A DNA stretch of 64,000 bases from positions 2,766,501 to 2,830,500 of the forward strand of contig NZ_CP121694.1 in assembly GCF_035573695.1 (NCBI RefSeq). Direction: 5' to 3'. The DNA is from Metallumcola ferriviriculae. Its GTDB lineage: Bacteria; Bacillota; JADQBR01. Position numbers and translations under genes: made by a program. Below are positions 1 through 64,000 of the stretch, one piece after another. The notes under the pieces are model-generated. The model saw nothing but the letters and a program-made list of their open reading frames with translations, was not told the DNA's origin and ran no database searches. Each line of letters begins with the position of its first letter. Positions within the stretch are counted from its first letter, which is position 1.

Positions 1-227
1 TTTGCCCCGAATACATCGCCAATCTTGCCGGCAAAAGGCATCAAGACGGCATATGGAAGCGAGTAAGCATTATTTACCCAAGAGAGCCAGTTAATTTGAA
101 CACTATACTCCGTCATGATATCGGGCAGCATGATTTTTATGGAGGTATTGGCCCAAACGGTGATGAACATCCCTAGAAATAAAAAAATTACAGACGAGAT
201 GTCGATTTGCTTGACCTTTGCTTCCAT
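1..227 (-). CDS. MFS transporter, N-terminal part (runs off window start)
   Basis: About 75 codons of a minus-strand gene that continues beyond base 1. It starts at the ATG at 227-225, with a GGGGAGG box about 13 bases upstream. The readable N-terminus has a first hydrophobic helix (VIFLFLGMFITVWANTSIK), then LPDIMTEYSV, INWLSWVNNAYSLPYAVLMP and the loop AGKIGDVFGA. This is the TM1 to TM2-3 pattern of drug:H+ antiporters of the DHA2 (EmrB/QacA) type, including the G-[KR]-[IL]-[GS]-D loop motif. The substrate cannot be told. It is separated from the next gene by about 170 bases without recognisable signals. Confidence 0.7.
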   Translation of the reverse strand, partial: MEAKVKQIDISSVIFLFLGMFITVWANTSIKIMLPDIMTEYSVQINWLSWVNNAYSLPYAVLMPFAGKIGDVFGA

Positions 228-397
228 TAAACGAGGTTTCCTCCCCAAAATCGATGTAACGCAAATAATATGCAAGTATTGTTCCAAAGCAGTATTATGA
301 GATTTAAGGCGTTTAATGGTACCTTGCAAGATAATTCTATTGCAGAACTGCAACGGCGATGCAAATTTGCAAATGAAAGGCCACCCTTGCCTGCTTA

Positions 398-1237
398 CTA
401 GCTATAAAAGCCGCCGCCTGTTTTTTTGCCCAATTCGCCGGCCCGAACCTTTTTACGCAGTAACGGTGCAGGGCGATATTTGTCTTCACCGAATTCCTGA
501 TGCAGGGTTTCCATCACTGCCAGACAGACATCTAAACCTATCATATCTGCCAGTGCCAAAGGCCCAATGGGATGGTTAGCCCCAAGTTTCATCGCTTCAT
601 CAATTTCAGCCGCTGTGGAAACGCCTTCGCTCAGCATAAACACTGCTTCATTAATCAATGGTACCAACAGCCGGTTAACCACAAATCCCGGTGCTTCATT
701 AACTGTCACTGCCTTTTTGTTGATGCTATCCACAAAAGCGGTGACGGCTTGATAGGTTCCCTCAGAGGTCTTAGCCCCTTTGATGACTTCCACCAGCTGC
801 ATTACCGGCACAGGATTAAAGAAGTGCATACCGATAACTCTTGCGGCATTTTTAGTGGCCGCGGCCAACTGACTGATGCTTAGAGCAGAGGTATTAGAAG
901 CTAGGATACAGCTGTCCGGCACGATACCGTCAAGCTCGCCGAACACCTTGCTTTTGATGGACATATTCTCTACAATCGCTTCAATAACCAGGTCTGCATC
1001 AGCTGCATCTTGTAATTCCGTACTTCCTTTAATTCTCCCCGTAATTTCATCTTTTTGCTCGGGGGTGAGTTTACCCTTTTTTACTGCTCTGGCCAGGTTT
1101 TTATCAATTCTACCTAAACCGCCGTCTACAAATTCCTGAGAAATATCCCTAAGGACAACCTCATTTCCAGCAGCAGCAACCACTTGGGCGATACCGGAAC
1201 CCATTGTACCAGCCCCTAAAACCATTACTTTTTTCAT
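398..1237 (-). CDS. hbd: 3-hydroxybutyryl-CoA dehydrogenase
   Basis: NAD(P)-dependent oxidation/reduction between 3-hydroxyacyl-CoA and acetoacetyl-CoA, in the cytoplasm. The 279-residue protein has the usual length of the Hbd/PaaH family. It opens with a Rossmann loop ([10 protein letters not shown], residues 6-15), has the catalytic His in [10 protein letters not shown] (about residue 138), and ends with the dimerisation domain ([12 protein letters not shown], then [16 protein letters not shown]). The ATG at 1237 is preferred over an in-frame GTG nine bases upstream because AGGTAGG sits 8 bases before the ATG. It stands alone here, but acts one step below crotonyl-CoA, the product of the dehydratase at 2363-3808 and of the decarboxylase at 29.5-34.1 kb. 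Confidence 0.95.
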
Positions 1238-1526
1238 TATAGACACCTACCTTTTAGTATTATAATAATTCCCTAAGCCTGCCGTTACAGCAGTGTATAG
1301 CAACAGCGTATAGGGAAAAGTTCAACACCTATATCATTTCCTTTTAATTGGTTGATGCTTCCAGACCTTCCTCTTTGTTTATCACCTATTTGCGGGCTGC
1401 CAGCTTCTAGGGAATATAAGAATTTGCTTGCAGTGGGGCAAGCTCTTTGACCCTTTTGCTGCTAATTCCCGAGGTGGTCATTTGCCCGTTTGTAACACGC
1501 CAGCAAGTTATTTTTCTCACTACAGG

Positions 1527-1814
1527 TTAGTCTCCCAGCCTGTTGGTCAATTGCTGCTTGAGGTCTTGATATGAAAGTTTGGTTCTATTGAGGGTATGTC
1601 CTGCCACACTAATTACGGGCACATCTTTAATTTCTGGTCTAGTGGCACAGTCCGTTTCGCAGCCCCCTAAAATGATTAAACAGGAGATATTGGAATAATC
1701 ACCGGTAATAAACCGATAACAGGGAAACTTTTCTTTTAAGAAATTAAATAAATCCATTGAGTCTAATTCCGGATTACAATTTCCGCAGAATTTTACCCCA
1801 ATTGCCTTACTCAT
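1527..1814 (-). CDS. small four-cysteine protein (CGNCNP motif)
   Basis: A 95-residue protein starting at the ATG 1814-1812, with a GGGGG box 7 bases upstream. The frame stays open further upstream, but that part has no ribosome binding site and overlaps a repeat. It starts MSKAIGVKFCGNCNPELD, has LIILGGCETDCATRPE in the middle and then a conserved-looking VPVISVAGHTLN segment. The spacing C-x2-C near the N-terminus and C-x3-C centrally suggests a metal or iron-sulfur site, possibly a thioredoxin-like ferredoxin fold. Small CGxCNP proteins are known to me from anaerobic Firmicutes, but I cannot name a function. It lies between hbd and the 4-hydroxybutyryl-CoA dehydratase on the same strand. 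Confidence 0.75.
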   Translation of the reverse strand: MSKAIGVKFCGNCNPELDSMDLFNFLKEKFPCYRFITGDYSNISCLIILGGCETDCATRPEIKDVPVISVAGHTLNRTKLSYQDLKQQLTNRLGD

Positions 1815-1939
1815 CCGAAAACCCCCTATGCATCTCCACATGTATATAGATAAGCAAATTATGTACCAATGGTGGAAATGCCTTGGCAACAAGAAAAAGC
1901 CGTTTTTGGCAAGCGGCTCTCGATGCACTTTCGCATCAC

Positions 1940-1984
1940 AATAACTTGACAAAATGGTGTCAGGCACCTTTTTGTCAAGTTATT
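1940..1984 (+). repeat. REP-like 45-bp palindrome, copy 1
   Basis: Member of the dispersed family: arms AATAACTTGACAAAA(T/A)GGTG and the reverse complement around a five-base centre, with one mismatch near the middle of the stem. This copy is in the ATGGTGTCAGGCACC orientation. It sits in non-coding DNA upstream of the small Cys protein. Confidence 0.9.
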
Positions 1985-2362
1985 GGAACTCTGTGACTCT
2001 GACTTTTGAAATTGGTTCTGTGACTGTGTTACTCTATAACTCTGCTTTGATTCTGTGACTCTAATTTATGAAACTTTGTTTTGTGAGTCTGACTTTGTTC
2101 AACTGGCTCTTTGACAATGACTTTGATTGTGAAGCTGGCTCTGTGGCTATGTGATAGTCTATGACTCCATTGGATTTATTCATACTTTGGTTTCGTCTCA
2201 TTTTCCAGCCTTACTCGGGTTTTTGGCTTTCTGAGCAATTAGCGCTGCCACAGGCAAAGAATTAATTCTTTCCTTACCTTAGGCTTCCCTTGTCGTTGGC
2301 GCGGCCCTTTCTTGTCGTAAACCCAATTCTTTATCTTCTTAGCGCGGTTTTTTTACGGCATT
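1985..2362. repeat. degenerate TCTGTGACTCTGA-type repeats; otherwise empty intergenic DNA
   Basis: Between the palindrome and the end of the dehydratase gene there is no coding frame I can support. From about 1988 to 2170 the sequence is made of imperfect copies of a T/G-rich unit close to TTCTGTGACTCTGACTT (clear at about 1988, 2018, 2050, 2085 and 2133), decaying in both directions. The remainder, to 2362, is pyrimidine-rich and featureless. Confidence 0.55.
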
Positions 2363-3808
2363 TTATTTTTTATCAATTCCGGCTAACTTTCTGGCTAAAG
2401 CGGTCTTATGCTGCAAATTGCCTTGGCGGAGAATCATTACTCGCTGAGCCTGGGGTGAGCCCGCACCGTGCATACTCTCTGCCAGAGCTGTGCCGCCGGT
2501 CATATTCTCCACCAACCGAGCCATTCGCACTCTTTCTTCAGTAGTGTATTTGCAAGAGCCCCGGAAATACTTCTCCAAATATGCTGCGGTATCTTCATTA
2601 TTGAAATCCCGCTCCGATGGCAGGGTACCGATAAATCCGCCGGCGACATCATGGGACAGACGGCAGATTTCATAGATGAGCCGGGTAACATTTTGTTTGA
2701 CTACATTGGCCAGCAGTGGGTTAACCAGGTAACCGCCCGACGCGGTCTTATGCCCGTCGGCAGAACAGGCGATAGAGCCGCCGTAAAGGGTCTCGGTAAG
2801 ATGGATCATTTCGGTAATCTTATCCTTAACATGGGATGCCTTGGCAACGCCGTTATATTCGGCCATTTGCGCAGTGGCACCGGTGATAACGTCACTGACG
2901 CCTCCCTTACAGCCACCGTAATTCTGGCGGTGGTAGCATGCAAACCTTTCTACCATCATACCGGCAAACTGGGCCTCACCGCACATGAATACTCTCTCCC
3001 AGGGCACAAAGACGTTATCCAGAATAGTCAGTGATTCACCGCCGACAATGCCGTACTGAATATTCCCCTGGTCGATAACTCCTTCTAAACGCCGACTGTC
3101 GTTGGTCTGGCGGCCAAAAATATGCACAACTCCCTCGGCATCCACGGGAATGGCACAGGCAATGGCGTAATCCTTATCTTCCTCACCTAATGCCACGGTG
3201 GGCATAATCAGCATTTCATGGGAATTAACCATGCCCGTCTGGTGGGCTTTGGCACCGCGAAGCACCACTCCCTTTTCATTTCGCTCCACCACGTGCACAT
3301 ATTGGTCAGGGTCTTCTTGCTGGTGGGGTTTCTTACCCCGGTCCCCCTTAGTGTCAGTCATGCTGCCTGCCACCATGTAGTCATTTTCCTGGATGTATTT
3401 TAAGTAGTCAGTAAAACGCTGATGATAATCGGTACCTAACTCCTGGTCCATCTCATAGGTTGTCGAATAGACGGCATTAATCCCATCAAAGCCGACGCAC
3501 CGCTGAAAGCAGCTCCCTGTCTGCTGAGCAATCATCCTCAGCATCTTCACTTTTTTAATTAAATCATCGGTGCTTTGGTGGATATGGGTAAAACGGTTAA
3601 TCTTTTTCCCGGTAAGATGGGACGTGGTGGTCATCAAGTCCTCGTAGTCCGGCCGATGGGCCAGTTCGTACGTCAATGATGCGGCATTGACGTGAGGTGC
3701 CAAATGTACAGACTCTGTCACGTCGTCAATTTTCTCCCCGTAAGCATATACCGTCGGATTCAACCTCTTCAAACTTTCAATATACTCTATTCCCGTTTTC
3801 AAATCCAT
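2363..3808 (-). CDS. abfD: 4-hydroxybutyryl-CoA dehydratase
   Basis: Radical-type [4Fe-4S]/FAD enzyme that dehydrates 4-hydroxybutyryl-CoA and isomerises vinylacetyl-CoA to crotonyl-CoA. The 481-residue product belongs to the HpaB (4-hydroxyphenylacetate 3-hydroxylase) superfamily but carries the dehydratase-specific cluster ligands. These are Cys100 and Cys104 in SCFQRCVG, and His293 and Cys300 in CYHRQNYGGCKGGV, matching Cys99/103, His292 and Cys299 of the Clostridium aminobutyricum enzyme. HIHQSTDDLIKKVKM, GAKAHQTG and SMHGAGSPQAQR are also typical. The start is the ATG 3808-3806 after AGAGGGG; the open frame upstream lacks any signal. A -24/-12 promoter ends about 30 bases upstream. Confidence 0.95.
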   Translation of the reverse strand: MDLKTGIEYIESLKRLNPTVYAYGEKIDDVTESVHLAPHVNAASLTYELAHRPDYEDLMTTTSHLTGKKINRFTHIHQSTDDLIKKVKMLRMIAQQTGSCFQRCVGFDGINAVYSTTYEMDQELGTDYHQRFTDYLKYIQENDYMVAGSMTDTKGDRGKKPHQQEDPDQYVHVVERNEKGVVLRGAKAHQTGMVNSHEMLIMPTVALGEEDKDYAIACAIPVDAEGVVHIFGRQTNDSRRLEGVIDQGNIQYGIVGGESLTILDNVFVPWERVFMCGEAQFAGMMVERFACYHRQNYGGCKGGVSDVITGATAQMAEYNGVAKASHVKDKITEMIHLTETLYGGSIACSADGHKTASGGYLVNPLLANVVKQNVTRLIYEICRLSHDVAGGFIGTLPSERDFNNEDTAAYLEKYFRGSCKYTTEERVRMARLVENMTGGTALAESMHGAGSPQAQRVMILRQGNLQHKTALARKLAGIDKK

Positions 3809-3837
3809 CACCCCTCTGGTAGTTTCATTAACTATTA

Positions 3838-3853
3838 TGCAAATATTTAGCCA
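3838..3853 (-). promoter_or_regulatory. sigma-54 promoter of abfD
   Basis: On the minus strand the sequence reads TGGCTAAATATTTGCA. It has the invariant GG and GC pairs ten bases apart and a good -12 TTGCA, but TA instead of AC after the -24 GGC. Predicted transcription would start near 3826, leaving a leader of about 18 bases that contains the abfD ribosome binding site. Confidence 0.65.
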
Positions 3854-3975
3854 ACTAGTACAACCCCCGTAACGGTGGGGTTTTGCAGTCCGCTCGTTAC
3901 CGGAAGGGCCAGTTTCGGTGTAAATATGCACCATAATGATTCCCTGAGGGCTACCAGCATAATCTTATTCATTTT

Positions 3976-5826
3976 TTATTTAACCCTGGAGTTGGAAACA
4001 TAAACATTCATTTCCCTGTAGTTATATTTTTTACGAAATTCACCAACTTTTACCTCCACCCCAGACCAAACTTTACCAATCTTCACAGTGCCTTTGGCGG
4101 TGGTGTCAATTTTTGTTACAACACCTACTGTATTTCCTGCCTCACTAATTTCCACATTTCCATTACCAATGACTCTCCCACCTTTAAGCGCTGCTCTGGC
4201 ACCTTTTATCACTATATCTTCTCCAGCTCTCAAATTCGACTGAAAACTGCCCTCTCCACCAATGATTATACTGGCACTGGCCACAAGCCCCGAGGTCTGG
4301 ACGTAATTTGCATAAATACTGGCCCGCTTATTTGCCAGACTCTCCAATAAATATAGAGACTCCATAACCTTTTTATCTAATTTTAATAATGCATCCATAT
4401 TTGGTACTTTGGTTAAAGGGCCGTTCCCATAAAAAATATTAGCCAGTTCATCAATTAGATCAGGGATGGACTTGTCAAGCATGTCATATTTTTCCCTGCC
4501 CCCTTCAATATTTTTGGCAAAATTTACACATATTTTGGGCAGTTCGGGAAATTTTTTCTCCAGCAACAGCTTAACCGCATATCCAACGGGTAGTTTGCCC
4601 TGGACCATTTGACTCTCAAGCTGGTTGAGAGATCTTACTAAAATACGTAGTTGCCCATCAACATTCATCAAGTAGTGGGATATTTCTTTACACAATGCCG
4701 AAAGCCCCCCGGCGTAAAGCTTGCTGCCAATAACATTGCCGTGGACTCTTAAGTCACCCCCGGAATGTATTGAAGCATTGGCAACAAAACCATAAACGGT
4801 GACGTTACCGCTGGCTCGAACTATCATATAGTCCTCCACGTTTCCGGATATTTCCACGTCACCTTTGAATTCAATATCTCCGTTATCTGGAGTGACATTA
4901 CCTAGATGATTGTACACGGGAAACACGCTGAGATAACCTTCGGTCAGGTCGGGGCGTCCGGCGATAATCGCCATAGCTTTACTCCCGTCATCTATCAACT
5001 GTACTCCCTGGCGTACTTTAATTTCCACCCGCTTGGGCTGGGGTGCATCCTTGATTGCACCACTCAGGTCCATGCCCGGTTCCCCCACTACGGCCGCTCT
5101 CTTGATAGCCAATACTTCTCCCGGTTCCACACTGATCACTTCATTTATGAGCCGGTTGTTAACTGATTTATGTTTCTGCTGAAATGTATATTCCACCGTT
5201 TCATCTACAGGCAGCCGAGGCTTCAAGCCCTGGGCTATTTTCTCCCTTTTGAAGCTTTCACTCCGGGCTAACAGCACCTTTATCTTACATTTATCTATGT
5301 AGCAAATTACATTTTTATCCGCCAAGTCATTTAATATATCCTTTTCGTGAACCTTGAAAACCGGAAGGTCTTTAACAGTTTTTGCGGCTATCACCAGGTC
5401 TTTTTGGGCTTCGGAATCCATTACTTTATATTTCTTTCCCTTTTTATATGAAACACTTAAATAGGCGGTCATTAAATCATCCTCAACTTCGACAAGGTAA
5501 TCTGCTGCAGACTTTTCTTCGTCCGGGACCAAAACTACTGCATCCTTATTCGTCAGCACTGTTGTGTCGAAAATTTCTTCTTCGTTAATAAAAACCTTGA
5601 CATCATTTCCCGGTGTAATGGTCGGGTATTTGCCAGATCCCTTTGGCATTACCATTTCAACCTTTCCGTCTCTTACCGCTATGATACCATCCACATTAGA
5701 TAAATTATCATCGCTGATATTTGTGTCACTCTCCGCACCACCGGTTTTAGCCGATGTGCCTTTAGAAAAACCTGGGGTTTCTGAGCCTAATTCGTAAAAT
5801 TTATTTCTTGCCAAGTTGTCCACCAT
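3976..5826 (-). CDS. FapA/DUF342 family protein
   Basis: 616 residues. The N-terminal ~240 residues resemble the FapA N-terminal domain. They are followed by the family hallmark stretch: VEPGEVLAIKRAAVVGEPGMD, GRPDLTEGYLSVFPVYN, and a beta-helix of repeated short units (GDIEFKGDVEISGNV, VRASGNVTVYGFVANASIHS, GGDLRVHGNVIGS). A helical insert of about 120 residues separates this from a second run of beta-helix repeats (IIIGGEGSFQSNLRAGEDI and IGNGNVEISEAG). DUF342 proteins are cytoplasmic and have been linked to flagellar assembly/localisation and polymer-forming scaffolds; no flagellar gene is visible here. GAGGGGGG lies 4 bases before the ATG. Adjacent genes are a sporulation phosphatase and an HD-GYP protein. 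Confidence 0.85.
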   Translation of the reverse strand: MVDNLARNKFYELGSETPGFSKGTSAKTGGAESDTNISDDNLSNVDGIIAVRDGKVEMVMPKGSGKYPTITPGNDVKVFINEEEIFDTTVLTNKDAVVLVPDEEKSAADYLVEVEDDLMTAYLSVSYKKGKKYKVMDSEAQKDLVIAAKTVKDLPVFKVHEKDILNDLADKNVICYIDKCKIKVLLARSESFKREKIAQGLKPRLPVDETVEYTFQQKHKSVNNRLINEVISVEPGEVLAIKRAAVVGEPGMDLSGAIKDAPQPKRVEIKVRQGVQLIDDGSKAMAIIAGRPDLTEGYLSVFPVYNHLGNVTPDNGDIEFKGDVEISGNVEDYMIVRASGNVTVYGFVANASIHSGGDLRVHGNVIGSKLYAGGLSALCKEISHYLMNVDGQLRILVRSLNQLESQMVQGKLPVGYAVKLLLEKKFPELPKICVNFAKNIEGGREKYDMLDKSIPDLIDELANIFYGNGPLTKVPNMDALLKLDKKVMESLYLLESLANKRASIYANYVQTSGLVASASIIIGGEGSFQSNLRAGEDIVIKGARAALKGGRVIGNGNVEISEAGNTVGVVTKIDTTAKGTVKIGKVWSGVEVKVGEFRKKYNYREMNVYVSNSRVK

Positions 5827-5982
5827 AAAACCCCCCTCGTAGGTAAAATTATCTGTTTGATATTATTCTATAGTTACCAACAATTTTTTCAGCATGTGCC
5901 CTATAAATTCAGATTATCTTGACATTTCGTCTAAGCAGCTGAGCCTGCTATCATTATTTACTCGGAAAAGGATATTATTTTT

Positions 5983-6144
5983 TTAATCCGGTTCATTGAT
6001 ATCGTTTATTTCAATCATCTTATCTACAACAAGTTTATCCAGTTTTTGGCTCAGTTCCAACACTTCCCGCGAATCAACCCGGTTACCCTTTTTAGCTATT
6101 AGTTCTACCAATTTGTCTAATATTTCTTGAGCATTTTCCTTCAT
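5983..6144 (-). CDS. Spo0E-like aspartyl-phosphate phosphatase
   Basis: A 53-residue protein: start MKENAQEILDKLVELIAK, then SREVLELSQKLDKLVVDKM and an acidic tail INDINEPD. The SQxLD core (LSQKLDKLV) preceded by a predicted helix is the signature of Spo0E/YnzD-type phosphatases, which dephosphorylate the response regulator Spo0A and delay sporulation. Length and two-helix design fit the family. GGAG lies 7 bases before the ATG at 6144. It supports a spore-forming host. It lies between FapA-like and HD-GYP genes, all on the minus strand. Confidence 0.8.
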   Translation of the reverse strand: MKENAQEILDKLVELIAKKGNRVDSREVLELSQKLDKLVVDKMIEINDINEPD

Positions 6145-6242
6145 ATCATTACTCCGTTGTAAAATAGATTTAAGACCAACTTATACTCGTTTTCAAGGTA
6201 ATAGTCCTAATTCCTAAACTTTACCCGACTCAGAAACTCGTA

Positions 6243-6902
6243 CTATAGCCAATCAATAGGACTGATCCGCTTGGACAAAGGTTCCGCCATTACGCTATTT
6301 TTGATTTCTTGATAATTGTCTAAAAATACTGCCACAATTTGGGGGCTTAATTGGCTTCCGGAACACTCTTTTATTTCTTCTAGCACCTCTGAATGAACTC
6401 GGGCAATGCGGTAAGGCCGGTTGGACACCATGGCATCATAAGCATCGGCCACCGCCAAAACTGCTGCACCCCGGGGAATCTGTGCTCCCTTGAGTTTGCC
6501 CGGATATCCGGTGCCATCCCATCGCTCATGATGATGTCTCACCATGGGTAAAACAGATGTAAAAAGACTACCTGTGGTTTGAAGCATACGGTATCCTATC
6601 TCCGAATGCATCTTAATGTCTTCAAATTCTGTTCGTGTCAGCTTTCCCGGCTTTTGCAGTATATGAGCAGGCACGGCAATTTTCCCAATGTCATGTAATA
6701 ACCCCGCTACATATACCAGTTCCGTTTCTTTCTTATTCATGCCTAGTTTTTTTGCTATCTCTTTGGCTAGCTTGGCAACATGTTGTGAATGATTACTTGT
6801 ATAAATGTCTTTTGTTTCAAGCAATGACGTAAGCAGCATAACAACAGTGTTTAGGCTTTCTTCAAATCTAGGGCTAGCTGTTTTTTCACAAATATTGTAC
6901 AC
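6243..6902 (-). CDS. HD-GYP domain protein (probable cyclic-di-GMP phosphodiesterase)
   Basis: 219 residues, almost entirely an HD-GYP domain. Visible motifs are HSQHVAKLAKEIA, the metal-binding GLLHDIGK, MHSEIGYRML, the HHHERWDGTGYPGKLKG block with the GYP signature, and VADAYDAMVSNRPYR. Such proteins hydrolyse cyclic-di-GMP to GMP or pGpG; there is no sensory domain on this one. The start is uncertain. The GTG at 6902 directly abuts GGGGAG, which is too close, whereas an in-frame ATT nine bases in has ideal spacing from the same box. Its upstream region carries TTACATG repeats. Confidence 0.88.
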   Translation of the reverse strand: MYNICEKTASPRFEESLNTVVMLLTSLLETKDIYTSNHSQHVAKLAKEIAKKLGMNKKETELVYVAGLLHDIGKIAVPAHILQKPGKLTRTEFEDIKMHSEIGYRMLQTTGSLFTSVLPMVRHHHERWDGTGYPGKLKGAQIPRGAAVLAVADAYDAMVSNRPYRIARVHSEVLEEIKECSGSQLSPQIVAVFLDNYQEIKNSVMAEPLSKRISPIDWL

Positions 6903-7233
6903 CTCCCCATCAAAAATAAAAGTTCGTCTTTTTCCTGTAAAAATCTATTTTTGGCTCATTTCCCCATTAATGTTACATGTTTTTACATGTATTTACATCA
7001 AACACGGGTATTATTTGTACCATCGACGTATTTTTCATACTGGAGTAGCATTGGTCACACTTTAAATGTGTTACGAAAAGTCCATGTAGCAGGAGCAAGA
7101 AGTTCAAGGCGAGTTTGCTTAATTTCTTAAATCCCTGTAAAACCTAGTATTAGGGCGATTAGTTTAATAAGCATACTTAAGATTTATGAATATAACTTTT
7201 TGCAGTAAAATCATTCTTCAACCTGAAATAGAG
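6903..7233. other. intergenic region with TTACATG repeats
   Basis: No gene seen. At about 6970-7000 the sequence TTACATG / TTACATG / TTACAT is repeated at 11-base steps (GTTACATGTTTTTACATG followed by TATTTACATC). That is one helical turn, just upstream of the HD-GYP gene, and resembles an operator cluster. The rest is featureless. Confidence 0.4.
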
Positions 7234-7273
7234 TAAAAAAAACTGCGTGACAGTTTATATCTGTCAACACAGC
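7234..7273 (-). terminator. rho-independent terminator after the GAF-HD-GYP-LuxR gene
   Basis: On the minus strand CTGTGTTGACAG and CTGTCACGCAG form a stem with a 7-base loop, followed directly by eight T residues. It begins 12 bases after the stop codon at 7285. Confidence 0.8.
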
Positions 7274-7284
7274 TTTCTCTTACA

Positions 7285-9351
7285 TTAAAACCAGCCTGAT
7301 TTTAAAGCATATACAGCAGCTTTTGTACGATCTTCAACCTCCAGTTTCTGCAATATTTTTGATACATGGCTTTTCACAGTTTGTTCAGTTATAAATAAGG
7401 CTTCGGCAATCTCCTTATTATTACTGCCATTAGCCAGCAACGTCAATACCTCCCGTTCCCTGACAGTGAGTTCTGTAAACTTGTCATTAAATACTTTAGG
7501 GTTAAATTGCCCACCGTCACTTTTCTGGAATTTTATAAACATCTCACCTCGTATAACCTGGTAAAATAATTTAACCAGCTTTGAATCATATTTGTCACCC
7601 GCTTCGGCAAGCAGATTTTGATAAGCTTCATGAGCTGTCATGGCTTTACGGTATATTCGCTGGGATATCATGGCTTCATAACTGTCAGCTATAGCAACAA
7701 TTTTAGCCGAAAGAGGAATTTTCTCGCCATCCAGACCATCAGGATAACCTGTACCATCCAATCTTTCATGATGGTACCGGATGACATCATATATATGGGG
7801 GATATCAAAGAGATTTTCTATAATCTCCGCACCCTTTACCGGGTGGGTATTTATTTGTTCCTTTTCCTTAGATGTAAGTTCTTTTGTTTTTAGCAATATC
7901 TTATCCGGTATTACAACTTTACCGATATCATGTAAAAACGCTGCACTGGTAATGTGTTCAGCCTCGTTCTTACTCAGACCGGCCTCCAGTGCCAGCTCAT
8001 AGGAATATCTACTCACCCGTTCCGAGTGACCAAATGTATATGGGTCTTTCATCTCTACAATTTTAGCCAAAGTTCTTAAAGCACCTTTAAACGTCTTCTC
8101 GTAGCGACTTCTATTCTCTTCAATACCAATAGCTAATGAAACAAAATTAGCAACAATTGCAAGCAGTTGAGCTTCTGTTTCCTCAAATGGTTTTTCTCTG
8201 TCAACTACTAAAAAACCTAAATTTTCACCGTTGCACGAATTTAAGGAGAACCGATAATACCGAGATAAATTACTGCCAACCTTTAATTCTTCCAGCGAAG
8301 CATTAGTCGTGAAGCGGGCTATCTTTAATTTGGTATCTTTATTATATACAGCCAACGCCTTTGGACTGAGTATGTTTACAGTTAAATCCATCAGTTGGTT
8401 AAGAACATCATCGGAATCCGACAAATAGGCTAATCCACTTAATTCGTTAATTATATCCAATTTTTCCAGCTGCTTCTCACACCTGTCCCACAGCGTGGTT
8501 TTTGCCTGCTGCAGGGCTAAATATTGACTGAAACCAGTAAGAATTCTTAAACACTGCTTTACCTGAATGTTGATATTTTGGTAGCATACGTATAATAACC
8601 CGTACGCTGTATCGTTATCAATTACAGGTATGCATAATACAATCTTGCCTATTTTTTTCGTATCCTTAAAGATTGAGTTTTTTAACCGTAAGTCATGTGT
8701 ATCGACTTTTATCGACTGTGCTTCCTTGCTGTACAAAACAAGGCTTTCCAAACTATTTTTTGCACTGACTTCTCGCAATTCTAATGTATTAATACCAATA
8801 TTTACGAAGGGTTTAAATATATCTTTATCTTTTACAGCAAATATTAGTGCATCACAGTTAATTAAACAAACTAAATCGCTCAGTAAGTCCTCCAGCATTT
8901 CTCGGGACAGGTTGCCTAATTTACCTACTTCCGCTATTATTTTGCTAAATGCCTCTTCCCTTTTTGCAGCAATGCTACTTGCGATTAGATCACTTAAATT
9001 TTCCCGTATTTCTTCAGAAACTTGCTGCAGCCCCTGGTAATCGTCGTCGGTAGTGTAACCATAAAATATACCAAAATATAAATTGTAAATATTAAGGGGT
9101 ACTATATACAAATTTAAACCTTTAAAACAAAAGAACGAATTCTCATAAACCGCGCCACTGTTTTTTGCGGGGCAGTCATAATCACAACCTTGACATACAT
9201 TTACACCATCTACGGTTAAACCAAGTTCCTTAAGCTGATTTTTTTCACAAAAGCTAAAGCTATAGTTTGAAATTCTATTAAATGTTGCTACGATATGTAT
9301 TATTTGGGACATAATAATTTCAAACATCACATTGGAATCAAGCAATAACAT
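7285..9351 (-). CDS. sensor protein: N-terminal Cys-rich domain, GAF, HD-GYP and LuxR-type HTH
   Basis: 688 residues in one polypeptide. Residues about 1-110 contain [23 protein letters not shown] and FFCFKG, a cysteine-rich sensory region reminiscent of PocR-type domains. Two GAF-like regions follow (about 130-260 and 290-410, ending [20 protein letters not shown]). Then comes a complete HD-GYP domain ([47 protein letters not shown]), and last a LuxR/NarL helix-turn-helix ([36 protein letters not shown]). It could sense a ligand or redox state, degrade cyclic-di-GMP and bind DNA. The ATG at 9351 follows GGGGTG closely; the exact start is uncertain. Read alone, with its own terminator. Confidence 0.85.
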
Positions 9352-9771
9352 CACCCCGTACTCACAATGACAAAAAAAAATAATGAAAGTCTACTGAAGT
9401 AATTATATCAGACGAGCAAAGCAGTACCTCCGTCCAAAGTATTGATATTTTTTTCAAAGGTTTATACTACTTTAGTATGACTTGAAACTGCAATAGTAAC
9501 ATGTAGTTTAATACTGATCTCTTAATATTACAATGAAAGATATAGCCTGAAATATTCATAGCACAATTCTGCAAAGCCCAGAAACCCAAATACATCAAAG
9601 CATAAGAAAAGATGAAACAACTCACCCATAAAACGAAAGCAAGAAAAAAAGCCCCAACTTTGGTAATATTAAAGGGTATCAAAACCAAATCTACCAAGGA
9701 AGGCTTTCTTATAAAACAGTGTATAAGAATACAGCATGCACTCAAACTACCGAATTAAAACCCTTCATTAT
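9352..9771. other. intergenic, no supported gene
   Basis: AT-rich DNA of about 420 bases. A 92-codon open frame (9467-9745, minus) encodes a hydrophobic sequence but has no ribosome binding site and no recognisable family, so I do not call it. No terminator or promoter stands out. Confidence 0.5.
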
Positions 9772-9816
9772 AATAACTTGACAAAATGGTGTCAGGCACC
9801 TTTTTGTCAAGTTATT
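9772..9816 (+). repeat. REP-like palindrome, copy 2 (3' flank of RAYT)
   Basis: Full 45-bp copy in the ATGGTGTCAGGCACC orientation, ending 32 bases beyond the stop of the RAYT gene. With copy 3 it forms an inverted pair around the transposase gene, the arrangement expected for the parental RAYT locus. Confidence 0.92.
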
Positions 9817-9848
9817 GTCGTAACATATTGACGTCGCTATTTATGTCG

Positions 9849-10733
9849 TTAAAATTCATTCCGCCAACGCTGTAATAAATCGCTAACTGCCGCTCTGCTC
9901 ATGGAGAGGGCAGCGCCGATGTCTTCTAGAGAATAACCCACTTTTAGTGCTTCTTTGGCAAAAGTGACTTTAATGGGCGTAAGGTTTCGTGACCTGGACC
10001 CTGATTTCAACAGCGTAAACTGGCTCGGGTTGGTACACTTTTCTCTAAGTATTTGGTCTAACTGTATTCCGCCGCCAAATACCTTTATCCCCGAAGCACC
10101 GAAATCAGTCTCTGATGTGGCGGCAATTTCTGCAGCAACGGTAAATTCAAACTCGCCGATAAACTTACCTTTTTCATAATTAGTATTATCTTCTGTATCC
10201 ATAAAATCCTGATACATCGCCACCGCTTGGGAGTGTTCTTGGGATAGGGTGTTGAGAATTAATTTAGAATTTATCAGGCCGGTCGCGTCTGAGCCTTGCC
10301 GGTAACATTCATCGCTAGTCCATGGATACTGGCTCACTTCCTGACATATGCCCGCTTTGACAGGGTTCTGATGAATATACCTTAGCACTGCCACCAGGTA
10401 ACTCTCGTCCCGCACCAGCAATGCCTTATAGCGCCCTTGAAACACATGACCCTTCCGCTCGTGTTTCCAGTTATAATATCGAGCATAACGGCTGTTAAAC
10501 TGCTGCATCAGCACTTGCAAAGGCGTTCCCAGCCTCTGCAGCAGCAGGTGATAGTGATTGTTCATGATAACATATCCAAGCAGTCTGAAATCCATATCCG
10601 GCACCATTTCTCTTAGCAGCATCAGCAGGTATTGTTTGTCATAATCCCGCTCAAACACAAACTCTTTGTTATTACCCCGCTGAATTACATGGTAAATCGC
10701 ACCTTCAAACTCAATCCGTGGCATACGACCCAT
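9849..10733 (-). CDS. REP-associated tyrosine transposase (RAYT, IS200/IS605-like Y1 family)
   Basis: 294 residues. The N-terminal two thirds are a Y1/HUH nuclease. It starts MGRMPRIEFEGAIYHVIQRG, has the HUH motif in GYVIMNNHYHLLLQ (about residues 54-67), and has the downstream catalytic region SRYARYYNWKHERKGHVFQG with candidate tyrosines, then VLRYIHQNPVKAGI. The C-terminus ends in a helix-turn-helix (GYSLEDIGAALSMSRAAVS). RAYTs nick single-stranded DNA at REP hairpins and are thought to disperse them. This gene is flanked by oppositely oriented copies of the 45-bp palindrome that recurs across the window. GGTGGGGTG lies 5 bases before the ATG at 10733. Confidence 0.92.
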   Translation of the reverse strand: MGRMPRIEFEGAIYHVIQRGNNKEFVFERDYDKQYLLMLLREMVPDMDFRLLGYVIMNNHYHLLLQRLGTPLQVLMQQFNSRYARYYNWKHERKGHVFQGRYKALLVRDESYLVAVLRYIHQNPVKAGICQEVSQYPWTSDECYRQGSDATGLINSKLILNTLSQEHSQAVAMYQDFMDTEDNTNYEKGKFIGEFEFTVAAEIAATSETDFGASGIKVFGGGIQLDQILREKCTNPSQFTLLKSGSRSRNLTPIKVTFAKEALKVGYSLEDIGAALSMSRAAVSDLLQRWRNEF

Positions 10734-10764
10734 AATATCACCCCACCCGCGGTTTCACGGTTTG

Positions 10765-10809
10765 AATAACTTGACAAAAAGGTGCCTGACACCATTTTGT
10801 CAAGTTATT
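10765..10809 (-). repeat. REP-like palindrome, copy 3 (5' flank of RAYT)
   Basis: Full 45-bp copy in the opposite orientation to copy 2 (AAAAAGGTGCCTGACACC on the plus strand), 31 bases upstream of the RAYT start codon. Copies 2 and 3 are nearly equidistant (about 32 bases) from the two ends of the gene. Confidence 0.92.
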
Positions 10810-10887
10810 CAATAGCACAGCTCCGCCGCGTTTATTTGTTAAGTGATATTCTCCATTTGTTAAAATTTTCCTGCAGGTATGGTGAAT

Positions 10888-12495
10888 TTAAATTATTCCC
10901 ATGGTTGCTTGAGCAATGCTGATAGCATGAGAGTTGATACGCAGCAGGCTATTGGTTAAGTCCAGGTGCACCGAACTGGTTTCAAGAGACTTTTCATTTT
11001 CCTGGAGCCGATGGAAATGTGAGTAGCGCAGGTTCTTCTCCATACGCACTATTTCGGGATTAAGGTGGATGACGCTTCGGGCCTTTTCTTGATCCTCCTC
11101 TTCAAATGCTTCCACAGCATTATTAAAGTTTTTGGTGATGGCCTTATGCATCATTTCTATTTCGTCCCATCCTTCCCCACTCAGTTCCAATCCTTCCCGT
11201 CGGATTTTCTGGCCAATTTGGAGCATGCCCATCATCACATCGCCTAGGTGCTCTAGGTCATTACATACATAAAGCATTTTGACCTGTACCTCGGACTGGC
11301 CTTCGGAAAGATTACCTTGGGCCAAACGGGAAAGATAACGGGTAATTGAACGATAAAGGAAATCTAAAGTAAGCTCTGCTTCCTGCAGCTGGTTACGCAT
11401 CTTTTCATCGCCGGTACGTACTGCCTCCGTCAGATGGGGCAGCACATCTTGGCGTACCACCTTGGCCATACGTAAAATCTCACTTTTGGCCTGGTCAATG
11501 GCCAATTCCGGCACTTCCAGCACTGCCTCATCAAGGTAATGGGCGGCACGCTCCTGAGTGCCCGTGTCAGGCAGTATCTTTAGCATCAGGTTACCGAAAT
11601 GGCTGGTAAACGGCAAAAATATTAATAAATTTACTATGTTAAAAATAGAATGACCATTGGCGATCTGCCGGTGGATATCTGATGATGTCATGGCCACCAC
11701 TTGAGAAAACAGCCCTAAAAAGGGTAGGAATATAATTACGCCGATTACTTTAAAAATCAAGTGTGCCAATGCAACTCTTTTTGCAGCTCTGGAAGAGGCA
11801 AGACTTGATAAAAGCGCTGTGGCAGTGGTACCTATGTTGGCCCCAAGCACCATCGGGACGGTTGCTTCAAAGCCAATTACTCCCTGACTGGCCAACGACA
11901 TACCTAAAGCTATGGAAGCGGCGCTGCTTTGGACGATGGCGGTAAATACCGTTGTTACCAGCACCGTCAGCAGCGGACTTGCGGTCACATTAACTAACAT
12001 CTCAACAAACCCGGGATAAGAACGAAGCGGCTCCATGGACTGAGACATCAGGGACATGCCATAAAAAATAAAGCCAAAGCCCAATACAGCCTGACCTAAG
12101 TTCCTGGTACGCTGCTCCTTGGCAAAAAGCTTTAACGGTACTCCCAACGCCACCATCCACAAGGCGTAATCCGTCACCTTAAAGGCAATCAATTGAACGG
12201 TCAATGTGGTACCTACCGCCGACCCGAGAATTACTCCCAAGGCCTGGCCTAGGGTCATCATGGACGCATTAACCAGGCCTACTAACAGCACCGTAGCTGC
12301 GCTGCTTGACTGCAGCAGCACTGTGATCACCACGCCCACTACCACCGCCAGCAGACGGTTTCTGGTAATGCTGGCCAAAACATCCTTCATTCGGTGCGCA
12401 GATGCTTTCTGCAGTCCGTCGGAAGTCAGCTGCATCCCATATACAAATATTCCAAGGCCTCCCATGAGGCCCATCAGCACAAATGTTAATTGCAT
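10888..12495 (-). CDS. Na+/phosphate cotransporter, NptA/PhoU-fusion type
   Basis: 535 residues. The first ~310 residues hold two Na/Pi-cotransporter repeats with the duplicated signature (GVVITVLLQSSSAATVLLVG and TTVFTAIVQSSAASIALGM) and several membrane helices (GGLGIFVYGMQL, LGFGFIFYGMSL). The C-terminal ~200 residues are a helical PhoU-like domain (LYRSITRYLSRL, YVCNDLEHLGDVMMG). It imports phosphate with sodium across the cytoplasmic membrane. TAGGAG lies 9 bases before the ATG. It is directly downstream of phoU on the same strand, with only a palindrome between, so the two are probably cotranscribed. Confidence 0.92.
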   Translation of the reverse strand: MQLTFVLMGLMGGLGIFVYGMQLTSDGLQKASAHRMKDVLASITRNRLLAVVVGVVITVLLQSSSAATVLLVGLVNASMMTLGQALGVILGSAVGTTLTVQLIAFKVTDYALWMVALGVPLKLFAKEQRTRNLGQAVLGFGFIFYGMSLMSQSMEPLRSYPGFVEMLVNVTASPLLTVLVTTVFTAIVQSSAASIALGMSLASQGVIGFEATVPMVLGANIGTTATALLSSLASSRAAKRVALAHLIFKVIGVIIFLPFLGLFSQVVAMTSSDIHRQIANGHSIFNIVNLLIFLPFTSHFGNLMLKILPDTGTQERAAHYLDEAVLEVPELAIDQAKSEILRMAKVVRQDVLPHLTEAVRTGDEKMRNQLQEAELTLDFLYRSITRYLSRLAQGNLSEGQSEVQVKMLYVCNDLEHLGDVMMGMLQIGQKIRREGLELSGEGWDEIEMMHKAITKNFNNAVEAFEEEDQEKARSVIHLNPEIVRMEKNLRYSHFHRLQENEKSLETSSVHLDLTNSLLRINSHAISIAQATMGII

Positions 12496-12509
12496 TCTTA
12501 TCTACTCCT

Positions 12510-12554
12510 AATAACTTGACAAAAAGGTGCCTGACACCATTTTGTCAAGTTATT
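12510..12554 (-). repeat. REP-like palindrome, copy 4, between phoU and the Na/Pi transporter
   Basis: Full 45-bp copy. One end contains the TAA stop codon of phoU (12550-12552), and the other runs directly into the TAGGAG ribosome binding site of the transporter gene. It therefore fills the whole phoU-nptA junction. Confidence 0.92.
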
Positions 12555-13227
12555 CATTTACTCTATCGAAAGGTCGACGTTCGCCGGTGACCATGTAAAT
12601 GGTCATTTCAGCGATATTAACGGCGTGATCGCCGACGCGTTCTAAGTATCTGGCCACCAAGGAAAGGTAACTGGCCTGGTCTACAAGACTGCAGTCATTT
12701 TTCATAAAGTCAATTAGTTCGTCATAAAGGTATTCAAACAATTTATCAACTTGGGTGTCATCATCATCAAGTTCCCGGGCGGAGCGGACATCCCGTTGGG
12801 TATAGGCCTTTAGACTTTTGTTTACCATTGCCAGGGCCAAATCTGCCATGCGGGGAATATCAACCAGCGGCTTAAAATACTGCCCTTTCTTTCTCAGCCG
12901 CAGGGAAACCTGAGCAATATTGACAGCATAATCGGCGATACGTTCAAGTTCTTTAATGATTCGCATGGCACTGGCCAGGGTTCTTAAGTCTTTCTCAATT
13001 GGCTGCTGCAATGAAATTATCTCCAGGGCCTTTTGTTCAATATCGTAATCCATATCATCAATCGGGTCATCCATTTCAATCACCCGGTTACACATATCTT
13101 CATCCTGATTTATCAGACCTTCCATAGATAGCATCAGAATTTCGTTGACGTCTTCCCCCATATTTAATATTTCTGCTTCTAGGGATTTAATTGCCCGTTC
13201 GTAGGCGTTTAACGGTCTGCTGATCAT
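12550..13227 (-). CDS. phoU: phosphate transport regulator PhoU
   Basis: 225 residues made of two three-helix PhoU repeats: EAEILNMGEDVNEILMLSM with IEMDDPIDDMDYDIEQKALE, then MADLALAMVNKSLKAY with ARYLERVGDHAVNIAEMTIY. The paired metal-binding motifs ELERIADYAVNIAQ and YLERVGDHAVNIAE are present. PhoU restrains phosphate uptake and signalling; here it is paired with a Na/Pi cotransporter rather than with pst genes. AAGGAAGG precedes the ATG by 8 bases. The last codons and the stop lie inside a dispersed palindrome, so the natural C-terminus may have been altered by its insertion. Confidence 0.95.
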   Translation of the reverse strand: MISRPLNAYERAIKSLEAEILNMGEDVNEILMLSMEGLINQDEDMCNRVIEMDDPIDDMDYDIEQKALEIISLQQPIEKDLRTLASAMRIIKELERIADYAVNIAQVSLRLRKKGQYFKPLVDIPRMADLALAMVNKSLKAYTQRDVRSARELDDDDTQVDKLFEYLYDELIDFMKNDCSLVDQASYLSLVARYLERVGDHAVNIAEMTIYMVTGERRPFDRVNE

Positions 13228-13456
13228 AATATCTACCTTCCTTTACTTACTGGGTATAACATCATATGCCTCAGGGCCTGTCAACTGACGTGTAATCCTG
13301 GTGACAAATCACATTAATACCTCATATGTATTGTATTATAACAAAAAAATGTGCCCTGTCCCACATAATTAACGTTAATGGAAGGTTTAACAGGGTAAAA
13401 TGCAAACTGACGCAACCCACAAAACAGAAAACTTTACCAAAATATCCTGCGGGTTA

Positions 13457-13486
13457 TTGACATATGCTCAAAATAAGCAGTATAAT
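13457..13486 (+). promoter_or_regulatory. sigma-A promoter, upstream copy
   Basis: TTGACA (13457-13462), an 18-base spacer and TATAAT (13481-13486). Both hexamers match the consensus. It is the duplicate of the promoter 220 bases downstream and would transcribe a 19-codon mini-ORF and then the second promoter region. Confidence 0.8.
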
Positions 13487-13532
13487 TGATTTAAACATAT
13501 GCTCAAAACTTTGAAAGGTGGGGATTATTATT

Positions 13533-13592
13533 ATGAAAAAAAGAATTGCAGTTCATTATAACAAAAAAATGTGCCCTGTCCCACATAATTAA
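13533..13592 (+). CDS. 19-codon upstream mini-ORF produced by the duplication
   Basis: The first copy of the gene start (ATG at 13533 with GGTGGGG upstream) reads MKKRIAV like the real gene. It then runs across the duplication junction into HYNKKMCPVPHN and a TAA at 13590-13592. It has the same ribosome binding site as the functional gene, so it is probably translated, but it is a by-product rather than a protein of known role. Confidence 0.5.
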   Translation: MKKRIAVHYNKKMCPVPHN

Positions 13593-13676
13593 CGTTAATG
13601 GAAGGTTTAACAGGGTAAAATGCAAACTGACGCAACCCACAAAACAGAAAACTTTACCAAAATATCCTGCGGGTTA

Positions 13677-13706
13677 TTGACATATGCTCAAAATAAGCAG
13701 TATAAT
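13677..13706 (+). promoter_or_regulatory. sigma-A promoter of the NifX-like gene, proximal copy
   Basis: TTGACA (13677-13682), 18-base spacer, TATAAT (13701-13706), followed after about 30 bases by GGTGGGG and the ATG at 13753. A very strong consensus promoter, consistent with control by a repressor or activator binding the adjacent direct repeats. Confidence 0.85.
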
Positions 13707-13728
13707 TGATTTAAACATATGCTCAAAA
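13680..13728 (+). promoter_or_regulatory. paired 14-base operator-like direct repeats
   Basis: ACATATGCTCAAAA occurs at 13680-13693 (in the -35/-10 spacer) and at 13715-13728 (just after the -10). The repeat step is 35 bases. The first copy is also part of a near-palindrome TTGACATATGCTCAA. The positions suggest a repressor site; the DUF134 regulator 600 bases downstream is the obvious candidate. Identical copies exist in the upstream duplicate at 13460-13473 and 13495-13508. Confidence 0.6.
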
Positions 13729-13752
13729 CTTTGAAAGGTGGGGATTATTATT

Positions 13753-14166
13753 ATGAAAAAAAGAATTGCAGTTCCTTCTGAGACACCGGGCGGTTTGGGA
13801 GCCAGCCGGTCTGCGCATTTCGGTCATTGTGATGTATTTACAATGGTTGATATTGAGGATGGAGAAATTAAAGATGTCTCCGTGCTGCCTAATAGCGACC
13901 ACGAGCACGGCGGATGTCTAGCCCCGGTAAAGGCTCTGCTGTTAAACGGCGTCCGAGCCATGGTGGTAGGTGGTATGGGACCGAACCCGCTGGCCGGATT
14001 TCAAGCGGCGGGTATCTCAGTCTATCTCGGCAGCGGTGACACTGTAAAGGATGCAGTACAGGCTTTTGTCGATAACAGTGCACCGCGAATGGATAATAAT
14101 TCGACTTGCGGCTGCGGCGGGCATGGTCATGACCATGAGCATGAGCATGGTCACTGCCACGGATAA
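13753..14166 (+). CDS. dinitrogenase iron-molybdenum cofactor biosynthesis (NifX/NifB-C) family protein with His-rich tail
   Basis: 137 residues of the PF02579 type: MKKRIAVPSETPGGLGASRS, then SAHFGHCDVFTMVDIEDGEI, and MVVGGMGPNPLAGFQAAGI, the ligand-binding fold of NifX/NifY and the NifB C-terminus. The tail after residue 118 is a metal-binding run with two Cys and many His (CGCGGHGHDHEHEHGHCHG). Members outside nif operons are thought to bind metal clusters or act in Fe-S/metal homeostasis. The start at 13753 has GGTGGGG upstream. One of only a few plus-strand genes; followed by a DUF134 regulator. Confidence 0.88.
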   Translation: MKKRIAVPSETPGGLGASRSAHFGHCDVFTMVDIEDGEIKDVSVLPNSDHEHGGCLAPVKALLLNGVRAMVVGGMGPNPLAGFQAAGISVYLGSGDTVKDAVQAFVDNSAPRMDNNSTCGCGGHGHDHEHEHGHCHG

Positions 14167-14173
14167 TATTTTA

Positions 14174-14200
14174 GTGACATACTTGACACCATTTTGTCAC
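14174..14200. repeat. decayed fragment of the REP-like palindrome between small direct repeats
   Basis: ACTTGACACCATTTTGTCA is the palindrome with about 13 central bases removed (ACTTGAC joined to ACCATTTTGTCA). It is bracketed by two CGGATAATATTT repeats at 14159-14170 and 14203-14214; a third GGATAATATT follows at 14218. It looks like a deletion derivative. Confidence 0.55.
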
Positions 14201-14241
14201 AGCGGATAATATTTATTGGATAATATTAAATGGCAATATAT

Positions 14242-14286
14242 AATAACTTGACAAAAAGGTGCCTGGCACCATTTTGTCAAGTTATT
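14242..14286 (-). repeat. REP-like palindrome, copy 5
   Basis: Full 45-bp copy with the perfectly self-complementary core GGTGCCTGGCACC. It sits between the NifX-like gene and the DUF134 gene, ending 5 bases before the latter's ribosome binding site. Confidence 0.92.
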
Positions 14287-14302
14287 GAAAGGGGGCAGGG
14301 TG

Positions 14303-14677
14303 ATGCCGCGGCCTAAGAAATGTCGCAGGGTGGGGAATATTCCGAAGGAAGCGTATTTTAAGCCGGCGGGTATACCAATTAGGGAACTTGAAGAGGTCAA
14401 CCTGCTGGTGGAAGAGCTGGAAGCGATCAGACTTAAGGATTTAACCGGGCTAAATCAAGAGGAATGTGCTCAGCGCATGAATGTATCCCGGCCTACCTTT
14501 CAGCGGATTCTCACCAAGGCACGGCAAAAAATCGCCTCAGCCTTGGTAGACGGTAAGGCGATTAAGGTTGAGGGCGGGGATTTCCGAATGCATTTGCAGC
14601 AATCTAACTGTCCGAAATGCCGTGGCGATTCTGCCGGCGAACAGGATGCCTGTCCCTTCTGTGGTCACGAAAAATAA
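14303..14677 (+). CDS. DUF134 (UPF0251) HTH transcriptional regulator with C-terminal zinc ribbon
   Basis: 124 residues starting MPRPKKCRRVGNIPKEAYFK at the ATG 14303, 10 bases after a GGGGG box; an upstream in-frame TTG lies inside the palindrome and is unlikely. A sigma-70 region-4-like helix-turn-helix follows (EELEAIRLKDLTGLNQEECA, then MNVSRPTFQRILTKARQKIA). The C-terminus is a four-Cys zinc ribbon (CPKCRGDSAGEQDACPFCG). The family is often found next to NifX/NifB-like genes, as here, and probably regulates them; the ACATATGCTCAAAA repeats are candidate targets. A terminator follows. Confidence 0.88.
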   Translation: MPRPKKCRRVGNIPKEAYFKPAGIPIRELEEVNLLVEELEAIRLKDLTGLNQEECAQRMNVSRPTFQRILTKARQKIASALVDGKAIKVEGGDFRMHLQQSNCPKCRGDSAGEQDACPFCGHEK

Positions 14678-14687
14678 GTAGATACGT

Positions 14688-14721
14688 AAACGCAGCAGTG
14701 GACAAACTGCTGCGTTTTTTT
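14688..14721 (+). terminator. terminator after the DUF134 gene
   Basis: AAACGCAGCAG and CTGCTGCGTTT form an 11-bp stem with an 8-base loop followed by a run of T. It lies at the convergent junction with mqnA, whose stop codon is at its far edge. Confidence 0.85.
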
Positions 14722-15556
14722 ATTCTCCCCACACCTTTAATGTTACCTTAGGCGGTATCAGGCCGCAAATCTGAGCATGGGCAAAATACCGGAGTAGGGC
14801 CTTACGATCTGACTGATCAAAGCTGCTCTTTATTGATTTAAAGTAGCCCTCCACCATATCGGGAGATAAATTATAGCGGTGTTTGGCCTTCTCCACCAAA
14901 CGGGGGATATTTTTCATGCTGAGGTTTCGACAGGCGTGCAGGGCCTTGGCCATGAAATCCACCTGTACGGGATTCTGCTTTGCATATTCTTCCCGTACCA
15001 CCCATAGGGCATAGACCATGGGCTCGGCAGTAAAGTCACGCCACAGTTTACCGAGGTCCAGTATATGGCCATTGAACTCATCACGCGCCAGTATGGCCTG
15101 CTCGCCAAAGAGCAGTGCTGCATCGGCATTATCGAGCATCTCATTTAAATCCGGCTGCTTATGGCAATAATTAACCTGCATCTGGTAGTAATGATTGATG
15201 AGAATTTTTAGCAGTACAAATGAACTGACTGCGGTATCAGGAATACAGATAGTTTTACCGTCTAATTGGCTCACAGGCACCTTACTAAAGAGCAGCAAAT
15301 CGCTCGTATCTCCCCGAGTTATCATGGAAAGATCAGGCAGTATGAGACATTGTTTAAAATGTTCTGCATATTCATTGGAAGGAAGCGGTGCAATGTCCAA
15401 TTCCCCGTCAAGGAAACGGTCATGTAATCCTTTAGGACTATCTTTGATAAGATTAACTCCGGTAAGAATTTCCCCGGATTCAATGGCATCGATAACCGGC
15501 AGGTAGTCCAAGCTGTCAACAACGCCTACATTTAGATTATTATGTCTATTGGTCAT
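14720..15556 (-). CDS. mqnA: chorismate dehydratase (futalosine-pathway menaquinone synthesis)
   Basis: 278 residues of the MqnA/MqnD periplasmic-binding-protein-like fold. Seen: VGVVDSLDYLPVIDAIESGE, LHDRFLDGELDIAPLPSNEYA, LLFSKVPVSQLDGKTICIPD, ADAALLFGEQAILAR, the HILDLGKLWRDFTAEPMVYA signature and FMAKALHACRN. MqnA converts chorismate to 3-[(1-carboxyvinyl)oxy]benzoate, the first step of the futalosine route. UbiA- and UbiD-family genes nearby on the same strand could supply later steps. GGGGGAGAGG precedes the ATG. No separate terminator on its strand; it converges on the DUF134 gene. Confidence 0.9.
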   Translation of the reverse strand: MTNRHNNLNVGVVDSLDYLPVIDAIESGEILTGVNLIKDSPKGLHDRFLDGELDIAPLPSNEYAEHFKQCLILPDLSMITRGDTSDLLLFSKVPVSQLDGKTICIPDTAVSSFVLLKILINHYYQMQVNYCHKQPDLNEMLDNADAALLFGEQAILARDEFNGHILDLGKLWRDFTAEPMVYALWVVREEYAKQNPVQVDFMAKALHACRNLSMKNIPRLVEKAKHRYNLSPDMVEGYFKSIKSSFDQSDRKALLRYFAHAQICGLIPPKVTLKVWGE

Positions 15557-15671
15557 TTAGGTCCTCTCCCCCGGCTAAGTTAACGGCTGCCCGTCACTTA
15601 ATGAATTTTCATACTATTTGAATTCTTGATCAAATTGAAAAAACCTTTGGAAGGTGTTGGTAATCGAAAAC

Positions 15672-15712
15672 AAAAAAATAAAAGCCCCGTAGTTACGGGA
15701 CTTTTATCATTT
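15672..15712 (-). terminator. terminator after the Gln-rich gene
   Basis: AAAAGTCCCGT and ACGGGGCTTTT (minus strand) pair around a 4-base loop and are followed by a T-rich run. It starts about 20 bases beyond the stop at 15727. Confidence 0.85.
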
Positions 15713-15726
15713 TTGTTTCTTTTTTC

Positions 15727-16368
15727 CTAGTACATCCTGTTTTGATTTTGTGGCATCTGGTTGCTTTGTGCAGTCGCTTGATTAAACTGAGCTGCGTTTT
15801 GCTGGTTTTGCTGCTGGCGCTGCTGCATTTGATTCTGTCCAAATTGCTGCCCATACTGGTGAGTTTGGGGCTGACTAAACTGGCTAAATTGCTGAGTGCC
15901 TAGCTGCTGCTGTGCTTGAGGCTGCCTAAATTGGGATTGCTGCTTTGCTTGATTAAACATCTGCGCATTTTGTTGGTTTTCCTGTTGACGCTGTTGATAG
16001 TCTTGTTGGGTACCACCGAATTGACCGGCAGTGCTCATGGTTTGCGGGCTCATTGAAGTGTATTGCTGCTGACCCAATTGGCTTTGATTAAGCTGTTGAG
16101 TTTGAATCTGATTGGTCAACTGCTGCCCCATTTGCCGGCTGGCACTGCCCAACTGCTGTAATTCTTGAGCCGCTCTGTTACACATCTGTTCAATTTGATC
16201 AAGCTGTTGAGTTGCCTGCTGGGCAGAATACTGATTGAAGTTTTGATTTTCTACCTGCTGTAACTGCTGGGACACTTGATTGATGTGACCCAATTCCTGT
16301 TGGAAACGCTGCACCAGATTGTTCAAACGCTCTGACTGTTGCTGTTGTTGTGGTTGTTGTTGAATCAA
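15727..16368 (-). CDS. Gln/Asn-rich low-complexity protein, TTG start
   Basis: 213 residues, very rich in Gln, with Asn, Ser and Met. The first ~95 residues are amphipathic and heptad-like (RLNNLVQRFQQELGHINQVS, QLDQIEQMCNRAAQELQQLG), suggesting a coiled coil. The rest is low complexity with a recurring unit of the form QQRQQENQQNAQMFNQAKQQ (near 130-150 and again near 185-205). An ATG 33 bases upstream is in frame but has no ribosome binding site. An excellent AAAGGAGG stands 9 bases before a TTG (16368-16366), which I take as the start. A Gln-rich spore coat or surface-layer component is possible; there is no family I can name. Flanked by terminators, so monocistronic. Confidence 0.75.
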   Translation of the reverse strand: MIQQQPQQQQQSERLNNLVQRFQQELGHINQVSQQLQQVENQNFNQYSAQQATQQLDQIEQMCNRAAQELQQLGSASRQMGQQLTNQIQTQQLNQSQLGQQQYTSMSPQTMSTAGQFGGTQQDYQQRQQENQQNAQMFNQAKQQSQFRQPQAQQQLGTQQFSQFSQPQTHQYGQQFGQNQMQQRQQQNQQNAAQFNQATAQSNQMPQNQNRMY

Positions 16369-16466
16369 AAAAATCTTCCTCCTTTGATTGTATTCTTTCA
16401 TAGCTTGTGCAATTCCACCACATTAATTCGAGTTAAAATATGGCACTTAAAAACGCTTTTTAAATA

Positions 16467-16498
16467 AAAAAATAAACCTTGGTGTTTTGTGCCAAGGC
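16467..16498 (-). terminator. terminator of the menaquinone operon
   Basis: CCTTGG and CCAAGG (minus strand) form a short stem with a 9-base loop followed by TTTATTTTTTT. It lies about 45 bases after the UbiA stop codon. Confidence 0.7.
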
Positions 16499-16544
16499 TG
16501 AAATAATTTTCATTTTGTGGAAATATTTTGGAAATGTTTCTTTT

Positions 16545-17402
16545 TTAAAGAAGTACATCTAATACAGTAAATACAAACATCAGCGTACTTAGATATCCAT
16601 TCATATTCATAAAAGCCATACCTAATTTGGAGAGATCATCGGGTCTAATCAATCGGTGTTCGTAATATAAAAGCCCGGTTGCTGCCAATACACCAACCAG
16701 GTAAAAAATGCCAAGACCCGCATATAGGCCGACCGCCAATAATAACAACGGGGCAAATATATGTAGCACCGAAGAAATAACTAAGGCCCGACTGATGCCG
16801 AAGCGCTTGGGAACGGAGTGAATACCGGCATTGCGGTCGAAATCATAATCCTGACAGGCATAAATGATATCAAAGCCAGCCACCCATACTGCCACAGCCA
16901 GTCCCAAAAGTATCCCGGGTAAATCAATACTGCCGGTAACCGCCACCCAGCTGCCCAACGGTGCCAGGCCCAACGCGATACCCAGCACGAAATGACATGC
17001 CCAAGTCCAGCGTTTGGTGTAGGAGTAAATTACTAGTACAAATACGGCGACAGGCATTAATTTGACGCAGAGCGGATTAAGCTGAGCCGCCGCTGCAAAA
17101 AGTATCACGAAGGAAATAATCGTATAAAGCCAAACTTCGCCCACTGATAAAAGTCCTTTTGGTAAAGCCCTCGCAGCAGTGCGGGGATTTAAGGCATCTA
17201 TCTGCCGATCAATCAGCCGGTTTAATGACATTGCCGCGGTTCTTGCTCCCACCATAGCCACTGTAATCCAAAAAAGATTAGCTGCGGTTGGGACGCCGCC
17301 GCTTGCTAAAAATGCGCCTAAGTAAGCAAATGGGAGCGCGAAAATAGTGTGCTCAAATTTAATCATTTCCAAAAATGTTTTAAATTTATTCTGTGAAGCC
17401 AT
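16545..17402 (-). CDS. mqnP: UbiA-family prenyltransferase (probable MqnP)
   Basis: 285 residues, polytopic. The two Asp-rich prenyl-diphosphate sites are visible: NRLIDRQIDALNPRT (N-x3-D-x3-D; about residue 64) and DIIYACQDYDFDRNAGIHS (about residue 184), with SVPKRFGISRA after the second. It prenylates an aromatic acid at the membrane; next to mqnA and a UbiD-type decarboxylase it is best read as MqnP of the futalosine route. The ATG at 17402 has AAGGAAT just upstream, inside the end of the ubiD gene. The two genes overlap by 17 bases, implying translational coupling. 4-Hydroxybenzoate prenyltransferase is an annotation alternative. Confidence 0.9.
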   Translation of the reverse strand: MASQNKFKTFLEMIKFEHTIFALPFAYLGAFLASGGVPTAANLFWITVAMVGARTAAMSLNRLIDRQIDALNPRTAARALPKGLLSVGEVWLYTIISFVILFAAAAQLNPLCVKLMPVAVFVLVIYSYTKRWTWACHFVLGIALGLAPLGSWVAVTGSIDLPGILLGLAVAVWVAGFDIIYACQDYDFDRNAGIHSVPKRFGISRALVISSVLHIFAPLLLLAVGLYAGLGIFYLVGVLAATGLLYYEHRLIRPDDLSKLGMAFMNMNGYLSTLMFVFTVLDVLL

Positions 17403-18834
17403 ATTCCTTCCACTTCCCATCCACCAATTGTTTGATTTCGTCGCTCATCTCAATGTCATCGGGCCATTCCCGAGTATGCCCTTCCGAGGACCATTTCTTG
17501 GTAGCATCAATGCCCACCTTATGCCCATAATTAGCCCTGGGGGACGCATGGTCAAGTATATCCAGCGGTCCCTCCACAATGCTCAAGTCCCGCTTGGCGT
17601 CAATGTTATTAAACACCTTCCACGCTACTTCCGATAAATTTTGTACATCCACTGTCTCGTCTACCACGATAATCATCTTGGTAAACATCATCTGACCCGT
17701 ACCCCAGATGGCATTCATCACTTTTTGAGCATGTTTGGGGTAGGTCTTTTTAATGGATAAGATGACACAGTTATGGAATACGCCCTCCAGCGGTAAATTC
17801 ATGTCTTTGATTTCCGGTAGCTGCATCTTCAACAGGGGCAGGAAAATTCTTTCCGTGGCCTTGCCCAGATAGCAATCCTCCTGGGGCGGCTTACCCACAA
17901 TGGTGGCAGGATAAACCGGATTTTTCCTATGGGTGATACAGGTCACATGAAATACGGGATACTGATCCGCTAGGGAATAGTAGCCGGTGTGGTCACCAAA
18001 TGGCCCTTCCAAGCGGGTCTCCGAGGGGTCAATATATCCCTCAATAATTATCTCCGCATGGGCCGGCACTTCAATGTCCACCGTTTTACATTTCACTAGT
18101 TCTACCGGTTCCTTGCGTAGGAATCCGGCAAAGAACATTTCGTCGATATCTTTAGGCAGCGGCGCTGTGGCGGCATAAGTTATGGCAGGATCTCCGCCCA
18201 AAGCCACAGCTACCTCCATCCGCTGATTTTGGGCCTGATTGCCGCGATAGTGGTCGGCACCGTGTTTATGAAGATGCCAGTGCATACCGGTGGTCTTACT
18301 GTCAAATACCTGCATTCGGTACATCCCCACATTGCGCTTACCACTTTCAGGGTCCTTAGTAAATACCAAAGGCAATGTAATAAACGGGCCGCCGTCCTGG
18401 GGCCAGCACTTTAGCACCGGCAGAAGGGAAAGGTCCGGGTCCTGATGTACCACTTCCTGACAGATACCCTTTTTCACAATCTTGGGCATAAAATTAGCAA
18501 TCTGAGCCACCTTGGGTAGGGCCTTTAGTTTGTCAATCATGCTGCTGGGTACTTCCGGCGGCTGTAAAAAGGTAAGTATCTCCGCACCGATATCGTCCAA
18601 ATCCTCTACTCCGAGGGAAAAACCCATCCGCTCAAAGCTGCCGTAGGCATTGGTCAGTACCGGCATGTCATACCCTTTTACGTTTTCAAACAACAATGCC
18701 GGGCCGTAGTCCTTACTCACCCGGTCAGTAATTTCGGTGATCTCCAAATCATTAGAGACGGGCGCATTGATGCGTTTCAGCTCCCCTCGCTTATCCAGTT
18801 CTTCAATAAAATGCTGCAAATCGCGAAATGCCAA
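17386..18834 (-). CDS. UbiD-family decarboxylase (probable MqnL)
   Basis: 482 residues, typical UbiD length. Motifs: FRDLQHFIEELDKRGELKRI, FMPKIVKKGICQEV, YRMQVFDSKTTGMHWHLHKH, EIIIEGYIDPSETRLEGPFG then DHTGYYSLADQYPVFHVTCI, and DATKKWSSEGHTREWP near the end. These enzymes use prenylated FMN made by UbiX, which is not in this window. With mqnA and a UbiA enzyme it likely decarboxylates the prenylated naphthoate in the futalosine route; a role on aromatic acids is possible. The frame is open to 18861, but AAGGAGGAG lies 6 bases before the TTG at 18834-18832, so I choose that start. Confidence 0.9.
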   Translation of the reverse strand: MAFRDLQHFIEELDKRGELKRINAPVSNDLEITEITDRVSKDYGPALLFENVKGYDMPVLTNAYGSFERMGFSLGVEDLDDIGAEILTFLQPPEVPSSMIDKLKALPKVAQIANFMPKIVKKGICQEVVHQDPDLSLLPVLKCWPQDGGPFITLPLVFTKDPESGKRNVGMYRMQVFDSKTTGMHWHLHKHGADHYRGNQAQNQRMEVAVALGGDPAITYAATAPLPKDIDEMFFAGFLRKEPVELVKCKTVDIEVPAHAEIIIEGYIDPSETRLEGPFGDHTGYYSLADQYPVFHVTCITHRKNPVYPATIVGKPPQEDCYLGKATERIFLPLLKMQLPEIKDMNLPLEGVFHNCVILSIKKTYPKHAQKVMNAIWGTGQMMFTKMIIVVDETVDVQNLSEVAWKVFNNIDAKRDLSIVEGPLDILDHASPRANYGHKVGIDATKKWSSEGHTREWPDDIEMSDEIKQLVDGKWKEYGFTE

Positions 18835-18891
18835 CGATGACTCCTCCTTATTGTTACTCAACGATGCTGCTCAACTTAACTCAACTTGTCC

Positions 18892-18936
18892 AATAACTTG
18901 ACAAAAAGGTGCCTGGCACCATTTTGTCAAGTTATT
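18892..18936 (-). repeat. REP-like palindrome, copy 6
   Basis: Full 45-bp copy with GGTGCCTGGCACC core. It lies between the prenyl synthase-like gene and the ubiD gene; its end supplies two bases of the TAA stop of the former (18935-18937). Confidence 0.92.
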
Positions 18937-19678
18937 AGCCGGCCATGAAATTTTTCATCAATTCGGGTTCGTGTTCGAGAGTGTCTACGGTTCGGAGCAG
19001 CATTGTCTTTTCCCGGGTCTTTGGCAGGGCGTTCAATGCTTGCCGGGCCTGGATCAGGTATTGCGCCGGGGAAATTTCGCTAAAGCCTGATCGGAGTATC
19101 CCCCATGCGGTACCAAAGTTTCGGCCAAAAGCACGAATTGTTTCTGTCTCCTGGTGCGGGGCATCAGCGACGGCGGCGCCGATGGTACAGCACTCTGCCA
19201 ATAGGCTTCCCCACTCTTTTTCGGCCACGGCGGTATAATCTAATACGCTGCCTATACCCTCTTCCAAGACATCTTTGCGGATGATACCGCCTTCATGTAT
19301 ATCGCAAATTGCCGCGGACAAGGGAGCCAGCATCTCCAGACAATCATAGCGGCTGAGATATAAAAAGAAATGACTGTAAAGGTAGTCGCCCACCAGTACC
19401 GGATACTGGGGGCTTCTGCCGTCATAACCATGCACATGACCGGCCAGACGGACAAACTGCACTACTGCAGCCAAGGGAAGGCTTTTAGCGGTGCTTGCTG
19501 CACCAAGCATCTTGGCTGAAAGCAGCAGCATGCCTGGGTACAGATACTTGTCCGCTTTGTCCAATTCCAAGCTAACAAAACGGGTAATGTGTCCCGCCCG
19601 CAATCTAAAATCTCGATCCATTATCCGTTCCATTTCCCGCAGCTCAGGCAGCACGGATTCTATAAATTTAAAAGTCAT
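18935..19678 (-). CDS. polyprenyl synthetase-like protein lacking both Asp-rich motifs
   Basis: 247 residues with the all-helical layout of trans-prenyl diphosphate synthases: DKADKYLYPGMLLLSAKMLG (GGKRLRP region), VVQFVRLAGHVHGYDGRSPQ (where DDxxD normally stands), YPVLVGDYLYSHFFLYLSRY (GDYL motif), DYTAVAEKEWGSLLAECCTI, and RAFGRNFGTAWGILRSGFSE (where the second DDxxD is expected). Neither Asp-rich motif is present, so catalysis of chain elongation is doubtful. It may be a regulatory partner of an active synthase elsewhere or have a new role. It heads the ubiD-ubiA operon, which points to quinone side-chain metabolism. GTAGG lies upstream of the ATG. Confidence 0.75.
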   Translation of the reverse strand: MTFKFIESVLPELREMERIMDRDFRLRAGHITRFVSLELDKADKYLYPGMLLLSAKMLGAASTAKSLPLAAVVQFVRLAGHVHGYDGRSPQYPVLVGDYLYSHFFLYLSRYDCLEMLAPLSAAICDIHEGGIIRKDVLEEGIGSVLDYTAVAEKEWGSLLAECCTIGAAVADAPHQETETIRAFGRNFGTAWGILRSGFSEISPAQYLIQARQALNALPKTREKTMLLRTVDTLEHEPELMKNFMAG

Positions 19679-19839
19679 TAATCCTACTTCCTTCCTGCTC
19701 CCAAAATGGGTATTTACATGCTAAAACAAAGTGAAAAATTAGTACTTCGCGTCATTCATAGTTATATTCGTGGCAAAGGTAAAAATTCCTGCAAAAATAA
19801 CCATCGGAGCGGCAGGTGCATATTGGCAGGGTTTTGGCA

Positions 19840-19884
19840 AAACAAAAACCTTACGTTCCTGTTTTATCAGAACGTAAGGTTTTT
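19840..19884 (-). terminator. terminator after speD
   Basis: AAAAACCTTACGTTC and GAACGTAAGGTTTTT form a perfect 15-bp stem around an 11-base loop. It starts about 40 bases after the speD stop and could act in both directions. Confidence 0.85.
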
Positions 19885-19926
19885 AGCCAAAAGAGCTTTT
19901 TTTACTGGGTAAAATAAATATCCCCC

Positions 19927-20304
19927 CTACAAATTTGCCGCCCTATCAGGAGCCTGTTCCATAGTGCCGCGGATTATTTCCTTGGCCTCCACATGTTGGG
20001 CATGGAACATTTCTTTGACGTAATTAGCTGCATCCCAAGGGTTGACGCGGTCACCGCAGGTGAATACGTCCACTGCTGCGTAACCTAATTCGGGCCAGGT
20101 ATGAATGGCTAGATGGGACTCAGAAATTACCACTACTCCGCTGACACCTTGGGGACTGAACTTATGGAATACAAATTCCCTTACTTCTGCTCCTGCCTCC
20201 AATGCGGCATTAACCATAATTTCTTCTACTTTCTTTAGGTCATTTAATATGTTGAAGTCACAACCATAAACTTCGGCCAATACATGGCGACCCAATGCGT
20301 TCAA
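19927..20304 (-). CDS. speD: S-adenosylmethionine decarboxylase proenzyme
   Basis: 125 residues of the bacterial class 1B (SpeH/SpeD) type. The proenzyme self-cleaves at the Glu62-Ser63 bond in VISESHLAIHTWPELGY, generating the pyruvoyl group; His68 and Cys83 (DVFTCGDRVNPW) are the expected catalytic partners. It makes decarboxylated AdoMet for spermidine synthesis. The start is a TTG at 20304 with AAGGAGG 8 bases upstream. No speE lies adjacent; a putrescine-type aminotransferase at 24.0 kb is the only other polyamine-related gene. Confidence 0.95.
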   Translation of the reverse strand: MNALGRHVLAEVYGCDFNILNDLKKVEEIMVNAALEAGAEVREFVFHKFSPQGVSGVVVISESHLAIHTWPELGYAAVDVFTCGDRVNPWDAANYVKEMFHAQHVEAKEIIRGTMEQAPDRAANL

Positions 20305-20387
20305 TTATCATTCCTCCTTATTCAAAACAAAACAAAAATCAATTCAATTTTAAGACCTGTTATTATGTTTGTCAATAAGATTTTTCT

Positions 20388-22682
20388 TTAACTTTTATTT
20401 GGAAATTGTGCAGTACTTACTGCGATAAACACAAGGGGCGCCACAGCAAAAATCATCATGGTAGCGGCGGCCACAATGCCGGAGTCATTGAAGACCAGCG
20501 CTGCACCGCTGCCGGCAATCACGGCCAAGAGTCCCCTGTGAAAATATGGGTACTGCCGGGAGATATAGCGAAAGATACCCACTGGTCGAAAGGAGAGCAC
20601 CGCCAGGGCGGACAGAAGCACTAAAAAGACACGACTCCAAATAGTCCATCTAATAAGTTTAATATTCATTGAGACCTTGCGATAAATCAACTGCCAAAGT
20701 ACGCTGGGGCCGCCGGATAAAATAGTATGAGCCATGCGGCCGAGGTGCGACTGCACCTCGGCCGGCCGCTGGAAATCATAAAAAGTAAAGGCCGCGACCG
20801 CAGCCAATACCAATAATGCGGCAACCAGTATTGTTTGGTAATTCAAACGTCGTTCCCAAAGACCGATTATCAGAAAAATAAATGCTGAGAGAGAGGCTAA
20901 TGTGCCGCCAAAGTTGGCACCTATTTGAGGAGCGCCGACAATGGTAATGAGAAACACCAGTAACACCGCCACCGGCACGACCATTATCGACGTTCTCACC
21001 GGGGTTCTTATCGGGGTTCTGTTAATGGGTCGTTCCCCTTGGGCGAGGTTTTTTTTGCTAGCCGAAGGAAAAAGGGTCGCTCCCGTCTGCCGACTCGCCA
21101 GTCGGCCCAGCAGGCGCTGATATACCGCAGCGCTGCCTATCACTGATGCACCGATCAACACTCCCATATATTCATTGCCGATGCCGTAATACCGGGCCCC
21201 GGCCATGGCATCGTAACCCAATGTGGAGTGTTTCATCAGCGGTGCATTATTAAGCAGGTCAATCACTATGGCGGCTGTGGTAACTAAACTGATAAAGATA
21301 AAGGGATCCAACAGCTTATCCTTTGCCAGCGCCATTGCTCCTGCAACCAATAAAGCAGCAATTGCTAATATCATTAAAAGATAGGCGGTGAAGTTTAAGG
21401 TATTTAATGGTACCACCAAAAGTAAGCTCAAAGGTATGGCAGTCAGGGCCACTAGGATAGGTTTTAAATGTCGGACTTGCGGCCTGCGTAAAAATAAGCC
21501 CGCTAGGGCTAGGGCAATAACTATTATTTGCGTCAAGATATAGCCCTTAATCAAGGGCGGGCGCGTCCTGTATGTAAAGACTGACCGGCGGTTAACAGCA
21601 GTTAAGGTCGCCACCGGGTCTGCTTTGGGTACGGCGGATAAACTACGCCCGGTTATGCCTGTCGGTGCGCTCACCTCTAACCAGCGGTAAATGCTGGCGG
21701 TTAAGTCAGTATTAGTGACTATGCCCGGGCGCCGGGTGGTGCCGCTGGTAAGCTGCCCCTTTAACCCGGCACCGCGCACCACCAAAGGGGTAAAGAAGTT
21801 TTTATCACTCTGGGCCAATCGGGAGGGATTGGGACTGACAAATACAAATACTGCATCTTGGAATGACGGAGCCTGAGCCAAACGCTTGACAAAGTCATCT
21901 ATTCTGGTAAGAGCCTGTTGGCGTGCCCGCTGCCATACTGTCGGCAGGGTATCTTCCCGGATCATTTCCAGGCGGGTCATATCCCCGGTTTCCACCACCA
22001 GCAGCCCGGCATTATCTGAGGCCAGTACTTCATGATAGAGTTTGTCAAAGTCAGTATACCAGAGCAATGTCTTACCTTTTTTTAGGATATCACGACTGAC
22101 ATTACCTTGGGCCACCCTGCCCCAACGGTCCATCACCATGCCCACCGCTTCTCGGTGCAGCTGACCGGGAATATCACCATTGCCAATGACTGCCGCAACG
22201 ATACCTTGATGCTTCAGCGTTTCTCCCAGTAACCCCGGTACGGCAGCCGTCTTATAGCGCCGATTGGACTCCAGGGTCCCGGGAATATTGAGCATGACGA
22301 TGCCACCATCCGGAGCCGTTTTGCCGTTACGGATACGGTAAATATCCGCCACCTGAATGCCGCCAAGCTCTCCTCCTGCTGCCAGGGCTTCACCGGTATC
22401 CCGGCCCGCTGCTGCAGGGCGGCCGGCACCTAGGGTGATAAATGCATCGTCTCGGTCATAACCCGAGGCAGTCTTGGGGTTCATCAGCCCCACTGCCCCC
22501 TTGCTGGCTAAGCGGAATACAAAAGGCATGCTAGCTTCACTGATATCATTGATGGTCAGTCCTTCGGCGGTGACAACCACCACTTGGGGCACCGCAGCGG
22601 CGGCAGGGATGGTCAATAGGAATAATAACCCTACAGCAAATACTACCGCCGTGGGGATTTTTGTGAGACTGCCTTTAAACAT
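20388..22682 (-). CDS. membrane protein with N-terminal alkaline-phosphatase-like domain
   Basis: 764 residues. A signal-anchor helix (AVVFAVGLLFLLTIPAAAAV) precedes an extracytoplasmic domain of about 350 residues with phosphatase/phosphoglyceromutase-like features: VVVVTAEGLTINDI, RDDAFITLGAGRPA, AAVIGNGDIPGQLHREAVGM, TDLTASIYRWLEV. It is followed by about ten predicted membrane helices from residue 390 on. I cannot assign a substrate; it may transfer or remove phosphate from a lipid-linked cell-envelope sugar. The start at 22682 is the ATG with AAGGATG 7 bases upstream, overlapping the last 8 bases of the glycosyltransferase gene, so the two form an operon. Confidence 0.75.
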   Translation of the reverse strand: MFKGSLTKIPTAVVFAVGLLFLLTIPAAAAVPQVVVVTAEGLTINDISEASMPFVFRLASKGAVGLMNPKTASGYDRDDAFITLGAGRPAAAGRDTGEALAAGGELGGIQVADIYRIRNGKTAPDGGIVMLNIPGTLESNRRYKTAAVPGLLGETLKHQGIVAAVIGNGDIPGQLHREAVGMVMDRWGRVAQGNVSRDILKKGKTLLWYTDFDKLYHEVLASDNAGLLVVETGDMTRLEMIREDTLPTVWQRARQQALTRIDDFVKRLAQAPSFQDAVFVFVSPNPSRLAQSDKNFFTPLVVRGAGLKGQLTSGTTRRPGIVTNTDLTASIYRWLEVSAPTGITGRSLSAVPKADPVATLTAVNRRSVFTYRTRPPLIKGYILTQIIVIALALAGLFLRRPQVRHLKPILVALTAIPLSLLLVVPLNTLNFTAYLLMILAIAALLVAGAMALAKDKLLDPFIFISLVTTAAIVIDLLNNAPLMKHSTLGYDAMAGARYYGIGNEYMGVLIGASVIGSAAVYQRLLGRLASRQTGATLFPSASKKNLAQGERPINRTPIRTPVRTSIMVVPVAVLLVFLITIVGAPQIGANFGGTLASLSAFIFLIIGLWERRLNYQTILVAALLVLAAVAAFTFYDFQRPAEVQSHLGRMAHTILSGGPSVLWQLIYRKVSMNIKLIRWTIWSRVFLVLLSALAVLSFRPVGIFRYISRQYPYFHRGLLAVIAGSGAALVFNDSGIVAAATMMIFAVAPLVFIAVSTAQFPNKS

Positions 22683-23865
22683 TGCTATCATCCTTAATAC
22701 CGCAAAATTCGCCGCCCTCATTGGTTACCCCTTTAGCTGACAGTAGTTTTTCATAAACTGCTTCGGTGCTGTCTACCATAAACTTTTCACTGAATTTCCG
22801 CTCCACATTGACACGAGCCTGCATACCCAGTACTTCAGCAAAGAAGGGCCGCTCCAACAAGGTCATCACCGTCTTGGCCAACACCCAAGGGTTATTAGGC
22901 GCAACCAGCATCCCAGTCTTGCCATGCTGGATTAGTTCCGGCAGACCACCCACCCGGCTCGCCACGATAGGGCGGCGGGCGGCCATAGCTTCCAGGGCAC
23001 CAATAGATAAACCCTCTGACAATGAGGGGATCACAAAGATATTAATGATCGGTAAAAGCTGGGGTACATCAAAACGAAAGCCGGCAAAGACAGTTTTGCG
23101 TAACCCCAATTCTGTTGATTGCTTTTCTAAACTCTTCCTGGCTGGCCCGTCACCCACTATCAAAAAATTCACACCCGGGATTTCCGCCTGAATCATTTTA
23201 GCGGCCTTTAAGAAACAGCCCACCCCTTTTTGCGGGATCAACCGGGCCACTACACCCACCACCGGTGCCGTGATATCCAAGCCCAGGTCTCTTTTTTTGC
23301 GGGTCACTTCGGTAATTTGGTTGAATTTCTCCAGGCTGAGACCGTTATAGATAGTGGTAACCTTCTCCATGGGAAAGCGCTCCACCCGCTGGATATCCCT
23401 CGCAAGAGCTTCAGAAACAGCGATGGCATGGTCGGTATACCGGACCATCCGGCGTTGAATGGTAGAAAAAGCCGCCCTTTTCCAGCGAGCATAATCTTCA
23501 CCGTAAATAAAGTTATGGAAGGTAGCTACCACCACCGGTACGCCGGCACGCGCTGCCGCCAAGCGGCCTATCAACCCGGCCTTTGCACCATGAGTGTGCA
23601 CTAAATGCACCGGCTGCTGCCTCAGCAGCCACACCAGCTGCCTGAAAGCCTGAAAATCAGCAAAAGGATTGATATTTCCTTTGAGATTGATAGGATAAGT
23701 AAATACCCCCACCCGGCGCAGATCGGTAAGAATTTCCCCATGATCAGGGCTGCATACCATCAGATTATAACGCCCTTTGGAATAATTCCGCGCCAGACTG
23801 AGGACATGTTCCTTCATCCCACCTTCCGCCGACCGGACTATGTGCAAGATATTTATTCGCGCCAT
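22675..23865 (-). CDS. glycosyltransferase family 4 (GT4)
   Basis: 396 residues, GT-B fold. The N-terminal acceptor domain shows ILHIVRSAEGGMKEHVLSLA and HTHGAKAGLIGRLAAARAGV. The C-terminal donor domain shows GVVARLIPQKGVGCFLKAAK, FLIVGDGPARKSLEKQS, and the EX7E region PSLSEGLSIGALEAMAARRP then IVASRVGGLPELI. A retaining transferase acting at the cytoplasmic face, likely in surface polysaccharide or lipid glycosylation with the overlapping phosphatase-like membrane protein. GGCGGTG lies upstream of the ATG. Confidence 0.9.
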   Translation of the reverse strand: MARINILHIVRSAEGGMKEHVLSLARNYSKGRYNLMVCSPDHGEILTDLRRVGVFTYPINLKGNINPFADFQAFRQLVWLLRQQPVHLVHTHGAKAGLIGRLAAARAGVPVVVATFHNFIYGEDYARWKRAAFSTIQRRMVRYTDHAIAVSEALARDIQRVERFPMEKVTTIYNGLSLEKFNQITEVTRKKRDLGLDITAPVVGVVARLIPQKGVGCFLKAAKMIQAEIPGVNFLIVGDGPARKSLEKQSTELGLRKTVFAGFRFDVPQLLPIINIFVIPSLSEGLSIGALEAMAARRPIVASRVGGLPELIQHGKTGMLVAPNNPWVLAKTVMTLLERPFFAEVLGMQARVNVERKFSEKFMVDSTEAVYEKLLSAKGVTNEGGEFCGIKDDSNV

Positions 23866-23918
23866 ATATTCACCGCCATTTTCGCATTACACTTAGGTTT
23901 TACCATTACTGGGAAAAA

Positions 23919-23963
23919 AATAACTTGACAAAATGGTGCCAGGCACCTTTTTGTCAAGTTATT
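23919..23963 (+). repeat. REP-like palindrome, copy 7
   Basis: Full 45-bp copy with the symmetric core GGTGCCAGGCACC, in the ATGGTG orientation, in the 159-base gap between the aminotransferase and glycosyltransferase genes. Confidence 0.92.
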
Positions 23964-24024
23964 GAAAATCGCAGCTTATTTCGCGGCTTATTTTGCCTAA
24001 ACATTGGTCTAAATAGCAGCTTCT

Positions 24025-25407
24025 TTAGCGTCTGCTAAACATAGATCCCAGAGCTGTTTTTGCACTGCCGAAAGCGATATTTACAAACCCTTTATATTTG
24101 GAAAGTATATCATCCAGAGCATCAACCACGTAATCCAGGTCTTCATAGCTTACCGCGAGCGGCGGCTGAAGCCGGATTACATTGGGGTTATTTAAGGTGA
24201 AGTTTGTGATTATCCGGTGTTTATTGAGCAGCTCACCTTGTATTAATGCGCCGGTATACTCTTCCGCCAGCTTATTGAGGCTGCCGCCGGTGAGGCGATC
24301 CATCATTCCTTTATGCTGATAGAACTCCAAGCCTATCATCAAGCCCCGGCCGCGCACTTCTTTAAGCAGCTGGTGTTTGTCTGCCAACGGTGCTAATTTA
24401 TTTAAGAAATACTGACCTTTCTCTCGGGCCTGATGTGCCAGGTCATCTCTCACCAGGATATTAATCGCGGTCAAGGCGGCAGCTGAGGCTACGGTATTTC
24501 CTCCGAAAGTGGAAGTATGCAGCAGATAAGTTTCCATACTGCCATAGGCCTTATGCCAGATCTCTGCCGTAGCAGCGACGGCACTGATAGGCACCAAGCT
24601 ACCACTTAGGGACTTGGCCATACACATAATATCCGGGGCTATATTCTCATGCTCACAGGCAAAGTTATAACCGGTGCGGCCAAGACCGGTCTGAACTTCG
24701 TCAATAATGAGATACGCGTCATAGCGGTCGCAAAGATCTCGGGCATCCCCGAGGTAACCGTCCGGCGGCAGAATAATTCCGCCCTCACCTTGGATGGGTT
24801 CCAGAATTACTGCGGCCACATCACCTTTATACATTTCCTTTGCTAACGCTTCAGCTTCACCGTAGGGTACTTGGATACAATCAGGAACCAGCGGTGCAAA
24901 GGGCTTCTGGTAGGTTTCCTTACCGGTTAACGAAAGTGCTCCCATAGTCTTGCCATGAAACGAACCCTTAGTGGAAACTAATTTACTCTTGCCGTTGGCA
25001 ATACGGGCCATTTTAATGGCACCCTCCACTGCTTCTGTTCCGCTATTACCAAAAAATAGATGCTGCAGCTTACCGGGCATAATTTCAGTAAGGTTGTGGG
25101 CCAGTGCTGCATTGACGGCATTGAGATTGACCTGAAGGTAGTTAGGAAGCTTGTTTACCTGCTTTACCGCCTCAATTACTTCCGGGTGATTGTGCCCAAA
25201 AGATAAGGCACCAAAAGAGCCAAGAAAATCCAGGTACTTTTCTCCTGCTTCGTCCCAGACGTATGTACCTTCTGCCCGAACAAAGCGGCGATCATAATTG
25301 AGTAGCAGTGACATTTGTGCCAAAACCGGATTAATATGGTCCTTGTATTCCTGCCTTGTCTTTTTAATATCCCAGTTGAGTGCTTCTTCTAAAGTAAACA
25401 TGTTCAT
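24025..25407 (-). CDS. class III aminotransferase, putrescine/ornithine type
   Basis: 460 residues, PLP-dependent. Seen: GTYVWDEAGEKYLDFLGSFG, LFFGNSGTEAVEGAIKMARI, KGSFHGKTMGALSLTG, VILEPIQGEGGIILPPDGYL, YLIIDEVQTGLGRTG (PLP Asp), MCMAKSLSGSLVPISAVAAT (Schiff-base Lys), and HTSTFGGNTVASAAALTAIN. The N-terminal extension (EEALNWDIKKTRQEYKDHIN) matches putrescine aminotransferases (YgjG/PatA-like), which send putrescine plus 2-oxoglutarate to 4-aminobutanal. Ornithine aminotransferase is the alternative. Monocistronic: a palindrome lies downstream and a terminator upstream. Confidence 0.85.
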   Translation of the reverse strand: MNMFTLEEALNWDIKKTRQEYKDHINPVLAQMSLLLNYDRRFVRAEGTYVWDEAGEKYLDFLGSFGALSFGHNHPEVIEAVKQVNKLPNYLQVNLNAVNAALAHNLTEIMPGKLQHLFFGNSGTEAVEGAIKMARIANGKSKLVSTKGSFHGKTMGALSLTGKETYQKPFAPLVPDCIQVPYGEAEALAKEMYKGDVAAVILEPIQGEGGIILPPDGYLGDARDLCDRYDAYLIIDEVQTGLGRTGYNFACEHENIAPDIMCMAKSLSGSLVPISAVAATAEIWHKAYGSMETYLLHTSTFGGNTVASAAALTAINILVRDDLAHQAREKGQYFLNKLAPLADKHQLLKEVRGRGLMIGLEFYQHKGMMDRLTGGSLNKLAEEYTGALIQGELLNKHRIITNFTLNNPNVIRLQPPLAVSYEDLDYVVDALDDILSKYKGFVNIAFGSAKTALGSMFSRR

Positions 25408-25634
25408 ACTGCGTCACGCTCCCAAATTAATTTAAATAGTATACCTTAATATATATTTCCATTAGACGGAAAATAATTCCTGCTTGCAATTTCATCGCTT
25501 CGCTGAATACTCGTCTATAAAAAATTATCCACAACCCATAACGCTCGCAGGTATTTTATTATACTTTGTGAGACTGGGCTTTTCATGGGGGTTTCCTATG
25601 AAAATAATGCTTTTCCGTGGATCTTTCCTTTATA

Positions 25635-25661
25635 TCAAAAAAGTGCCGGCAGGCGGCACTA
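25635..25661 (-). terminator. terminator of the two-component operon
   Basis: AGTGCCG and CGGCACT with a 5-base loop followed by TTTTTTG on the minus strand. The stem includes the TAG stop of the response regulator. Confidence 0.8.
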
Positions 25662-26303
25662 AAGTTTAAAACGGTGGCGAACAGCGAAAGCCGCAGCTTC
25701 AGCCCGATTACTGAGGCCGAGTTTGGCTAAAACATTACTGACATAGTTTTTGATTGTTTTGTAACTTAAAAACAATTCCTGGGCTATTTCCTTATTAGTT
25801 TTACCTTCGGCAATGAAAATAAGGATTTTCTTCTCTGTCTCGTTTAATTCCTCCAACCCCGGCTGCTCCAATTGGTTTGGGTTTTTCAATAAATTGAGCA
25901 CCCGCCCGGTAATGGCCGGATCCAGCATGGAATCTCCATTATAGACTCTTTCGATAGCTTCCACCAGTTTTTGTTTACCAATTTGCTTTAAGACATAACC
26001 GCTGGCACCGGCCATGATGGATGCCACTATAGCCTCATCGTCTGAATAAGAGGAAAGCATCAACACTTTCACTTTATGGCTATCCGACATTATCTCGCGG
26101 CAAGCTTCTATTCCATTACCGTCGGGAAAGCGAACATCCATCAGCACTACATCGGGCTTTAGCTGTTTGACTTTTTTCACTGCCTCCGAAGGGTCGCTGG
26201 CTTCTCCAACTAGTTCGAAGTTATCCTGGGCCTTGATTATAAAGCTGAGTCCCAGGCGCACCATCTCATGGTCGTCTGCAATCATCACTTTAATTTTAGC
26301 CAT
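25659..26303 (-). CDS. NarL/FixJ-family response regulator
   Basis: 214 residues. Receiver domain: IKVMIADDHEMVRLGLSFII (acidic pair), VVLMDVRFPDGNGIEACREI (phospho-acceptor Asp), VLMLSSYSDDEAIVASIMAG and SGYVLKQIGKQKLVEAI (conserved Lys). C-terminal LuxR-type helix-turn-helix: LNETEKKILIFIAEGKTNKE, LFLSYKTIKNYVSNVLAKLG. The ATG at 26303 lies 9 bases after CAGGAGG, inside the end of the kinase gene (8-base overlap), so the pair is coupled. Targets are not visible; the nearest flanking genes are a putrescine-type aminotransferase and a thioesterase. Confidence 0.95.
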   Translation of the reverse strand: MAKIKVMIADDHEMVRLGLSFIIKAQDNFELVGEASDPSEAVKKVKQLKPDVVLMDVRFPDGNGIEACREIMSDSHKVKVLMLSSYSDDEAIVASIMAGASGYVLKQIGKQKLVEAIERVYNGDSMLDPAITGRVLNLLKNPNQLEQPGLEELNETEKKILIFIAEGKTNKEIAQELFLSYKTIKNYVSNVLAKLGLSNRAEAAAFAVRHRFKL

Positions 26304-27735
26304 TGTCATCGCCTCCTGTGGGTACAATAACTCTAATCTCCGTACCCCTGCCAATTTCACTGTCTATTGAAAGAGTTCCCTTCAGTTCTCTTACTCTTTC
26401 AGCAATGTTGTACATGCCGCGACGCCCTAGTTTTACCTCCCTGGTATTAAAACCCTGACCATCATCCACAATGCTGACATGAATCCCATTCGGCTTTATG
26501 TTAACTTCAAGTACTACTATTTTAGCCCGAGCATGCTGCCGGATATTATTGAGAGCTTCCCGCACAATATAATAAAGGTGGGTCCGCTGCTTTGGTGTCA
26601 GCCCCGGTGTAGCTTCTTCCCGATAGATAAACTCAGGCATGGTAAGGCTAGTTAAACGAAAATCCTGTACCAACTCCTGTAAATCTTTTCGCAAAGAAGT
26701 TTCCCGAAAATGCAAGTGGCGTAAATTCATAATGTATGCTCGAATGTCTGTAATTGTCTCAGCCAGCTTTTCCACTGAGTAATCTAAGTGCTCCTTGATT
26801 GTATTTTTTTCACTGTCTTCCTTATCAATAATTGATTGGGCAAATTCTAACCTCAAGCCGATACCATATAAGGATTGAATAGTACCATCATGGATTTCTC
26901 GACTGATACGCTCACGCTCTTTGAGAATAGCTTCCCGTTTTTCTGCTTCTTCCACCCTTCGCCGCTGTTCCACATCAAATAGTTCCAAACTGCGGATAAT
27001 GTTAAGTCCGATGCCGATACCCGCCACCATACGCAGGATTTGCACCGGTACTCCCGTTACTTTTAAAAAAGAATTATAGTTAATTAAAGATGCAGGAAAA
27101 AACTTGGCCTCAGGTACCACCAAACCCGTTAAAATACCATATAAGCCTAAAAATATCGCCCCCAGCCGCATTGCCCGGGTCAAATGGGAAGATATATCCA
27201 ATCCATCAAATTTATTGGCTTGGAGCCAAAAGGCCGCTGCTGCCACCAGTCCTGCCGGCAGCCCAATAAAATATCGAGCGAAGGAGCTGGTCGCTACAAT
27301 CCATTCAATATAATCAGGATGAAGCGGTTGCACAGAGAACGAAGCAATTACCCACAATGTAAATATCACGGTGGGCACCACGAAATGCACCGGCCAGTCA
27401 TATTTACGGGCCACGGCCACCTTTAACCCAAATACCATCAAAAACATATAAGAAACGGTAAGTAATAAATAGCCCAAAGTGAGAAACACTAAAAATTGGC
27501 TCTCCCCCAAAAATTCCCGCTGATAGGGAACAAAGGCCGCTGCCCAGTCCGCCAAACCATGGGTAATGGAGAACCATGCAAACAGCCGGATATCTTTGCT
27601 GAGAGTGTATTCACTCAGGGTAATATTTTTAATTAAAATGGCGAAACCCATGAGAAAATAAACCTGGCCATAGACAAAAAACACGACCAGGTTTTGTTGT
27701 TCAAAAAAAGTTTGCAAAAACTGCAATGCACTCAC
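26296..27735 (-). CDS. NarX-type sensor histidine kinase with multi-pass membrane sensor
   Basis: 479 residues. About seven hydrophobic helices in the first 245 residues (VFFVYGQVYFLMGFAILI, LVFLTLGYLLLTVSYMFLMV, VHFVVPTVIFTLWVIASF and others) form an integral membrane sensor. A HisKA_3 domain follows (REIHDGTIQSLYGIGLRLEF) and a HATPase domain (REALNNIRQHARAKIVVLEV, SIVDDGQGFN, RRGMYNIAERVRELKGTLSI). It should phosphorylate the regulator encoded immediately downstream. The start is uncertain: GTG at 27735, or a TTG nine bases later that is better spaced from GGCGGTGAG. Confidence 0.93.
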   Translation of the reverse strand: MSALQFLQTFFEQQNLVVFFVYGQVYFLMGFAILIKNITLSEYTLSKDIRLFAWFSITHGLADWAAAFVPYQREFLGESQFLVFLTLGYLLLTVSYMFLMVFGLKVAVARKYDWPVHFVVPTVIFTLWVIASFSVQPLHPDYIEWIVATSSFARYFIGLPAGLVAAAAFWLQANKFDGLDISSHLTRAMRLGAIFLGLYGILTGLVVPEAKFFPASLINYNSFLKVTGVPVQILRMVAGIGIGLNIIRSLELFDVEQRRRVEEAEKREAILKERERISREIHDGTIQSLYGIGLRLEFAQSIIDKEDSEKNTIKEHLDYSVEKLAETITDIRAYIMNLRHLHFRETSLRKDLQELVQDFRLTSLTMPEFIYREEATPGLTPKQRTHLYYIVREALNNIRQHARAKIVVLEVNIKPNGIHVSIVDDGQGFNTREVKLGRRGMYNIAERVRELKGTLSIDSEIGRGTEIRVIVPTGGDDNG

Positions 27736-27813
27736 CGCCTGCCAGCTTTATTAAGTACTATAGTTTTCGACACAGGCAATGCCCTTTCCTTTATTCTCCC
27801 TTTAGCGCCTATT

Positions 27814-28221
27814 TCAATTGTTTTCCTTCTTATCAAAACGATAATAAGTACCGCTGGCATAAGCTACCAGTTTTTCCTGATCCTCGTCGTAACAGCGGGC
27901 ATCAGCCACGATTAAAGTACGGCCCAGTTTGATCAACTCCGCTTCCGCCCGCAGACCACTTCCGGTGGCAGGGCGCAAATAATTAACCTTTAGTTCCACT
28001 GTATTGGCTCCCTGGTCAGGACCGATTTGCTGATTAACTAATACGGCAATTGCCGAATCCAATGCCGAAGCAATGACACCACCGTGTACTTGGCCGTACA
28101 CCTGTCGGTGCTTTTCCGACACAGACACTCGAACCATGGCGCTGCCGTCCCCCTTATAATCAATTTTCATGTCAATTAATTTCCAAAATGACCCCTCTGC
28201 CAAATCATTTAATCTAACCAT
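27814..28221 (-). CDS. PaaI-family hot-dog thioesterase
   Basis: 135 residues. The hot-dog signature VYGQVHGGVIASALDSAIAV is present, with ELKVNYLRPATGSGLRAEAE and a C-terminal beta strand VAYASGTYYRF. Such enzymes hydrolyse acyl- or aryl-CoA thioesters (phenylacetate and benzoate-type CoAs in known cases), which fits the CoA-ester catabolism in this window. The ATG at 28221 lies 6 bases after GGGAGG; an upstream in-frame TTG is too close. Confidence 0.9.
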   Translation of the reverse strand: MVRLNDLAEGSFWKLIDMKIDYKGDGSAMVRVSVSEKHRQVYGQVHGGVIASALDSAIAVLVNQQIGPDQGANTVELKVNYLRPATGSGLRAEAELIKLGRTLIVADARCYDEDQEKLVAYASGTYYRFDKKENN

Positions 28222-28444
28222 AACCAACCTCCCATAATTTCCTATATTTACTTACTTTCGACATGAAGCGAGCTTTTCCTGTAAAGAAAACATGGCATGC
28301 ACCAATCCCCACCCCCGTCGCAGCGCAAGACTTGGCAGCTTGCTGCCTTAGTCGAGCGGCGTGCCCTTTACGGGTGCAGCGCAAGACTTGGCAGCTTGCT
28401 GGTCCCCGACCGTGACTAATCGCCTCAATATTATCTGAATATTG
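28222..28444. repeat. intergenic region with a 26-bp direct repeat
   Basis: GCAGCGCAAGACTTGGCAGC followed by TTGCTG occurs exactly at 28320-28345 and 28376-28401, 56 bases apart. Each copy holds a small dyad (GCAAG...CTTGC). Composition is more GC-rich than neighbouring spacers. An open frame covers it but has no family resemblance and no ribosome binding site. Confidence 0.7.
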
Positions 28445-28489
28445 AATAACTTGACAAAAAGGTGCCTGACACCATTTTGTCAAGTTATT
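28445..28489 (-). repeat. REP-like palindrome, copy 8
   Basis: Full 45-bp copy. Its end provides the TAA stop codon (28485-28487) of the crotonase-family gene. Confidence 0.92.
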
Positions 28490-29312
28490 TGCCTTGGAAG
28501 TTAGGGTCTCTCTTTTCGAAGAAGGCGTTGACGGCTTCTTTATGGTCTGCTGAGCCGGAGACGATGGCCATGTGGGATGAAATCATGTCTAAGGCGGTAC
28601 GCATATCGGTATTGAGGCTGGAATAGACGGCCCGCTTAATCATACGGACGGCCAGCTGGGGGCCTTTGGCAAGTCGCTCAGCGTAGGCCTTTACTTCTTC
28701 GTCGAAGCTTCCATGAGAAAAAACTTTGGTTACCAAACCTAAGCGCAGGGCTTCGTCGGCCTTGACGATGTCGCCGAACCAAAGCATCTCCAGGGCCTTG
28801 GGAAGCCCGACCAGACGAGGTAAAAAGTATGCGCCGCCATCACCGGGAACCAAGCCCATCTTAACATAGGATTCACCCATAATGGCCTTATCGGATACTA
28901 CTCTAATGTCGCACATCAAGGCCATATCCAGTCCGGCACCCATAGCCGGGCCATTGATAGCGCAAATTACCGGCTTGTCAATACCTTCTAGGGTATACGC
29001 TACCCGATGGACAATCTTCATGAGACTGTCTTTTCGCTGCGTAGCAATAGTAGGACCGTCCGGGTCCAGGGCAATGCCGGCAATAAAACCTTCACCCTTT
29101 TCCATTACCGCTACATCGCCGCCGGCGCAAAATGCCTTACCACTGCCTGTGATTACTATTACATTAACCGTATCATCGTCCCTGGCCTCTTCCAGGTAAT
29201 TAACCCAGCCTTTGAGCAGGTCGTCACTGAAGGTATTAAACTGTTCGGGACGATTCAGGGTAATGGTGGCCACGCTGTCTTCTACACTATAAAGTATGTC
29301 ATTAAAATTCAT
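28485..29312 (-). CDS. enoyl-CoA hydratase/isomerase (crotonase) family protein
   Basis: 275 residues. ATITLNRPEQFNTFSDDLL, SGKAFCAGGDVAVMEKG (first oxyanion-hole segment), AINGPAMGAGLDMALMCDIR (second) and MGLVPGDGGAYFLPRLVGLP are diagnostic. The two glutamates of classical enoyl-CoA hydratase (one in GGGCE, one in QPE) are replaced by Asp (GAGLD) and Tyr (GESYV), so simple crotonyl-CoA hydration cannot be assumed; an isomerase or a specialised hydratase is possible. It follows the glutaconyl-CoA decarboxylase genes, separated by a terminator. The ATG at 29312 has AAGGAAAG upstream; the longer open frame lacks signals. Its stop codon lies in a dispersed palindrome. Confidence 0.88.
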   Translation of the reverse strand: MNFNDILYSVEDSVATITLNRPEQFNTFSDDLLKGWVNYLEEARDDDTVNVIVITGSGKAFCAGGDVAVMEKGEGFIAGIALDPDGPTIATQRKDSLMKIVHRVAYTLEGIDKPVICAINGPAMGAGLDMALMCDIRVVSDKAIMGESYVKMGLVPGDGGAYFLPRLVGLPKALEMLWFGDIVKADEALRLGLVTKVFSHGSFDEEVKAYAERLAKGPQLAVRMIKRAVYSSLNTDMRTALDMISSHMAIVSGSADHKEAVNAFFEKRDPNFQGK

Positions 29313-29451
29313 TCTTTCCTTCTCACCCCTTTTATTATAATTATCATGCTCTTTGCGAAACAAAGCAATACCGTTTAGTTCGCTTTCAGTTAAACCGCGA
29401 ATACTTATCATTGAACACCGGATATTCCCTACCTACGGTGACACCGAAACA

Positions 29452-29497
29452 GCCGAAAAAAGAAATAACCCCACAATGCGGACAATGGGGGTTACTT
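29452..29497 (-). terminator. terminator of the glutaryl-CoA/glutaconyl-CoA operon
   Basis: GTAACCCCC and GGGGTTAT (minus strand) pair around a loop containing ATTGTCCGCATT, followed by TTTCTTTTTTC. It starts about 30 bases beyond the gcdA stop. Confidence 0.75.
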
Positions 29498-29527
29498 CGC
29501 AGCCTGTGTTATTATTTCTTAAATTAT

Positions 29528-31285
29528 TTATCCTCTGATAGTCCTCGGTAAAATCATTTGATGTACCGGGGTAATTGACTTGGGATTCTGATAGCTTGCT
29601 TCGCTAAAAGCAAGACAGTAATTTCTCAGTAACGGCAGTGAGACAATTTCATCGATAAACCCGCGCTGAGCGCAGAAAATGGGGCGGGATTTATCATAGT
29701 AACTCTGCACCATCTGATTCATTTTTTCAATCACCGGTTCCAAATCTCTGCCTGCATCTTGTTCTTTGACAAGTCTGCGTGAATAAGCTGCCGCTGCGGC
29801 GGTTTCGCCATGCATCACGTAAATCTCGGTCAGCGGCGTGCCGATGGTGAAGGCATTGTTTTCATTGGCCTGAGGTCCGCCTAGGACATAATGAGCCGCG
29901 GCTGAACCTTTTCTCAACATGATACACATCATCGGCAGATCGGTCTTTTCAATAGAATAGATTACGCTCTGCCCTAAAGCCAATAATTCTGCTTCCTCAG
30001 ACGGGTCGCCCACATCAATGCCGGTAGTATCCTGCAGCCAGATAATGGGTAAATTATCCCTGCCGCAGAAGGTGACAAACTCATTCATCTTTATGAGGCC
30101 CTGACGGTAGAGCTTACCGCCAACCCCTGTGGCATCTTCGCCTCGGTATTCGGGGTAATTTTTGAAGAAGCCCTGTCTGTTACCAATCACACCCACCGGG
30201 AATCCGCCTATTTTGGCTACACCGGTAAATACTTCCGGACCATAGTCAGGCCTATATTCCATGAATTCACTGTTATCAGTCAATCTGGCCAATACTTCGA
30301 TAGAGTCGTACACTCGCTTTTGATTAATGGGCAGGATATAATTCAGCTCGTCGCCGGGGAATTTTGGCTCTACCGGTTCGGCAACCTGGAAAAACCGTGG
30401 GGCGTAAGCCGGAATACCTTTCATATAATCCTTGATCCCATCCAGTACTCCCTGCTCGGTCTCATGCACTTCTCTAAAATAGGCAGTATGGTCAAAATGA
30501 GTTTCCACCCGGCCCGGGGCCTTGGCTTTAAAGTTTTTTGTTGCCTCAATTAACCCTTGGACCCCTTCCAGGTCAAAGTGACCTTTAGGGCTCATACCAC
30601 CGACAATACCGGCACCGCCAACAGCTATATTGGCACCCTCATGGGCCAATAAAATGGTGGGACTGATGCCTTGATAACCGCCGCCGGCCGGATTAGTACC
30701 ATAAATAGCGTTTAGTACGGGAATGCCCAGCTTGTTCAATTCGGCATGCCTAAAGAAAGGTGTACCGCTGCCTCTGCGGTTTGGATAGATGTCTTCCTGC
30801 TCCGGCAGTTTCACACCGCTGCAGTTAGTAATCCATACCAGTGGAATGTTCAACCTTTTGGCCATGTCTGTGACCCTGAGAATGTTTTCCGACTGTCCGG
30901 CAATCCAAGCTCCGGCAATAACCTTGTTATCAAAGCCAATGATTACCGCCCATTTGCCCTCAATCTTACCCAGACCGTCTACTACCGCAGTACAGCCCTC
31001 TTCATTATCTGCTGGATTAAAAAAGGTGTGCAAAGGACACCATGTGCCTTCGTCAACCAAATATTCTATTCTATCATAGACTGTCATTTGGCCGCGCGCC
31101 CTGACCTTTTCTGCAGGCTTACCGGCTTCTTCCACCTTTTTTACCGCTTCAGCAATCAGGTCTTCCTGTTCTTTTATGTCAGCAAGGTTTCTCTTACCCA
31201 TACTTAAATCTCTTTTAGTTAACTCTTTGCCGATGTCCGGCATCTTTTCAAAATAAGGCCTTAACGGTTTTTGTTTTCTAGCCAT
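29528..31285 (-). CDS. gcdA: glutaconyl-CoA decarboxylase alpha subunit (carboxyltransferase)
   Basis: 585 residues, the length of Acidaminococcus GcdA. Two crotonase-like carboxyltransferase halves are seen: SGTPFFRHAELNKLGIPVLN, YGTNPAGGGYQGISPTILLA and IAVGGAGIVGGMSPKGHFDL in the first; FTGVAKIGGFPVGVIGNRQG, PIIWLQDTTGIDVGDPSEEA and MLRKGSAAAHYVLGGPQANE in the second. It moves the carboxyl group from glutaconyl-CoA to biotin on GcdC, giving crotonyl-CoA. The start ATG 31285 lies 8 bases after AAGGAG. Co-oriented downstream of the acyl-CoA dehydrogenase with a 30-base gap; last gene before the terminator. Confidence 0.95.
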   Translation of the reverse strand: MARKQKPLRPYFEKMPDIGKELTKRDLSMGKRNLADIKEQEDLIAEAVKKVEEAGKPAEKVRARGQMTVYDRIEYLVDEGTWCPLHTFFNPADNEEGCTAVVDGLGKIEGKWAVIIGFDNKVIAGAWIAGQSENILRVTDMAKRLNIPLVWITNCSGVKLPEQEDIYPNRRGSGTPFFRHAELNKLGIPVLNAIYGTNPAGGGYQGISPTILLAHEGANIAVGGAGIVGGMSPKGHFDLEGVQGLIEATKNFKAKAPGRVETHFDHTAYFREVHETEQGVLDGIKDYMKGIPAYAPRFFQVAEPVEPKFPGDELNYILPINQKRVYDSIEVLARLTDNSEFMEYRPDYGPEVFTGVAKIGGFPVGVIGNRQGFFKNYPEYRGEDATGVGGKLYRQGLIKMNEFVTFCGRDNLPIIWLQDTTGIDVGDPSEEAELLALGQSVIYSIEKTDLPMMCIMLRKGSAAAHYVLGGPQANENNAFTIGTPLTEIYVMHGETAAAAAYSRRLVKEQDAGRDLEPVIEKMNQMVQSYYDKSRPIFCAQRGFIDEIVSLPLLRNYCLAFSEASYQNPKSITPVHQMILPRTIRG

Positions 31286-31315
31286 AACACTCACTCCTTT
31301 GTGAAACTTGGCTAA

Positions 31316-32473
31316 TTACCTGTTAGGGGCATCTCCTAAAGCAATACCGGCAATTATCAGCTTCTGAATGTTGCTGGTTCCTTCTACGGTCTGCAGTGAC
31401 TTTGAGTCCCTCAAGAATCTTTCTGCCGGGTATTCAGTGGAAAAACCATAAGAACCAAAGATCTTCATGCACTCATTGGCGGCATGAACAGCAGCCTCAG
31501 CGGCATAATACTTGGCAATGGACGTTTCATATTGATTGGGCAGGCCTTGATCCTTTAACCAAGCAGCACGGTATACCAACAGCTGAGTAGCGTGATGTTC
31601 GGCATCCATTTCTGCAATTTGAGCCTGAATCATTTGATAGCTGCCGATTTTTTTGCCAAACTGAGTACGCTCATTGGCGTATTGAATGGAAGCTTCTACA
31701 CAAGCGGCACTGATACCTAAACCACCGGCGGCACAGCCGATACGAGTATTATTCAACTGCCACATACAAATTTTGAAACCGTCGCCTACTTTCCCTAAGA
31801 CACTGTCTTTGGGAATTTTAGCGCCATCGAAGGCTATTTCTCCGGTGGGAGCACAATACAAGCCGGCCTTGGTTTCGATACCGTTGGTTTCCACACCTTC
31901 CGTATTCTTTAAGTCAATAATAAAGCAGGTAAGACCTTTGTATTTTGCATCTTTATCAGTAACAGCATACAAAAGGCCATAGTCACCAAAGTGAGCGTTG
32001 GAAATCCACATTTTCTGGCCGTTTATTTCCCAGTGATCACCTTTGTCAGTGGCAGTAGTTTTCATACTGGCCACGTCAGAACCGGTGTTGGGTTCAGTAA
32101 TGGCAAAGAAACCAATCTTCTCGCCGCTTACCCAGCCGGGAATATACTTTTGCTTTTGCTCATCGGTGCCGAACTTATTCACAGTCAGCGACGGGCCAAT
32201 GTTCTGCATGTTAAAGGGCAGACGCCAAGAAGCGCTAACTTTGGCCACCTGTTCTGCCATAATTACGGATTCCAAGAGACCCATGCCGTTTCCGCCGTAT
32301 TCTTCGGGGATGCCGCAGCCAAAAAAGCCCAGCTCGCCCATCTTTTTCACCAATTCCGGGCGGAAGCGGTGATTTGCCTCATCTTCCTCCAATGTTGGCA
32401 AAATTTCATTTTCAGCAAACTTTTTCGCCATATCCTGAACCATTTGTTGTTCTTCTGTTAATCCAAAAAACAT
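31316..32473 (-). CDS. acyl-CoA dehydrogenase, probably non-decarboxylating glutaryl-CoA dehydrogenase
   Basis: 385 residues, FAD-dependent. Seen: GCGIPEEYGGNGMGLLESVI, FFAITEPNTGSDVASMKTTA, NGQKMWISNAHFGDYGLLYA, ERTQFGKKIGSYQMIQAQIA and the C-terminal FGSYGFSTEYPAERFLRDSK then QTVEGTSNIQKLI with the catalytic Glu. Placement inside the glutaconyl-CoA decarboxylase operon, between the biotin carrier and the alpha subunit, argues that it oxidises glutaryl-CoA to glutaconyl-CoA without decarboxylating it, as in anaerobic benzoate degraders such as Desulfococcus. Electrons would go to an ETF not seen here. GGGAGGGGAG precedes the ATG. Confidence 0.9.
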   Translation of the reverse strand: MFFGLTEEQQMVQDMAKKFAENEILPTLEEDEANHRFRPELVKKMGELGFFGCGIPEEYGGNGMGLLESVIMAEQVAKVSASWRLPFNMQNIGPSLTVNKFGTDEQKQKYIPGWVSGEKIGFFAITEPNTGSDVASMKTTATDKGDHWEINGQKMWISNAHFGDYGLLYAVTDKDAKYKGLTCFIIDLKNTEGVETNGIETKAGLYCAPTGEIAFDGAKIPKDSVLGKVGDGFKICMWQLNNTRIGCAAGGLGISAACVEASIQYANERTQFGKKIGSYQMIQAQIAEMDAEHHATQLLVYRAAWLKDQGLPNQYETSIAKYYAAEAAVHAANECMKIFGSYGFSTEYPAERFLRDSKSLQTVEGTSNIQKLIIAGIALGDAPNR

Positions 32474-32513
32474 AATTTCTCCCCTCCCAAGGGTTTAGAA
32501 TGTTTTGCTGATT

Positions 32514-32726
32514 TTACTCAACGTCACAGATTACATCTTCTTCATTAATGGTATCTCCGGCAGATAATTTTAAATTTTTGATGGTACCTGCGTCAGTAGC
32601 AAATACCGGGGTTTCCATTTTCATCGCCTCAAGTACCAATACCACATCGTCCACTTCCACAGTGTCCCCGTCCTTCACGCTAACCTCTACAACTTTTCCT
32701 TCCATTGGAGCCAATAGCTTTGCCAT
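32514..32726 (-). CDS. gcdC: biotin carrier subunit of glutaconyl-CoA decarboxylase
   Basis: 70 residues: a bare biotinyl domain with the biotinylated lysine in VLVLEAMKMETPV (about residue 36) and GTIKNLKLSAGDTI after it. It lacks the long Ala/Pro linker that GcdC has in Acidaminococcus. It shuttles CO2 between GcdA and the membrane subunit GcdB. AAGGAGG stands 9 bases before the ATG. Confidence 0.95.
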   Translation of the reverse strand: MAKLLAPMEGKVVEVSVKDGDTVEVDDVVLVLEAMKMETPVFATDAGTIKNLKLSAGDTINEEDVICDVE

Positions 32727-32788
32727 AATAAATTACCTCCTTAAAATATTTGGTTTGTAAACCTTTTAATGCCTTAATAGAATGCTCA

Positions 32789-33907
32789 TTATTGTAACAG
32801 GGAAATAAATATCCCCGCAGCAACCACCGTTCCAATCACACCGGCCACATTTGGACCCATGGCAAACATCATCAGATAGTTTTGCTTGTTCGCTTCAGAA
32901 CCTACCTTATGCACTACCCGGGCAGCCATGGGTACGGCAGATACACCGGCAGCACCGATAAGCGGGTTGATTTTTTGCTTAAGAAACAAGTTCATAAACT
33001 TCGCCAACAGTAAGCCGGAAGTGGTGCTGATGGCAAAAGCAAACAATCCTAAGAAGAAAATAAATATCACCTTGGGCTGCAGGAAGTTTGCCGCGGTCAT
33101 GGTAGCACCGACGGAAAGCCCCAAAAAGATAGTGATAATGTTCATCAATTCGTTTTGCGCCGCATCAGTTAAGCGCTTGACCACACCGGCTTCTTTAAAG
33201 AGATTACCCATCATAAACATGGCCATAAGCGCCGCAGACGCCGGCACAAGCAGTACAATTATCACTGTAGTAACAATGGGAAAAAGAATTTTTTCTAGCT
33301 TACTCACCGGACGTAAACGCACCATCTTTATTTTGCGCTCTGCTTCAGTGGTGAAAAGTTTCATAATGGGCGGCTGAATTACCGGCACCAGCGCCATGTA
33401 CGAGTATGCGGCCACTGCCACTGCACCGATCATACCCGGCGCAAGCTTAGAACCGAGATAAATAGTGGTGGGTCCGTCAGCACCACCGATGATACCAATG
33501 GTTGCCGCTTCGTTGACACTAAAACCCAAAAACAATGCGGCGAAAAAGGTGAGATAAACGCCAACCTGAGCACCGGCACCCAGAAGCAGCGTCTTGGGAT
33601 TGGCGATAACCGGCCCAAAGTCCGTCAGTGCGCCCAATCCCAAGAAAATCAACGGCGGGATTACCTCCCAATCAATGCCGTAATGATAAAAACGCCAGAT
33701 AAGTCCATGACCCTCTTGCATTAAATTAGCCACCGGAATATTGGTTATCAAAATGCCAAAAGCAATGGGCAGCAGTAGTAAAGGTTCGTACTCCTTTTTG
33801 ATGGCAAAATAAAAAAGTATTCCCGCTATAATCCACATGATCAGATGTTTATATGTCAGCTCCGGCAAGCCGCTGGTTAAAATTATTTGCTGTATACTGT
33901 CAATCAT
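32789..33907 (-). CDS. gcdB: glutaconyl-CoA decarboxylase beta subunit (Na+ pump)
   Basis: 372 residues, integral membrane, OadB/MmdB/GcdB family. Motifs: EVIPPLIFLGLGALTDFGPV, TIGIIGGADGPTTIYLGSKL (the conserved Asp region for Na+ coupling), SVGATMTAANFLQPKVIF, and AAGVSAVPMAARVVHKVGSE followed by MFAMGPNVAGVIG. It decarboxylates carboxybiotin and exports Na+. GGAGG lies upstream of the ATG. Energy conservation by decarboxylation fits syntrophic or fermentative life. Confidence 0.96.
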   Translation of the reverse strand: MIDSIQQIILTSGLPELTYKHLIMWIIAGILFYFAIKKEYEPLLLLPIAFGILITNIPVANLMQEGHGLIWRFYHYGIDWEVIPPLIFLGLGALTDFGPVIANPKTLLLGAGAQVGVYLTFFAALFLGFSVNEAATIGIIGGADGPTTIYLGSKLAPGMIGAVAVAAYSYMALVPVIQPPIMKLFTTEAERKIKMVRLRPVSKLEKILFPIVTTVIIVLLVPASAALMAMFMMGNLFKEAGVVKRLTDAAQNELMNIITIFLGLSVGATMTAANFLQPKVIFIFFLGLFAFAISTTSGLLLAKFMNLFLKQKINPLIGAAGVSAVPMAARVVHKVGSEANKQNYLMMFAMGPNVAGVIGTVVAAGIFISLLQ

Positions 33908-33923
33908 TCCTCATTCCTCCGTC

Positions 33924-34085
33924 CTATGATGCTTGTGATTTCTTTTCTTCTGCTTTTGTACTGCTCTCAATCAATTTGACTACCCGGTATGTTACAGCAA
34001 TAGATATCTGCAGCACCACCATCACCATAAATACTCCGGCGATACCGCTAAAAAATACTTTAACGGCCAAATTCCAATCTGTCAT
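33924..34085 (-). CDS. OadG-like small membrane subunit (probable delta subunit)
   Basis: 53 residues from the ATG 34085: one hydrophobic helix (FFSGIAGVFMVMVVLQISIA) followed by a charged tail with AEEKKSQAS, the layout of OadG/MmdD/GcdD anchor subunits that hold the decarboxylase complex on the membrane. GGGGAG is 3 bases before the ATG. A GTG seven codons upstream, at 34106, is adjacent to AAAGGAG but has no spacing. Its start overlaps the small ORF at 34060-34179 in another frame. Confidence 0.8.
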   Translation of the reverse strand: MTDWNLAVKVFFSGIAGVFMVMVVLQISIAVTYRVVKLIESSTKAEEKKSQAS

Positions 34086-34179
34086 AGGCTCCCCTGACGG
34101 GTTCACCTCCTTTTAGTAAGCTTTTGAATAAGGCATCGCACATAAATCTTGAGCACTTGTGCTTGCAAAACATCGACAT
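34060..34179 (-). CDS. 39-residue Cys-containing small ORF leading the gcd operon
   Basis: Reads MSMFCKHKCSRFMCDALFKS then LLKGGEPVRGAYDRLEFGR. AGAGGAGAG lies 8 bases before the ATG (34179), and the start is about 12 bases after the predicted start site of the sigma-54 promoter, so it would be the first ribosome stop on the transcript. Cys5, Cys9 and Cys14 plus His7 could bind metal. It overlaps the first nine codons of the OadG-like gene in a different frame, suggesting translational coupling. No family recognised; it could be a leader peptide or a small subunit. Confidence 0.5.
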   Translation of the reverse strand: MSMFCKHKCSRFMCDALFKSLLKGGEPVRGAYDRLEFGR

Positions 34180-34201
34180 AATACTTACTCTCCTCTTAAT
34201 A

Positions 34202-34217
34202 AGCAAGAAAAGTGCCA
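34202..34217 (-). promoter_or_regulatory. sigma-54 promoter of the glutaryl-CoA/glutaconyl-CoA operon
   Basis: Minus strand TGGCACTTTTCTTGCT: perfect -24 TGGCAC and -12 TTGC at the right spacing. The upstream gene encodes a sigma-54 activator on the same strand. Predicted start near 34191. Confidence 0.88.
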
Positions 34218-34247
34218 GCGGAAAAATCCGCTGGCTTTTTTTGAGAA
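34213..34247 (-). terminator. hairpin downstream of the sigma-54 activator gene, overlapping the -24 element
   Basis: GCCAGCGGA and TCCGCTGGC form a 9-bp stem with a short A/T loop. On the plus strand it is followed by seven T. On the minus strand its 3' arm forms the GGC of the -24 box. It may end leftward readthrough from the activator gene or rightward antisense transcripts. Confidence 0.6.
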
Positions 34248-34348
34248 ATAGTATATTTGTCAAGCTGTTAGGGCTATCAGTGAGCAGTAATGCATCAGTA
34301 GTCAATGTCATTCCTCATGCAAACTTTCAGTACATTTTCCTGGCTCAA

Positions 34349-34362
34349 TGCGATTTTGCATC
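34349..34362 (-). promoter_or_regulatory. candidate upstream activator site (gcd operon)
   Basis: TGCGATTTTGCATC, about 135 bases upstream of the sigma-54 promoter. It matches 13 of 14 positions with TGCAATTTTGCATC at 40635-40648, about 100 bases upstream of the next sigma-54 promoter. Distance and recurrence suit an enhancer-binding protein site. Confidence 0.5.
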
Positions 34363-34502
34363 GGCGCATCGCCCCCCCTCACCCCTGTAATTGATAAAAA
34401 ACCATCATAAGCCAAATTATCCTGTCCTAAAATGCCAATTTTTCAATCTCCTGATGGCAGGGACGCTTAGCACCATGTTTGTGACTTTTGATATTAGATT
34501 AT

Positions 34503-36620
34503 TTAAGAATTCACGTTAAGATCTATCCCAAATTCGTCTTTAATACGGTTTATCTTTCTTACAATGGTGGATTGATTTACACCCAGGGCTTGAGCCGCTT
34601 TGTAAGTGCTGCCGTATTCCTTTAAAGCCTGGCTCAGCAGCTGCTTTTCCAGTTCCAGCATCGCATCCTTCAGCGGCATTATACCGGAAAGATTCAGCCC
34701 GGGGCTGCCGTTTCGGCCCTTCACCTGCAGATGCTCCGGCAGTTCCTCGACAGTAATTGTCTGAAATCGGCTGGTGACCACCAGGCGTTCAATGATGTTT
34801 TCCAATTCACGAATATTTCCCGGCCAATCATAATGCCAAAAACAATCAGTGACTTCCGGCGAAAGCTGCCTTTCCAAACCGTATACCTCGCAGAAATGAT
34901 TCTTAAATTTCTTGACCAGCGGAACTATTTCTTCTTTACGTTCCCTCAGCGGCGGGATGTTGATGGGAATTACATTCAGCCGAAAGTATAAATCCTCCCG
35001 AAATTCACCCTTTTGTCTCATTTCTTCTAGATTTTGATTGGTGGCGGCGACAATACGCACATTTATCAGGCGCGGCTGCTGCCCGCCCACCCGGTAAATC
35101 TCACGGTCTTGGATGGCCCGCAATAACTTTACCTGCAGGGACAGGGGTAAATCGCCGATTTCATCCAGCAGCAGTGTCCCGTTATGAGCTAATTCAAATA
35201 AACCCAGCTTGCCATCACGGCTTGCACCGGTAAAGGCACCAGGCTCATAGCCAAACAACTCGGACTCCAACAGGTTTTCGGGTATGGCGCCGCAATTCAC
35301 CTTAATGAAGGGGCCCTGTTCGCGTTTGCTGTTAGCATGGATAACCTTGGCGACAATTTCCTTACCCACGCCGGATTCACCTAAAAGAAGCACTGTAGAA
35401 TCCACCTGGGCCACACGCAGCACCAGGTCCAGGACCTTTTTCATCTTAGCGGAATGCACCACTATACCCTTTTCTTCCATCAGTTGATTACGCAGTTCAT
35501 TAAGTTCCGAATGATAGCGGCGGGTGAGTTCCTCGCTTTGCTCTAATTGACTGCGCAGTTCATTTAACTCCGTCAAATCCCGCACATTGATGACAACCCG
35601 GGTAAGCTCTTCTTTTTTATCTAGCACCGGATTGCCGGTCAACAACAGCTGGCTGCCGGCACGTTCTACCACAGTGGACTGCCGTTTCTTGCTGGTAGTT
35701 ACCGCTGCCACAATAGTGGTAGATATATTATCTACTGCCTTATCCAACGGCTGGTCCAAGATATCTTTGGCATCAATACCCATGACTCGCTCAAATGCGC
35801 CGTTAACCCGATGAACCACACCTTCAGCATCGGCCACCAGAATACCGTCATAAGAAGCGTCAATAATGGTGCGCAATTCTTCGTTCAACTGCTTCACTGA
35901 ATTGAGTTCATTAGAAATAGCTTCTATTTCCGAAATATCCTGAAAAACACCCACAGCACCGATTATTTCTCCATTTGCGAAAATCGGTGTTCGGTGAGTC
36001 ATGTAGGTACGAATGTGATTGGCATATTCCACCGTAAATTTATGGGCCAACTGTACCTCTCCGGTTTCCAATATATCCAACAAGCCCTGGGGGATAATTA
36101 CCTGGGAAAGATGCCTGCCAAGGGCATCCTTCTTTTTCCGCCAGATAATTTCCTCCGCTGCCCGGTTATATACGGTTACTACCCCTTCTTTATTAATGCC
36201 AATAATGCCGTTATGGGCAAATTCCAGGACATTCTCGAGCTGATCGGCCCTTTTTTTAATACTTCTAAATAAACTGCCGCCGATTTGGTCCTTGGTGACT
36301 ATGCTCCAAGGCATGGCCTGACTATCCATTACTACCAGGTAATATGTCGGCAGCTCCCACAACGAATCCAAGGAGGCATCATCGGAAATACTTAAAAAGT
36401 CTTCGGACATAACCCCGGCCACCGGCGTATTGGCCAGCAGGCGGTTAGCGGCAGCTCCTCGCAGAACCTCTAAAGATACAACCCCGCGAATTTTCTGCTG
36501 CTCATCCAATACCGGCGCCATCGGAATCGCCGCTGCCTCCAACTTTTTCAAAGCACTTGCAACCACTGCATCTTCTTCTATTACCACACATCTCTTGTTA
36601 CAAATCTGACGCACCAACAT
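34503..36620 (-). CDS. sigma-54-dependent activator with CBS pair and two PAS domains
   Basis: 705 residues. Order: a CBS pair (about 1-115; VRQICNKRCVVIEEDAVVAS, IRGVVSLEVLRGAAANRLL), PAS (about 125-230; ENVLEFAHNGIIGINKEGVV), PAS (about 250-350; TIIDASYDGILVADAEGVVH), AAA+ (LLLGESGVGKEIVAKVIHAN, GAFTGAS sigma-54 contact loop, LLDEIGDLPLSLQVKLLRAI) and a Fis-type HTH (STYKAAQALGVNQSTIVRKI). It activates sigma-54 promoters, most likely the gcd operon immediately downstream. CBS domains may sense adenine nucleotides or CoA-type ligands. The ATG 36620 follows GAGGAGGAG. Confidence 0.95.
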   Translation of the reverse strand: MLVRQICNKRCVVIEEDAVVASALKKLEAAAIPMAPVLDEQQKIRGVVSLEVLRGAAANRLLANTPVAGVMSEDFLSISDDASLDSLWELPTYYLVVMDSQAMPWSIVTKDQIGGSLFRSIKKRADQLENVLEFAHNGIIGINKEGVVTVYNRAAEEIIWRKKKDALGRHLSQVIIPQGLLDILETGEVQLAHKFTVEYANHIRTYMTHRTPIFANGEIIGAVGVFQDISEIEAISNELNSVKQLNEELRTIIDASYDGILVADAEGVVHRVNGAFERVMGIDAKDILDQPLDKAVDNISTTIVAAVTTSKKRQSTVVERAGSQLLLTGNPVLDKKEELTRVVINVRDLTELNELRSQLEQSEELTRRYHSELNELRNQLMEEKGIVVHSAKMKKVLDLVLRVAQVDSTVLLLGESGVGKEIVAKVIHANSKREQGPFIKVNCGAIPENLLESELFGYEPGAFTGASRDGKLGLFELAHNGTLLLDEIGDLPLSLQVKLLRAIQDREIYRVGGQQPRLINVRIVAATNQNLEEMRQKGEFREDLYFRLNVIPINIPPLRERKEEIVPLVKKFKNHFCEVYGLERQLSPEVTDCFWHYDWPGNIRELENIIERLVVTSRFQTITVEELPEHLQVKGRNGSPGLNLSGIMPLKDAMLELEKQLLSQALKEYGSTYKAAQALGVNQSTIVRKINRIKDEFGIDLNVNS

Positions 36621-36762
36621 AGTACTCCTCCTCAAGAGACAAACCTATCCTTCCAAGTATTATTCTAGAAAACCGAGGTATTCCCTCTTAATTAGCGTTG
36701 GAAAAGAACGCCACGGCTAAAAAGCCTGCTCTATTACGTGGACAGTCCCCTCGGTTGTGGCC

Positions 36763-36900
36763 TCAGTCCGGCCCAGTGAACCAACCACCGACGATAATTG
36801 GTTTGCCGGTAATGACACCAAATTCATTATGTCCTTTAAGCTTAGCAAACTCGTCCATCATCCAGGCCATTACCTGAGGGTTTGTATATACATCCTGTGC
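36763..36900 (-). pseudogene. glutamate dehydrogenase fragment
   Basis: The stretch [20 protein letters not shown] then [17 protein letters not shown] (36784-36894) aligns without gaps to residues about 147-183 of the intact glutamate dehydrogenase at 56465-57760 ([20 protein letters not shown]...). Nothing on either side resembles the enzyme, so it is a ~110-bp relic. It differs from the intact gene at several positions (PQ for AQ, AKL for SKY, II for LI), so it is an old copy or a remnant of a second dehydrogenase. It sits just upstream of the sigma-54 activator. Confidence 0.85.
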
Positions 36901-37033
36901 GGCCGATAGGACTTCCTCAACCCGCTCAATACAAAAAATCACGACAACAATCGCGGCCGTGATATTTTTGCGCATCAATTTATATTCAAAATAACTTTAA
37001 GCTTTTTCATCAAAATGTTAACAGAAACAAATG

Positions 37034-38263
37034 CTAGATAATACCACTATTTTTTAAGTCAGCTATCTCTGCCGCTGACATTCCCAGCAGGTCACCGAAA
37101 ATTTCTTGATTGTGTTCGCCCAGCTGTGGTGCCGGCTGATCAAAGTCCGCCTGAGCACCGGAAAATTTCATCGGCATGCCCCAACTGGTATAACCATCTA
37201 CCGCTCCGGTCAGCGGGTGAATCAAATCTGTCAGGCTCCCCCGCTGACGCAATTCCTTATCTGCCAGTACTTGGGATAAGTCACGAACCGGTGCACAGGG
37301 GACGTCAAATTCCTGCAGTCTAGCCACTGCCTCAGCCGCTGACTGGGTGACAGACCACTGTTTTATGATTTCATCAACTTCGTCTGCCCGGTCCGTACGC
37401 GCCGCCTGCACCGCATAGCGTTCGTCACCGATTAAATCTTCCCGACCGATTGCTTTCAGTATCCGCTGCCAGTGGGTGTCATTACCGCTGGCAATCACTA
37501 TATAGCCATCACTGACAGCATAAGAATTAAACGGTGTCAGGCGCAGCAGGCGGTTACCCATGCGCAGATCGTTGCCCTGGGCAGCCCAAAAATCATGGGC
37601 TTCATCCATCAGCATAGCAATCATGGCATCCAGCATGGATACCTCTACCAGCTGGCCCTCTCCGGTAACACTGCGCTGCTGCAGGGCCGCCAAAATACCG
37701 ATGGTAGAAAATAACCCGCCGGCCAAGTCTCCCAAGGTAAGTCCGGCCTTAACCGGCGGAGAACCCGCTTCGCCGTTAATGTTCATGATACCACTCATGG
37801 CTTGAATGACAATATCAAAAGCGGGCAGTTTGGCATATTCACCGCTTAAGCCAAAACCAGATAAGGAACAGTAAATCAGCCGCTGATTGATCTCTTTAAG
37901 CACATCCCAGCCCAACTCCAGCCGATCCATCGTGCCGGGCCGGAAGTTTTCCATCACCACATCCGCCTCTTTAGCCAGACGTTTAAAAATCTCTTTACCT
38001 TCCGGTGTCTTTAGATTCAGCGTAACACTTTTCTTGTTACGGCCGCGCTTTAAAAAACCAAAAGAAAGGTCATCGTCGGACTGCCTGCTGCCCGCAGCCC
38101 CTTCCGGCCCGGCAAATGGCGGACTGATACGGCTGGGGTCTCCCCCTTTGGGATTTTCCACCTTGATTACCTCCGCGCCCAGACCGCCCAACAGCAGTGT
38201 GGCATAAGGCCCCGATAAAAACGTCGTCGCGTCCACTATCTTTATCCCTTGCAGCGGTTTCAT
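37034..38263 (-). CDS. family III CoA transferase (CaiB/BaiF)
   Basis: 409 residues. KPLQGIKIVDATTFLSGPYA, LLGGLGAEVIKVENPKGGDP, KRGRNKKSVTLNLKTPEGKE, VVMENFRPGTMDRLELGWDV (conserved Asp-type region follows) and FDIVIQAMSGIMNINGEAGS are class III features. It transfers CoA between an acyl-CoA and a free acid; the substrate is not evident, with glutarate, succinate or an aromatic acid being possible. GGAGG precedes the ATG. It follows an ADP-forming acyl-CoA synthetase on the same strand (about 90 bases) and is probably controlled by the same sigma-54 promoter. Confidence 0.92.
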   Translation of the reverse strand: MKPLQGIKIVDATTFLSGPYATLLLGGLGAEVIKVENPKGGDPSRISPPFAGPEGAAGSRQSDDDLSFGFLKRGRNKKSVTLNLKTPEGKEIFKRLAKEADVVMENFRPGTMDRLELGWDVLKEINQRLIYCSLSGFGLSGEYAKLPAFDIVIQAMSGIMNINGEAGSPPVKAGLTLGDLAGGLFSTIGILAALQQRSVTGEGQLVEVSMLDAMIAMLMDEAHDFWAAQGNDLRMGNRLLRLTPFNSYAVSDGYIVIASGNDTHWQRILKAIGREDLIGDERYAVQAARTDRADEVDEIIKQWSVTQSAAEAVARLQEFDVPCAPVRDLSQVLADKELRQRGSLTDLIHPLTGAVDGYTSWGMPMKFSGAQADFDQPAPQLGEHNQEIFGDLLGMSAAEIADLKNSGII

Positions 38264-38301
38264 TCTTTATCAAACCTCCAGTAAGTGTTACTTTAAGAGG
38301 A

Positions 38302-38341
38302 TGTTCGAAAAGTCACTCAAGAATAAGCGCCTTTTCGAACA
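38302..38341. repeat. 11-bp inverted repeat between the synthetase and CoA transferase genes
   Basis: TGTTCGAAAAG and CTTTTCGAACA, perfect, 18-base loop. No T run follows on either strand, so it is more likely a processing hairpin or a mobile-element relic than a terminator. Confidence 0.6.
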
Positions 38342-38354
38342 CGCACTTTAAAAG

Positions 38355-40481
38355 TTATTTTTTTATCACTAATGCGTCAGCAACCTTTACCCCTTTTCCT
38401 TGGGGGAGTACCAACAGCGGGTTAATATCCAGTTCCTTAATTTCATCTTTCATGGTTTCGGCCATACGACTTACCTTGACCAGCACATCTGCCAGCGCCT
38501 CTATATCTGCCGGCGCCTGGCCTCTGGCACCGGCCAGCACACCATAACCTTTAATTTCCTTGATCATATCCATGGCCTGGGCGTGGTTAAAGGGCGCCAC
38601 GCGCATGGATATATCCTTCAATACTTCTACAAAAATCCCACCCAAACCAAACACTACCACCGGCCCGAATTGGGGATCATTATTAATGCCCACGATAACT
38701 TCCGTACCTTTTTCCACCATTTCCTGCACCAAAGCACCGTTAATACGCGCATCGGGTGCATACTTCCGGGAATTCTCCATCACTTCATTGAAAGCCTGCA
38801 CCAATTCTTCATTACTATTAATAAAAAGCCTTAGCGCCCCGGCTTCAGTTTTATGCATAATATCCGGAGAATCCACCTTTACCGCCAGCGGAAAACCAAG
38901 CCGCCCGGCAATTTCCAGTGCCTCAGCTTCAGTCCTGGCCACCTGTTCCTGGGTTACCGGGATATCAAATTGAGCCAGCAGCTGTTTGCCTTGATGCTCG
39001 GTAAGGCGGTGGTCACACCGAGACAAAAATTCCCGGGCAGGCTCTGCCGACCTAGTCTTTGCTGACGCACTGACCCCTGCTTCGACTTCATCCCGCTGCT
39101 GCCAGCGACCGCGGAAATAGCCGTAATTCATCAACACACCTAATGCTTTTACACAGCGTACCGGAGATTTAAAATACGGCACTTCACCCTTTCGCAAAAT
39201 GGCAAAACAATTATCCATTAGACGGTCTCCGGCAGTCCAGCAAATGGCAATGGGCTTTTGGGCCCGCTGGGATATATCAGTAATGTCTCTGGCCAAACGC
39301 TCCCCGGCAGTACCGGCAATCATAGTGATTACCACTACCAAGCCATCGATATTATCGCTATCAAGCATAGCATCCAATACTTTCATAAACCCTTTGGGGT
39401 CGTTAATTACCTGGGCGGTGACGTCCACCGGGTTCATTGCAGAACCATAGTCCGGAATAACTGTACCGATTTTCGCTCGCGTAGCTTCATCAAGCTCCGG
39501 TACAGCCAATCCCATCGCCACTGCAGTATCCGCCGCCAAAATTCCCGCACCGCCGGAGGTGGTGACAATACCCAATCCCTTGCCTTCGGGTAGCGGAATA
39601 TTATTAAACAAACCGGCAATATCGATAATGTCCTCGATATCATCTACCCGGATAATGCCATTTTGCCTGAAGAATGCATCAAAGACATCATCAGAGCCGG
39701 TCAGTGACGCAGTATGTGAAGACGCCGCCTTTTGACCCACATCGGTTCGACCAACCTTTAAAGCCACAATGGGCTTACCCAGTTCTAATCCCCGCCGCGA
39801 CACCCTTTTGAAGGTGTCACCATCCTTGATGCCCTCCAGGTATGCCACCAACAGATTAGTGCTGTCATCCTCCATCATGTACTCCATCAATTCCAAAGAA
39901 TGCAGGTCCACCTCATTACCGGTACTGACTATATAGCTGAAACCCACGCCCAATTCCTGGGCCATATTGAAAATCGAATATCCAAGCGCTCCGCTTTGGG
40001 TGACAAAGCCGGTACTGCCCGGCACCAGAGGTTTATTTTCCAGCGACGCACTGAAGCCGGCAGTAATCTTATTGGGTAGATTGACCATACCCTGACAGTT
40101 TGGCCCCAGCACCCGCATACCGGTTTCTTTGGCCAATGCCGTAATCTCTTGCTGCAGCTTCTTTCCTTCTTCGCCCGCCTCAGCAAACCCGGAGCTAAAA
40201 ATTGCCGCATGCTTGACCCCTTTAGCATGACAATCTGTCAGCACCTGCAGCACCCGCTTATAATTAATGGCGATTAACGCCATGTCCACTTCACCGGGAA
40301 TTTCTGCAACACCGGGGTAACATTTGAAATTACCAATTTCCTGGTATTTGGGGTTAACCGGATATATTTTTCCTGCATATCCGTGTTCCAGCAGGTACTT
40401 TATGGGCTTCCCACTAATTGAGGTGAAGTCTTTTGAAGCACCTACTATTGCAATAGACCGAGGGTTAAAAAATTTATCCAA
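38355..40481 (-). CDS. ADP-forming acetyl/acyl-CoA synthetase (fused alpha-beta)
   Basis: 708 residues, two parts. The N-terminal CoA-binding/ligase domains read FFNPRSIAIVGASKDFTSIS, GYAGKIYPVNPKYQEIGNFK, MRVLGPNCQGMVNLPNKITA, GFVTQSGALGYSIFNMAQEL, and SHTASLTGSDDVFDAFFRQN with the phospho-His. The C-terminal ATP-grasp domain reads TEHQGKQLLAQFDIPVTQEQ, FPLAVKVDSPDIMHKTEAGA, GTEVIVGINNDPQFGPVVVF. It interconverts acyl-CoA + ADP + Pi with acid + ATP, often conserving energy in fermentation. The ATG at 40502 has no ribosome binding site and lies about 9 bases after the predicted transcription start. The TTG at 40481 is preceded by AAGGAAGGTG and is preferred. Confidence 0.92.
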   Translation of the reverse strand: MDKFFNPRSIAIVGASKDFTSISGKPIKYLLEHGYAGKIYPVNPKYQEIGNFKCYPGVAEIPGEVDMALIAINYKRVLQVLTDCHAKGVKHAAIFSSGFAEAGEEGKKLQQEITALAKETGMRVLGPNCQGMVNLPNKITAGFSASLENKPLVPGSTGFVTQSGALGYSIFNMAQELGVGFSYIVSTGNEVDLHSLELMEYMMEDDSTNLLVAYLEGIKDGDTFKRVSRRGLELGKPIVALKVGRTDVGQKAASSHTASLTGSDDVFDAFFRQNGIIRVDDIEDIIDIAGLFNNIPLPEGKGLGIVTTSGGAGILAADTAVAMGLAVPELDEATRAKIGTVIPDYGSAMNPVDVTAQVINDPKGFMKVLDAMLDSDNIDGLVVVITMIAGTAGERLARDITDISQRAQKPIAICWTAGDRLMDNCFAILRKGEVPYFKSPVRCVKALGVLMNYGYFRGRWQQRDEVEAGVSASAKTRSAEPAREFLSRCDHRLTEHQGKQLLAQFDIPVTQEQVARTEAEALEIAGRLGFPLAVKVDSPDIMHKTEAGALRLFINSNEELVQAFNEVMENSRKYAPDARINGALVQEMVEKGTEVIVGINNDPQFGPVVVFGLGGIFVEVLKDISMRVAPFNHAQAMDMIKEIKGYGVLAGARGQAPADIEALADVLVKVSRMAETMKDEIKELDINPLLVLPQGKGVKVADALVIKK

Positions 40482-40522
40482 ATCAATCACCTTCCTTAAC
40501 ATTTTTGCTTTGGATATATTAA

Positions 40523-40538
40523 TGCAACTATTGTGCCA
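40523..40538 (-). promoter_or_regulatory. sigma-54 promoter of the acyl-CoA synthetase-CoA transferase operon
   Basis: Minus strand TGGCACAATAGTTGCA: full match to the -24/-12 consensus. The predicted transcript begins near 40511, which supports the TTG start at 40481. Confidence 0.88.
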
Positions 40539-40634
40539 GCACCCTCAAGCCTCTTAAACCCCTTAGTTTGTGGGATAAAGCCGCCTGTTTCACTGCCTAT
40601 TACTGCGTCTACGCGTATTTGACAATATCTTCAC

Positions 40635-40648
40635 TGCAATTTTGCATC
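40635..40648 (-). promoter_or_regulatory. candidate upstream activator site (acyl-CoA synthetase operon)
   Basis: TGCAATTTTGCATC, one base different from the site at 34349-34362 and about 100 bases upstream of the sigma-54 promoter. Confidence 0.5.
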
Positions 40649-40724
40649 AATCAATGCTTTAATCATCACGGGCTGCTGTTGAAACCTCATTAGCTCTCTT
40701 TCATACTTCGCGAATTAGATGCAA

Positions 40725-40768
40725 AAAAAAGAAACTGCACGGGGGACAAATCCCGCACAGCTTCTAAG
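40725..40768 (-). terminator. terminator after the permease gene
   Basis: Minus strand CTGTGCGGG ... CCCGTGCAG forms a stem including two G-U pairs with a short loop and then TTTCTTTTTTTT. It lies about 60 bases beyond the permease stop. Confidence 0.75.
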
Positions 40769-40830
40769 GGAACTCCATCACTGCCATGGCCCGATGAGCT
40801 GCAGCATGGTTGGTTATATCTTAAAACTTA

Positions 40831-42234
40831 CTACATCATGAACACTACGGCAAAGATAGTGGTAACAAACAGTCCCGTCAGTACCGGTATCATATTCTTA
40901 CGGACCAATTCTAACACCGAAACACCGCAGATACCGGCAACTGCTACCAGAGAACTCCAGGCCACCAAGGTGCCGCCGCCAAACCAGATAGCACCCATCT
41001 GACCTAAGGAACCTAATGTAGCGGCTACGTTGGCATTGCCACCGGCCATAGCACCGGCCAAGGTACCAACTACCGGCAGGCCGGAGAAACCAGAGCCGTC
41101 AAGCCCGGTGATCGCACCAAGGATCAGCAAGCCAAATCCGGCAGCAAAGCCATTGGCGGGGATTACTCCTGCCACTATCTTACCTACATCAAATAAGAAA
41201 CCGGGTGCGCCGTCGCCAAGAATGGCGGGAGCACTTTCGGCACCACCCAGGAAGAAGAAACCGGCGATGGGAATGATAGGGCCCATTACCTTAAAGGCAA
41301 ATACCAAACCATCAGCAATATAGTCCGCCACAGTATCCAAACCTCTCGCACCGTGACTGAGCATGGCTGCAAAGGAAATAACCAAAATTGCTACACCACC
41401 CAGCAGTGCTGAGGAGTCGCCGCCTTTAATATCAAATGCGAACATTGATACTATCACTGCCAGCATGGAAATCCCTAGAACCCATATCAGAATTTTACCT
41501 TTGACGGGGTCAGCCTGCTCTTTACCTTGAGCCACTTCTTGGGCTGCCACTTCTTTGGTAGCGGCCATTTCCGCTTCATGAGCCTTCGGGTTAAATGATT
41601 TGATTTCTTTCCTATTCATAAACCACGCCATTGACAAAGCGATAACACCGGCGATAAGACTCAGCAGAGTAGCTTTGGAAGTCAACATTTCCACCGGCAC
41701 ACCTGCTGCACCGGCAGTGATACCAGGTGCTGCCTGGATTAACGTATCAGCTGCCAGCGTCATACCCTGACCGGCTAAGGCTAAAGCAATAGCGGCCATC
41801 ATTGGCGGCAGACCAGCGGCAACTGCCGCAGGAATTAGCAACGCGCCCAGCAGCGGTGCTGCCGGAGTGGGCCAGAAGAATAAAGAAATAATAACAGTAG
41901 CAACAATAATCACTAGATAACTTACCAAAGGAGTGGACATTAGGCCTTTCATGGGCTTAATCATCATTTCGTCTGCGCCCTCAGCACTAATGGCCTTCAG
42001 CAGGCCAACCATCAAACCAATAATCAAAAAGATACTAAATAATTCCTTTGCAGCGACCAAACTGGCATTAAATACTACCTGAACGCCGCCAACCATACTG
42101 CCCAAATAATAGGAACCAATTAAAAAAGTAAACAGTACACAGGGAATAACAACATTACGTCTAAAAAGCATTGTTAAAACTACTACCAGCACACCAATTA
42201 TATACAGCCAGTGAGCCATTGTCATTGTTACCAT
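40831..42234 (-). CDS. ion-transporter-superfamily permease
   Basis: 467 residues with about 11-12 hydrophobic helices. The two halves each carry a Gly/Pro-rich re-entrant type segment (FFWPTPAAPLLGALLIPAAV and GAITGLDGSGFSGLPVVGTL) and are joined by a charged cytoplasmic loop of about 35 residues (HEAEMAATKEVAAQEVAQGK). The layout resembles GntP/DcuC/CitMHS-type carriers of organic anions. Its sigma-54 promoter and position next to acyl-CoA genes suggest uptake of a dicarboxylate or short-chain or hydroxy acid. AGGAGG precedes the ATG by 10 bases. Substrate not determinable. Confidence 0.8.
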   Translation of the reverse strand: MVTMTMAHWLYIIGVLVVVLTMLFRRNVVIPCVLFTFLIGSYYLGSMVGGVQVVFNASLVAAKELFSIFLIIGLMVGLLKAISAEGADEMMIKPMKGLMSTPLVSYLVIIVATVIISLFFWPTPAAPLLGALLIPAAVAAGLPPMMAAIALALAGQGMTLAADTLIQAAPGITAGAAGVPVEMLTSKATLLSLIAGVIALSMAWFMNRKEIKSFNPKAHEAEMAATKEVAAQEVAQGKEQADPVKGKILIWVLGISMLAVIVSMFAFDIKGGDSSALLGGVAILVISFAAMLSHGARGLDTVADYIADGLVFAFKVMGPIIPIAGFFFLGGAESAPAILGDGAPGFLFDVGKIVAGVIPANGFAAGFGLLILGAITGLDGSGFSGLPVVGTLAGAMAGGNANVAATLGSLGQMGAIWFGGGTLVAWSSLVAVAGICGVSVLELVRKNMIPVLTGLFVTTIFAVVFMM

Positions 42235-42523
42235 TGGTTCAGCACCTCCTAGTTTAATCGGGAAAGATTAACTACTTTACCAGCACGACATGATGTCAAG
42301 ACTTTTCTGCTTAGCCGGTTATGCACCCCCGTCCAATACTGAGATTTGATGCTGCAAAATTTAAAAAATTCTTAATTGCAAGGTAGTAATTTTCTTCACA
42401 ATCCTATTACCAATCCCATTAAATGATTTTACGAAATCTTTAGAGAATTGGGGTTCCTTATTAAAACCAAACGTCCCCGCGCCACTCTATAACTATGATA
42501 AAGGGTCGGCATCGATTATGAAA

Positions 42524-42539
42524 TGCAAAATATTTGCCA
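42524..42539 (-). promoter_or_regulatory. sigma-54 promoter of the permease gene
   Basis: Minus strand TGGCAAATATTTTGCA: -24 TGGCA and -12 TTGCA at correct spacing. The leader to the start codon would be about 275 bases, longer than at the other operons, so confidence is lower. Confidence 0.6.
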
Positions 42540-42695
42540 ATTGAGGCAATTGACAGGTAATATAATTTTTCACAAGCTGATTATACTACCCCGTTGAGCA
42601 CTGTCTTTTCGGGCATTTAGACTTATATTCGCTGAAGAAAGGTAAATTCCTGTTCCGCTATGTAGAAATTTGTCGAAATTTTTGGTATTTTGTAG

Positions 42696-42736
42696 AATAA
42701 TTGAAATGGTGCCAGGCACCTTTTTGTCAAGTTATT
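42696..42736 (+). repeat. REP-like palindrome, deletion form (41 bp)
   Basis: Matches the 45-bp family with the core GGTGCCAGGCACC and an intact right arm. The left arm reads AATAATTGAAATGG, lacking one C and a CAA, which weakens the stem. Confidence 0.85.
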
Positions 42737-42748
42737 ATCGAGTAGCTA

Positions 42749-42776
42749 GAAGCCGGGAATAATTTCCCGGCTTCTT
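42749..42776. terminator. strong hairpin in the intergenic region
   Basis: GAAGCCGGGAA and TTCCCGGCTTC form an 11-bp perfect stem with a 4-base loop followed by TTTG on the plus strand. No gene ends here now; probably a leftover terminator. Confidence 0.65.
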
Positions 42777-43440
42777 TGCTCCCAGAGAACTTATCCCGAC
42801 TTTTTTGTTATCCTGAAAACCGATTGTCTTTATCTAATTTCCATGTATTCATTAAAAAAGTCGGGATAACTTTTTATACTAAACCACAAAGTTTCTTAAT
42901 CATCTTCCCAATCTATATCGATATCATCATTGAATAGCGGGTTTAAGCTAGACGTTGCTTTTCGATGGCCTTCTGTTACATCTTAGTGTCAGCATTAGCA
43001 TAATAAGTTAATGTTGTATCTATTTGTGCATGCCCTAGCCATTCAGATAATAGTGATAGTGGCGTACATTAAGAATTTTTAGGGCACTCCTGTGTGAACA
43101 CCACGAATATCTATGTCAAGCGGATGTTTCGATGCTCAAAACAGCACTTGAAAAAGCAAATTCAATGATTGGCAATAATCACCCTAAACCTGCTTGGCAG
43201 GGCGATGAAGAAATGCTTCTAAAGTTGTGTGCCTTAAGTAGTTCTTTGCTTTTTGTTATCCCGAAGATTATGATCTACCAATCATTGAACTAGTTTGTAT
43301 CAGTAAGTCTAATCATATTTACGTAAATCTTAGGGATAACAAAAACATCGGGATAACGCGGCATAAACGCTCTCGCTGTCCCGTAATCATGCGCATCGTT
43401 TTTTCAATACCAAGAGCGCCTTTAGCGGGGTGGTTCTCTC
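42777..43440. other. degraded mobile-element DNA with GTTATCCC boxes
   Basis: Apart from the integrase relic the region holds inverted TTATCCCGACTTTTTT (42791-42806 and, reversed, 42854-42869) and further GTTATCCC/GGGATAAC boxes at 43255, 43333 and 43349. Some of these could be recombinase arm sites. A 53-codon plus-strand frame (43132-43293, starting MLKTALEKANSMIGNNHPKP) has no ribosome binding site and is probably a fragment. Confidence 0.5.
42896..43065 (-). pseudogene. tyrosine recombinase/integrase C-terminal remnant, frameshifted
   Basis: Minus-strand translation gives PLSLLSEWLGHAQIDTTLTY then YANADTKM and a stop (42976-43060), the integrase region around the catalytic Tyr (LGHxxIxTTLxxYAxAD). 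A second frame continues DVTEGHRKATSSLNPLFNDD then IDIDWEDD to a TAA at 42896-42898, the expected C-terminal tail, so a frameshift broke the gene near 42980. Further upstream a degraded RGVHTGVP at about 43095 may be what is left of the HxxR box. The rest of the gene is gone. Confidence 0.8.
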
Positions 43441-43450
43441 CTATGCATTA

Positions 43451-43502
43451 GGTGGCTCCCTCAGATGCACAAGGTGGCTCTAAAACATCATACTGATGGC
43501 TC
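43451..43502 (+). repeat. three GRTGGCTC boxes at a 22-bp period (IS21-like end)
   Basis: GGTGGCTC at 43451 and 43473 and GATGGCTC at 43495, spaced exactly 22 bases. Multiple terminal transposase-binding repeats of this kind are typical of IS21-family ends; no istA or istB frame is left. The following 270 bases to 43772 contain no gene I can support. Confidence 0.5.
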
Positions 43503-43772
43503 TTTCGGATCACAATATGTAGTTGCTTCGCCTGTAGTTAAAACGACTATCAAAACATATGTAGCTAAGATGATTTTGGGACGTCCCCCCTTTTTGGAGG
43601 ATTATCCACTACATATGCCAACATTGGTTCACTATCGTTCCGTTCCAACCACCGCCATCGGCTTCCTTCAGACCCTTTCGTCGCCGAAACGCCCTTGCTT
43701 ACAGCTTGTCTTCCCATTAGCTAGGTGACAGGTTTTCTTTCAAACCATTGGCTCGGCATCATGCCTCGCAAA

Positions 43773-43800
43773 CAAAAAAATACCCCGGAGAACCCGGGGT
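43773..43800 (-). terminator. terminator of the liv-hydrolase operon
   Basis: ACCCCGG and CCGGGGT with a 5-base loop followed by ATTTTTTTG on the minus strand, about 30 bases after the last stop codon of the operon. Confidence 0.8.
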
Positions 43801-43831
43801 TAACCTAAGGTAGGTTGGTAGCATTTTCAGT

Positions 43832-45121
43832 TTAGCTTCTATTAACACCACACCATTTCAGGATAAATGCAGCATAAGTTTGGGTCACTTTTTTTACGCT
43901 ATCTAAGTCTACCCACTCATCGGCTCCATGCATGTTACCCCCAACAGGCCCGTAACATGTGGCCGGGATTCCATAGTATAAGTTATAATGCCTAATATCC
44001 GTGGTACAGGTAGTAGAGATGTATTTTAAATCTGTACCAGTAGTTTGCTGATGCGCCTGTTCTAATACTTTAAAAAGGTCAATATTATTATCCAAACTGA
44101 CTCCTTCTGCTTCAAAACCGTAAAAGCTAATTTCTGGTTCTACTTCCCGGAGCCATTGGTCATTTTTTGCGGCAGCCATCAGCCAGTCTTTTACTTCATT
44201 TTGAATTTCCCGGTAATCTGTTCCTGGGTAAAAGCCAATACGAGCTTCAAAAGTACATTCAGCCGGAACGTTTGAAGGCCAATCGCCAGATTTAATGACT
44301 CCTACATTCACATTTAGCGGGTGGGCGTGTTTTGTAAAATTGAACGGTTTGAGCCGACTATTAATGTGCTGTCTATACTCCGCCAGTGCATTTATAAGGA
44401 CATACGCTTTTTCAATAGCATTAACCGCCCGATCCGCGCGTTCCACATGGGCTCCAGCGCCCTTAACTTTCACCCTTACCCAAATGACTCCTACCTGTGC
44501 CTGCAAAGCAGTAAGTCCAAAAGGCTCGGGTATAAGTGCCCCGTCTGCTACATAACCTCTATCAATGGCTGCCAATGTTCCGTTACCGGTACACTCCTCT
44601 TCGATAACTGTCTTCATCAGAATATCTGCTCCAGGATTTAACCCCAATTCTTTAATAGCCTTCAGCGCAAAAACCATGGCCGCGATACCAGATTTCATAT
44701 CCTGAATCCCCCGACCATACATTTTATTGCCAACAATAGTGGAGCCCCACGGGTCGTACTTCCAGAATGATAGGGGTTCAGGACTAACAACGTCAATATG
44801 TCCCTGAAGAATCAAACTTTTTCCGATTTGCGGGCCTTGATTTCTCCAACGCCCCACAACAACCGGCCTATCCTGATAAGACCATTCAACATGTGAGAAG
44901 CCGTCTAACATTGAGATTTTGTCAATGTCGGGAACAAATTTATCAGTTTCGATTTCCAAATTGTTTTCGAAGTAGCTGGCAATAAATTCCTGGACAGCTC
45001 CTTCGTTACCCAAAGTACTTGGGTACCTGCCTATGTCCTGAAGAAAAGCTACTTCCTCATCCCAAAGTTCTTCTATTTTCTTTAATACCTGTTCTAGGGA
45101 ACCGTCAGGACCCATCTGCAT
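43832..45121 (-). CDS. M20 family metallopeptidase/deacylase (ArgE/DapE-like)
   Basis: 429 residues. Metal-site motifs of M20 enzymes: SLILQGHIDVVSPEPLSFWK (His-x-Asp), MYGRGIQDMKSGIAAMVFAL (bridging Asp), DILMKTVIEEECTGNGTLAA (Glu-Glu), GALIPEPFGLTALQAQVGVI and the terminal GGNMHGADEWVDLDSV (His). It hydrolyses an N-acyl or N-carbamoyl amino acid or small dipeptide; the exact substrate is unclear. Its start overlaps the preceding carbamoylase gene by 17 bases. Last gene of a minus-strand operon headed by livK. Confidence 0.9.
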   Translation of the reverse strand: MQMGPDGSLEQVLKKIEELWDEEVAFLQDIGRYPSTLGNEGAVQEFIASYFENNLEIETDKFVPDIDKISMLDGFSHVEWSYQDRPVVVGRWRNQGPQIGKSLILQGHIDVVSPEPLSFWKYDPWGSTIVGNKMYGRGIQDMKSGIAAMVFALKAIKELGLNPGADILMKTVIEEECTGNGTLAAIDRGYVADGALIPEPFGLTALQAQVGVIWVRVKVKGAGAHVERADRAVNAIEKAYVLINALAEYRQHINSRLKPFNFTKHAHPLNVNVGVIKSGDWPSNVPAECTFEARIGFYPGTDYREIQNEVKDWLMAAAKNDQWLREVEPEISFYGFEAEGVSLDNNIDLFKVLEQAHQQTTGTDLKYISTTCTTDIRHYNLYYGIPATCYGPVGGNMHGADEWVDLDSVKKVTQTYAAFILKWCGVNRS

Positions 45122-46382
45122 GATAATCCACCCTTTCCTCTGTCTTTTGTGCTAAGGCCTGAACTGTGTACAGTAATACGTTTACACCTTTTTCAATATC
45201 TTCCCATCGTGTAAACTCTTCTTGGCAATGGCTTCTTCCTTTTACACTGGGTACAAAAATCATCGCCGATGGAACAATGTCATTCATGTACTTAGCATCA
45301 TGCCCTGCCCCGCTTATCATAGAACGAACAGGATAACCATGAGCAGTAGACCCTGCGTAAACATAACTAATGATTTCTTGGGAAAACTGGGTTGCAGCAA
45401 TGTCCCAAATCACGTTAGTACTTACAGTCACGCCCCCGCTAGCGGCAATAGTAGCAATCTTTTCCTGAATCATGCTAATCGCCTTTCCCCTAACACTGTC
45501 TTGGGGATGCCGAACATCCACTGAAAAAACCGCTGTGCTGGGAATACAGTTAATAACGTTGGGGGAAATCTTGATTTGACCTGTAGTTGCGGTCAAATCC
45601 TCGTCCAGCACTCTGACCAATTGATTAATCACAGATATCATCTTGGCTGTAACAACCAAAGCGTCCCTACGCATAACCATCGGAGTGGGGCCGGCATGGT
45701 TAGATTCACCGGTGACAGTAACCTCTATCCAGGTCATGCCACTAATGCCCTCAACCGCTGCCACAGGAAAGTTTTCCTTTTCCAGTACCGGTCCTTGTTC
45801 TATATGCAGCTCTAAGTAACGGTGAATATCTTTTGGGCGATCCTCGGCGGAACCGAAATATCCCACCCTCTTTAATTCCTCATCAAAACGCCTGCCTTCT
45901 TTATCCTTTCGACCTAAGATAAAATCTTTCTCAAAAACTCCGGCTATACCACCAGAACCTAACATAGGCGGTTGAAACCGAGCTCCCTCCTCATTAGTAA
46001 AGCTAACTATTTCTATGGGATGTTCCGTTTCAATGTGATGATCGTTTAATACATGAACAACTTCTAACCCTGCAAGTACCCCTAAGATACCATCAAACTT
46101 TCCTCCAGCCGGCTGGGTGTCTAAATGGGAACCAATCATCACAGGAGCTGCTCCGGGCTTTTTTCCTTTTCTCCGGCCGTAAATATTGCCAAAGTCATCT
46201 ACCCTTACTGTTAGACCAGCATCCTGCAGCCAGTTAACGAAAATATCTCGCATAGCCTTGTCCTCATTAGATAATGCCAACCGGCATAAACCACCATCAG
46301 CCAACGCACCAATCTTAGAACTGACATCAATCATTGCCTGCAGGCGGGGGAGATTAATGGTAAGTAACTCATTCATGTCCAT
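45105..46382 (-). CDS. N-carbamoyl-L-amino-acid hydrolase / allantoate amidohydrolase family
   Basis: 425 residues, M20 (AmaB/AllC/HyuC) family: IGSHLDTQPAGGKFDGILGV (His-x-Asp and second Asp), EIVSFTNEEGARFQPPMLGS (Glu-Glu), YLELHIEQGPVLEKENFPVA (His), GESNHAGPTPMVMRRDALVV and MISGAGHDAKYMNDIVPSAM (His). It removes a carbamoyl or ureido group giving amino acid, CO2 and ammonia. With the nitrilase-type enzyme upstream and a liv-type importer it suggests use of hydantoins, ureido acids or carbamoyl amino acids. GGAG lies 8 bases before the ATG. Confidence 0.92.
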   Translation of the reverse strand: MDMNELLTINLPRLQAMIDVSSKIGALADGGLCRLALSNEDKAMRDIFVNWLQDAGLTVRVDDFGNIYGRRKGKKPGAAPVMIGSHLDTQPAGGKFDGILGVLAGLEVVHVLNDHHIETEHPIEIVSFTNEEGARFQPPMLGSGGIAGVFEKDFILGRKDKEGRRFDEELKRVGYFGSAEDRPKDIHRYLELHIEQGPVLEKENFPVAAVEGISGMTWIEVTVTGESNHAGPTPMVMRRDALVVTAKMISVINQLVRVLDEDLTATTGQIKISPNVINCIPSTAVFSVDVRHPQDSVRGKAISMIQEKIATIAASGGVTVSTNVIWDIAATQFSQEIISYVYAGSTAHGYPVRSMISGAGHDAKYMNDIVPSAMIFVPSVKGRSHCQEEFTRWEDIEKGVNVLLYTVQALAQKTEERVDYHADGS

Positions 46383-46414
46383 ATTGTCAACTCCAATCTA
46401 AAACAAAGCCTGTT

Positions 46415-47257
46415 TTATTTTTCAATTAAGCGATTATATAGCTCTGGCCTCCTACGCCCAAACAAATCATTAATGTGTTCTACAGGTTTACCAGGAGCCG
46501 GCGGGTAATACACCTGTTTCTTTCGAGCAATGTCTAAATCCAGTTCTGCGAAAATGATAGTTTCGTCCTTATCATTGGCTTGAGCCAATATCTCACCATG
46601 AACACCAAATATACTGCTTCTGCCAAGAAACTTAAATCCTCTTTCTTCGCCAATCCGGTCAGAAGACACTACGTAGGCCCTATTTTCATTAGCCCGGGTA
46701 GGAAGTAAATAATCCACCTGGGCACTGGCGGTGATAGGCAAGTTAGTGATGTGAACAAGTATTTCGGCACCCTCCAACGCAAGCACCCGAGCGTGTTCGG
46801 GAAAACGGACATCATAGCAAACTAGCGGTCCGAGTTTACCCACTGGGGTCTCTATCACTGTAAATGGTTCGTTACCCGGTAAAACAAAATTGTCGACGCC
46901 CAAATTTGACAGATGAGATTTTCTATATTTTGCTTCAACTCCTTTAGGTCCAATTACAACAAACGAATTAAAAATATTACCGGCATCTTTTTCAACCATG
47001 CCCACTACAATCCAAACATGGGCACTTTTCGCTAAATCAACAATTTTTTCTAGCGACTCACCATCAGCTGATATGGCTGCACTGGTTGCTTCATTTTCAC
47101 TTTCATAACAATACCCCGTTAAGGAGCATTCAGGAAACACCACTAGGTTTGCACCTTTTGTTATAGCTTCATTGGCCAGCACCACTGTCTTATCAATATT
47201 TTCGTCTGCCGCAAATATTTTGGGATTCATTTGGACCGACGCCACTTTTACCAGCAT
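46415..47257 (-). CDS. carbon-nitrogen hydrolase (nitrilase superfamily; ureidopropionase/carbamoylase-like)
   Basis: 280 residues with the catalytic triad of the superfamily: Glu in LVVFPECSLTGYCYESEN (about 42), Lys in VEAKYRKSHLSNLGVDNFVL (about 112) and Cys in GPLVCYDVRFPEHARVLALE (about 147). Such enzymes hydrolyse carbamoyl-beta-alanine, carbamoylputrescine, omega-amides or similar. The two M20 enzymes downstream favour an N-carbamoyl or amide substrate imported by the liv system. AAGGAGGG precedes the ATG. Confidence 0.9.
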   Translation of the reverse strand: MLVKVASVQMNPKIFAADENIDKTVVLANEAITKGANLVVFPECSLTGYCYESENEATSAAISADGESLEKIVDLAKSAHVWIVVGMVEKDAGNIFNSFVVIGPKGVEAKYRKSHLSNLGVDNFVLPGNEPFTVIETPVGKLGPLVCYDVRFPEHARVLALEGAEILVHITNLPITASAQVDYLLPTRANENRAYVVSSDRIGEERGFKFLGRSSIFGVHGEILAQANDKDETIIFAELDLDIARKKQVYYPPAPGKPVEHINDLFGRRRPELYNRLIEK

Positions 47258-47297
47258 GCTATCCCTCCTTGTTTAAATAAATTCCATAAATATGACT

Positions 47298-47999
47298 TTA
47301 CCCTAAATAAGCTTCTATAACTGCCTGGTCGTTTAATAATGTTTTGGAATCGCCAGACAAAACTATTTTCCCTGTTTCCAGTACATACGCCCGTTCGGCT
47401 GTTTCCAAAGCAAGGTGCGCATTCTGCTCAATGAGTAAAATGGTAATACCTTTATCACGAACTTTTTCTATAACGTCAAACACCGTGTCCACCAAAACCG
47501 GTGCCAATCCTAGGGACGGTTCATCAAGCATCATCAATTTTGGTTTCGATAGTAAGCCTCTGCTTAAAGCCAACATTTGTTGTTCCCCACCAGATAAAGT
47601 CCCGGCCATTTGGTCAAGACGGTCCTTCAAAATGGGAAATAGAGAATAAACTTCTTCTAGATCTTCCTTAACCTGTTCCTTATCTTTTCTCTGATATGCT
47701 CCAACTTTCAAATTCTCTGCCACTGTCATATTTGAAAAAATTTTTCTTCCTTCGGGGACTTGCACCAATCCCCGGTTAACCACCGTATCCGGAGACAACC
47801 GGTCTACTTCTTCTTCTTCAAAGGTAATTGACCCATGGCTAGGGCGGATTAGTCCGGAAATTGTCCTGAGAAGGGTCGATTTGCCTGCACCGTTCGCCCC
47901 TATTAATGTCACTATTTCACCCTGTTTTACTTCTAAGGAAATACCTTTTAATGCGTGAACATGCCCATAACTCACTTGCAGATCTGTTACTTTAAGCAT
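47298..47999 (-). CDS. livF: branched-chain-amino-acid-type ABC transporter ATPase LivF
   Basis: 233 residues: Walker A TLIGANGAGKSTLLRTISGL, Q-loop VPEGRKIFSN, signature GTLSGGEQQMLALSRGL, Walker B KLMMLDEPSLGLAPVLVDTV, H-loop LLIEQNAHLALE. Energises import with LivG. The second ATG (47999) is chosen because GGAGG lies 7 bases upstream; the first ATG abuts it. Overlaps livG by 8 bases. Confidence 0.95.
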   Translation of the reverse strand: MLKVTDLQVSYGHVHALKGISLEVKQGEIVTLIGANGAGKSTLLRTISGLIRPSHGSITFEEEEVDRLSPDTVVNRGLVQVPEGRKIFSNMTVAENLKVGAYQRKDKEQVKEDLEEVYSLFPILKDRLDQMAGTLSGGEQQMLALSRGLLSKPKLMMLDEPSLGLAPVLVDTVFDVIEKVRDKGITILLIEQNAHLALETAERAYVLETGKIVLSGDSKTLLNDQAVIEAYLG

Positions 48000-48768
48000 T
48001 CTCATACCTCCGTCCCAGGTATGCTTGAATTACCTTTGGATTTTTTGTCACTTTATCGTAAGGCCCCTGGTCCAGTAGCTGTCCAAAATGCAGCACCGCA
48101 ATCTCGTCGCAAATTCCCTTAACCAATTTCATATCATGTTCTATTAAGAAGATCGTTTTGTCTTGGCATTGTAGGTTCTTAATCAGCTTCATCAATTCGG
48201 CCGTTTCTACGGGATTCAATCCCGCCGCTGGTTCATCCAGAAAAATTAACTCTGCACCAGTAGCGAGAGCCCTCACTATCTCCACTTTACGCTTTAATCC
48301 CTGAGGTAAATCGCTTGCCTCTTCATCCCGCAAATCTGACAGTTTATACTCTTCAATTAATTTATTAGTAAATTGCCGAGCTCTGACTTCTTGAGAGCAA
48401 AAACTTTTAGAAAGGAAAAAAGATGCAAAAAGCCCGTATTTTAATTGGTAATGTGTTGCCAGAAAAATATTTTCAAAAACCGTATGTCCTTTTAGAAGAC
48501 GTATGTTTTGAAAAGTACGGGATATCCCTAAAGTGGTAATCTGATGGGCTTTCAAGGATGTAATATCCTTCCCTTTAAAATGAATGGTACCGTTGGTCGG
48601 TTTGTATATTCCGGTCAGTAGGTTAAACATTGTTGTTTTACCTGCACCATTTGGGCCGATTAGACCGAAAATTTGTCCATTTTTTATGCTTAAAGAAACC
48701 TTGTTAAGCGCCATAACACCACCAAAATGAATGGACAATTCCTTAGTCTGCAGTATTGGCTGGCTCAT
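47992..48768 (-). CDS. livG: branched-chain-amino-acid-type ABC transporter ATPase LivG
   Basis: 258 residues: Walker A GLIGPNGAGKTTMFNLLTGI, ISRTFQNIRLL, a family-specific insertion of about 20 residues (QLKYGLFASFFLSKSFCSQE), signature ASDLPQGLKRKVEIVRALAT, Walker B ELIFLDEPAAGLNP, H-loop FLIEHDMKLVKGI. The signature has DLPQG in place of LSGGQ, as is common in LivG (SYGxQR variants). Overlaps livM by 26 bases. Confidence 0.95.
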   Translation of the reverse strand: MSQPILQTKELSIHFGGVMALNKVSLSIKNGQIFGLIGPNGAGKTTMFNLLTGIYKPTNGTIHFKGKDITSLKAHQITTLGISRTFQNIRLLKGHTVFENIFLATHYQLKYGLFASFFLSKSFCSQEVRARQFTNKLIEEYKLSDLRDEEASDLPQGLKRKVEIVRALATGAELIFLDEPAAGLNPVETAELMKLIKNLQCQDKTIFLIEHDMKLVKGICDEIAVLHFGQLLDQGPYDKVTKNPKVIQAYLGRRYENA

Positions 48769-49738
48769 GAGTTTTCGCTCCTTCCTTGTGGTCCTTTTTT
48801 GCTCCAGTCAAGTTTACTTTTCTAGCCACATCAACAATTAAACCACTTAAGCCTTTAGGCGCGAAAACAACAACCACAACAATCAGAACACCGTAAATAA
48901 ACATTTGGTATTCAGCAAATGCCCGCAAATATTCCGATAAAACTGTAATAAACAGCCCACCAATGACAGCGCCGGATATGCTGCCGATGCCACCGATAAG
49001 CAGCATCAACAAAATATTAATAGATCCTGCTAATTTAAATGTTTCCGGGCTTAAAAACAGTACAAAATGCGCATAATTTGCGCCGGCAAAACCTGCTAAA
49101 GCAGCACTCCAAGTAAAAGCTAGCATCTTATAATACGTAACATCAACACCCATGGCCGTGGCGGTTACTTCATCGGTACGTATGGCCACTAGGGCACGAC
49201 CGACTTTTGAATTGATCAACCTTTGAGAGAAATATATTGTCACAATCACAAAAAATAAAATCATAATGTAATAATGGATTTTGCTACTAAAGTCTAGGAC
49301 AAAAATTTTCTCCGGGCGTGGAATGCCACTTAAACCCATGGGTCCATGCGTTAAATCAATCCAGTTATTAAGTACCAAATGCACTATCTCGCCAAAACCA
49401 AGGGTGGCAATAGCAAAAAAGTGGCCTCTTAAACGAAGGACTGGATATCCAACCAATACCCCAAATACGGCTGCCACCGGAATAGACGCTGCCATGCTTA
49501 ACCAAACCGGCACCCCCCGTAAAGCCAGCAAGGCTGAAGCATAGGCACCAATACCAAAAAACGCTGCGTGGCCTAGTGAAATCTGACCAACGAAGCCCGA
49601 TATCAGATTGAGGCTAAGAACAAGTATTACGTTAATACCCGCCATTATCATGATATGAACAAAATAGTTATTGTGAATTATAAAGGGAAATATGAAAAAG
49701 AGTATCGCGCATATAATTAGAAGCCATTTTTTTTTCAT
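48743..49738 (-). CDS. livM: branched-chain-amino-acid-type ABC transporter permease LivM
   Basis: 331 residues with about nine membrane helices. NLISGFVGQISLGHAAFFGI, AIATLGFGEIVHLVLNNWID and LLIGGIGSISGAVIGGLFIT are LivM hallmarks; a charged C-terminal tail follows (ARKVNLTGAKKDHKEGAKTH). Its ATG follows the livH stop codon without any intervening base. Confidence 0.95.
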   Translation of the reverse strand: MKKKWLLIICAILFFIFPFIIHNNYFVHIMIMAGINVILVLSLNLISGFVGQISLGHAAFFGIGAYASALLALRGVPVWLSMAASIPVAAVFGVLVGYPVLRLRGHFFAIATLGFGEIVHLVLNNWIDLTHGPMGLSGIPRPEKIFVLDFSSKIHYYIMILFFVIVTIYFSQRLINSKVGRALVAIRTDEVTATAMGVDVTYYKMLAFTWSAALAGFAGANYAHFVLFLSPETFKLAGSINILLMLLIGGIGSISGAVIGGLFITVLSEYLRAFAEYQMFIYGVLIVVVVVFAPKGLSGLIVDVARKVNLTGAKKDHKEGAKTHEPANTAD

Positions 49739-50629
49739 TTATACCTTCTCCTGTACGTTTTTTCCAAAAAGCCCTTCAGGCTTAAACAAAAGAACGAGGA
49801 TCATAATCAGAAAGGCAACTACATCCTTGTACTCAGATGACCAGTATCCAGCGGCATAGGTCTCCACTAGGCCCAAGGTGAAGCCTCCGGCTATAGCCCC
49901 CGTAACGTTACCAATACCCCCTAACAGCACTACAACGAAAGCCTTAACCGTTGCGGCAACTCCCATGGTTGGATAGACACTAAATATCGGTGCCAACAGG
50001 ATGCCCGCGGCAGCTCCAAGCCCGGAACCAATGGCAAATGTCATGACAATAATGGTTCTGGCCTTAATTCCCATAAGTTTTGCCGTTTCCATATCAAATG
50101 CACAAGAACGCATGGCAATACCTAGTTTGGTTCGTTGAATTACATAATACAAAATTCCAATCAGCACCAGAGAAACCACTACCACAAAAAGTCTGTGCCC
50201 GCTCAATACGGCTCCGGCAAATGTAAATTGGGTGTTAGCAAACGGCGAAGGTAAATTCCTGGGGTCAGGACCCCAGATTAACTGGACTCCGTTTTGCAAC
50301 AGAATGGAAACCCCCAGGGAACTGACTAATAAATTTACCCGGTCAGAATTTTCTAGAGGCCTGAAGGCAAGCCTTTCCATAATAACACCCAGGATGCTCA
50401 CAATTACTATAGCGATGGGTATTACCACCAAGTAGGGAAGATTTAAACCGATTACCAAAGAAACGGCAACAAAAGCCCCCATCATTAGTAACTCACCATG
50501 GGCAAAATTTATCATGTCAAGCATGCCTAGTATCATGGTTAATCCAAATGCTGTCAATACGTAACTGCTTCCCATCACCAGTCCATTGACGGTTTGTTGT
50601 AAGAACTCGCTAATGCTACTCACCTCCAA
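49739..50629 (-). CDS. livH: branched-chain-amino-acid-type ABC transporter permease LivH
   Basis: 296 codons as drawn. FGLTMILGMLDMINFAHGEL, LVSSLGVSILLQNGVQLIWG and VVLLGGIGNVTGAIAGGFTL are LivH motifs; about eight helices. The frame opens with TTG GAG GTG AGT AGC ATT AGC GAG. The GGAGGTGAG inside it is an ideal ribosome binding site for the ATT at 50614, which would give the usual LivH N-terminus (M)SEFLQQTVNGL. The in-frame TTG and GTG are too close to the box. The true start is therefore perhaps the unusual ATT. Confidence 0.93.
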   Translation of the reverse strand: MEVSSISEFLQQTVNGLVMGSSYVLTAFGLTMILGMLDMINFAHGELLMMGAFVAVSLVIGLNLPYLVVIPIAIVIVSILGVIMERLAFRPLENSDRVNLLVSSLGVSILLQNGVQLIWGPDPRNLPSPFANTQFTFAGAVLSGHRLFVVVVSLVLIGILYYVIQRTKLGIAMRSCAFDMETAKLMGIKARTIIVMTFAIGSGLGAAAGILLAPIFSVYPTMGVAATVKAFVVVLLGGIGNVTGAIAGGFTLGLVETYAAGYWSSEYKDVVAFLIMILVLLFKPEGLFGKNVQEKV

Positions 50630-50636
50630 AAATGCT

Positions 50637-50676
50637 ACAGTTCTATCCCTGGGGATTTGCCCAGGGATAGAACTGT
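50637..50676 (-). other. 16-bp intercistronic hairpin between livK and livH
   Basis: ACAGTTCTATCCCTGG and CCAGGGATAGAACTGT form a perfect 16-bp stem with an 8-base loop. It fills the livK-livH gap and is not followed by a clear T run, so it probably protects the livK part of the mRNA or partially terminates, giving excess binding protein. Confidence 0.8.
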
Positions 50677-50682
50677 TTGACT

Positions 50683-51882
50683 TTACTTTGTATCCTTCTC
50701 AGACCCAATGGGAACACGTTTCCCATCTTCAATTCTTACAAATAACAAGCCTTTTGAGGCCTGGCCGTTTTCATCAAAAGTAGTAGGACCACAAATACCC
50801 GGCAAGTCCTTAATTTGAGTCATAGCTTCACGGATTTTCTCCCTTTCACCACTACCAGCCATTCTAATTGCTTCAGCCAGAATTTTCGCTGCTTCATAAC
50901 CATTAGCTGCATACATATCAGGATTCATTCCATATTTTTCGTTGTAATTTTCTACAAATTCTTTTGACTCAGGAAAATATTCGTATGCCCCAGGTTCAAA
51001 ATAACTAACGTGAATCATTCCTTCTGCAGCCCCTTCAGCCAGTTCTGCGAACTTATCATTAGTGAAACCACCCAATCCGAGCCATTGAGTTTCCAGGCCT
51101 AAATCCCGAGCCTGTTTCAATATCTGAGCACCTTCAGTGATTAAGCCCGCAATAAACACTGCATCAGGATTTAAATTCTTAAATTTGGTCAGCTGGGCAT
51201 AGAAATCTTTATCACCGTGGTTATAATATTCAACAGCCATGATATTGGCGCCCAATCCTTCAGCTGTCTCTTTATACTGTTCGGCCCCGGAGCGACCATA
51301 ATCTGTGTTTTCGGCGATAATCGCAACATTTTTTAAATTCAGTTTCTTTGTGACAAATTTGGCAAGTTGAGGTCCTTGGAAGCTGTTAGGCATTAAGTTA
51401 CGAAACATATAAGGATGCCCCGGCTCGGTAATGCTGTCTGCTGTGGAGCCCGGTGTCAGCTGAACCACTTTTTCTCTTTCGGTAACCGCACGGACCGCCA
51501 ATGTCACTGACGAATTGAAGTTGGCAAGTATTGCAGACACGTTATCTTGAGTGATCAATTTTTCTGCAGCGTTTACGCCCTCGGTAGGAATACTTTTATC
51601 GTCTTCAAATATTATTTTAAGCTCCGCACCGTTGACACCTCCGTCACCATTTACCTCATCTATTGCCATGGAAATACCCCGCTTAAAACTCTGCCCCTGA
51701 TATGCGGACCCAGAGGTCAACGGAAAAATTCCACCAATAGTGATGGTATCGGCCGTCTCATTGGACCCTGTTTCTTGACCCGTTTCTTGGCCAGTCCCTT
51801 CACCTGCTTGACTACCACAACCTGTCAAAAACACACCCACTAAAAAAATCACGGACAACAAAATAACAAACTTTTTCTTCAC
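50683..51882 (-). CDS. livK: liv-type ABC transporter substrate-binding lipoprotein
   Basis: 399 residues. Lipoprotein signal KKKFVILLSVIFLVGVFLTG followed by Cys22. A linker rich in Gly, Thr and Glu follows (AGEGTGQETGQETGSNETAD), then the periplasmic-binding fold type I of the Leu/Ile/Val family: TITIGGIFPLTSGSAYQGQS, AILANFNSSVTLAVRAVTER, NLKNVAIIAENTDYGRSGAE, VFIAGLITEGAQILKQARDL. In this family ligands range from amino acids to urea and amides. The start is GTG 51882 with AAGGAGG 9 bases upstream. First gene of the operon. Confidence 0.94.
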   Translation of the reverse strand: MKKKFVILLSVIFLVGVFLTGCGSQAGEGTGQETGQETGSNETADTITIGGIFPLTSGSAYQGQSFKRGISMAIDEVNGDGGVNGAELKIIFEDDKSIPTEGVNAAEKLITQDNVSAILANFNSSVTLAVRAVTEREKVVQLTPGSTADSITEPGHPYMFRNLMPNSFQGPQLAKFVTKKLNLKNVAIIAENTDYGRSGAEQYKETAEGLGANIMAVEYYNHGDKDFYAQLTKFKNLNPDAVFIAGLITEGAQILKQARDLGLETQWLGLGGFTNDKFAELAEGAAEGMIHVSYFEPGAYEYFPESKEFVENYNEKYGMNPDMYAANGYEAAKILAEAIRMAGSGEREKIREAMTQIKDLPGICGPTTFDENGQASKGLLFVRIEDGKRVPIGSEKDTK

Positions 51883-51918
51883 AATATATCGCCTCCTTAA
51901 TGTTATACCTATAAGAGA

Positions 51919-51934
51919 TGCAATACCCGTGCCA
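51919..51934 (-). promoter_or_regulatory. sigma-54 promoter of the liv-hydrolase operon
   Basis: Minus strand TGGCACGGGTATTGCA: exact consensus TGGCACG and TTGCA with a four-base gap. The predicted start near 51908 leaves a 26-base leader with the livK ribosome binding site. Confidence 0.92.
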
Positions 51935-52013
51935 TTTGAGTAAGGTAATTTTCCCTGTAATATAGCTTTTTAATCACTATTTTTAGAATAATTTGAGTCA
52001 TTTTGAATTCTTG

Positions 52014-52114
52014 AGTCGACTTCGATACACTTCGATGCGATTTCGACGCACCAACTTGTCCTTATAATTGCGCGTTATTTTTGTACTATCCGTCTCTTTA
52101 ACCAACATCGCATC
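52014..52114. promoter_or_regulatory. candidate activator-binding region upstream of the liv operon
   Basis: CGACTTCGATACACTTCGAT then GCGATTTCGACGCA contains TTCGA three times in 26 bases. GATGCGAT (52034-52041) recurs inverted as ATCGCATC (52107-52114). The distance from the sigma-54 promoter (about 100-180 bases) suits enhancer sites for the activator at 54.1-55.5 kb. Confidence 0.4.
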
Positions 52115-52158
52115 AAAAATGTAGACTTTATTTGAATTATCTGATATCTTTAAATATA

Positions 52159-54061
52159 ATGATTCCCCTGCAAAAACCCCTAAAAAAAGGTCTTAAAAAG
52201 GAAGATTTTACCCCCTTCGCGTCGAAGTAATAATGGTAGAAACCATTGGTAGGTCTACACTTGAGGCGAAGGGGCGTGCAAAGAATGTTTAGAAAAAACG
52301 ATGGTCATTTGCAGGAAGAATTGTTCAGTCACTATCAAACCATGAACCCTAAAATAGCTAAAATGCTGAAAGATACCTGGGCACCGATTTTTTATGAGCA
52401 TGTCTTTTGTAAAATAGATGAAGAAGTGTTTGCTCCACTTTACTGTTTTGATAACGGCAGGCCTAATTTCCCGGTAAATATCCTTTTATCATTGGAATTA
52501 ATAAAGAATATGTTCGACTACACAGATGAAGAAATCTTAGAACAATTCTATTTCAATTATCAGGTAATCTACGCTTTAGGTATCAAAAATATTGGCGAAA
52601 TATACTTTGCTGAACGCACCCTGTATGAATTTAGAGAACGCCTCGTCAACTACGTTAAGGAACACCCCGATGAAGAAGAAATCATGTTTAAGCAGTTTGA
52701 AATCTTAACTCGGCATTTCATCGATAAAGCCAATATTAAAACAGACGAACAAAGAATGGACTCAACCTATGTTACCCCTAATATTAAAAGAGCTGGAAGG
52801 TTATCCCTTGCTTATGATTTTTTAGAAAAAGCCGTGAAAGCAATACCTCAAAAACATTTAAGCAACTCACTAAAAGAAGTACTGGAGCCTTCCTTCAAGA
52901 CCAAACTGCTGTTTAAAACCAAGGCCAGTAAGATAAATGCCAAGCTTGAGACAGTACTCATACTTTGTACAGAAATTTATGACCTCGCTAAAGCAAAACA
53001 ACTAACTTCAAAAGAGGAAATCAAACTGTTAGCTCGTTTTCTCAATGAACAAGCACATTATGATACAGAAAAGAAAGTCTGGGTGCCCGAAGATAATAAA
53101 GAAATTTCTTCCGCATCCATGCAGTCTGCCCATGATACGGACGCTACCTTTAGAAATAAAAACGGTAAGACGAACCAAGGCTATGTTGTTAATCTAGCTG
53201 AAACATGTTCGAAAGATAATCCGGTGCAGCTAATTACAGATTACGATCTGGATGTCAATATAAAAAGCGATACAGAACTGGCACGAAAACGTGTAGATAC
53301 TATCAAGAAAAATACTGATGTTACTGACCTCTACGTAGATGGCGGCTATTACGGCGAAGAAACAATTAACAAAGCTGATGAAGCAGAAGTCAAACTGCAT
53401 TTTACAGACATGACCGGCAGGAAAAGTACCAGTAACAAATTACCTCTGACAAACTTCAACTTCAATGAAGAACATGAGGTGGAAAAATGTCCTGCAGGTA
53501 AAATACCACTTCGAAGCGACTATAGTAAGAAATCTAAAAGTACAACGACCCATTTTGAGAAGTCAGAATGCCTTTATTGCCCCATAAGAGAGCATTGTCC
53601 CGTAAAGCCGCAGAAAAAATCAATGGTACTGAGAGCCAGTAAAAAAGCAATACTAGCAGCCAACACCCGCCAAGAAATTTCAAAAAAGGAAATACGACGT
53701 GAAAACACCAGTAAAAGGGCTGCCATAGAGGGTACCAACTCTGCAATTAAAAGGGGCCAAGGTGCTAACAAACTTAGAGTAAGAGGCCTGATCAAATGTC
53801 AGTTACAAATTGGCCTCAAGGTAATTGGTCATAACTTCAAACAATTTTCCCGAGCAATGAATAAGCCTAAACCAAAAGGCAGGGAAGTGGTGTGTCCAAT
53901 GTAGAGCAAAACACAGTGAAAACAAGGATTTATTGATGTATATGTACATCATATACCTGAAAAAATCCGGCTTTGAGGTAACTAAACAAAAAATGAGCTT
54001 ATTTTAAATTCTCCCAAGGGGTTAATAGGGGGTAATCACTCCCTTTCAGCAGGGGAATCAT
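52159..54061 (+). mobile_element. IS1182-family insertion sequence, complete
   Basis: About 1.9 kb bounded by 13-bp perfect inverted repeats ATGATTCCCCTGC (52159-52171) and GCAGGGGAATCAT (54049-54061), with a possible ATA duplication outside each end. An inner inverted pair CCCCTTCGC/GCGAAGGGG brackets the region before the transposase start. One intact transposase gene is inside. It is inserted in the spacer between the liv operon promoter and the sigma-54 activator. Confidence 0.85.
52285..53904 (+). CDS. IS1182-family transposase
   Basis: 539 residues from MFRKNDGHLQEELFSHYQTM. N-terminal DUF772-type domain (RPNFPVNILLSLELIKNMFD, ALGIKNIGEIYFAERTLYEF). DDE catalytic core: first Asp in DEQRMDSTYVTPNIK, second in VTDLYVDGGYYGEETINKAD, Glu in RAAIEGTNSAIKRGQGANKL. 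A Cys cluster CLYCPIREHCPV lies before the Glu, as is usual in this family. The frame opens 13 codons earlier, but those codons overlap the inner hairpin. The frame is intact, so the element may be active. Confidence 0.93.
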   Translation: MFRKNDGHLQEELFSHYQTMNPKIAKMLKDTWAPIFYEHVFCKIDEEVFAPLYCFDNGRPNFPVNILLSLELIKNMFDYTDEEILEQFYFNYQVIYALGIKNIGEIYFAERTLYEFRERLVNYVKEHPDEEEIMFKQFEILTRHFIDKANIKTDEQRMDSTYVTPNIKRAGRLSLAYDFLEKAVKAIPQKHLSNSLKEVLEPSFKTKLLFKTKASKINAKLETVLILCTEIYDLAKAKQLTSKEEIKLLARFLNEQAHYDTEKKVWVPEDNKEISSASMQSAHDTDATFRNKNGKTNQGYVVNLAETCSKDNPVQLITDYDLDVNIKSDTELARKRVDTIKKNTDVTDLYVDGGYYGEETINKADEAEVKLHFTDMTGRKSTSNKLPLTNFNFNEEHEVEKCPAGKIPLRSDYSKKSKSTTTHFEKSECLYCPIREHCPVKPQKKSMVLRASKKAILAANTRQEISKKEIRRENTSKRAAIEGTNSAIKRGQGANKLRVRGLIKCQLQIGLKVIGHNFKQFSRAMNKPKPKGREVVCPM

Positions 54062-54113
54062 ATAATTAATAATAAAAATTTTATGAAAATAGCTATTTTT
54101 AGGGGGGCTTCTC

Positions 54114-55511
54114 ATTTTTTCGACACTTCAAAACCTAAACCTAGATTTCTTTAATGACATTCTAAACAATATTTCTGATGCAATATACATATCCGACAGT
54201 GAAGGAAATACTCTTTGGATTAATAATGCTAGTCAAAATTTAATAGGCAGGCCTAAATCAGAGCTAATTGGAAAAAATGTTAAAGAATTAGAAGCGAAAG
54301 GCGTTTTTAACCCCTCTGCCACCCGCCTGGCATTAGAAGCCGGGAAAACAGTCACAACTATTCAAACTCTAAATGGCCTTAATTTTCTGGTTACCGGTCA
54401 TTTGATCAACGATAGAAACGGAAAAATAAAACTGATTATGGCGCATTCGCGAGATATTACTGAAGCGGTAAGAACCACTTCCCAATTAGAAAAAACAGAA
54501 ATTTTGTTGAAGCGTTACGCCCAAGAAATTCGTAATATGAAATTAACAAGTAACCAAGCTGACGAGGCCAATCCCTTTATTGGTAAAAGCCGCGAATATT
54601 CTACCTTAATAGACTTAATTAAAAGAGTCTCTGCCGTTGATACTACGGTTTTAATTACCGGGGAGACCGGTGTAGGTAAAAATAATATTGCTAAGTACAT
54701 ACATCAGTTAAGCGAACGCCATAATGAAGCTTTTGTTCACGTGAATTGCGGCGCACTTCCCGAACCTTTAATAGAATCGGAGTTATTCGGTTATAAAAAA
54801 GGGGCTTTCACCGGCGCAAACAGCACAGGCAAAACCGGATTAGTGGCTATGGCGGATAAAGGCACCCTTCTTCTAGATGAAATCGGTGAACTGCCTCTTT
54901 CTCTCCAGGTAAAATTATTACAATTTCTCCAGGACAAGACCTATCTTCCGGTTGGGGACACCAAAGTATGCTCAGCGGACGTTCGAGTAATTGCCACTAC
55001 CAACCGAGACCTTACCGATATGATTAAAGCAGGTGCATTCCGTTCAGACCTGTTTTACCGTTTAGATGTTTTATCAATAAAAGTACCTCCTTTATGTGAA
55101 CGGAAAGACGATATTTTCCCCCTGCTTTATCATTACTTAAAAAAATTTAACAGTCATTATGGGCAAAAAAGAAAATTCAAACCTGAAGTATTGGATATTC
55201 TATACAACTATGATTGGCCCGGTAATATCCGCGAACTAGAAAATTTAGTAGAGCGTTTAGTAATTACTTCCCTGAATGAAGAAATATCAGCCTATGACCT
55301 CCCTGAAAAATTTCAGAACAGGGAACAAGAAGCTGTTAATATTGAATTAAAAAAAGGCGAAACCTTACCGGAAATCTTGGAACAGTTAGAAAGAAAGACG
55401 ATTGAAAATGCATATCTCACATATAAGACTACAAGAAAAACTGCAAAAGCACTGGGAATTACACAATCGTCACTGATGAGACGTTTAAAGAAATATGGTT
55501 TGTCAAAGTAA
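54114..55511 (+). CDS. sigma-54-dependent activator with one PAS domain, 5' end just beyond IS1182
   Basis: About 465 residues. PAS domain (about 10-115: ILNNISDAIYISDSEGNTLW, IGRPKSELIGKNVKELEAKG), AAA+ domain (LITGETGVGKNNIAKYIHQL, GAFTGAN loop, LLDEIGELPLSLQVKLLQFL) and Fis-type HTH (RKTAKALGITQSSLMRRL). The reading frame opens at 54093, only 32 bases beyond the IS end, and has no ATG, GTG or TTG before codon 90. AGGGGGG stands 6 bases before an ATT (54114) that would start the PAS domain. Alternatively, the ATG at 54083 would be in frame if one T of a T6 run were deleted. Probably the regulator of the liv operon, separated from it by the insertion. Confidence 0.85.
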   Translation: MFSTLQNLNLDFFNDILNNISDAIYISDSEGNTLWINNASQNLIGRPKSELIGKNVKELEAKGVFNPSATRLALEAGKTVTTIQTLNGLNFLVTGHLINDRNGKIKLIMAHSRDITEAVRTTSQLEKTEILLKRYAQEIRNMKLTSNQADEANPFIGKSREYSTLIDLIKRVSAVDTTVLITGETGVGKNNIAKYIHQLSERHNEAFVHVNCGALPEPLIESELFGYKKGAFTGANSTGKTGLVAMADKGTLLLDEIGELPLSLQVKLLQFLQDKTYLPVGDTKVCSADVRVIATTNRDLTDMIKAGAFRSDLFYRLDVLSIKVPPLCERKDDIFPLLYHYLKKFNSHYGQKRKFKPEVLDILYNYDWPGNIRELENLVERLVITSLNEEISAYDLPEKFQNREQEAVNIELKKGETLPEILEQLERKTIENAYLTYKTTRKTAKALGITQSSLMRRLKKYGLSK

Positions 55512-55581
55512 TACTGCCGATATCACAAAGATAAACTCGCCAAACGTGATTACCTCTTTTGTTGGCCTATCAAAGATAAAG

Positions 55582-55620
55582 AAAAAAACGTTTCCACTAA
55601 AAATTCAGGAAACGTTTTTA
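55582..55620. terminator. bidirectional terminator between the activator and PNPOx genes
   Basis: AAAACGTTTCC and GGAAACGTTTT form an 11-bp stem with a 12-base loop, flanked by A on one side and T on the other. Convergent genes end at 55511 and 55638. Confidence 0.85.
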
Positions 55621-55637
55621 CAATTATCGGAGCCGGA

Positions 55638-56111
55638 TTACAAATGACCTTTCCCAGAAATATGCTCAATGTTAATTACTATGACCGCAGATTTTTTTAC
55701 CTTTTCTTTTAGCAACCGGTCAACTGGCTTTTTACTGTACTTTTCAGCCAACAGCGTTAAGAAATGCTGTTTTTTTTCTTCATCTAATATAACTTCTGCA
55801 TGCCCAAACACCATTACACTGGCATAACGCGTGGTGTAATTACAAGGTTCTTCCGCTTCTTTGATTTCTTCCACAATATCTACTTCAAAACACACCTGGG
55901 CATGGTTTTCTATGTTGTCCAGCTTATTACCTTTTAAGGCGGAATGAAGAATAATCTTATTTTTATCAAAATAATAATGCAGGGGCGTAATCAAAGGATA
56001 GCCATTCCTCCCGTAGGTCCCTAAACGGCCTACTAAACCTTTCATCAATAATAATTGCGCCTTTTCATTTGACATTTCTTTATCCTGTCTGCGCATTGGT
56101 ACAAAAACCAT
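55638..56111 (-). CDS. pyridoxamine 5'-phosphate oxidase-like (FMN-binding) protein
   Basis: 157 residues. The split-barrel flavin fold is suggested by VGRLGTYGRNGYPLITPLHY, DKNKIILHSALKGNKLDNIE, VCFEVDI and TTRYASVMVFGHAEVILDEE. This is the NimA/5-nitroimidazole-resistance type of the family, not PdxH. Such proteins bind FMN or haem and may reduce small molecules. AAAGGAGG lies 7 bases before the ATG. Monocistronic, converging on the sigma-54 activator. Confidence 0.85.
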   Translation of the reverse strand: MVFVPMRRQDKEMSNEKAQLLLMKGLVGRLGTYGRNGYPLITPLHYYFDKNKIILHSALKGNKLDNIENHAQVCFEVDIVEEIKEAEEPCNYTTRYASVMVFGHAEVILDEEKKQHFLTLLAEKYSKKPVDRLLKEKVKKSAVIVINIEHISGKGHL

Positions 56112-56464
56112 TGTTTCACCTCCTTTACATTACGAATATAATGGTTGGTTGAATAAGACGCAGTTTGCTTTTCTTGGCAATAGCTGCGCCATCCACCTAC
56201 CCTTTTAAGCTCTTGCAAGTTATATGCCATTTCTACAGTATCCTACAGGCATCTAGGAAAAAAAGAGGCCAGCAAAATCCGGCCATATTTAAATTTAAAA
56301 TTTTCTAAACCAACTGGCTTTAACAGATGAGGAAATTACATAATTAGCTTTTTTTACAATCTCCTCAAAAAATATCCAGCGGCAGCATTGCTATCCGTAT
56401 GCTTTTTAACCAAAGTTTAGCGTTCAGGCAATATTAATACCTATTGAATTGCTAAATTTTTCCT
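56112..56464. other. intergenic with weak hairpin
   Basis: No gene supported. A GGCC/GGCC hairpin at 56268-56284 followed on the minus strand by TCTTTTTTT may be a weak terminator for glutamate dehydrogenase, about 180 bases beyond its stop. Confidence 0.4.
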
Positions 56465-57760
56465 CTAGGCCAAGCTAATCTTACGCTCTTTCTCCACTTT
56501 GGGCGCTTCTCCCAACCAGCCGCGCACTCGCATAGCCTCACTGACACGGGCAATGGCCACCATGTAAGCGGCGGTACGCATGTCGATATCTTTTCGACTT
56601 CTGTACATCTGATATACCTCGTCAAAAGCGCGTACCATCATGGCTTCTAACTTACCATTCACCTCTTCTTCGGTCCAGTAATAACCCATATTATTTTGTA
56701 CCCATTCAAAGTATGACACGGTCACACCACCGGCATTAGCTAATATATCAGGCAGAACCAGCACACCTTTATTGGTAAGTATTCTGTCTGCGCCGGGAGT
56801 GGTGGGACCATTGGCCGCCTCGCCGATTATTTTCGCCTTAACCTTGGGAGCAATTTCTTCAGTAATCTGGTTTTCCAGAGCAGCAGGGATCAGGATGTCA
56901 CAAGGCATTGTTAATAACTCAGCGTTGGTAATATGTCTGCTGCCGGGATAATGTGCGACGCTTCCGGTTTCCTTTTTATATTCCTCTAACTTTTGGGTGT
57001 TAAGTCCTTTAGAACTGTATGCCCCGCCTGTAGAGTCAACTACTGCAACGATCTTGCAGCCCAAGTCCTGAAGCAATTCAGCCACAATACTGCCTGCGTT
57101 GCCATAACCCTGCACTGCAACGGTAGCATCTTTTAGGTCGAGACCAATAGCTTTTGCCGCCTCACGTACTGTAAAGCTGCACCCTCTGGCAGTAGCCTCA
57201 TTGCGCCCGGCAGACCCGCCCACAATTAAAGGCTTACCGGTGATAACTCCGAATTCATTATGTCCCTTGTATTTGGAGAACTCATCCATCATCCAGGCCA
57301 TTACCTGAGCGTTAGTATAAACATCCGGGGCAGGCACGTCTTTTTCTGCTCCCAGGATAGGGGATACTGCTCGAATGTACTCCCGACTAAGCCGCTGTAT
57401 CTCCCGATCAGACATTTCCTTCGGATTACAGATTACCCCGCCTTTGGCACCGCCGTAGGGCAGACCTAGTACGGCACATTTAAAAGTCATCCACAATGCT
57501 AACGCCCTGACTTCATCCAGAGTAACGCCAGGATGAAAGCGAATGCCGCCTTTAAGAGGTCCCAAAGCATAGTTATGCTGCACGCGGTAACCGGTAAACA
57601 CTTTAACACTACCGTCATCCATCTCTACCGGTACGGCCACCGTAAGTTCCCGCACCGGTTGGCGTAAGATATCCAGCACCGTAGAAGATAAACCCAAAGT
57701 TTTAACTGCCAACCCTATTTGCTCTTGCGCTATTTGGTAACTGTTCAACTGTTTATTCAT
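56465..57760 (-). CDS. gdhA: glutamate dehydrogenase (Glu/Leu/Phe/Val family)
   Basis: 431 residues: GPLKGGIRFHPGVTLDEVRA, LALWMTFKCAVLGLPYGGAK then GGVICNP with the catalytic Lys, [20 protein letters not shown] (catalytic Asp), and the Rossmann segment ATVAVQGYGNAGSIVAELLQ. It interconverts glutamate and 2-oxoglutarate + NH3, recycling 2-oxoglutarate for the aminotransferases in this window. AAAGGAG stands 10 bases before the ATG. It has its own sigma-54 promoter, unusual for a GDH, pointing to a catabolic role. A 110-bp relic of a related gene lies at 36.8 kb. Confidence 0.95.
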   Translation of the reverse strand: MNKQLNSYQIAQEQIGLAVKTLGLSSTVLDILRQPVRELTVAVPVEMDDGSVKVFTGYRVQHNYALGPLKGGIRFHPGVTLDEVRALALWMTFKCAVLGLPYGGAKGGVICNPKEMSDREIQRLSREYIRAVSPILGAEKDVPAPDVYTNAQVMAWMMDEFSKYKGHNEFGVITGKPLIVGGSAGRNEATARGCSFTVREAAKAIGLDLKDATVAVQGYGNAGSIVAELLQDLGCKIVAVVDSTGGAYSSKGLNTQKLEEYKKETGSVAHYPGSRHITNAELLTMPCDILIPAALENQITEEIAPKVKAKIIGEAANGPTTPGADRILTNKGVLVLPDILANAGGVTVSYFEWVQNNMGYYWTEEEVNGKLEAMMVRAFDEVYQMYRSRKDIDMRTAAYMVAIARVSEAMRVRGWLGEAPKVEKERKISLA

Positions 57761-57816
57761 GTTATTACCACTCCTTTAAACAAATTTCCTCTTTGTAGAG
57801 GTTTAATAAATATAAT

Positions 57817-57832
57817 CGCAAAGTCTGTGCCA
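57817..57832 (-). promoter_or_regulatory. sigma-54 promoter of glutamate dehydrogenase
   Basis: Minus strand TGGCACAGACTTTGCG: perfect -24 and TTGC at -12. The leader would be about 45 bases. Confidence 0.88.
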
Positions 57833-57856
57833 AGTTATCAAAAATTTCGAAAATTA

Positions 57857-57887
57857 ACACAAACCCTTGGGATTAAAGGGTTTGTGT
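57857..57887. promoter_or_regulatory. 10-bp inverted repeat upstream of the gdhA promoter
   Basis: ACACAAACCC and GGGTTTGTGT, perfect, with an 11-base spacer, beginning 25 bases upstream of the -24 box. No T run follows. It may be an operator or enhancer, although it is close for a sigma-54 enhancer. Confidence 0.5.
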
Positions 57888-58102
57888 GCACCGTATTCTG
57901 TATTCAACTTTTAGCAGCTTTGTTTCAAAATGCTCCTGTGCATCTTTTTGTTTGCTTATTTATATGGCAGCCCGCTGTTATCCTTAGTCTCAACCTCCTA
58001 GTAATTAATGCAGCCTCCACTCGCCTTTCATGCGTTTGTACATCTTATTATCTATTCCCCTCAGGTCTTTTGCGGAGTCTGAAACTTTATTGCCTTTGCT
58101 TG
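57888..58102. other. intergenic, no supported gene
   Basis: Pyrimidine-rich on the plus strand. An open frame extends across it from inside gdhA but encodes a Leu/Cys-rich sequence with no signals. Nothing else seen. Confidence 0.4.
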
Positions 58103-58133
58103 TTACTTATTGGTGTCAGACACCAATAAGTAA
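58103..58133. repeat. 31-bp perfect palindrome (variant REP class)
   Basis: TTACTTATTGGTGTC, a central A, and GACACCAATAAGTAA. It shares the TGGTGTCAG(A/G)CACC core with the 45-bp family but has different arms, lacking the CTTGACAAAA segment. It lies just before the AOR terminator. Confidence 0.8.
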
Positions 58134-58163
58134 CACCTGATTACCAAAACTTATATTTTCTGA

Positions 58164-58190
58164 TAAAAAAAGCCGGGCGCAAAGCCCGGC
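58164..58190 (-). terminator. terminator of the AOR gene
   Basis: GCCGGGC and GCCCGGC with a 5-base loop followed by seven T on the minus strand, about 45 bases after the stop. Confidence 0.9.
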
Positions 58191-58236
58191 AAAATCCATA
58201 AAATCTATTAAAATTTTATGGAGGATGGTAGCAATT

Positions 58237-59997
58237 TTAAACAGTGAAATCCTTGGGGACACCCTGCTCATCCCAGTTACGGATGTTGTAGTAATCGTCC
58301 AGCATAGTGTCCAGAGCCTCACGGGTAATGGTTTTTCCGTGGGGTTCCAATGGTTCATCGAAGAATCGCTTAGGTAAAGTGTCATCTGATTTGGTAAAAC
58401 CGCAATCAAGGTTAAAGCGGCGGGTTAAGCTGACTACTTCATTACCCATGTTTTCAAGTTCCTCAACGCTGTATTCCACTCCGGTTACTGCCTTAATCAT
58501 CTTCTGCAGGTTTTCCCACTGGATCAAATCACGGAAGAATGTGCAGTAAATCATGGTATTAAATACGGTGAGGCGATTTTCAAACTGGATATATAAATCC
58601 GCCTTACCATCGGTTGTATCGCGGTCAATCATGCCGGCCAATTCAGGCTTATAGAATGTCGCCCTAAGATGGCATGCACCTCGGGCGGAAGTAGCATACC
58701 CTAAGCCCACTCCTTTAAGCACTCTGGGATCGTAACCGGCTGGTTCCAAGCCCTTGACGTGAATCGCCCGCTCCGCCATCCCTAATTTCGGAGCTGCGAC
58801 CTTGATGCCGTCCGCTAAAACATCACCTAACCCATTTCGGCCAGCAATGTCCATAAGCATCTTCGCTACCTGATCGGCATTGCCAAACTCTAACTTTTCC
58901 TCTATCAAGCCCCGCCGGGAAGCATCAATAGCCATGGCGACCATGTTGCCGCCAGTAATTGTATCCATACCCAACCGGTCGCAAATGTCGTTAAAGTATA
59001 GGATTTCTGCCGGATCATCAATAGTGCATAGACCGCCAAAAGAGTAAATAGTTTCGTATTCAGGTCCTTCCACGGTTAACCCCTTATGTCTTCCTTCCTT
59101 TACCGTGGTTTTCTTACCACAAGCCATAGGACAGTGAGGACAGGCTTTGGGTTTAAATTCGAAGTTATCCTTATATGCATCACCGCTAATCGCTTCCCAG
59201 TTATCCAGGGTTCCCTTGGACCAATATTTAGTGGGAAAAGCCTGCGCATTGTTTAAGGCCGCGACCATCACCGGCGTGCCGTAATTACGGTAGGCATCGA
59301 CACCGGCATTATCCTTTGTTTTATCCCGGATATCCTTAATGGCTTCTTTAAGAAGGTTCTCATCGGCAATGGGCGCCTTACTGCTGCCGAAAAATACGAT
59401 GCCTTTTACCTTCTTGCTGCCAAGCACTGCACCCATTCCGGTACGCCCGGCAGAACGCCAATAGTTATTTTCAAGACAGGCAAAACGCACCAGATTCTCG
59501 CCGGCAGGACCGATAACCACAGTTTCTGCTCCCTGAGGGGCAGTTTCTTTTAAGGCATCTTCGGTGGCGTAGGTATCCTTCCCCCACAGGTCTTCTGCGG
59601 GATGAAACTTAATGTCCTGGTCCGAGATTTCGAGATATATCGGTGTGACACTCTCTCCTTCAATAATCACCGCATCATAACCGGTACGCTTAAGAGCAGG
59701 CCCCAACTTACCGCCACCGTAGGACTCAGCGTAGCCGCCGGTTAGAGGTGATTTGCTGAAAACACCATAGCGGGCAGCCCCAAGCAGCCCTGTATCACAC
59801 GCAGGTCCGGTGGTAAATATCAGCTTATTCTCCGTACCTAAGGGGTCACACTTGGCGGGAACATTCTTCAATAATAGGTAGCTCCCCAATCCCTTTCCAC
59901 CGAGGAAGCGCTGTAACACCTCTTCGGGGATTTCTTCTATTTTAAACGACTGGTCAGTGACATTTATTCGCAGCAGCCTTTGATAAAAACCTTTCAC
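58237..59997 (-). CDS. aor: tungsten aldehyde:ferredoxin oxidoreductase
   Basis: 586 residues of the AOR family. The N-terminal half binds the bis-pterin: FLGGKGLGSYLLLKNVPAK, FTTGPACDTGLLGAARYGVF, GPAGENLVRFACLENNYWRS then AGRTGMGAVLGSKKVKGIVF. Four-iron cluster Cys286, Cys289 and Cys293 are in CPHCPMAC, with a fourth Cys near the end (NLDCGFTK). DPRVLKGVGLGYATSARGAC precedes HLRATF. It oxidises aldehydes to acids with ferredoxin, for example aldehydes from amino-acid degradation, or runs in reverse. A sigma-54 activator lies directly upstream and glutamate dehydrogenase downstream. Confidence 0.95.
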   Translation of the reverse strand: MKGFYQRLLRINVTDQSFKIEEIPEEVLQRFLGGKGLGSYLLLKNVPAKCDPLGTENKLIFTTGPACDTGLLGAARYGVFSKSPLTGGYAESYGGGKLGPALKRTGYDAVIIEGESVTPIYLEISDQDIKFHPAEDLWGKDTYATEDALKETAPQGAETVVIGPAGENLVRFACLENNYWRSAGRTGMGAVLGSKKVKGIVFFGSSKAPIADENLLKEAIKDIRDKTKDNAGVDAYRNYGTPVMVAALNNAQAFPTKYWSKGTLDNWEAISGDAYKDNFEFKPKACPHCPMACGKKTTVKEGRHKGLTVEGPEYETIYSFGGLCTIDDPAEILYFNDICDRLGMDTITGGNMVAMAIDASRRGLIEEKLEFGNADQVAKMLMDIAGRNGLGDVLADGIKVAAPKLGMAERAIHVKGLEPAGYDPRVLKGVGLGYATSARGACHLRATFYKPELAGMIDRDTTDGKADLYIQFENRLTVFNTMIYCTFFRDLIQWENLQKMIKAVTGVEYSVEELENMGNEVVSLTRRFNLDCGFTKSDDTLPKRFFDEPLEPHGKTITREALDTMLDDYYNIRNWDEQGVPKDFTV

Positions 59998-60022
59998 AGT
60001 ATGCCTCCTTCACAATTTTTTC

Positions 60023-60067
60023 AATAACTTGACAAAAAGGTGCCTGACACCATTTTGTCAAGTTATT
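60023..60067 (-). repeat. REP-like palindrome, copy 9
   Basis: Full 45-bp copy filling most of the gap between the sigma-54 activator and AOR genes; it supplies the TAA stop (60058-60060) of the activator. Confidence 0.92.
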
Positions 60068-61809
60068 TGGTTGGGGCGACGGCCCCGAGTTCTTTTTTCT
60101 TTGCCGATATATTTTTTCATTTTCCTCACCACAGTGGACTGATTGACATCAAGTATTTCCGCCATCTTGTAAGTATTGTTGTATCGGTCGAATGTCTTGG
60201 TTATTAACTGGCGCTCCAGTTCTTCTGTGGCTTCCTTCAGGGAACAAATGTCTAAAAGATATACCCGGTTGCTGACGCTGGTGCTGGTGTTGATAATGTA
60301 ATCGGGCAGGTGCTGGGGCTCGATGGTGCCGGCATCGATAGTTACCACCAATCGCTCAATGATGTTCTCCACTTCCCGGACATTTCCTTTCCACTGGCAG
60401 TTGGTCATCAGTTCCAGTGCTTCCGGAGACAATTTCTTATTAATTTCATACTTGGCGTTAAACCGGGCCAAGAAATGATGAATCAGAGGCGGAATGTCCT
60501 TACGCCGGTGGCGCAGGGGCGGTATCACTACCGGGATAACATTTAATCGATAATAAAGGTCTTCCCGAAAGGTTCCCTCTTTGACCATCTTTTGGATATC
60601 TCGATTGGTCGCGGCAATGAGGCGGATATCCACAGAAATGCCGTCGGCAGCACCTACCCGCATTACTTCTCTTTCCTGGATAACCCGCAGCAGCTTTACC
60701 TGCAGGTTGAGCGGCAGCTCTGCTACCTCATCAAGAAGCAAGGTGCCACCGTTGGCCATCTCGATCAAGCCTTTTTTTCCTTCTTTCCGTGCCCCGGTAA
60801 AAGCACCAGGCTCATAACCAAAAAGTTCTGACTCCAACAGATTTTCCGGAATAGCGCCACAGTTGATGGTAATAAACGGTCCCTCAATGCGCGGGCTCAT
60901 GTCGTGAATGCGTTTGGCCACCACTCCTTTACCCACGCCTGATTCGCCCATGAGCAGCACAGTAGATTCTACATGGGCAACTCGGCTGATCAACTCCAGT
61001 ATCTGCTTCATCTGCTCGCTTTCAGCTACCACTGTCAGAGAACGGTTTTGTTTGTCCTTCATCTGGATTATCTGATTGCGGTAGGTTTCCGCCAGCCGCT
61101 CGGTATCCTGAAGCTTCTGCCGCAGATTAGTGAGCTCGGTGACATCCCGGGAATTGACCACCACCCGGATAATCTCCCCATTATCATCAAAGACCGGGTT
61201 TGCGGTAACTATCAACTGTTTGCCGGCTTTGGTCTTTTGAGGGATAGTGATACGCCGCTTTTCCTTCAAAACCATGCTGACAACGGAGGGGCTGAAATAA
61301 CCCTGTTTTTCCAAATCACCAACATTTTTGCCCACCATCTCTTCGGTTTTGACGCCGTAATAGCTTTCTCCCATCTTATTAATGCGGGTAGTGTATCCCC
61401 GACCATCGGTAACAAAAATCTCATCATACGAGGCATCAAATACTGCTTCCAGCTCATTTTTTAAAGACCTGACCTGCGTCAGTTCCTGGGATAAAGACTC
61501 CAAATCGGTGATATCTTGAAATACCGACACTGCACCGGCTATTTTGCCAGCGCCATCATAAACCGGGGTTCGATTTACCACCAGAGTTCGATTATCTATT
61601 ACCTGTTCCTGGCTCACTTGAGACTCCCGGGTGGCCAGAACCTGAATCAAATCGCTGTCCGGCAGCACTTCATCAATGCGACAGCCTACCACACCTTCTC
61701 GATCTATGCCCAGAAGGTGCTGCGCGGTTAGATTAAGGTATTTTATCCGACCCTGGGTATCAATCATCAGTATGCCGTTATGAATGGAGTCTAGTAGTGC
61801 CTGCTGCAT
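60058..61809 (-). CDS. sigma-54-dependent activator with two PAS domains
   Basis: 583 residues. PAS 1 (about 1-115: ALLDSIHNGILMIDTQGRIK), PAS 2 (about 120-235: AVFDASYDEIFVTDGRGYTT, VVNSRDVTELTNLRQKLQD), AAA+ (about 255-490: LLMGESGVGKGVVAKRIHDM, GAFTGARKEGKKGLIEMANG, LRVIQEREVMRVGAADGISV) and Fis-type HTH (TYKMAEILDVNQSTVVRKMK) with a basic tail KEKRTRGRRPNQIT. The ATG 61809 is chosen because ACAGGAGG stands 6-7 bases upstream; the frame is open 55 codons further. It likely controls AOR, gdhA and/or the amino-acid permease and aminotransferase around it. Confidence 0.95.
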   Translation of the reverse strand: MQQALLDSIHNGILMIDTQGRIKYLNLTAQHLLGIDREGVVGCRIDEVLPDSDLIQVLATRESQVSQEQVIDNRTLVVNRTPVYDGAGKIAGAVSVFQDITDLESLSQELTQVRSLKNELEAVFDASYDEIFVTDGRGYTTRINKMGESYYGVKTEEMVGKNVGDLEKQGYFSPSVVSMVLKEKRRITIPQKTKAGKQLIVTANPVFDDNGEIIRVVVNSRDVTELTNLRQKLQDTERLAETYRNQIIQMKDKQNRSLTVVAESEQMKQILELISRVAHVESTVLLMGESGVGKGVVAKRIHDMSPRIEGPFITINCGAIPENLLESELFGYEPGAFTGARKEGKKGLIEMANGGTLLLDEVAELPLNLQVKLLRVIQEREVMRVGAADGISVDIRLIAATNRDIQKMVKEGTFREDLYYRLNVIPVVIPPLRHRRKDIPPLIHHFLARFNAKYEINKKLSPEALELMTNCQWKGNVREVENIIERLVVTIDAGTIEPQHLPDYIINTSTSVSNRVYLLDICSLKEATEELERQLITKTFDRYNNTYKMAEILDVNQSTVVRKMKKYIGKEKRTRGRRPNQIT

Positions 61810-62075
61810 TTTTTGCCTCCTGTCACGGGCCTCTCTGCCCCGATATTCCCATCCGAATGCTTGACTGCATTTAATCGTCAGCCGAAGCCGTTGCTGCCAT
61901 TTTTCCAATCTAGGCGCCGCTGCGCATTTGAAGGACAAATGCACACTTAATTTATTATCCATGCGCCAACGCATCCAACTAGCAAAGAGAAGTGGGAGTA
62001 TAGAACTCCCAAATAATGCGGCTAGGCAATAATTATCGGCTAAATGTTTAACTAATTACTATTACTAGACTATTA

Positions 62076-63485
62076 CTAGCAATCTAATTTTAATTTTTCA
62101 ACCATTATATCACGGGTGGCTGTCTTACCGTAGCTGCTTCGGGCACGAACCCAGAAAATCAGTCCCACCAGTGCCCAACCACCGGCGATAGCCCATTCAT
62201 ATGGCCACACCAGGGCTGCTGGCATTCCCGGCAAATATAGCAGTACAAACATTAAAGAAAGAAGCGACGCACCTACTCCTACCACCTTACCGTAAGATAC
62301 CGTGAAGGGGCGCTCCATTTCAGGTTCCTTATATCTCAAGACAAGGAAGGACACGGATACCAAAAGGTATGCCAGTACAATACTCAATCCGCCTGCATCA
62401 ACAAGCCAGACCAACATCTTACGCCCGAAAAATGGCGCTATTGAAGAAAGAAGACCAATCATCAATATGGCATTAGTGGGCGTCTTAAACTTAGGATGCA
62501 GTTTGCCCAAGAAACCGGGCAGCATCTTGGCTTCAGCCATGGCATAGATAGCCCGGCTGCCGCCCACATAAAAGGCGTTCCAACTGGTAAGAATACCGCC
62601 AATACCGCCAAGCACCATAATCTTGCCCCAAAACGGCGAACCAAAGACTGCGGCCATGGAATCAGCAGTAGCCAAACTGGTTTCTGCCAGCTGAGAAGCG
62701 GTCAGTGCCCTAGATACGCCAAGGATAATCAGGATATACCAAGCAGCAGCTAATATTACCGATAAAATTAACAGTTTACCAATCATATTATATGGCAGGT
62801 CAATTTCTTCTGCTGCCTGGGGAATAACATCAAAACCCACGAACATAAAAGGTGTCATTATTACCACGGCGAAAATTCCTTTGGCGCCGCCAAACAGCAG
62901 TGGCTGCATATGGGCTGTACTGCCGTTAACGAAACCACCGGTAATGAACAAAAGGCCTACTACTCCGATAATTAAAGTAAACACCAACTGAACAAAGGCA
63001 GCCATCTTAACACCGATATAATTAACATAAGTCATTAATAATGATCCGGCTACACCAACTAATGCCCAGGTCAGATATACGTCCCAGCCGGCAATGTTCC
63101 ACAAAAATACTTTTTGATAATTCGGAACCAAGTAATCTACTACCGTTGGCAGGGCCACCGCTTCGAATGCTACCACCGAAACGTAACCCAGAATAATCGC
63201 CCAGGTAGCCACAAAAGACCAGTTAGCACCCAAGCCGCGGAAGGTGAAGACATGCTCCCCCCCGACAAATGGCATTGCTGCGGTTAGTTCAGAGTAAGTC
63301 AATCCTACTAGAGCCACCATTAGTCCGCCGATGGCAAAAGCAATCATTGCACCCACTGAACCAGCAGTTTTAACCCAAGTACCAGCCAGTACCACCCAAC
63401 CCCAGCCAATCATAGCACCGAAAGCAAGCACCAAAACATCTTTACGAGACAACACCCTTACTAATTGGTTATCATTTTCATGCAA
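62076..63485 (-). CDS. APC-superfamily amino acid permease
   Basis: 469 residues with 12 predicted helices: VLVLAFGAMIGWGWVVLAGT (the Gly-rich TM1 break of the APC fold), ALVGLTYSELTAAMPFVGGE, MTPFMFVGFDVIPQAAEEID (TM6), GGIGGILTSWNAFYVGGSRA. It imports an amino acid or GABA-like compound by proton or ion coupling; the aminotransferase upstream suggests GABA or a related omega-amino acid. The frame opens at 63503, but GAGGAGG lies 9 bases before the TTG at 63485-63483, taken as the start. Confidence 0.9.
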   Translation of the reverse strand: MHENDNQLVRVLSRKDVLVLAFGAMIGWGWVVLAGTWVKTAGSVGAMIAFAIGGLMVALVGLTYSELTAAMPFVGGEHVFTFRGLGANWSFVATWAIILGYVSVVAFEAVALPTVVDYLVPNYQKVFLWNIAGWDVYLTWALVGVAGSLLMTYVNYIGVKMAAFVQLVFTLIIGVVGLLFITGGFVNGSTAHMQPLLFGGAKGIFAVVIMTPFMFVGFDVIPQAAEEIDLPYNMIGKLLILSVILAAAWYILIILGVSRALTASQLAETSLATADSMAAVFGSPFWGKIMVLGGIGGILTSWNAFYVGGSRAIYAMAEAKMLPGFLGKLHPKFKTPTNAILMIGLLSSIAPFFGRKMLVWLVDAGGLSIVLAYLLVSVSFLVLRYKEPEMERPFTVSYGKVVGVGASLLSLMFVLLYLPGMPAALVWPYEWAIAGGWALVGLIFWVRARSSYGKTATRDIMVEKLKLDC

Positions 63486-63586
63486 ATCTACCAACCTCCT
63501 CAAATGATGAATTTCTTATCTGTCTATGTCTATCTATTTAGAATATTTTTACAAATGCAGTGCCGGTTTGCTTACTTGAGCCCGGC

Positions 63587-63610
63587 ATCGGGGGTGGCTA
63601 ACCACCCCCT
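63587..63610. terminator. hairpin between aminotransferase and permease genes
   Basis: GGGGGTGG and CCACCCCC with a 4-base loop; no T run. It probably marks the end of the aminotransferase transcript or a processing site. Confidence 0.5.
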
Positions 63611-63678
63611 GCCTAGCCAGCTGCAAAATGCAAAATATCTTGTGCGGACGATTTAGCCGCCAGCTACTGCATTAACCT

Positions 63679-64000
63679 TTAGGCGTTTATCTGAAAAGCT
63701 TTTTCCAGAATATCCAATCCTTCATCCACTTGGTCGTCAGTAATCACCAGCGGCGTAAGGAAGCGAATTACGTTGCCATAAATACCGGCAGTCATGGTAA
63801 TTAAGCCGTTTTCATAGCAGGTCTGAGCAATCTTACCGGTGAGCTCTTTGTCCGGTTCCTTAGTGGCACGGTCCTTAACCAATTCAATGGCCACCATCGC
63901 TCCGAGACCCCGAACATCACCAATAGCCGGGTATTTTTCCTGCATCTGTCTTAGGCGCCCCATCATGCGTTCACCAATTGCAGTTGAACGCTGTATAAGT
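63679..64000 (-). CDS. class III aminotransferase, C-terminal part (GABA aminotransferase type; runs off window end)
   Basis: The last ~106 residues of a PLP aminotransferase: LIQRSTAIGERMMGRLRQMQ, KYPAIGDVRGLGAMVAIELV, CYENGLITMTAGIYGNVIRF, LTPLVITDDQVDEGLDILEK. The DVRGLGAMVAIE and GNVIRFLTPL blocks match 4-aminobutyrate aminotransferases (GabT). The reading frame continues without a break to base 64000; the active-site lysine is outside the window. With the permease, AOR and GDH it suggests a GABA or omega-amino acid catabolic cluster. Confidence 0.88.
   Translation of the reverse strand, partial: LIQRSTAIGERMMGRLRQMQEKYPAIGDVRGLGAMVAIELVKDRATKEPDKELTGKIAQTCYENGLITMTAGIYGNVIRFLTPLVITDDQVDEGLDILEKAFQINA

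Follow-up and report, generated by a model that had tools for sequence, protein, structure and literature searches.

The spread of REP-like repeats and the persistence of RAYT genes are unsettled questions. Elements of the IS200/IS605 group use hairpin substrates and move without target duplication, and the RAYTs were reportedly classified by Bertels and colleagues in 2017. Canonical REP/RAYT systems, which belong to TnpA-Y1 subclasses 2.2, 2.4, 2.5, 2.7 and 2.8, carry the tetranucleotide GT[AG]G at the hairpin foot, and the double-foot REP of subclass 2.4 has been explained by a central deletion in an inverted dimer (PMC6006769). In subclass 2.1, which possesses a C-terminal HTH-like extension (HTH_23, HTH_28 or Bac_DnaA_C) with weak and varying matches, no REP-like sequences were found alongside and the target of the HTH domain was left unsaid (Quentin 2018, PMC6006769). 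The same study likened subclass 2.1 to the TIRYTs of Di Nocera. The TIRYT report (Di Nocera 2013, PMC3733652) describes a GGGGWSAS motif in the inverted repeats of most, not all, of its cases and some self-complementary terminal inverted repeats.

The window analyzed here is a stretch of 64,000 nucleotides (positions 2,766,501-2,830,500) in the genome of Metallumcola ferriviriculae, which consists of one contig of 3,720,236 bases (3.72 Mb). It encodes a predicted HUH/Y1 nuclease, RAYT-A, flanked by two oppositely oriented copies of a 45-bp palindrome (palindrome A) at distances of 32 nt (copy 9772) and 31 nt (copy 10765), in agreement with the first-pass annotation, which had described a Y1/HUH RAYT bracketed at about 32 bases. 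RAYT-A matches the Pfam family Y1_Tnp (50.7 bits, 2.4e-13) and just reaches the NCBIfam REP_Tyr_transpos cut-off (80.1 bits versus 80). Its HUH motif is formed by H60-Y61-H62 and the candidate catalytic tyrosine is Y119; residues H60, H62 and Y119 are invariant across the alignment of 32 relatives. With this HUH motif and one candidate catalytic tyrosine within its Y1_Tnp domain, RAYT-A has the hallmarks of the TnpA-Y1/RAYT superfamily.

The predicted structure of RAYT-A, built on the alignment of its relatives, has a mean pLDDT of 88.6 with a confident core, followed by a low-confidence linker (residues 207-220) and a confident helical, HTH-like C-terminal domain (residues about 225-293). Fold search revealed that the nearest solved structure is E. 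coli TnpAREP in complex with REP DNA (PDB 4er8), with an E-value of 6.6e-8, and that the IS200/IS605 transposases rank after it; 4er8 was also the only match in a sequence-profile search of the PDB. The extra C-terminal HTH claimed earlier is better supported by this modelled helical domain than by sequence, where the HTH_23 match (16.6 bits) lies below the cut-off of 24.6. Among the relatives, the matches of this region to Sigma70_r4, HTH_23, HTH_28 and Bac_DnaA_C are likewise weak and varying.

Table 1. RAYT-A and the palindromic repeats of the window (window coordinates).
Feature	Position	Strand	Basis
RAYT-A, predicted HUH/Y1 single-strand nuclease, 294 aa	9849..10733	-	ORF, Pfam Y1_Tnp, NCBIfam and fold
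Palindrome A, 3' side of RAYT-A	9772..9816	+	pattern search
Palindrome A, 5' side of RAYT-A, orientation opposite to the 9772 copy	10765..10809	-	pattern search
Palindrome A, dispersed copy	1940..1984	+	pattern search
Palindrome A between phoU-like and Na/Pi-cotransporter-like genes, provides the phoU stop codon	12510..12554	-	
Palindrome A, immediately 5' of GAAAGGGGG, a Shine-Dalgarno-like site for the gene that follows (ATG about 14303)	14242..14286	-	
Palindrome A, dispersed, overlaps a stop codon	18892..18936	-	
Palindrome A, dispersed copy	23919..23963	+	pattern search
Palindrome A, dispersed, overlaps a stop codon	28445..28489	-	
Palindrome A, dispersed, overlaps a stop codon	60023..60067	-	
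41-bp form of palindrome A, deleted copy or half unit (core and one arm)	42696..42736	+	
Degenerate remnant of palindrome A, ACTTGAC-ACCATTTTGTCA	14180..14199	+	sequence
Unit resembling family B, core as in palindrome A, GTTACTTATT-GGTGTCAGACACC-AATAAGTAAC	58102..58134	+	

All nine full-length copies that the first-pass annotation had listed are found at their positions, and both the 41-bp form and the fragment near 14180 are present (Table 1). The 41-bp form may be a palindrome that lost four bases or, equally, a half unit. Counted across the genome, as had been proposed, palindrome A is present in 53 copies when searched with a 33-nt inner pattern allowing at most three mismatches, compared to zero for the reversed control pattern; folded as single-stranded DNA, it reaches -17 to -22 kcal/mol, with a z-score of about -9 to -10. 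Chance is ruled out by this copy number against the control and by the hairpin z-score.

Analysis of 50 readable copies revealed seven haplotypes, four sequence types covering 46 of the copies. Only one copy departs from the arms AATAACTTGACAAAA / TTTTGTCAAGTTATT, and the variable sites are the A/T that borders the core at each end, one core pair and the loop base. The low divergence noted earlier is thus borne out, but not its confinement to the five central bases. To judge from the sequences, such near-identity would imply either recent spread or strong constraint. The copies are clustered, as 35 of the 50 listed ones lie within 2.40-3.01 Mb versus 8.2 expected, in a region of ordinary coding density, and the median spacing is 10 kb compared to 51 kb in simulations. 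The window sits inside this cluster; the density of one copy per 6 kb given before is true locally, whereas the genome as a whole has one copy in about 70 kb.

Base -1 is a C in 56% of the arm flanks. An extension of the palindrome by a C...G pair was rejected, as the left and right flanks are uncorrelated (21 complementary pairs versus 19.0 in shuffled sets), and the C therefore represents a flank preference outside the palindrome A unit. Asymmetric copies of family A occur in both orientations, which excludes a strand bias. The copies stand singly, not as the paired inverted REPs with short spacing of REPIN/BIME arrays.

The gene context was defined by a simple hexamer-scored gene caller, not by curated annotation, and covers about 0.84 Mb of the genome. 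All 50 copies are located outside genes, in 42 co-directional and six convergent gaps and two at the edge of the analyzed sequence, whereas none of the 50 is found in a divergent gap, though 57 of the 467 background gaps are divergent. A stop codon is overlapped by 16 of 48 copies, the foot supplying TAA in 11, TGA in four and another in one. At the junction of the phoU-like and Na/Pi-cotransporter-like genes, only a short spacer follows the GAATAA stop in a relative from another genus (G001), and the palindrome is absent. Moreover, neither of the two other genomes examined from the family, order and class contains palindrome A.

The strictly intergenic location at 3' ends with no divergent gap, the terminator-like patterns on either strand of the copies and the stable RNA hairpin would be consistent with palindromes retained for a host role, as bidirectional terminators, mRNA 3'-end stabilizers or operators, their mobility being over and the RAYT domesticated. 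We consider this reading unlikely, because the few haplotypes, the absence from relatives and the family-specific clusters point to recent spread, and because one copy lies between the phoU and Na/Pi genes, a place at which a strong terminator would do harm.

In the same part of the window, positions 13335-13774 comprise a perfect 220-bp tandem duplication upstream of a NifX-like gene at 13738, each copy bearing a promoter-like TTGACA-18-TATAAT site.

Compared to E. coli REP/TnpAREP (group 2, PMC8266576), the present system shares the 4er8 fold, the intergenic hairpins, the gene-flanking copies and a single RAYT per repeat family. However, RAYT-A is longer with an extra C-terminal domain, the GTAG foot is absent, and family A consists of single palindromes instead of BIME/REPIN arrays. 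We searched for a GT[AG]G foot in the palindrome A sequence and by flank composition in 50 copies, and found none; the arms start with AATAAC and the flanks have no conserved tetranucleotide. Like the subclass 2.4 double-foot REP (PMC6006769), the long hairpin carries a foot and its complement at either end, but the foot here is AATAA[C/G]TT and the RAYT belongs to another subclass. A canonical REP/RAYT system (TnpAREP groups 2/3 with GTAG-tagged hairpins) that happens to sit in a Firmicute is quite improbable, despite the fold match to E. coli TnpAREP, the borderline REP_Tyr_transpos score and the dispersed intergenic palindromes, since, apart from the missing foot, the C-terminal domain and the clade fit subclass 2.1, where no REP has been reported (PMC6006769), and the units beside the gene form inverted repeats whose core does not resemble that of REP.

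In its mode of action, RAYT-A with its palindrome would resemble a REP/RAYT system, but it lacks the GT[AG]G that marks canonical REP. The earlier description as a REP/RAYT system in a Firmicute stands as to a RAYT-like HUH protein with a dispersed palindrome (4er8 fold, 53 copies, core following the clade), and has to be amended as to type, the missing GT[AG]G foot and the fit to TIRYTs setting it apart from the canonical form. Many dispersed intergenic palindromes, 53 in number and with 50/50 outside genes, are linked to a flanked RAYT gene. RAYT-A also resembles IS200/IS605 transposases (IS608, ISDra2) in its HUH/Y1 catalytic core fold, but the distinct left and right subterminal hairpins of these elements are absent at RAYT-A; the gene is single-copy, and nothing indicates a mobile element that includes it.

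The closest described system is the TIRYT/TIRtron (PMC6006769, PMC3733652), which similarly combines an HUH/Y1 domain and a C-terminal HTH-like extension, a putative one in RAYT-A, with a moderately abundant repeat family, and in which the gene is flanked by inverted repeats, as RAYT-A is. The differences lie in the repeat. Its core here is GGTGYCWGRCACC, not GGGGWSAS, though some overlap with published TIRYT sequences is possible; the GGGGWSAS motif is not carried by the RAYT-A clade, and GGGGAC/GGGGTCA cores are present in the sister clade. In addition, the family A repeat is a full palindrome and the core follows the protein clade. Judged by sequence, palindrome A looks like a fused form of a TIRYT terminal inverted repeat. 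A literature search with the core sequences returned no relevant paper.

The core GGTGYCWGRCACC is present 132 times in the genome, compared to once for the control. Besides palindrome A, it occurs in two sister RAYT/repeat families missed by the first-pass annotation, families B and C, which share the core but have different arms and their own RAYTs, 54% and 42% identical, respectively. Family B (arms AATAAGTGACA) has 65 units in the analyzed DNA, near RAYT-B (349 aa, 54% identical), and many of its cores are paired at about 36-50 nt. Family C consists of half units of the form AATAAGTTAATAAGTTAAGTGCCTGGCACC and is accompanied by two RAYT-C genes, which, in contrast to the single-copy RAYT-A, share 99.6% identity across 1,036 bp. 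All nine copies of the family have plus orientation and fall within 29 kb (2,591,480 to 2,620,076); an extra minus-strand match with three mismatches at 2,723,143 appears unrelated.

The family C copies, some of them nested or truncated, have the core end in common and a variable opposite end. A tandem repeat of at least 10 nt begins at or near CACC beside six of the nine cores, versus 0.4% of control sites, and tandem duplications of at least 12 nt were found in 3/25 cases in relatives versus 0.1%. At the full palindromes of family A, tandem micro-duplications are little above control. The arrangement of family C may reflect local, one-ended copying, although it is a pattern rather than a demonstrated mechanism. 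Beside one family C unit, an acyl-CoA synthetase-like gene (L019:144-1325) is apparently truncated by the half unit, its C-terminal residues TKRTVTKRTV being the translated micro-duplication. Family A also includes six clear half units, AATAACTTGACAAAAAGGTGCCTGRCACCA, which end right after CACC-A and are followed by unique DNA; all six have the minority A-type arm, compared to 26 of the 94 arms of exact full copies.

To compare cores with RAYT phylogeny, RAYT loci were labelled by the core within 260 nt, on a tree of 84 proteins. The 29 loci bearing the label GTGCC[A/T]GGCAC and no other all belong to a single clade with 40 members (support 100/98), in which no other label occurs; the remaining 11 of the 40 rows have no core by the patterns used, though some carry variant cores. 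By contrast, GGGGACGGTTCTC (25 rows) and GGGGTCAGG-like cores (11 rows) are found in the other clade of the tree. The five core labels require 16 changes on the tree versus 44.8 when shuffled. The shuffles take no account of kinship, although many genera are covered by the split. These sequence relationships suggest that every branch of the RAYT family may have a hairpin core of its own. At most RAYT relatives the core has a fixed place, at about -56 to -80 nt on the upstream side and, as a rule, no more than 50 nt away on the downstream side. The RAYT genes of Desulfotruncus, Desulfoscipio, Desulforamulus, Natronincola and others are flanked at a fixed distance by the core GGTGYCWGRCACC with AATAAGTT-type arms, the units being half units in some relatives and symmetric palindromes in others.

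Because the order and class of the window were represented by three genomes including this one, the association between core abundance and the RAYT was assessed in a phylum sample of 398 genomes, with thresholds of E <= 1e-70 for a close-clade RAYT and E <= 1e-20 for any RAYT. The exact core GGTGCCWGGCACC is present in seven of nine genomes with a close-clade RAYT versus 50 of 389 others (Fisher 2.5e-5). A more modest difference was seen for at least three cores, found in 10/15 genomes with any RAYT at E <= 1e-20 versus 108/383 (p 0.003). The association in the phylum is real but not strict; an exception to the proposal that copy number tracks the RAYT is G371, a 92% complete genome with 28 cores and similar arms, yet no RAYT at E <= 1e-20. 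For family A, the two relatives do not show the case regarded beforehand as refuting, identical palindromes in close relatives without the RAYT; in the wider core family, G371 is an exception. The core units of G371 lie at L184, L187, L190, L193 and L196, some with AATAAGTGT-like arms. Core half units such as CGACAAAATTCGGGT-GGTGCCAGGCACC also occur in G297, where they are clustered, and in G078, with no RAYT detected in either (L183, L185, L188, L191, L194 and L197).

That palindrome A is a MITE-like element mobilized by an unrelated (DDE) transposase, with the RAYT a chance-flanked bystander, is highly improbable: the symmetric palindrome, the near-identical copies and the core in some genomes without a detected RAYT would agree with it, but none of 50 copies has a direct target-site duplication of at least 3 nt as sought for a DDE-type MITE, RAYT-A is bracketed on both sides at 31-32 nt, and one core flanks one RAYT clade over many genera, with other cores flanking the sister clade.

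Altogether, RAYT-A is probably a TIRYT-type RAYT with palindrome A as both its cognate substrate and its dispersed product, a variant of the REP/RAYT theme. We propose that RAYT-A cuts single-stranded DNA as a member of subclass 2.1 (TIRYT) within the TnpA-Y1/TnpAREP superfamily. Three parts make up the repeat unit: the foot AATAA[C/G]TT, which is conserved, an arm particular to each family, and the core GGTGYC-W-GRCACC of 13 nt. Its ancestral form would be a half unit of foot, arm and core, with the core outermost, placed as an inverted repeat to the left and right of the gene. The full palindrome of family A might have arisen when two such units, inverted to each other, joined via one shared core. 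We infer that RAYT-A itself would recognize the folded single strand through the core hairpin and the foot, cut at the unit and mobilize it, the unit being rejoined at AT-rich single-stranded intergenic sites without target duplication. Copies in coding sequences would be purged, and those at 3' ends would survive where the foot can give a stop codon. The spread of family A would be recent.

With RAYT-A as a probable member, subclass 2.1 would gain repeats of known layout, a core that tracks the protein phylogeny and three sister families within one genome. More tentatively, and with doubt, subclass-2.1 RAYTs in general might use a clade-specific core code (GTGCCWGGCAC, GGGGACGGTTCTC, GGGGTCAGG) together with a local, strand-biased mode of copying from one end, in which the target would acquire tandem micro-duplications at the fixed core end, full palindromes arising by core fusion of two units. 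The clade-specific core and the family C junction patterns are the parts most deserving experiment. Together with the repeat anatomy, the sister families and the recent-looking copies with their telling junctions, they offer direct substrates and specificity-swap tests. The findings also suggest that many short clostridial palindromes may belong to a RAYT/core system.

Further observations concern RAYT loci in relatives and another repeat of the window. In G001, an other-clade RAYT with GGGGACGGTTCTC palindromic repeats (L206, G001:C14, 5897-6799) occupies the position of RAYT-A after the Na/Pi cotransporter gene. Orthology with RAYT-A is excluded by the other clade and the different core, and the matching place may reflect independent occupation of the site or gene replacement. 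In Geosporobacter ferrireducens, two RAYT genes (L108 and L131) share 96.7% identity across 889 bp, short flanks included, which suggests that a RAYT gene can be copied together with its repeats. Outside the palindrome family, the window contains a 116-nt repeat at 36785-36900 and 57216-57331, the two copies being 78% identical.

What the first reader, a model, noticed from the sequence alone, without database searches (positions are those of the whole stretch)
13335..13774. Perfect 220-bp tandem duplication doubling a strong promoter and gene start
Two identical units place promoter, operator-like repeats, ribosome binding site and seven codons in tandem, creating a 19-codon mini-ORF and two promoters for one metal-cofactor-type gene. 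Zero divergence means a very recent event, possibly under selection for higher or altered expression, or unstable and phase-variable.
Basis: seen in the sequence. Interest (0 to 1): 0.6.

Follow-up and report, generated by a model that had tools for sequence, protein, structure and literature searches.

The report
Doubled promoter of an iron-cofactor gene
A 220-base control region that starts an iron-sulphur/metal-cofactor type gene has been copied once, exactly and head to tail, in this one bacterium; such copying is an ordinary kind of mutation, but what was copied is a promoter with a twin binding site that recurs in many anaerobic bacteria and whose likely regulator has not been studied.

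Summary
In detail: 13335-13774 is two identical 220-bp units in a one-contig 3.72-Mb genome, present nowhere else in it. The unit is the intergenic region between phoU (leftward) and a Nitro_FeMo-Co (PF02579, NifX/ORP-like) gene (rightward), followed by a DUF134 HTH gene. Each copy holds a 12/12 sigma-70 promoter, a leftward extended -10 promoter, RBS and seven codons. Its left edge is the last base of the phoU -10 hexamer, so both promoters are doubled and the inner pair converges. Both same-family relatives have a single copy, so the duplication is lineage-specific. It is probably real, because the assembly resolves about 15 near-identical 1.7-kb IS copies. The 'operator-like repeats' are real: TTGACATATGNTCA over the -35 plus a second CATATG palindrome about 34 bp on. 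The motif occurs 73 times in 54 of 199 Bacillota genomes (reversed control 7), at least 33 sites lying within 500 bp upstream of a PF02579 or DUF134 gene. Most likely a chance tandem duplication of a DUF134-type operator/promoter cassette, modestly raising expression and prone to collapse. Selection, phase variation and age are unproven. The candidate DUF134 operator, for which I found no paper in the held library, is the more interesting part.

The parts
13335..13554 (+). duplication unit, copy 1
   Evidence: identical to copy 2 over 220 bp
13555..13774 (+). duplication unit, copy 2 (the one joined to the intact gene)
13457..13486 (+). promoter copy 1: TTGACA-18-TATAAT
   Evidence: 12 of 12; conserved in single-copy relatives
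13677..13706 (+). promoter copy 2: TTGACA-18-TATAAT
13457..13470 (+). operator A, copy 1 (TTGACATATGCTCA, overlaps -35)
   Evidence: motif conserved near PF02579/DUF134 genes
13492..13505 (+). operator B, copy 1 (TAAACATATGCTCA, 35 bp downstream)
   Evidence: second site at 34-36 bp recurs in other genomes
13677..13690 (+). operator A, copy 2
13712..13725 (+). operator B, copy 2
13335..13362 (-). phoU-directed promoter, copy 1 (GGGACA-16-TATAAT, TG extended -10); its last -10 base is the left edge of the unit
   Evidence: TGnTATAAT kept in L003 and L004
13555..13582 (-). phoU-directed promoter, copy 2, convergent with promoter copy 1
13533..13592 (+). 19-aa mini-ORF made by the junction (seven codons of the gene plus 12)
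13753..14166 (+). intact Nitro_FeMo-Co (PF02579) gene, NifX/ORP-like, His/Cys-rich C terminus
14303..14677 (+). DUF134 (PF02001) predicted DNA-binding protein, sigma-70 region-4-like HTH and C-terminal CxxC pairs
12550..13227 (-). phoU, divergent neighbour
10888..12495 (-). Na/Pi cotransporter with PhoU domain, downstream of phoU

Best explanation
It is a genuine, lineage-specific tandem duplication, made without a homologous repeat at the breakpoints, of a conserved bidirectional promoter cassette between phoU and a Nitro_FeMo-Co gene. SHOWN: exact 2 x 220 bp; promoter, twin CATATG operators, RBS and seven codons in each copy; single copy in the two same-family relatives; the operator motif is a recurrent genomic element upstream of PF02579, DUF134 and DUF5320 genes in Bacillota. 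INFERRED: the motif is the operator of the DUF134 protein encoded just downstream, which represses by covering the -35 and the start region; the doubled cassette gives two repressible promoters in series, so the output of the gene rises modestly (at most about additively, less interference from the convergent inner phoU promoter and the useless first RBS/mini-ORF). The array can return to one copy or grow by slippage or recombination. No adaptive role is needed.
For: Exact repeat, only these two copies genome-wide. No identity between the two breakpoints at the junction (0 bp: left-flank base 13334 is T against C at 13554/13774; 13335/13555 is A against C at 13775). Relatives L003/L021 and L004/L020 have one copy of the promoter and motif. 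Motif: 73 sites in 54 of 199 genomes against 7 for the reversed control; 33 of 73 within 500 bp upstream of a listed DUF134 or PF02579 gene, 31 of these same-strand; 51 of 54 motif genomes hold DUF134 against 138 of all 199 (Fisher p about 6e-7, species not independent). Second site with 3 or fewer of 12 mismatches in 14 of 29 distinct motif sites against 1 of 58 control windows; -10 of at least 5 of 6 in 21 of 29. The assembly resolves 13 full-length plus two tandem IS copies at 100% reported identity in one contig, which short reads alone could not do.
Against: No reads, RNA or isolates were seen, so reality, expression effect and stability are inferred. DUF134 binding to the motif is association only; 3 of 54 motif genomes lack a detected DUF134 gene and 40 of 73 sites have no listed PF02579/DUF134 gene within 500 bp downstream (some of these have DUF5320 or others, some unexplained). 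87 of 138 DUF134 genomes lack the exact motif. Survival of a recombination-prone perfect duplication in the sequenced culture could hint at selection.
Confidence: 0.66

Rival explanations
1. Adaptive or switchable promoter amplification: the second promoter was selected for higher expression of the PF02579 gene (metal or redox stress, laboratory culture), and copy number 1/2/n varies in the population.
For: Zero divergence; both promoters and all operators doubled; perfect repeats of this size are expected to recombine (general knowledge).
Against: No population data; the two relatives' loci are single copy; the record shows exactly 2.0 copies, no trace of other copy numbers; of the 54 motif-bearing genomes no other has two same-strand motif sites about 220 bp apart.
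Confidence: 0.15
2. Assembly artefact: one copy in the cell, two in the record.
For: Perfect identity and no junction homology are what an artificial repeat would look like; reads were not available.
Against: Single contig that places 13 further full-length, essentially identical 1.7-kb IS copies plus a tandem IS dimer, so reads long enough to span 440 bp were very probably used; no other exact tandem with a unit of 100 bp or more in 800 kb sampled except the IS dimer; the locus is far from the contig ends.
Confidence: 0.1
3. A new regulatory device: four operators in two pairs 220 bp apart (20.95 turns at 10.5 bp per turn) allow cooperative looping by the regulator, while the convergent inner promoters and the mini-ORF add interference, giving tighter or bistable control rather than more expression.
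For: Operators in helical phase by arithmetic; convergent promoters 1(+) and 2(-); conserved twin-operator design.
Against: No evidence of looping or of DUF134 oligomers; phasing of one spacing can be chance (about 1 in 10).
Confidence: 0.08

Closest known systems
Short tandem (regulatory) duplications in bacterial genomes, promoter duplication as an up-expression mutation (general knowledge, recalled)
   Same: Head-to-tail exact copy of a promoter-containing segment; unstable in principle; can raise expression.
   Different: Here no phenotype, selection or copy-number change is known; the unit carries two divergent promoters and a twin operator.
Nitro_FeMo-Co / ORP-type proteins (PF02579; solved relatives MTH1175 1eo1, 1t3v, 1o13, ORP 2wfb)
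   Same: The gene is over the PF02579 cut-off (76.1 against 26.3 bits) and aligns with ORP and MTH1175.
   Different: No nitrogenase gene was noted next to it; exact function unknown. MrpORP work (PMC6345978, abstract read) shows Fe-S binding for a related domain in Desulfovibrio; the orp operons there are reported as sigma54-dependent (PMC3897727, start of abstract in a listing), whereas here the promoter is sigma-70-like with CATATG operators.
Tandem IS insertion in the same genome (L109:9366-12819)
   Same: Also an exact tandem in this genome.
   Different: That one is two copies of a multi-copy transposase element; the 220-bp unit has no transposase, no other copies, and lies in a regulatory region.

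Membership tests
exact tandem duplication | adjacent head-to-tail copies, high identity | tested here: met
   220/220 identical, adjacent
exact tandem duplication | single copy in relatives (derived state) | tested here: met
   2 of 2 same-family species have one copy
mobile-element or VNTR origin | unit repeated elsewhere in the genome or transposase in the unit | tested here: not met
   only two matches genome-wide
phase-variable locus | copy number differs between cells or isolates | not testable with these tools
   no other genome of the genus was among the relatives offered; no reads
PF02579 Nitro_FeMo-Co | score over curated cut-off | tested here: met
   76.1 bits against 26.3
DUF134-associated CATATG regulon (proposed here) | TTGACATATGNTCA over a sigma-70 -35, upstream of PF02579/DUF134/DUF5320 genes | tested here: met
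   both copies in the window
DUF134-associated CATATG regulon (proposed here) | DUF134 protein binds the motif | not testable with these tools
   association only; no solved DUF134 relative found by sequence

The most novel reading that the evidence does not exclude
TTGACATATGNTCA with a second CATATG palindrome about 34 bp downstream is the operator of the unstudied DUF134 (UPF0251) regulators, which control PF02579, DUF5320 and NifU-like iron-sulphur/redox genes across anaerobic Bacillota. In this genome a fresh tandem duplication has turned its only exact target promoter into a four-operator, two-promoter array that shifts the set-point of that autoregulated circuit.
Probability: 0.35. Interest if true: 0.6.

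Novelty: new member of a known kind. Interest (0 to 1): 0.38.

Why it matters
The duplication itself is an ordinary mutation, useful mainly as a natural one-versus-two-copy experiment on a promoter. What it copies points to a conserved regulatory site next to a family of predicted DNA-binding proteins (DUF134) with no studied operator in the papers searched, and so makes the regulation of a widespread set of anaerobic Fe-S/metal-cofactor genes directly testable.

Tried and rejected
IS or VNTR origin: rejected, the unit has no other copy. Microhomology-driven slippage: no identity at the breakpoints, so not supported in its simplest form. LexA/DinR box (GAAC-N4-GTTC, recalled): rejected as the meaning of the CATATG element here, since the window sites read GACATATGCTC and AACATATGCTC. 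ATTAACGTTAAT palindrome (13368-13379, 13588-13599) as the operator: not conserved in L003 or L004, so left aside. Organism name: the closest records are MAGs named Soudan_17 and GB_MAG15_131. 'Metallumcola ferriviriculae' MK1 from the Soudan mine (seen only as a reference-list entry, and in taxonomy) is a guess that I could not test, because the paper is not held. Plasmid collection search gave one weak hit over 5% of the query. In the first motif scan of upstream regions I overlooked that loci from whole-genome searches are not turned to the gene strand; one search repeats it on both strands and replaces it. The comparison (22 strand hits in 45 PF02579 loci, 14 in 30 DUF134 loci, none in 20 first-order Markov resamplings) counts each palindromic site on both strands and includes duplicate loci (L003/L021, L004/L020, and L025/L026 and L074/L075 from sister genomes), so I lean instead.

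Full report
OBSERVATION. The 220-bp perfect tandem at 13335-13774 is real in the record. The genome is one contig of 3,720,236 bp and holds the unit only here, twice. The copy-1 start codon at 13533 runs across the junction into a 19-aa frame; the intact gene starts at 13753.

SETTING. Leftward lie phoU (12550-13227) and a Na/Pi cotransporter (10888-12495). Rightward lie the PF02579 gene (13753-14166) and a DUF134 gene (14303-14677). The unit therefore covers most of the divergent intergenic region plus 22 bases of the PF02579 gene. The promoter scan (15 found against 3.3 +/- 1.7 in shuffles for the region) gives a 12-of-12 sigma-70 promoter in each copy (13457-13486, 13677-13706) and, on the minus strand, a TG-extended 10-of-12 promoter in each copy (13362-13335, 13582-13555) whose -10 ends exactly at the unit's left edge. 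The TGnTATAAT element is also present on the phoU side in both relatives. The tandem thus reads: phoU promoter 1 leftward, gene promoter 1 rightward, phoU promoter 2 leftward, gene promoter 2 rightward; the inner two face each other. No terminator-like site was found between the copies.

RELATIVES. The nearest relatives by protein are L003 (Soudan_17 MAG, 62%) and L004 (GB_MAG15_131 MAG, 60%). In the whole-genome set the two same-family species (G001, G002) carry what reads as the same loci (L021, L020). In both, phoU lies divergent and the promoter block TTATTGACATATG(C/T)TCA...TATAAT-like...CATATG is present once. In L003 the promoter precedes a small zinc-ribbon-like gene and two PF02579 genes, then two ATPase-like genes and DUF134 (names of the ATPase-like and ribbon genes are my reading of the sequence, not a family search). 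The duplication is therefore derived in the window's lineage. No other genome of its genus was among the 61 genomes of the relatives search, so within-species variation could not be seen.

MECHANISM OF ORIGIN. The two breakpoints share no base at the junction, so simple slippage between short repeats is not indicated; an illegitimate event is inferred. Zero differences in 220 sites bounds divergence at about 1.4% (rule of three), which says recent or homogenised, not a date.

ARTEFACT CHECK. Forty 20-kb stretches (800 kb) contain one other exact tandem of a long unit, a 1727-bp transposase element (L109), plus a 44-bp x2 tandem (L160) and a 14-bp array (L165). That 1727-bp element has the two tandem copies, 13 further full-length copies and one partial copy, all at 100% reported identity, placed in one contig. 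Resolving these needs long reads or finishing, which would also resolve 440 bp. This is indirect; reads were not available.

THE OPERATOR-LIKE REPEATS. TTGACATATGNTCA was sought in 199 Bacillota genomes: 73 sites in 54 genomes, reversed-pattern control 7. Against the DUF134 places and PF02579 places (the lists were cut off), 33 of 73 sites lie within 500 bp upstream of such a gene, 31 on the same strand, in 30 genomes; 38 within 1.5 kb. 51 of the 54 motif genomes hold a DUF134 match against 138 of all 199 (Fisher p about 6e-7; the species are related, so this p is too small). Conversely 87 of 138 DUF134 genomes lack the exact motif. Of the 30 motif loci fetched, the next gene is DUF5320 in 7 (Pfam), PF02579 in 5 (three by Pfam; L120 and L144) and DUF134 in 6. 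NifU_N, FUR, metallo-beta-lactamase and C_GCAxxG_C_C genes follow in one each, and PF02579 follows within 500 bp in two more (L143, L145). Six (L116, L122, L129, L131, L132, L139) I could not explain; L129 lies upstream of, but on the opposite strand to, a DUF134 gene. Among 29 distinct sites with enough flank, 21 have a -10 of at least 5 of 6 at 16-19 bp, and 14 have a second CATATG-type site with 3 or fewer of 12 mismatches, mostly 34-36 bp downstream, against 1 of 58 in control windows. The window's site has a 6-of-6 -10 and a second site with one mismatch at 35 bp. In the window's own genome the exact first site occurs only in the two copies.

WHAT IT MOST LIKELY DOES. The design, one palindrome over the -35 and one near the start, next to the gene of a predicted HTH protein, suggests negative autoregulation by DUF134 (inferred). 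The PF02579 protein is related to solved ORP and MTH1175 proteins. For a related domain in Desulfovibrio, Fe-S binding and transfer are reported (PMC6345978, abstract only). Doubling the cassette should give two such promoters in series, probably with a modest rise of expression, some interference from the inner convergent phoU promoter, and a leader with a mini-ORF on the longer transcript. None of this was measured.

LITERATURE. Searches of the held library for DUF134 with iron-molybdenum cofactor (0 papers), the motif strings (0), DUF134 (22 papers, 20 listed with titles and abstract starts only; none of these is visibly about a bacterial DUF134 operator), UPF0251/COG1342/DUF5320 (4) and combinations (2) gave no description of this operator. 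One of these, PMC5886521 (one passage read), lists an insertion in a UPF0251 gene among secondary mutations of adapted rex-deleted strains of Thermoanaerobacterium. Regulon databases and subscription papers were not searchable. Promoter-duplication searches were seen as listings only.

VERDICT. Observation confirmed; interpretation partly supported; an ordinary kind of mutation in an interesting regulatory module.

Noticed in passing
window 14242-14286; 12 exact core copies in the genome: A 22-bp-arm hairpin (AAGGTGCCTGGCACC core) between the PF02579 and DUF134 genes is a dispersed repeat: 12 copies genome-wide against 0 for the reversed control; it is REP-like and could also act as a terminator.
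   Followed up: partly
window 9849-10733: ORF whose N-terminal sequence looks like a REP-associated (Y1/RAYT-type) transposase (recalled resemblance, no family search made), near the dispersed hairpins.
   Followed up: no
window 10765-10811 and 12510-12556: 47-bp exact direct repeat flanking the Na/Pi cotransporter gene, 1745 bp apart.
   Followed up: no
L109:9366-12819: Exact tandem dimer of a 1727-bp transposase-like element (474-aa ORF) present in about 15 nearly identical copies in the genome, a sign of recent IS activity.
   Followed up: partly
199 Bacillota genomes; loci L116-L145: Candidate DUF134 operator TTGACATATGNTCA with a second site about 34 bp on, upstream of DUF5320, PF02579, DUF134 and NifU-like genes.
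   Followed up: yes

Follow-up and report, generated by a model that had tools for sequence, protein, structure and literature searches.

The gcd, acs-caiB, gdhA, abfD, liv and permease operons in the window (the whole 64-kb stretch of Metallumcola ferriviriculae DNA analysed here) are very likely driven by RNA polymerase carrying sigma-54 together with neighbouring PAS-type enhancer-binding proteins (EBPs), of which EBP1 and EBP3 would act through a candidate box, ATGC-N6-GCAT, with other activators serving the liv and permease promoters. Sigma-54 control had been proposed in an earlier note on this DNA and is strongly supported by a sequence-based case that combines rpoN, a genome-wide excess of sites, conservation, and an EBP gene immediately upstream of many promoters. 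Sites, genes, conservation and box statistics were read directly from the sequence.

A pattern scan of the window recovered all six −24/−12 sites that the earlier note had listed, each on the minus strand. Four match TGGCAC-N5-TTGC exactly (34203, 40524, 51920 and 57818, before gcd, acs, liv and gdhA, respectively), the permease site at 42525 (TGGCAAATATTTTGC) has one mismatch, and the abfD site at 3839 (TGGCTAAATATTTGC) has two. Scoring used a literature-style sigma-54 matrix (maximum 20.9), and comparisons were made between this genome (G000) and its relatives: G001 (JADQBR01, Soudan_17) and G002 (JACDOG01, GB_MAG15_131) of the same family, the more distant G004, plus G035 and contig L139. 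The promoters and the genes they precede are listed below.

2363..3808, minus strand: abfD, 4-hydroxybutyryl-CoA dehydratase (best PDB match 1u8v, 609 bits)
3838..3854, minus strand: weak sigma-54 promoter of abfD, TTGGCTAAATATTTGCA, score 12.2, with a strong counterpart (17.3) at the G001 homologue
27814..34085, minus strand: gcd operon (Pfam/NCBIfam)
34202..34218, minus strand: sigma-54 promoter of the gcd operon, CTGGCACTTTTCTTGCT, exact consensus, score 17.9, with equivalents in G001, G004 and L139
37034..40481, minus strand: acs (NDP-forming acyl-CoA synthetase, TTG start at 40481) and caiB (class III CoA-transferase)
40523..40539, minus strand: sigma-54 promoter of acs-caiB, CTGGCACAATAGTTGCA, exact consensus, score 19.1, conserved in G001, G002 and G004
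42524..42540, minus strand: probable sigma-54 promoter before a DcuC-like permease gene (40831-42234), one mismatch, score 16.1
51919..51935, minus strand: sigma-54 promoter of the liv ABC-transporter/amidase/M20 peptidase cluster (43832-51882), exact consensus, score 18.0, without ATGC-N6-GCAT
56465..57760, minus strand: gdhA, glutamate dehydrogenase
57817..57833, minus strand: sigma-54 promoter of gdhA, TTGGCACAGACTTTGCG, exact consensus, score 17.5, conserved in G001, G002 and G004

Matches with up to two mismatches are not enriched in the window (74 versus 68 ± 9 in shuffles), so a site must be strong to count as evidence by itself; scanning the window alone at two mismatches was dropped as uninformative, its count being at the shuffle level. 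At a matrix score of at least 14, the window holds nine sites; changing the spacer by +1, −1 or +2 leaves one in each case, and mirroring the matrix leaves three. This confirms GG and GC elements at −24/−12 spacing, with altered-spacer controls near background. One of the nine, at 32819, lies inside the gcdB coding sequence and was discarded. Three similarly strong sites had been absent from the earlier note:

271..287, minus strand: additional sigma-54-like site before an MFS permease gene, score 15.0
1853..1869, minus strand: additional sigma-54 site found with the matrix, TTGGTACATAATTTGCT, before a 95-aa ORF (1527-1814), with a box at 1923-1936
56214..56230, minus strand: additional sigma-54 site before a PNPOx-like gene (55638-56111), score 16.8

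The 95-aa ORF, which has its own sigma-54 site and box, encodes a Cys-containing product without a Pfam match and lies between abfD and a 3-hydroxyacyl-CoA dehydrogenase gene. Elsewhere in the window, a 777-aa ORF (20388-22721) has no Pfam match at E ≤ 1.

The six promoters are uneven in strength: the gcd, acs, liv and gdhA sites bear out the earlier description, whereas the permease and abfD sites, taken alone, are weaker than it implied. Likewise, the short leaders with a ribosome binding site that it described occur at abfD, acs, liv and gdhA, but the leaders are long at permease (~280 nt) and gcd (~105 nt). Taken alone, the abfD site is at noise level; it gains support from a strong counterpart in G001, where the start of the nearest abfD homologue (70% identical) is preceded at an equal distance by TTGGCATTAAATTTGCT (score 17.3), and from a site scoring 15.3 at a second abfD copy just left of the window. 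The AbfD alignment to 1u8v spans 45-520, is full-length and retains the Cys/His positions of 1u8v, which we take to be the cluster ligands. The permease site is the weakest case; two permease copies in G002 (77% and 71% identical, one of them within the acs-caiB operon) have no site directly upstream. The permease itself (467 aa) matches DcuC below threshold.

The machinery required for such promoters is encoded in the genome. The 3.72-Mb genome has one copy of rpoN, a single open frame of 478 aa, on whose presence the earlier proposal had depended, and 28 strong EBP ATPase domains. Genome-wide statistics, which come from pattern searches and selected stretches of the genome, also show an excess of sites: TGGCAC-N5-TTGC occurs exactly 19 times, compared with once for the reversed pattern and six times with a 6-base spacer. 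The exact sites are mostly situated in short gaps preceding genes of acid and amino-acid metabolism, including those for a Leu/Val-type dehydrogenase, acyl-CoA dehydrogenase, 3-hydroxyacyl-CoA dehydrogenase, enoyl-CoA hydratase, CoA-transferase, TRAP transporter, acyl-CoA ligase, GABA transaminase and iron alcohol dehydrogenase (named by eye from sequence, apart from the transaminase, whose score exceeds the TIGR00700 cut-off). Among 25 EBP genes parsed, 15 are followed on their own strand, within 500 bp, by a site scoring at least 14, so the order activator, promoter, operon is general in this genome, and the series 34503, 34202, gcd is one case of it.

Conservation in relatives points in the same direction. 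The neighbourhood comprising aminotransferase, amino-acid permease, EBP3, AOR, gdhA, acs (with caiB and permease), EBP1, ECH/gcdH and gcdA is kept in G001, G002 and G004, and partly in G035, with varying gene order and some members missing. Within it, the upstream site scores in G000, G001, G002 and G004 are 17.5, 18.0, 19.0 and 16.7 for gdhA and 19.1, 16.5, 18.6 and 16.6 for acs; the gcd site, located just after the activator gene, scores 17.9, 17.3, 17.8 and 18.5 in G000, G001, G004 and L139, and the aminotransferase site scores 17.3-17.8 in G000, G002, G004 and G035 and 13.4 in G001. Among 89 gene upstream regions in 155 kb of DNA from relatives, 14 reach at least 15, the next scores 13.4, and most of the rest fall below 10. 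A second gdhA copy of G001 has no sigma-54 site. The liv site is strong, but as judged from these sequences it is without orthologous support.

Three activators lie among the operons, as had been noted, and all of them carry the GAFTGA loop:

34503..36635, minus strand: EBP1, CBS-PAS-PAS-AAA(GAFTGA)-HTH_50, with orthologues beside acs/gcdH in G001, G004 and L139
54101..55511, plus strand: EBP2, PAS-AAA(GAFTGA)-HTH
60058..61809, minus strand: EBP3, PAS-PAS-AAA(GAFTGA)-HTH_50, likely ATG at 61809

The domain architectures of the first and third confirm them as activators (CBS, two PAS, AAA and HTH; PAS, AAA and HTH). The second, placed at 54114 in the earlier note, stands as a PAS-AAA-HTH frame from ~54100, but no in-frame ATG, GTG or TTG start precedes its PAS region (54072-54402 searched). 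An ATT at 54101 follows a ribosome-binding-like run, AGGGGGG, and a nearby upstream ATG lies in another frame. EBP1 and EBP3 have the recognition-helix motif NQST(I/V)VRK in common, and that of EBP2 differs (TQSSLMRRL). EBP2 and liv form a divergent pair separated by an IS1182-type element; liv probably answers to EBP2, which is our best guess from this arrangement. The element, of the IS1182 family, extends over 52159-54061 between the liv promoter and EBP2 and has 18-bp terminal inverted repeats and a transposase gene at 52246-53904.

The shared helix of EBP1 and EBP3 is accompanied by a shared palindrome. ATGC-N6-GCAT, a probable enhancer (activator) box, lies 60-210 bp upstream of the gdhA, gcd, acs (one mismatch) and aminotransferase promoters, is often doubled, and is also carried by the promoter of the second abfD copy. 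The following instances occur in the window:

34348..34361, minus strand: probable enhancer box upstream of the gcd promoter, ATGCAAAATCGCAT
40634..40647, minus strand: one-mismatch candidate box upstream of acs, ATGCAAAATTGCAG
57930..57943, minus strand: candidate box upstream of gdhA, ATGCACAGGAGCAT
58030..58043, minus strand: second, one-mismatch candidate box upstream of gdhA, ATGTACAAACGCAT
61857..61870, minus strand: box ~50 bp before EBP3, ATGCAGTCAAGCAT, a putative autoregulatory site with a matching box in G001 and G002
61961..61974, minus strand: second box before EBP3, ATGCGTTGGCGCAT, 104 bp away from the other (the pairs of three genomes are 99-104 bp apart)

In the discovery set of gdhA, acs and gcd promoters, whose upstream regions in the relatives show the palindrome, the box is exact in 7 of 11 and present with at most one mismatch in 10 of 11. 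It ranks best among all 4-mer palindromes with spacers of 2-13, and 30 shuffles reach at most three promoters. A further promoter set has the exact box in 8 of 11, although this set is not fully blind, because the second abfD, 1853 and aminotransferase promoters of G000 were already known to carry it. The aminotransferase promoter has two boxes 21 bp apart in G000, G001, G002 and G004. The stretches from relatives contain 19 exact boxes, of which 11 precede a strong site by 30-330 bp (~0.8 expected). Genome-wide, 73 boxes were found versus roughly 57 expected from length alone, with no clear excess, so the box is informative only near these promoters and is unusable alone. Before EBP3, the pair in G000 is matched by four more of these 19 boxes, which form pairs 99-103 bp apart in G001 and G002, and the interval 61857-61974 has no sigma-54 site beside the paired boxes; autoregulation of EBP3 through this pair is probable.

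The title of the earlier note suggests one catabolic regulon, which would place the six operons under a single activator or signal. All six do fall within 64 kb and mostly share a strand, the ~150 kb around the window hold 10 of the 19 exact sites and 10 of the 28 EBPs, EBP1 and EBP3 share their helix motif, and a liv promoter of G001 carries the box. We nevertheless regard a single regulon as unlikely. The exact box is found in 0 of 10 other sigma-54 promoters of G000, including those of liv, permease and PNPOx in the window, and its absence from these three, set against its presence at gdhA, gcd, acs, aminotransferase and the second abfD, argues that they are not one regulon; EBP2 has a different recognition helix, and 65% of Clostridiales EBPs control a single operon (PMC6615313). 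No upstream activator site was identified for liv, permease or the window abfD, and the TGT-N10-12-ACA pattern was seen at 2 of the 10 other promoters of G000 scanned, neither of them in the window. Control by sigma-54 with more than one activator is the reading we retain.

The gcd operon requires separate consideration, since its −24 element doubles as the 3′ arm of a terminator-like hairpin. The features concerned, with gene assignments by Pfam/NCBIfam unless otherwise indicated, are as follows:

27814-28227, minus strand: thioesterase
28485-29411, minus strand: enoyl-CoA hydratase
29528-31294, minus strand: gcdA
31316-32473, minus strand: gcdH (best PDB match 3mpi, glutaryl-CoA dehydrogenase)
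32789-33907, minus strand: gcdB
33924-34085, minus strand: OAD-gamma-like gene (weak Pfam match)
34214..34235, minus strand: terminator-like hairpin, GCCAGCGG-ATTTTT-CCGCTGGC, −19.5 kcal/mol, z −5.4, with a T-rich tail

The position of the −24 element within a hairpin with a T-rich tail means that the hairpin may also end the EBP1 transcript. That the 34202 element serves solely in this way, with the sigma-54 match incidental, would agree with the stability of the hairpin and the T-rich stretch after it, but is very unlikely: G001, G004 and L139 each keep a strong site (17.3-18.5) at the corresponding position, after EBP1 and before the gcd genes, preceded at 100-140 bp by an exact box, and a purely terminator role was rejected because the relatives keep the promoter in place. 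These same-place sites argue that the gcd promoter is real. Its predicted +1 at ~34191 lies within a ribosome binding site, that of a 39-aa ORF. This ORF is therefore doubtful and is probably not translated from the gcd promoter; the first convincing gene of the operon is then the OAD-gamma-like ORF. The 39-aa ORF (34060-34179), between the promoter and the OAD-gamma-like gene, has the motif CKHKCSRFMC.

It is hardly credible that the sites as a whole are chance matches or by-products of coding or terminator sequence, with the genes read from sigma-A promoters, since the two-mismatch matches at shuffle frequency, the match inside gcdB, the overlap of the gcd site with the hairpin and the sigma-70-like sequences in the region (which leave room for constitutive promoters) are outweighed by exact sites that outnumber their control 19 to 1 and are positioned before genes, by EBP adjacency, by conservation at orthologous operons and by the linked boxes.

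The gene content suggests what sigma-54 control would serve. A GABA/5-aminovalerate-type transaminase gene lies at 63679-65004 in window numbering, crossing the right edge. GcdH scores 456 bits against the Desulfococcus-type model NF045552, just under the cut-off of 470; glutaryl-CoA dehydrogenase of the Desulfococcus type is non-decarboxylating, which fits a separate Na+-pump decarboxylase (GcdA, GcdB and the OAD-gamma-like protein). We infer that the transaminase, AOR, GDH, acs and CaiB, together with the gcd and abfD genes, fit a pathway that oxidises omega-amino acids, 4-hydroxybutyrate and glutarate to crotonyl-CoA, and EBP1 and EBP3 probably serve these crotonyl-CoA-forming pathways.

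In the mechanism proposed here, in which transcription starts, activator-box pairing, ligands and pathway substrate are deduced, RNA polymerase with sigma-54 would transcribe the operons from −24/−12 promoters and would need the PAS-type EBPs encoded among them. EBP1 (34503) and EBP3 (60058), which we infer to read ATGC-N6-GCAT, would most likely bind it 60-210 bp upstream and open the gcd, acs-caiB, gdhA and aminotransferase promoters by looping the DNA and hydrolysing ATP; EBP3 would probably also bind the two boxes before its own gene, resulting in self-regulation. Omega-amino acids (GABA or 5-aminovalerate), 4-hydroxybutyrate and glutarate would be converted to CoA esters and crotonyl-CoA; GDH would regenerate the amino acceptor in the omega-amino-acid route, and the Na+-pump decarboxylase would act at the step of glutaconyl-CoA. 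Other activators would control the liv and permease promoters, with EBP2 the best guess for liv. More tentatively, it is possible that EBP1 (CBS-PAS-PAS) and EBP3 (PAS-PAS), having the same helix motif, share one box and jointly control a conserved anaerobic route by which omega-amino acids, 4-hydroxybutyrate and glutarate reach crotonyl-CoA and which includes a Na+-pump decarboxylase, EBP3 being autoregulated by the box pair ~100 bp apart.

Several known systems offer comparisons. In Bacillus subtilis, the glutamate dehydrogenase gene rocG depends on SigL and RocR, with an enhancer downstream of the gene and RocR/AhrC as regulators. Both systems involve a catabolic GDH, sigma-54 and an enhancer-binding activator; unlike in rocG, the boxes here are upstream and a PAS-type EBP is encoded in the adjacent aminotransferase operon. 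The glutarate route of Pseudomonas putida is decarboxylating and aerobic. Its regulators CsiR and GcdR likewise control glutarate catabolism via glutaryl-CoA dehydrogenase, but they are of the GntR/LysR type (PMC6667623), not sigma-54 EBPs. In Clostridiales, sigma-54 systems as a rule have PAS-type activators encoded next to their targets, as exemplified by XanR-abfD, AorR-aor, CrbR and PrdR, and abfD has already been assigned to a Clostridium sigma-54 regulon (Nie et al. 2019, PMC6615313). The present system resembles those regulons in its single sigma-54, in its mostly PAS-type one-component EBPs adjoining their targets, in the control of amino-acid fermentation and crotonyl/butyryl-CoA metabolism (theirs list abfD and aor), and in upstream activator sites (UAS), which in Clostridiales lie mostly 100-250 bp upstream (PMC6615313). 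As in clostridial PAS-EBP systems, EBPs lie beside their targets and have PAS sensors, and the promoter and candidate UAS are conserved in orthologues. It differs from them in that a glutarate/glutaconyl-CoA Na+-pump operon, gdhA and an NDP-forming acyl-CoA synthetase gene are among its targets, and in its box, ATGC-N6-GCAT, apparently shared by two EBPs and unlike the TGT-N10-12-ACA class of UAS, which is itself not universal, occurring in 15 of 39 groups of Clostridiales EBPs (PMC6615313). Sigma-54 control of GDH, which the earlier note had called unusual, is not so: COG0334 is named as a main sigma-54-regulated group in Bacillota, as is, in Clostridia, COG2368, to which 4-hydroxybutyryl-CoA dehydratase belongs (PMC12316311). 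The open-licence literature searched yielded no report that glutarate or glutaconyl-CoA decarboxylase (Na+-pump) genes are under sigma-54 control, and the newly described candidate enhancer box is the most original part of the finding.

Taken at this strength, glutarate/glutaconyl-CoA (Na+-pump) and omega-amino-acid oxidation would join the processes controlled by sigma-54 activators in anaerobic Bacillota. A concrete candidate enhancer box is now defined, into which two different sensors may feed, and likely regulators are assigned to a conserved neighbourhood so far found in uncultured clostridial genomes.
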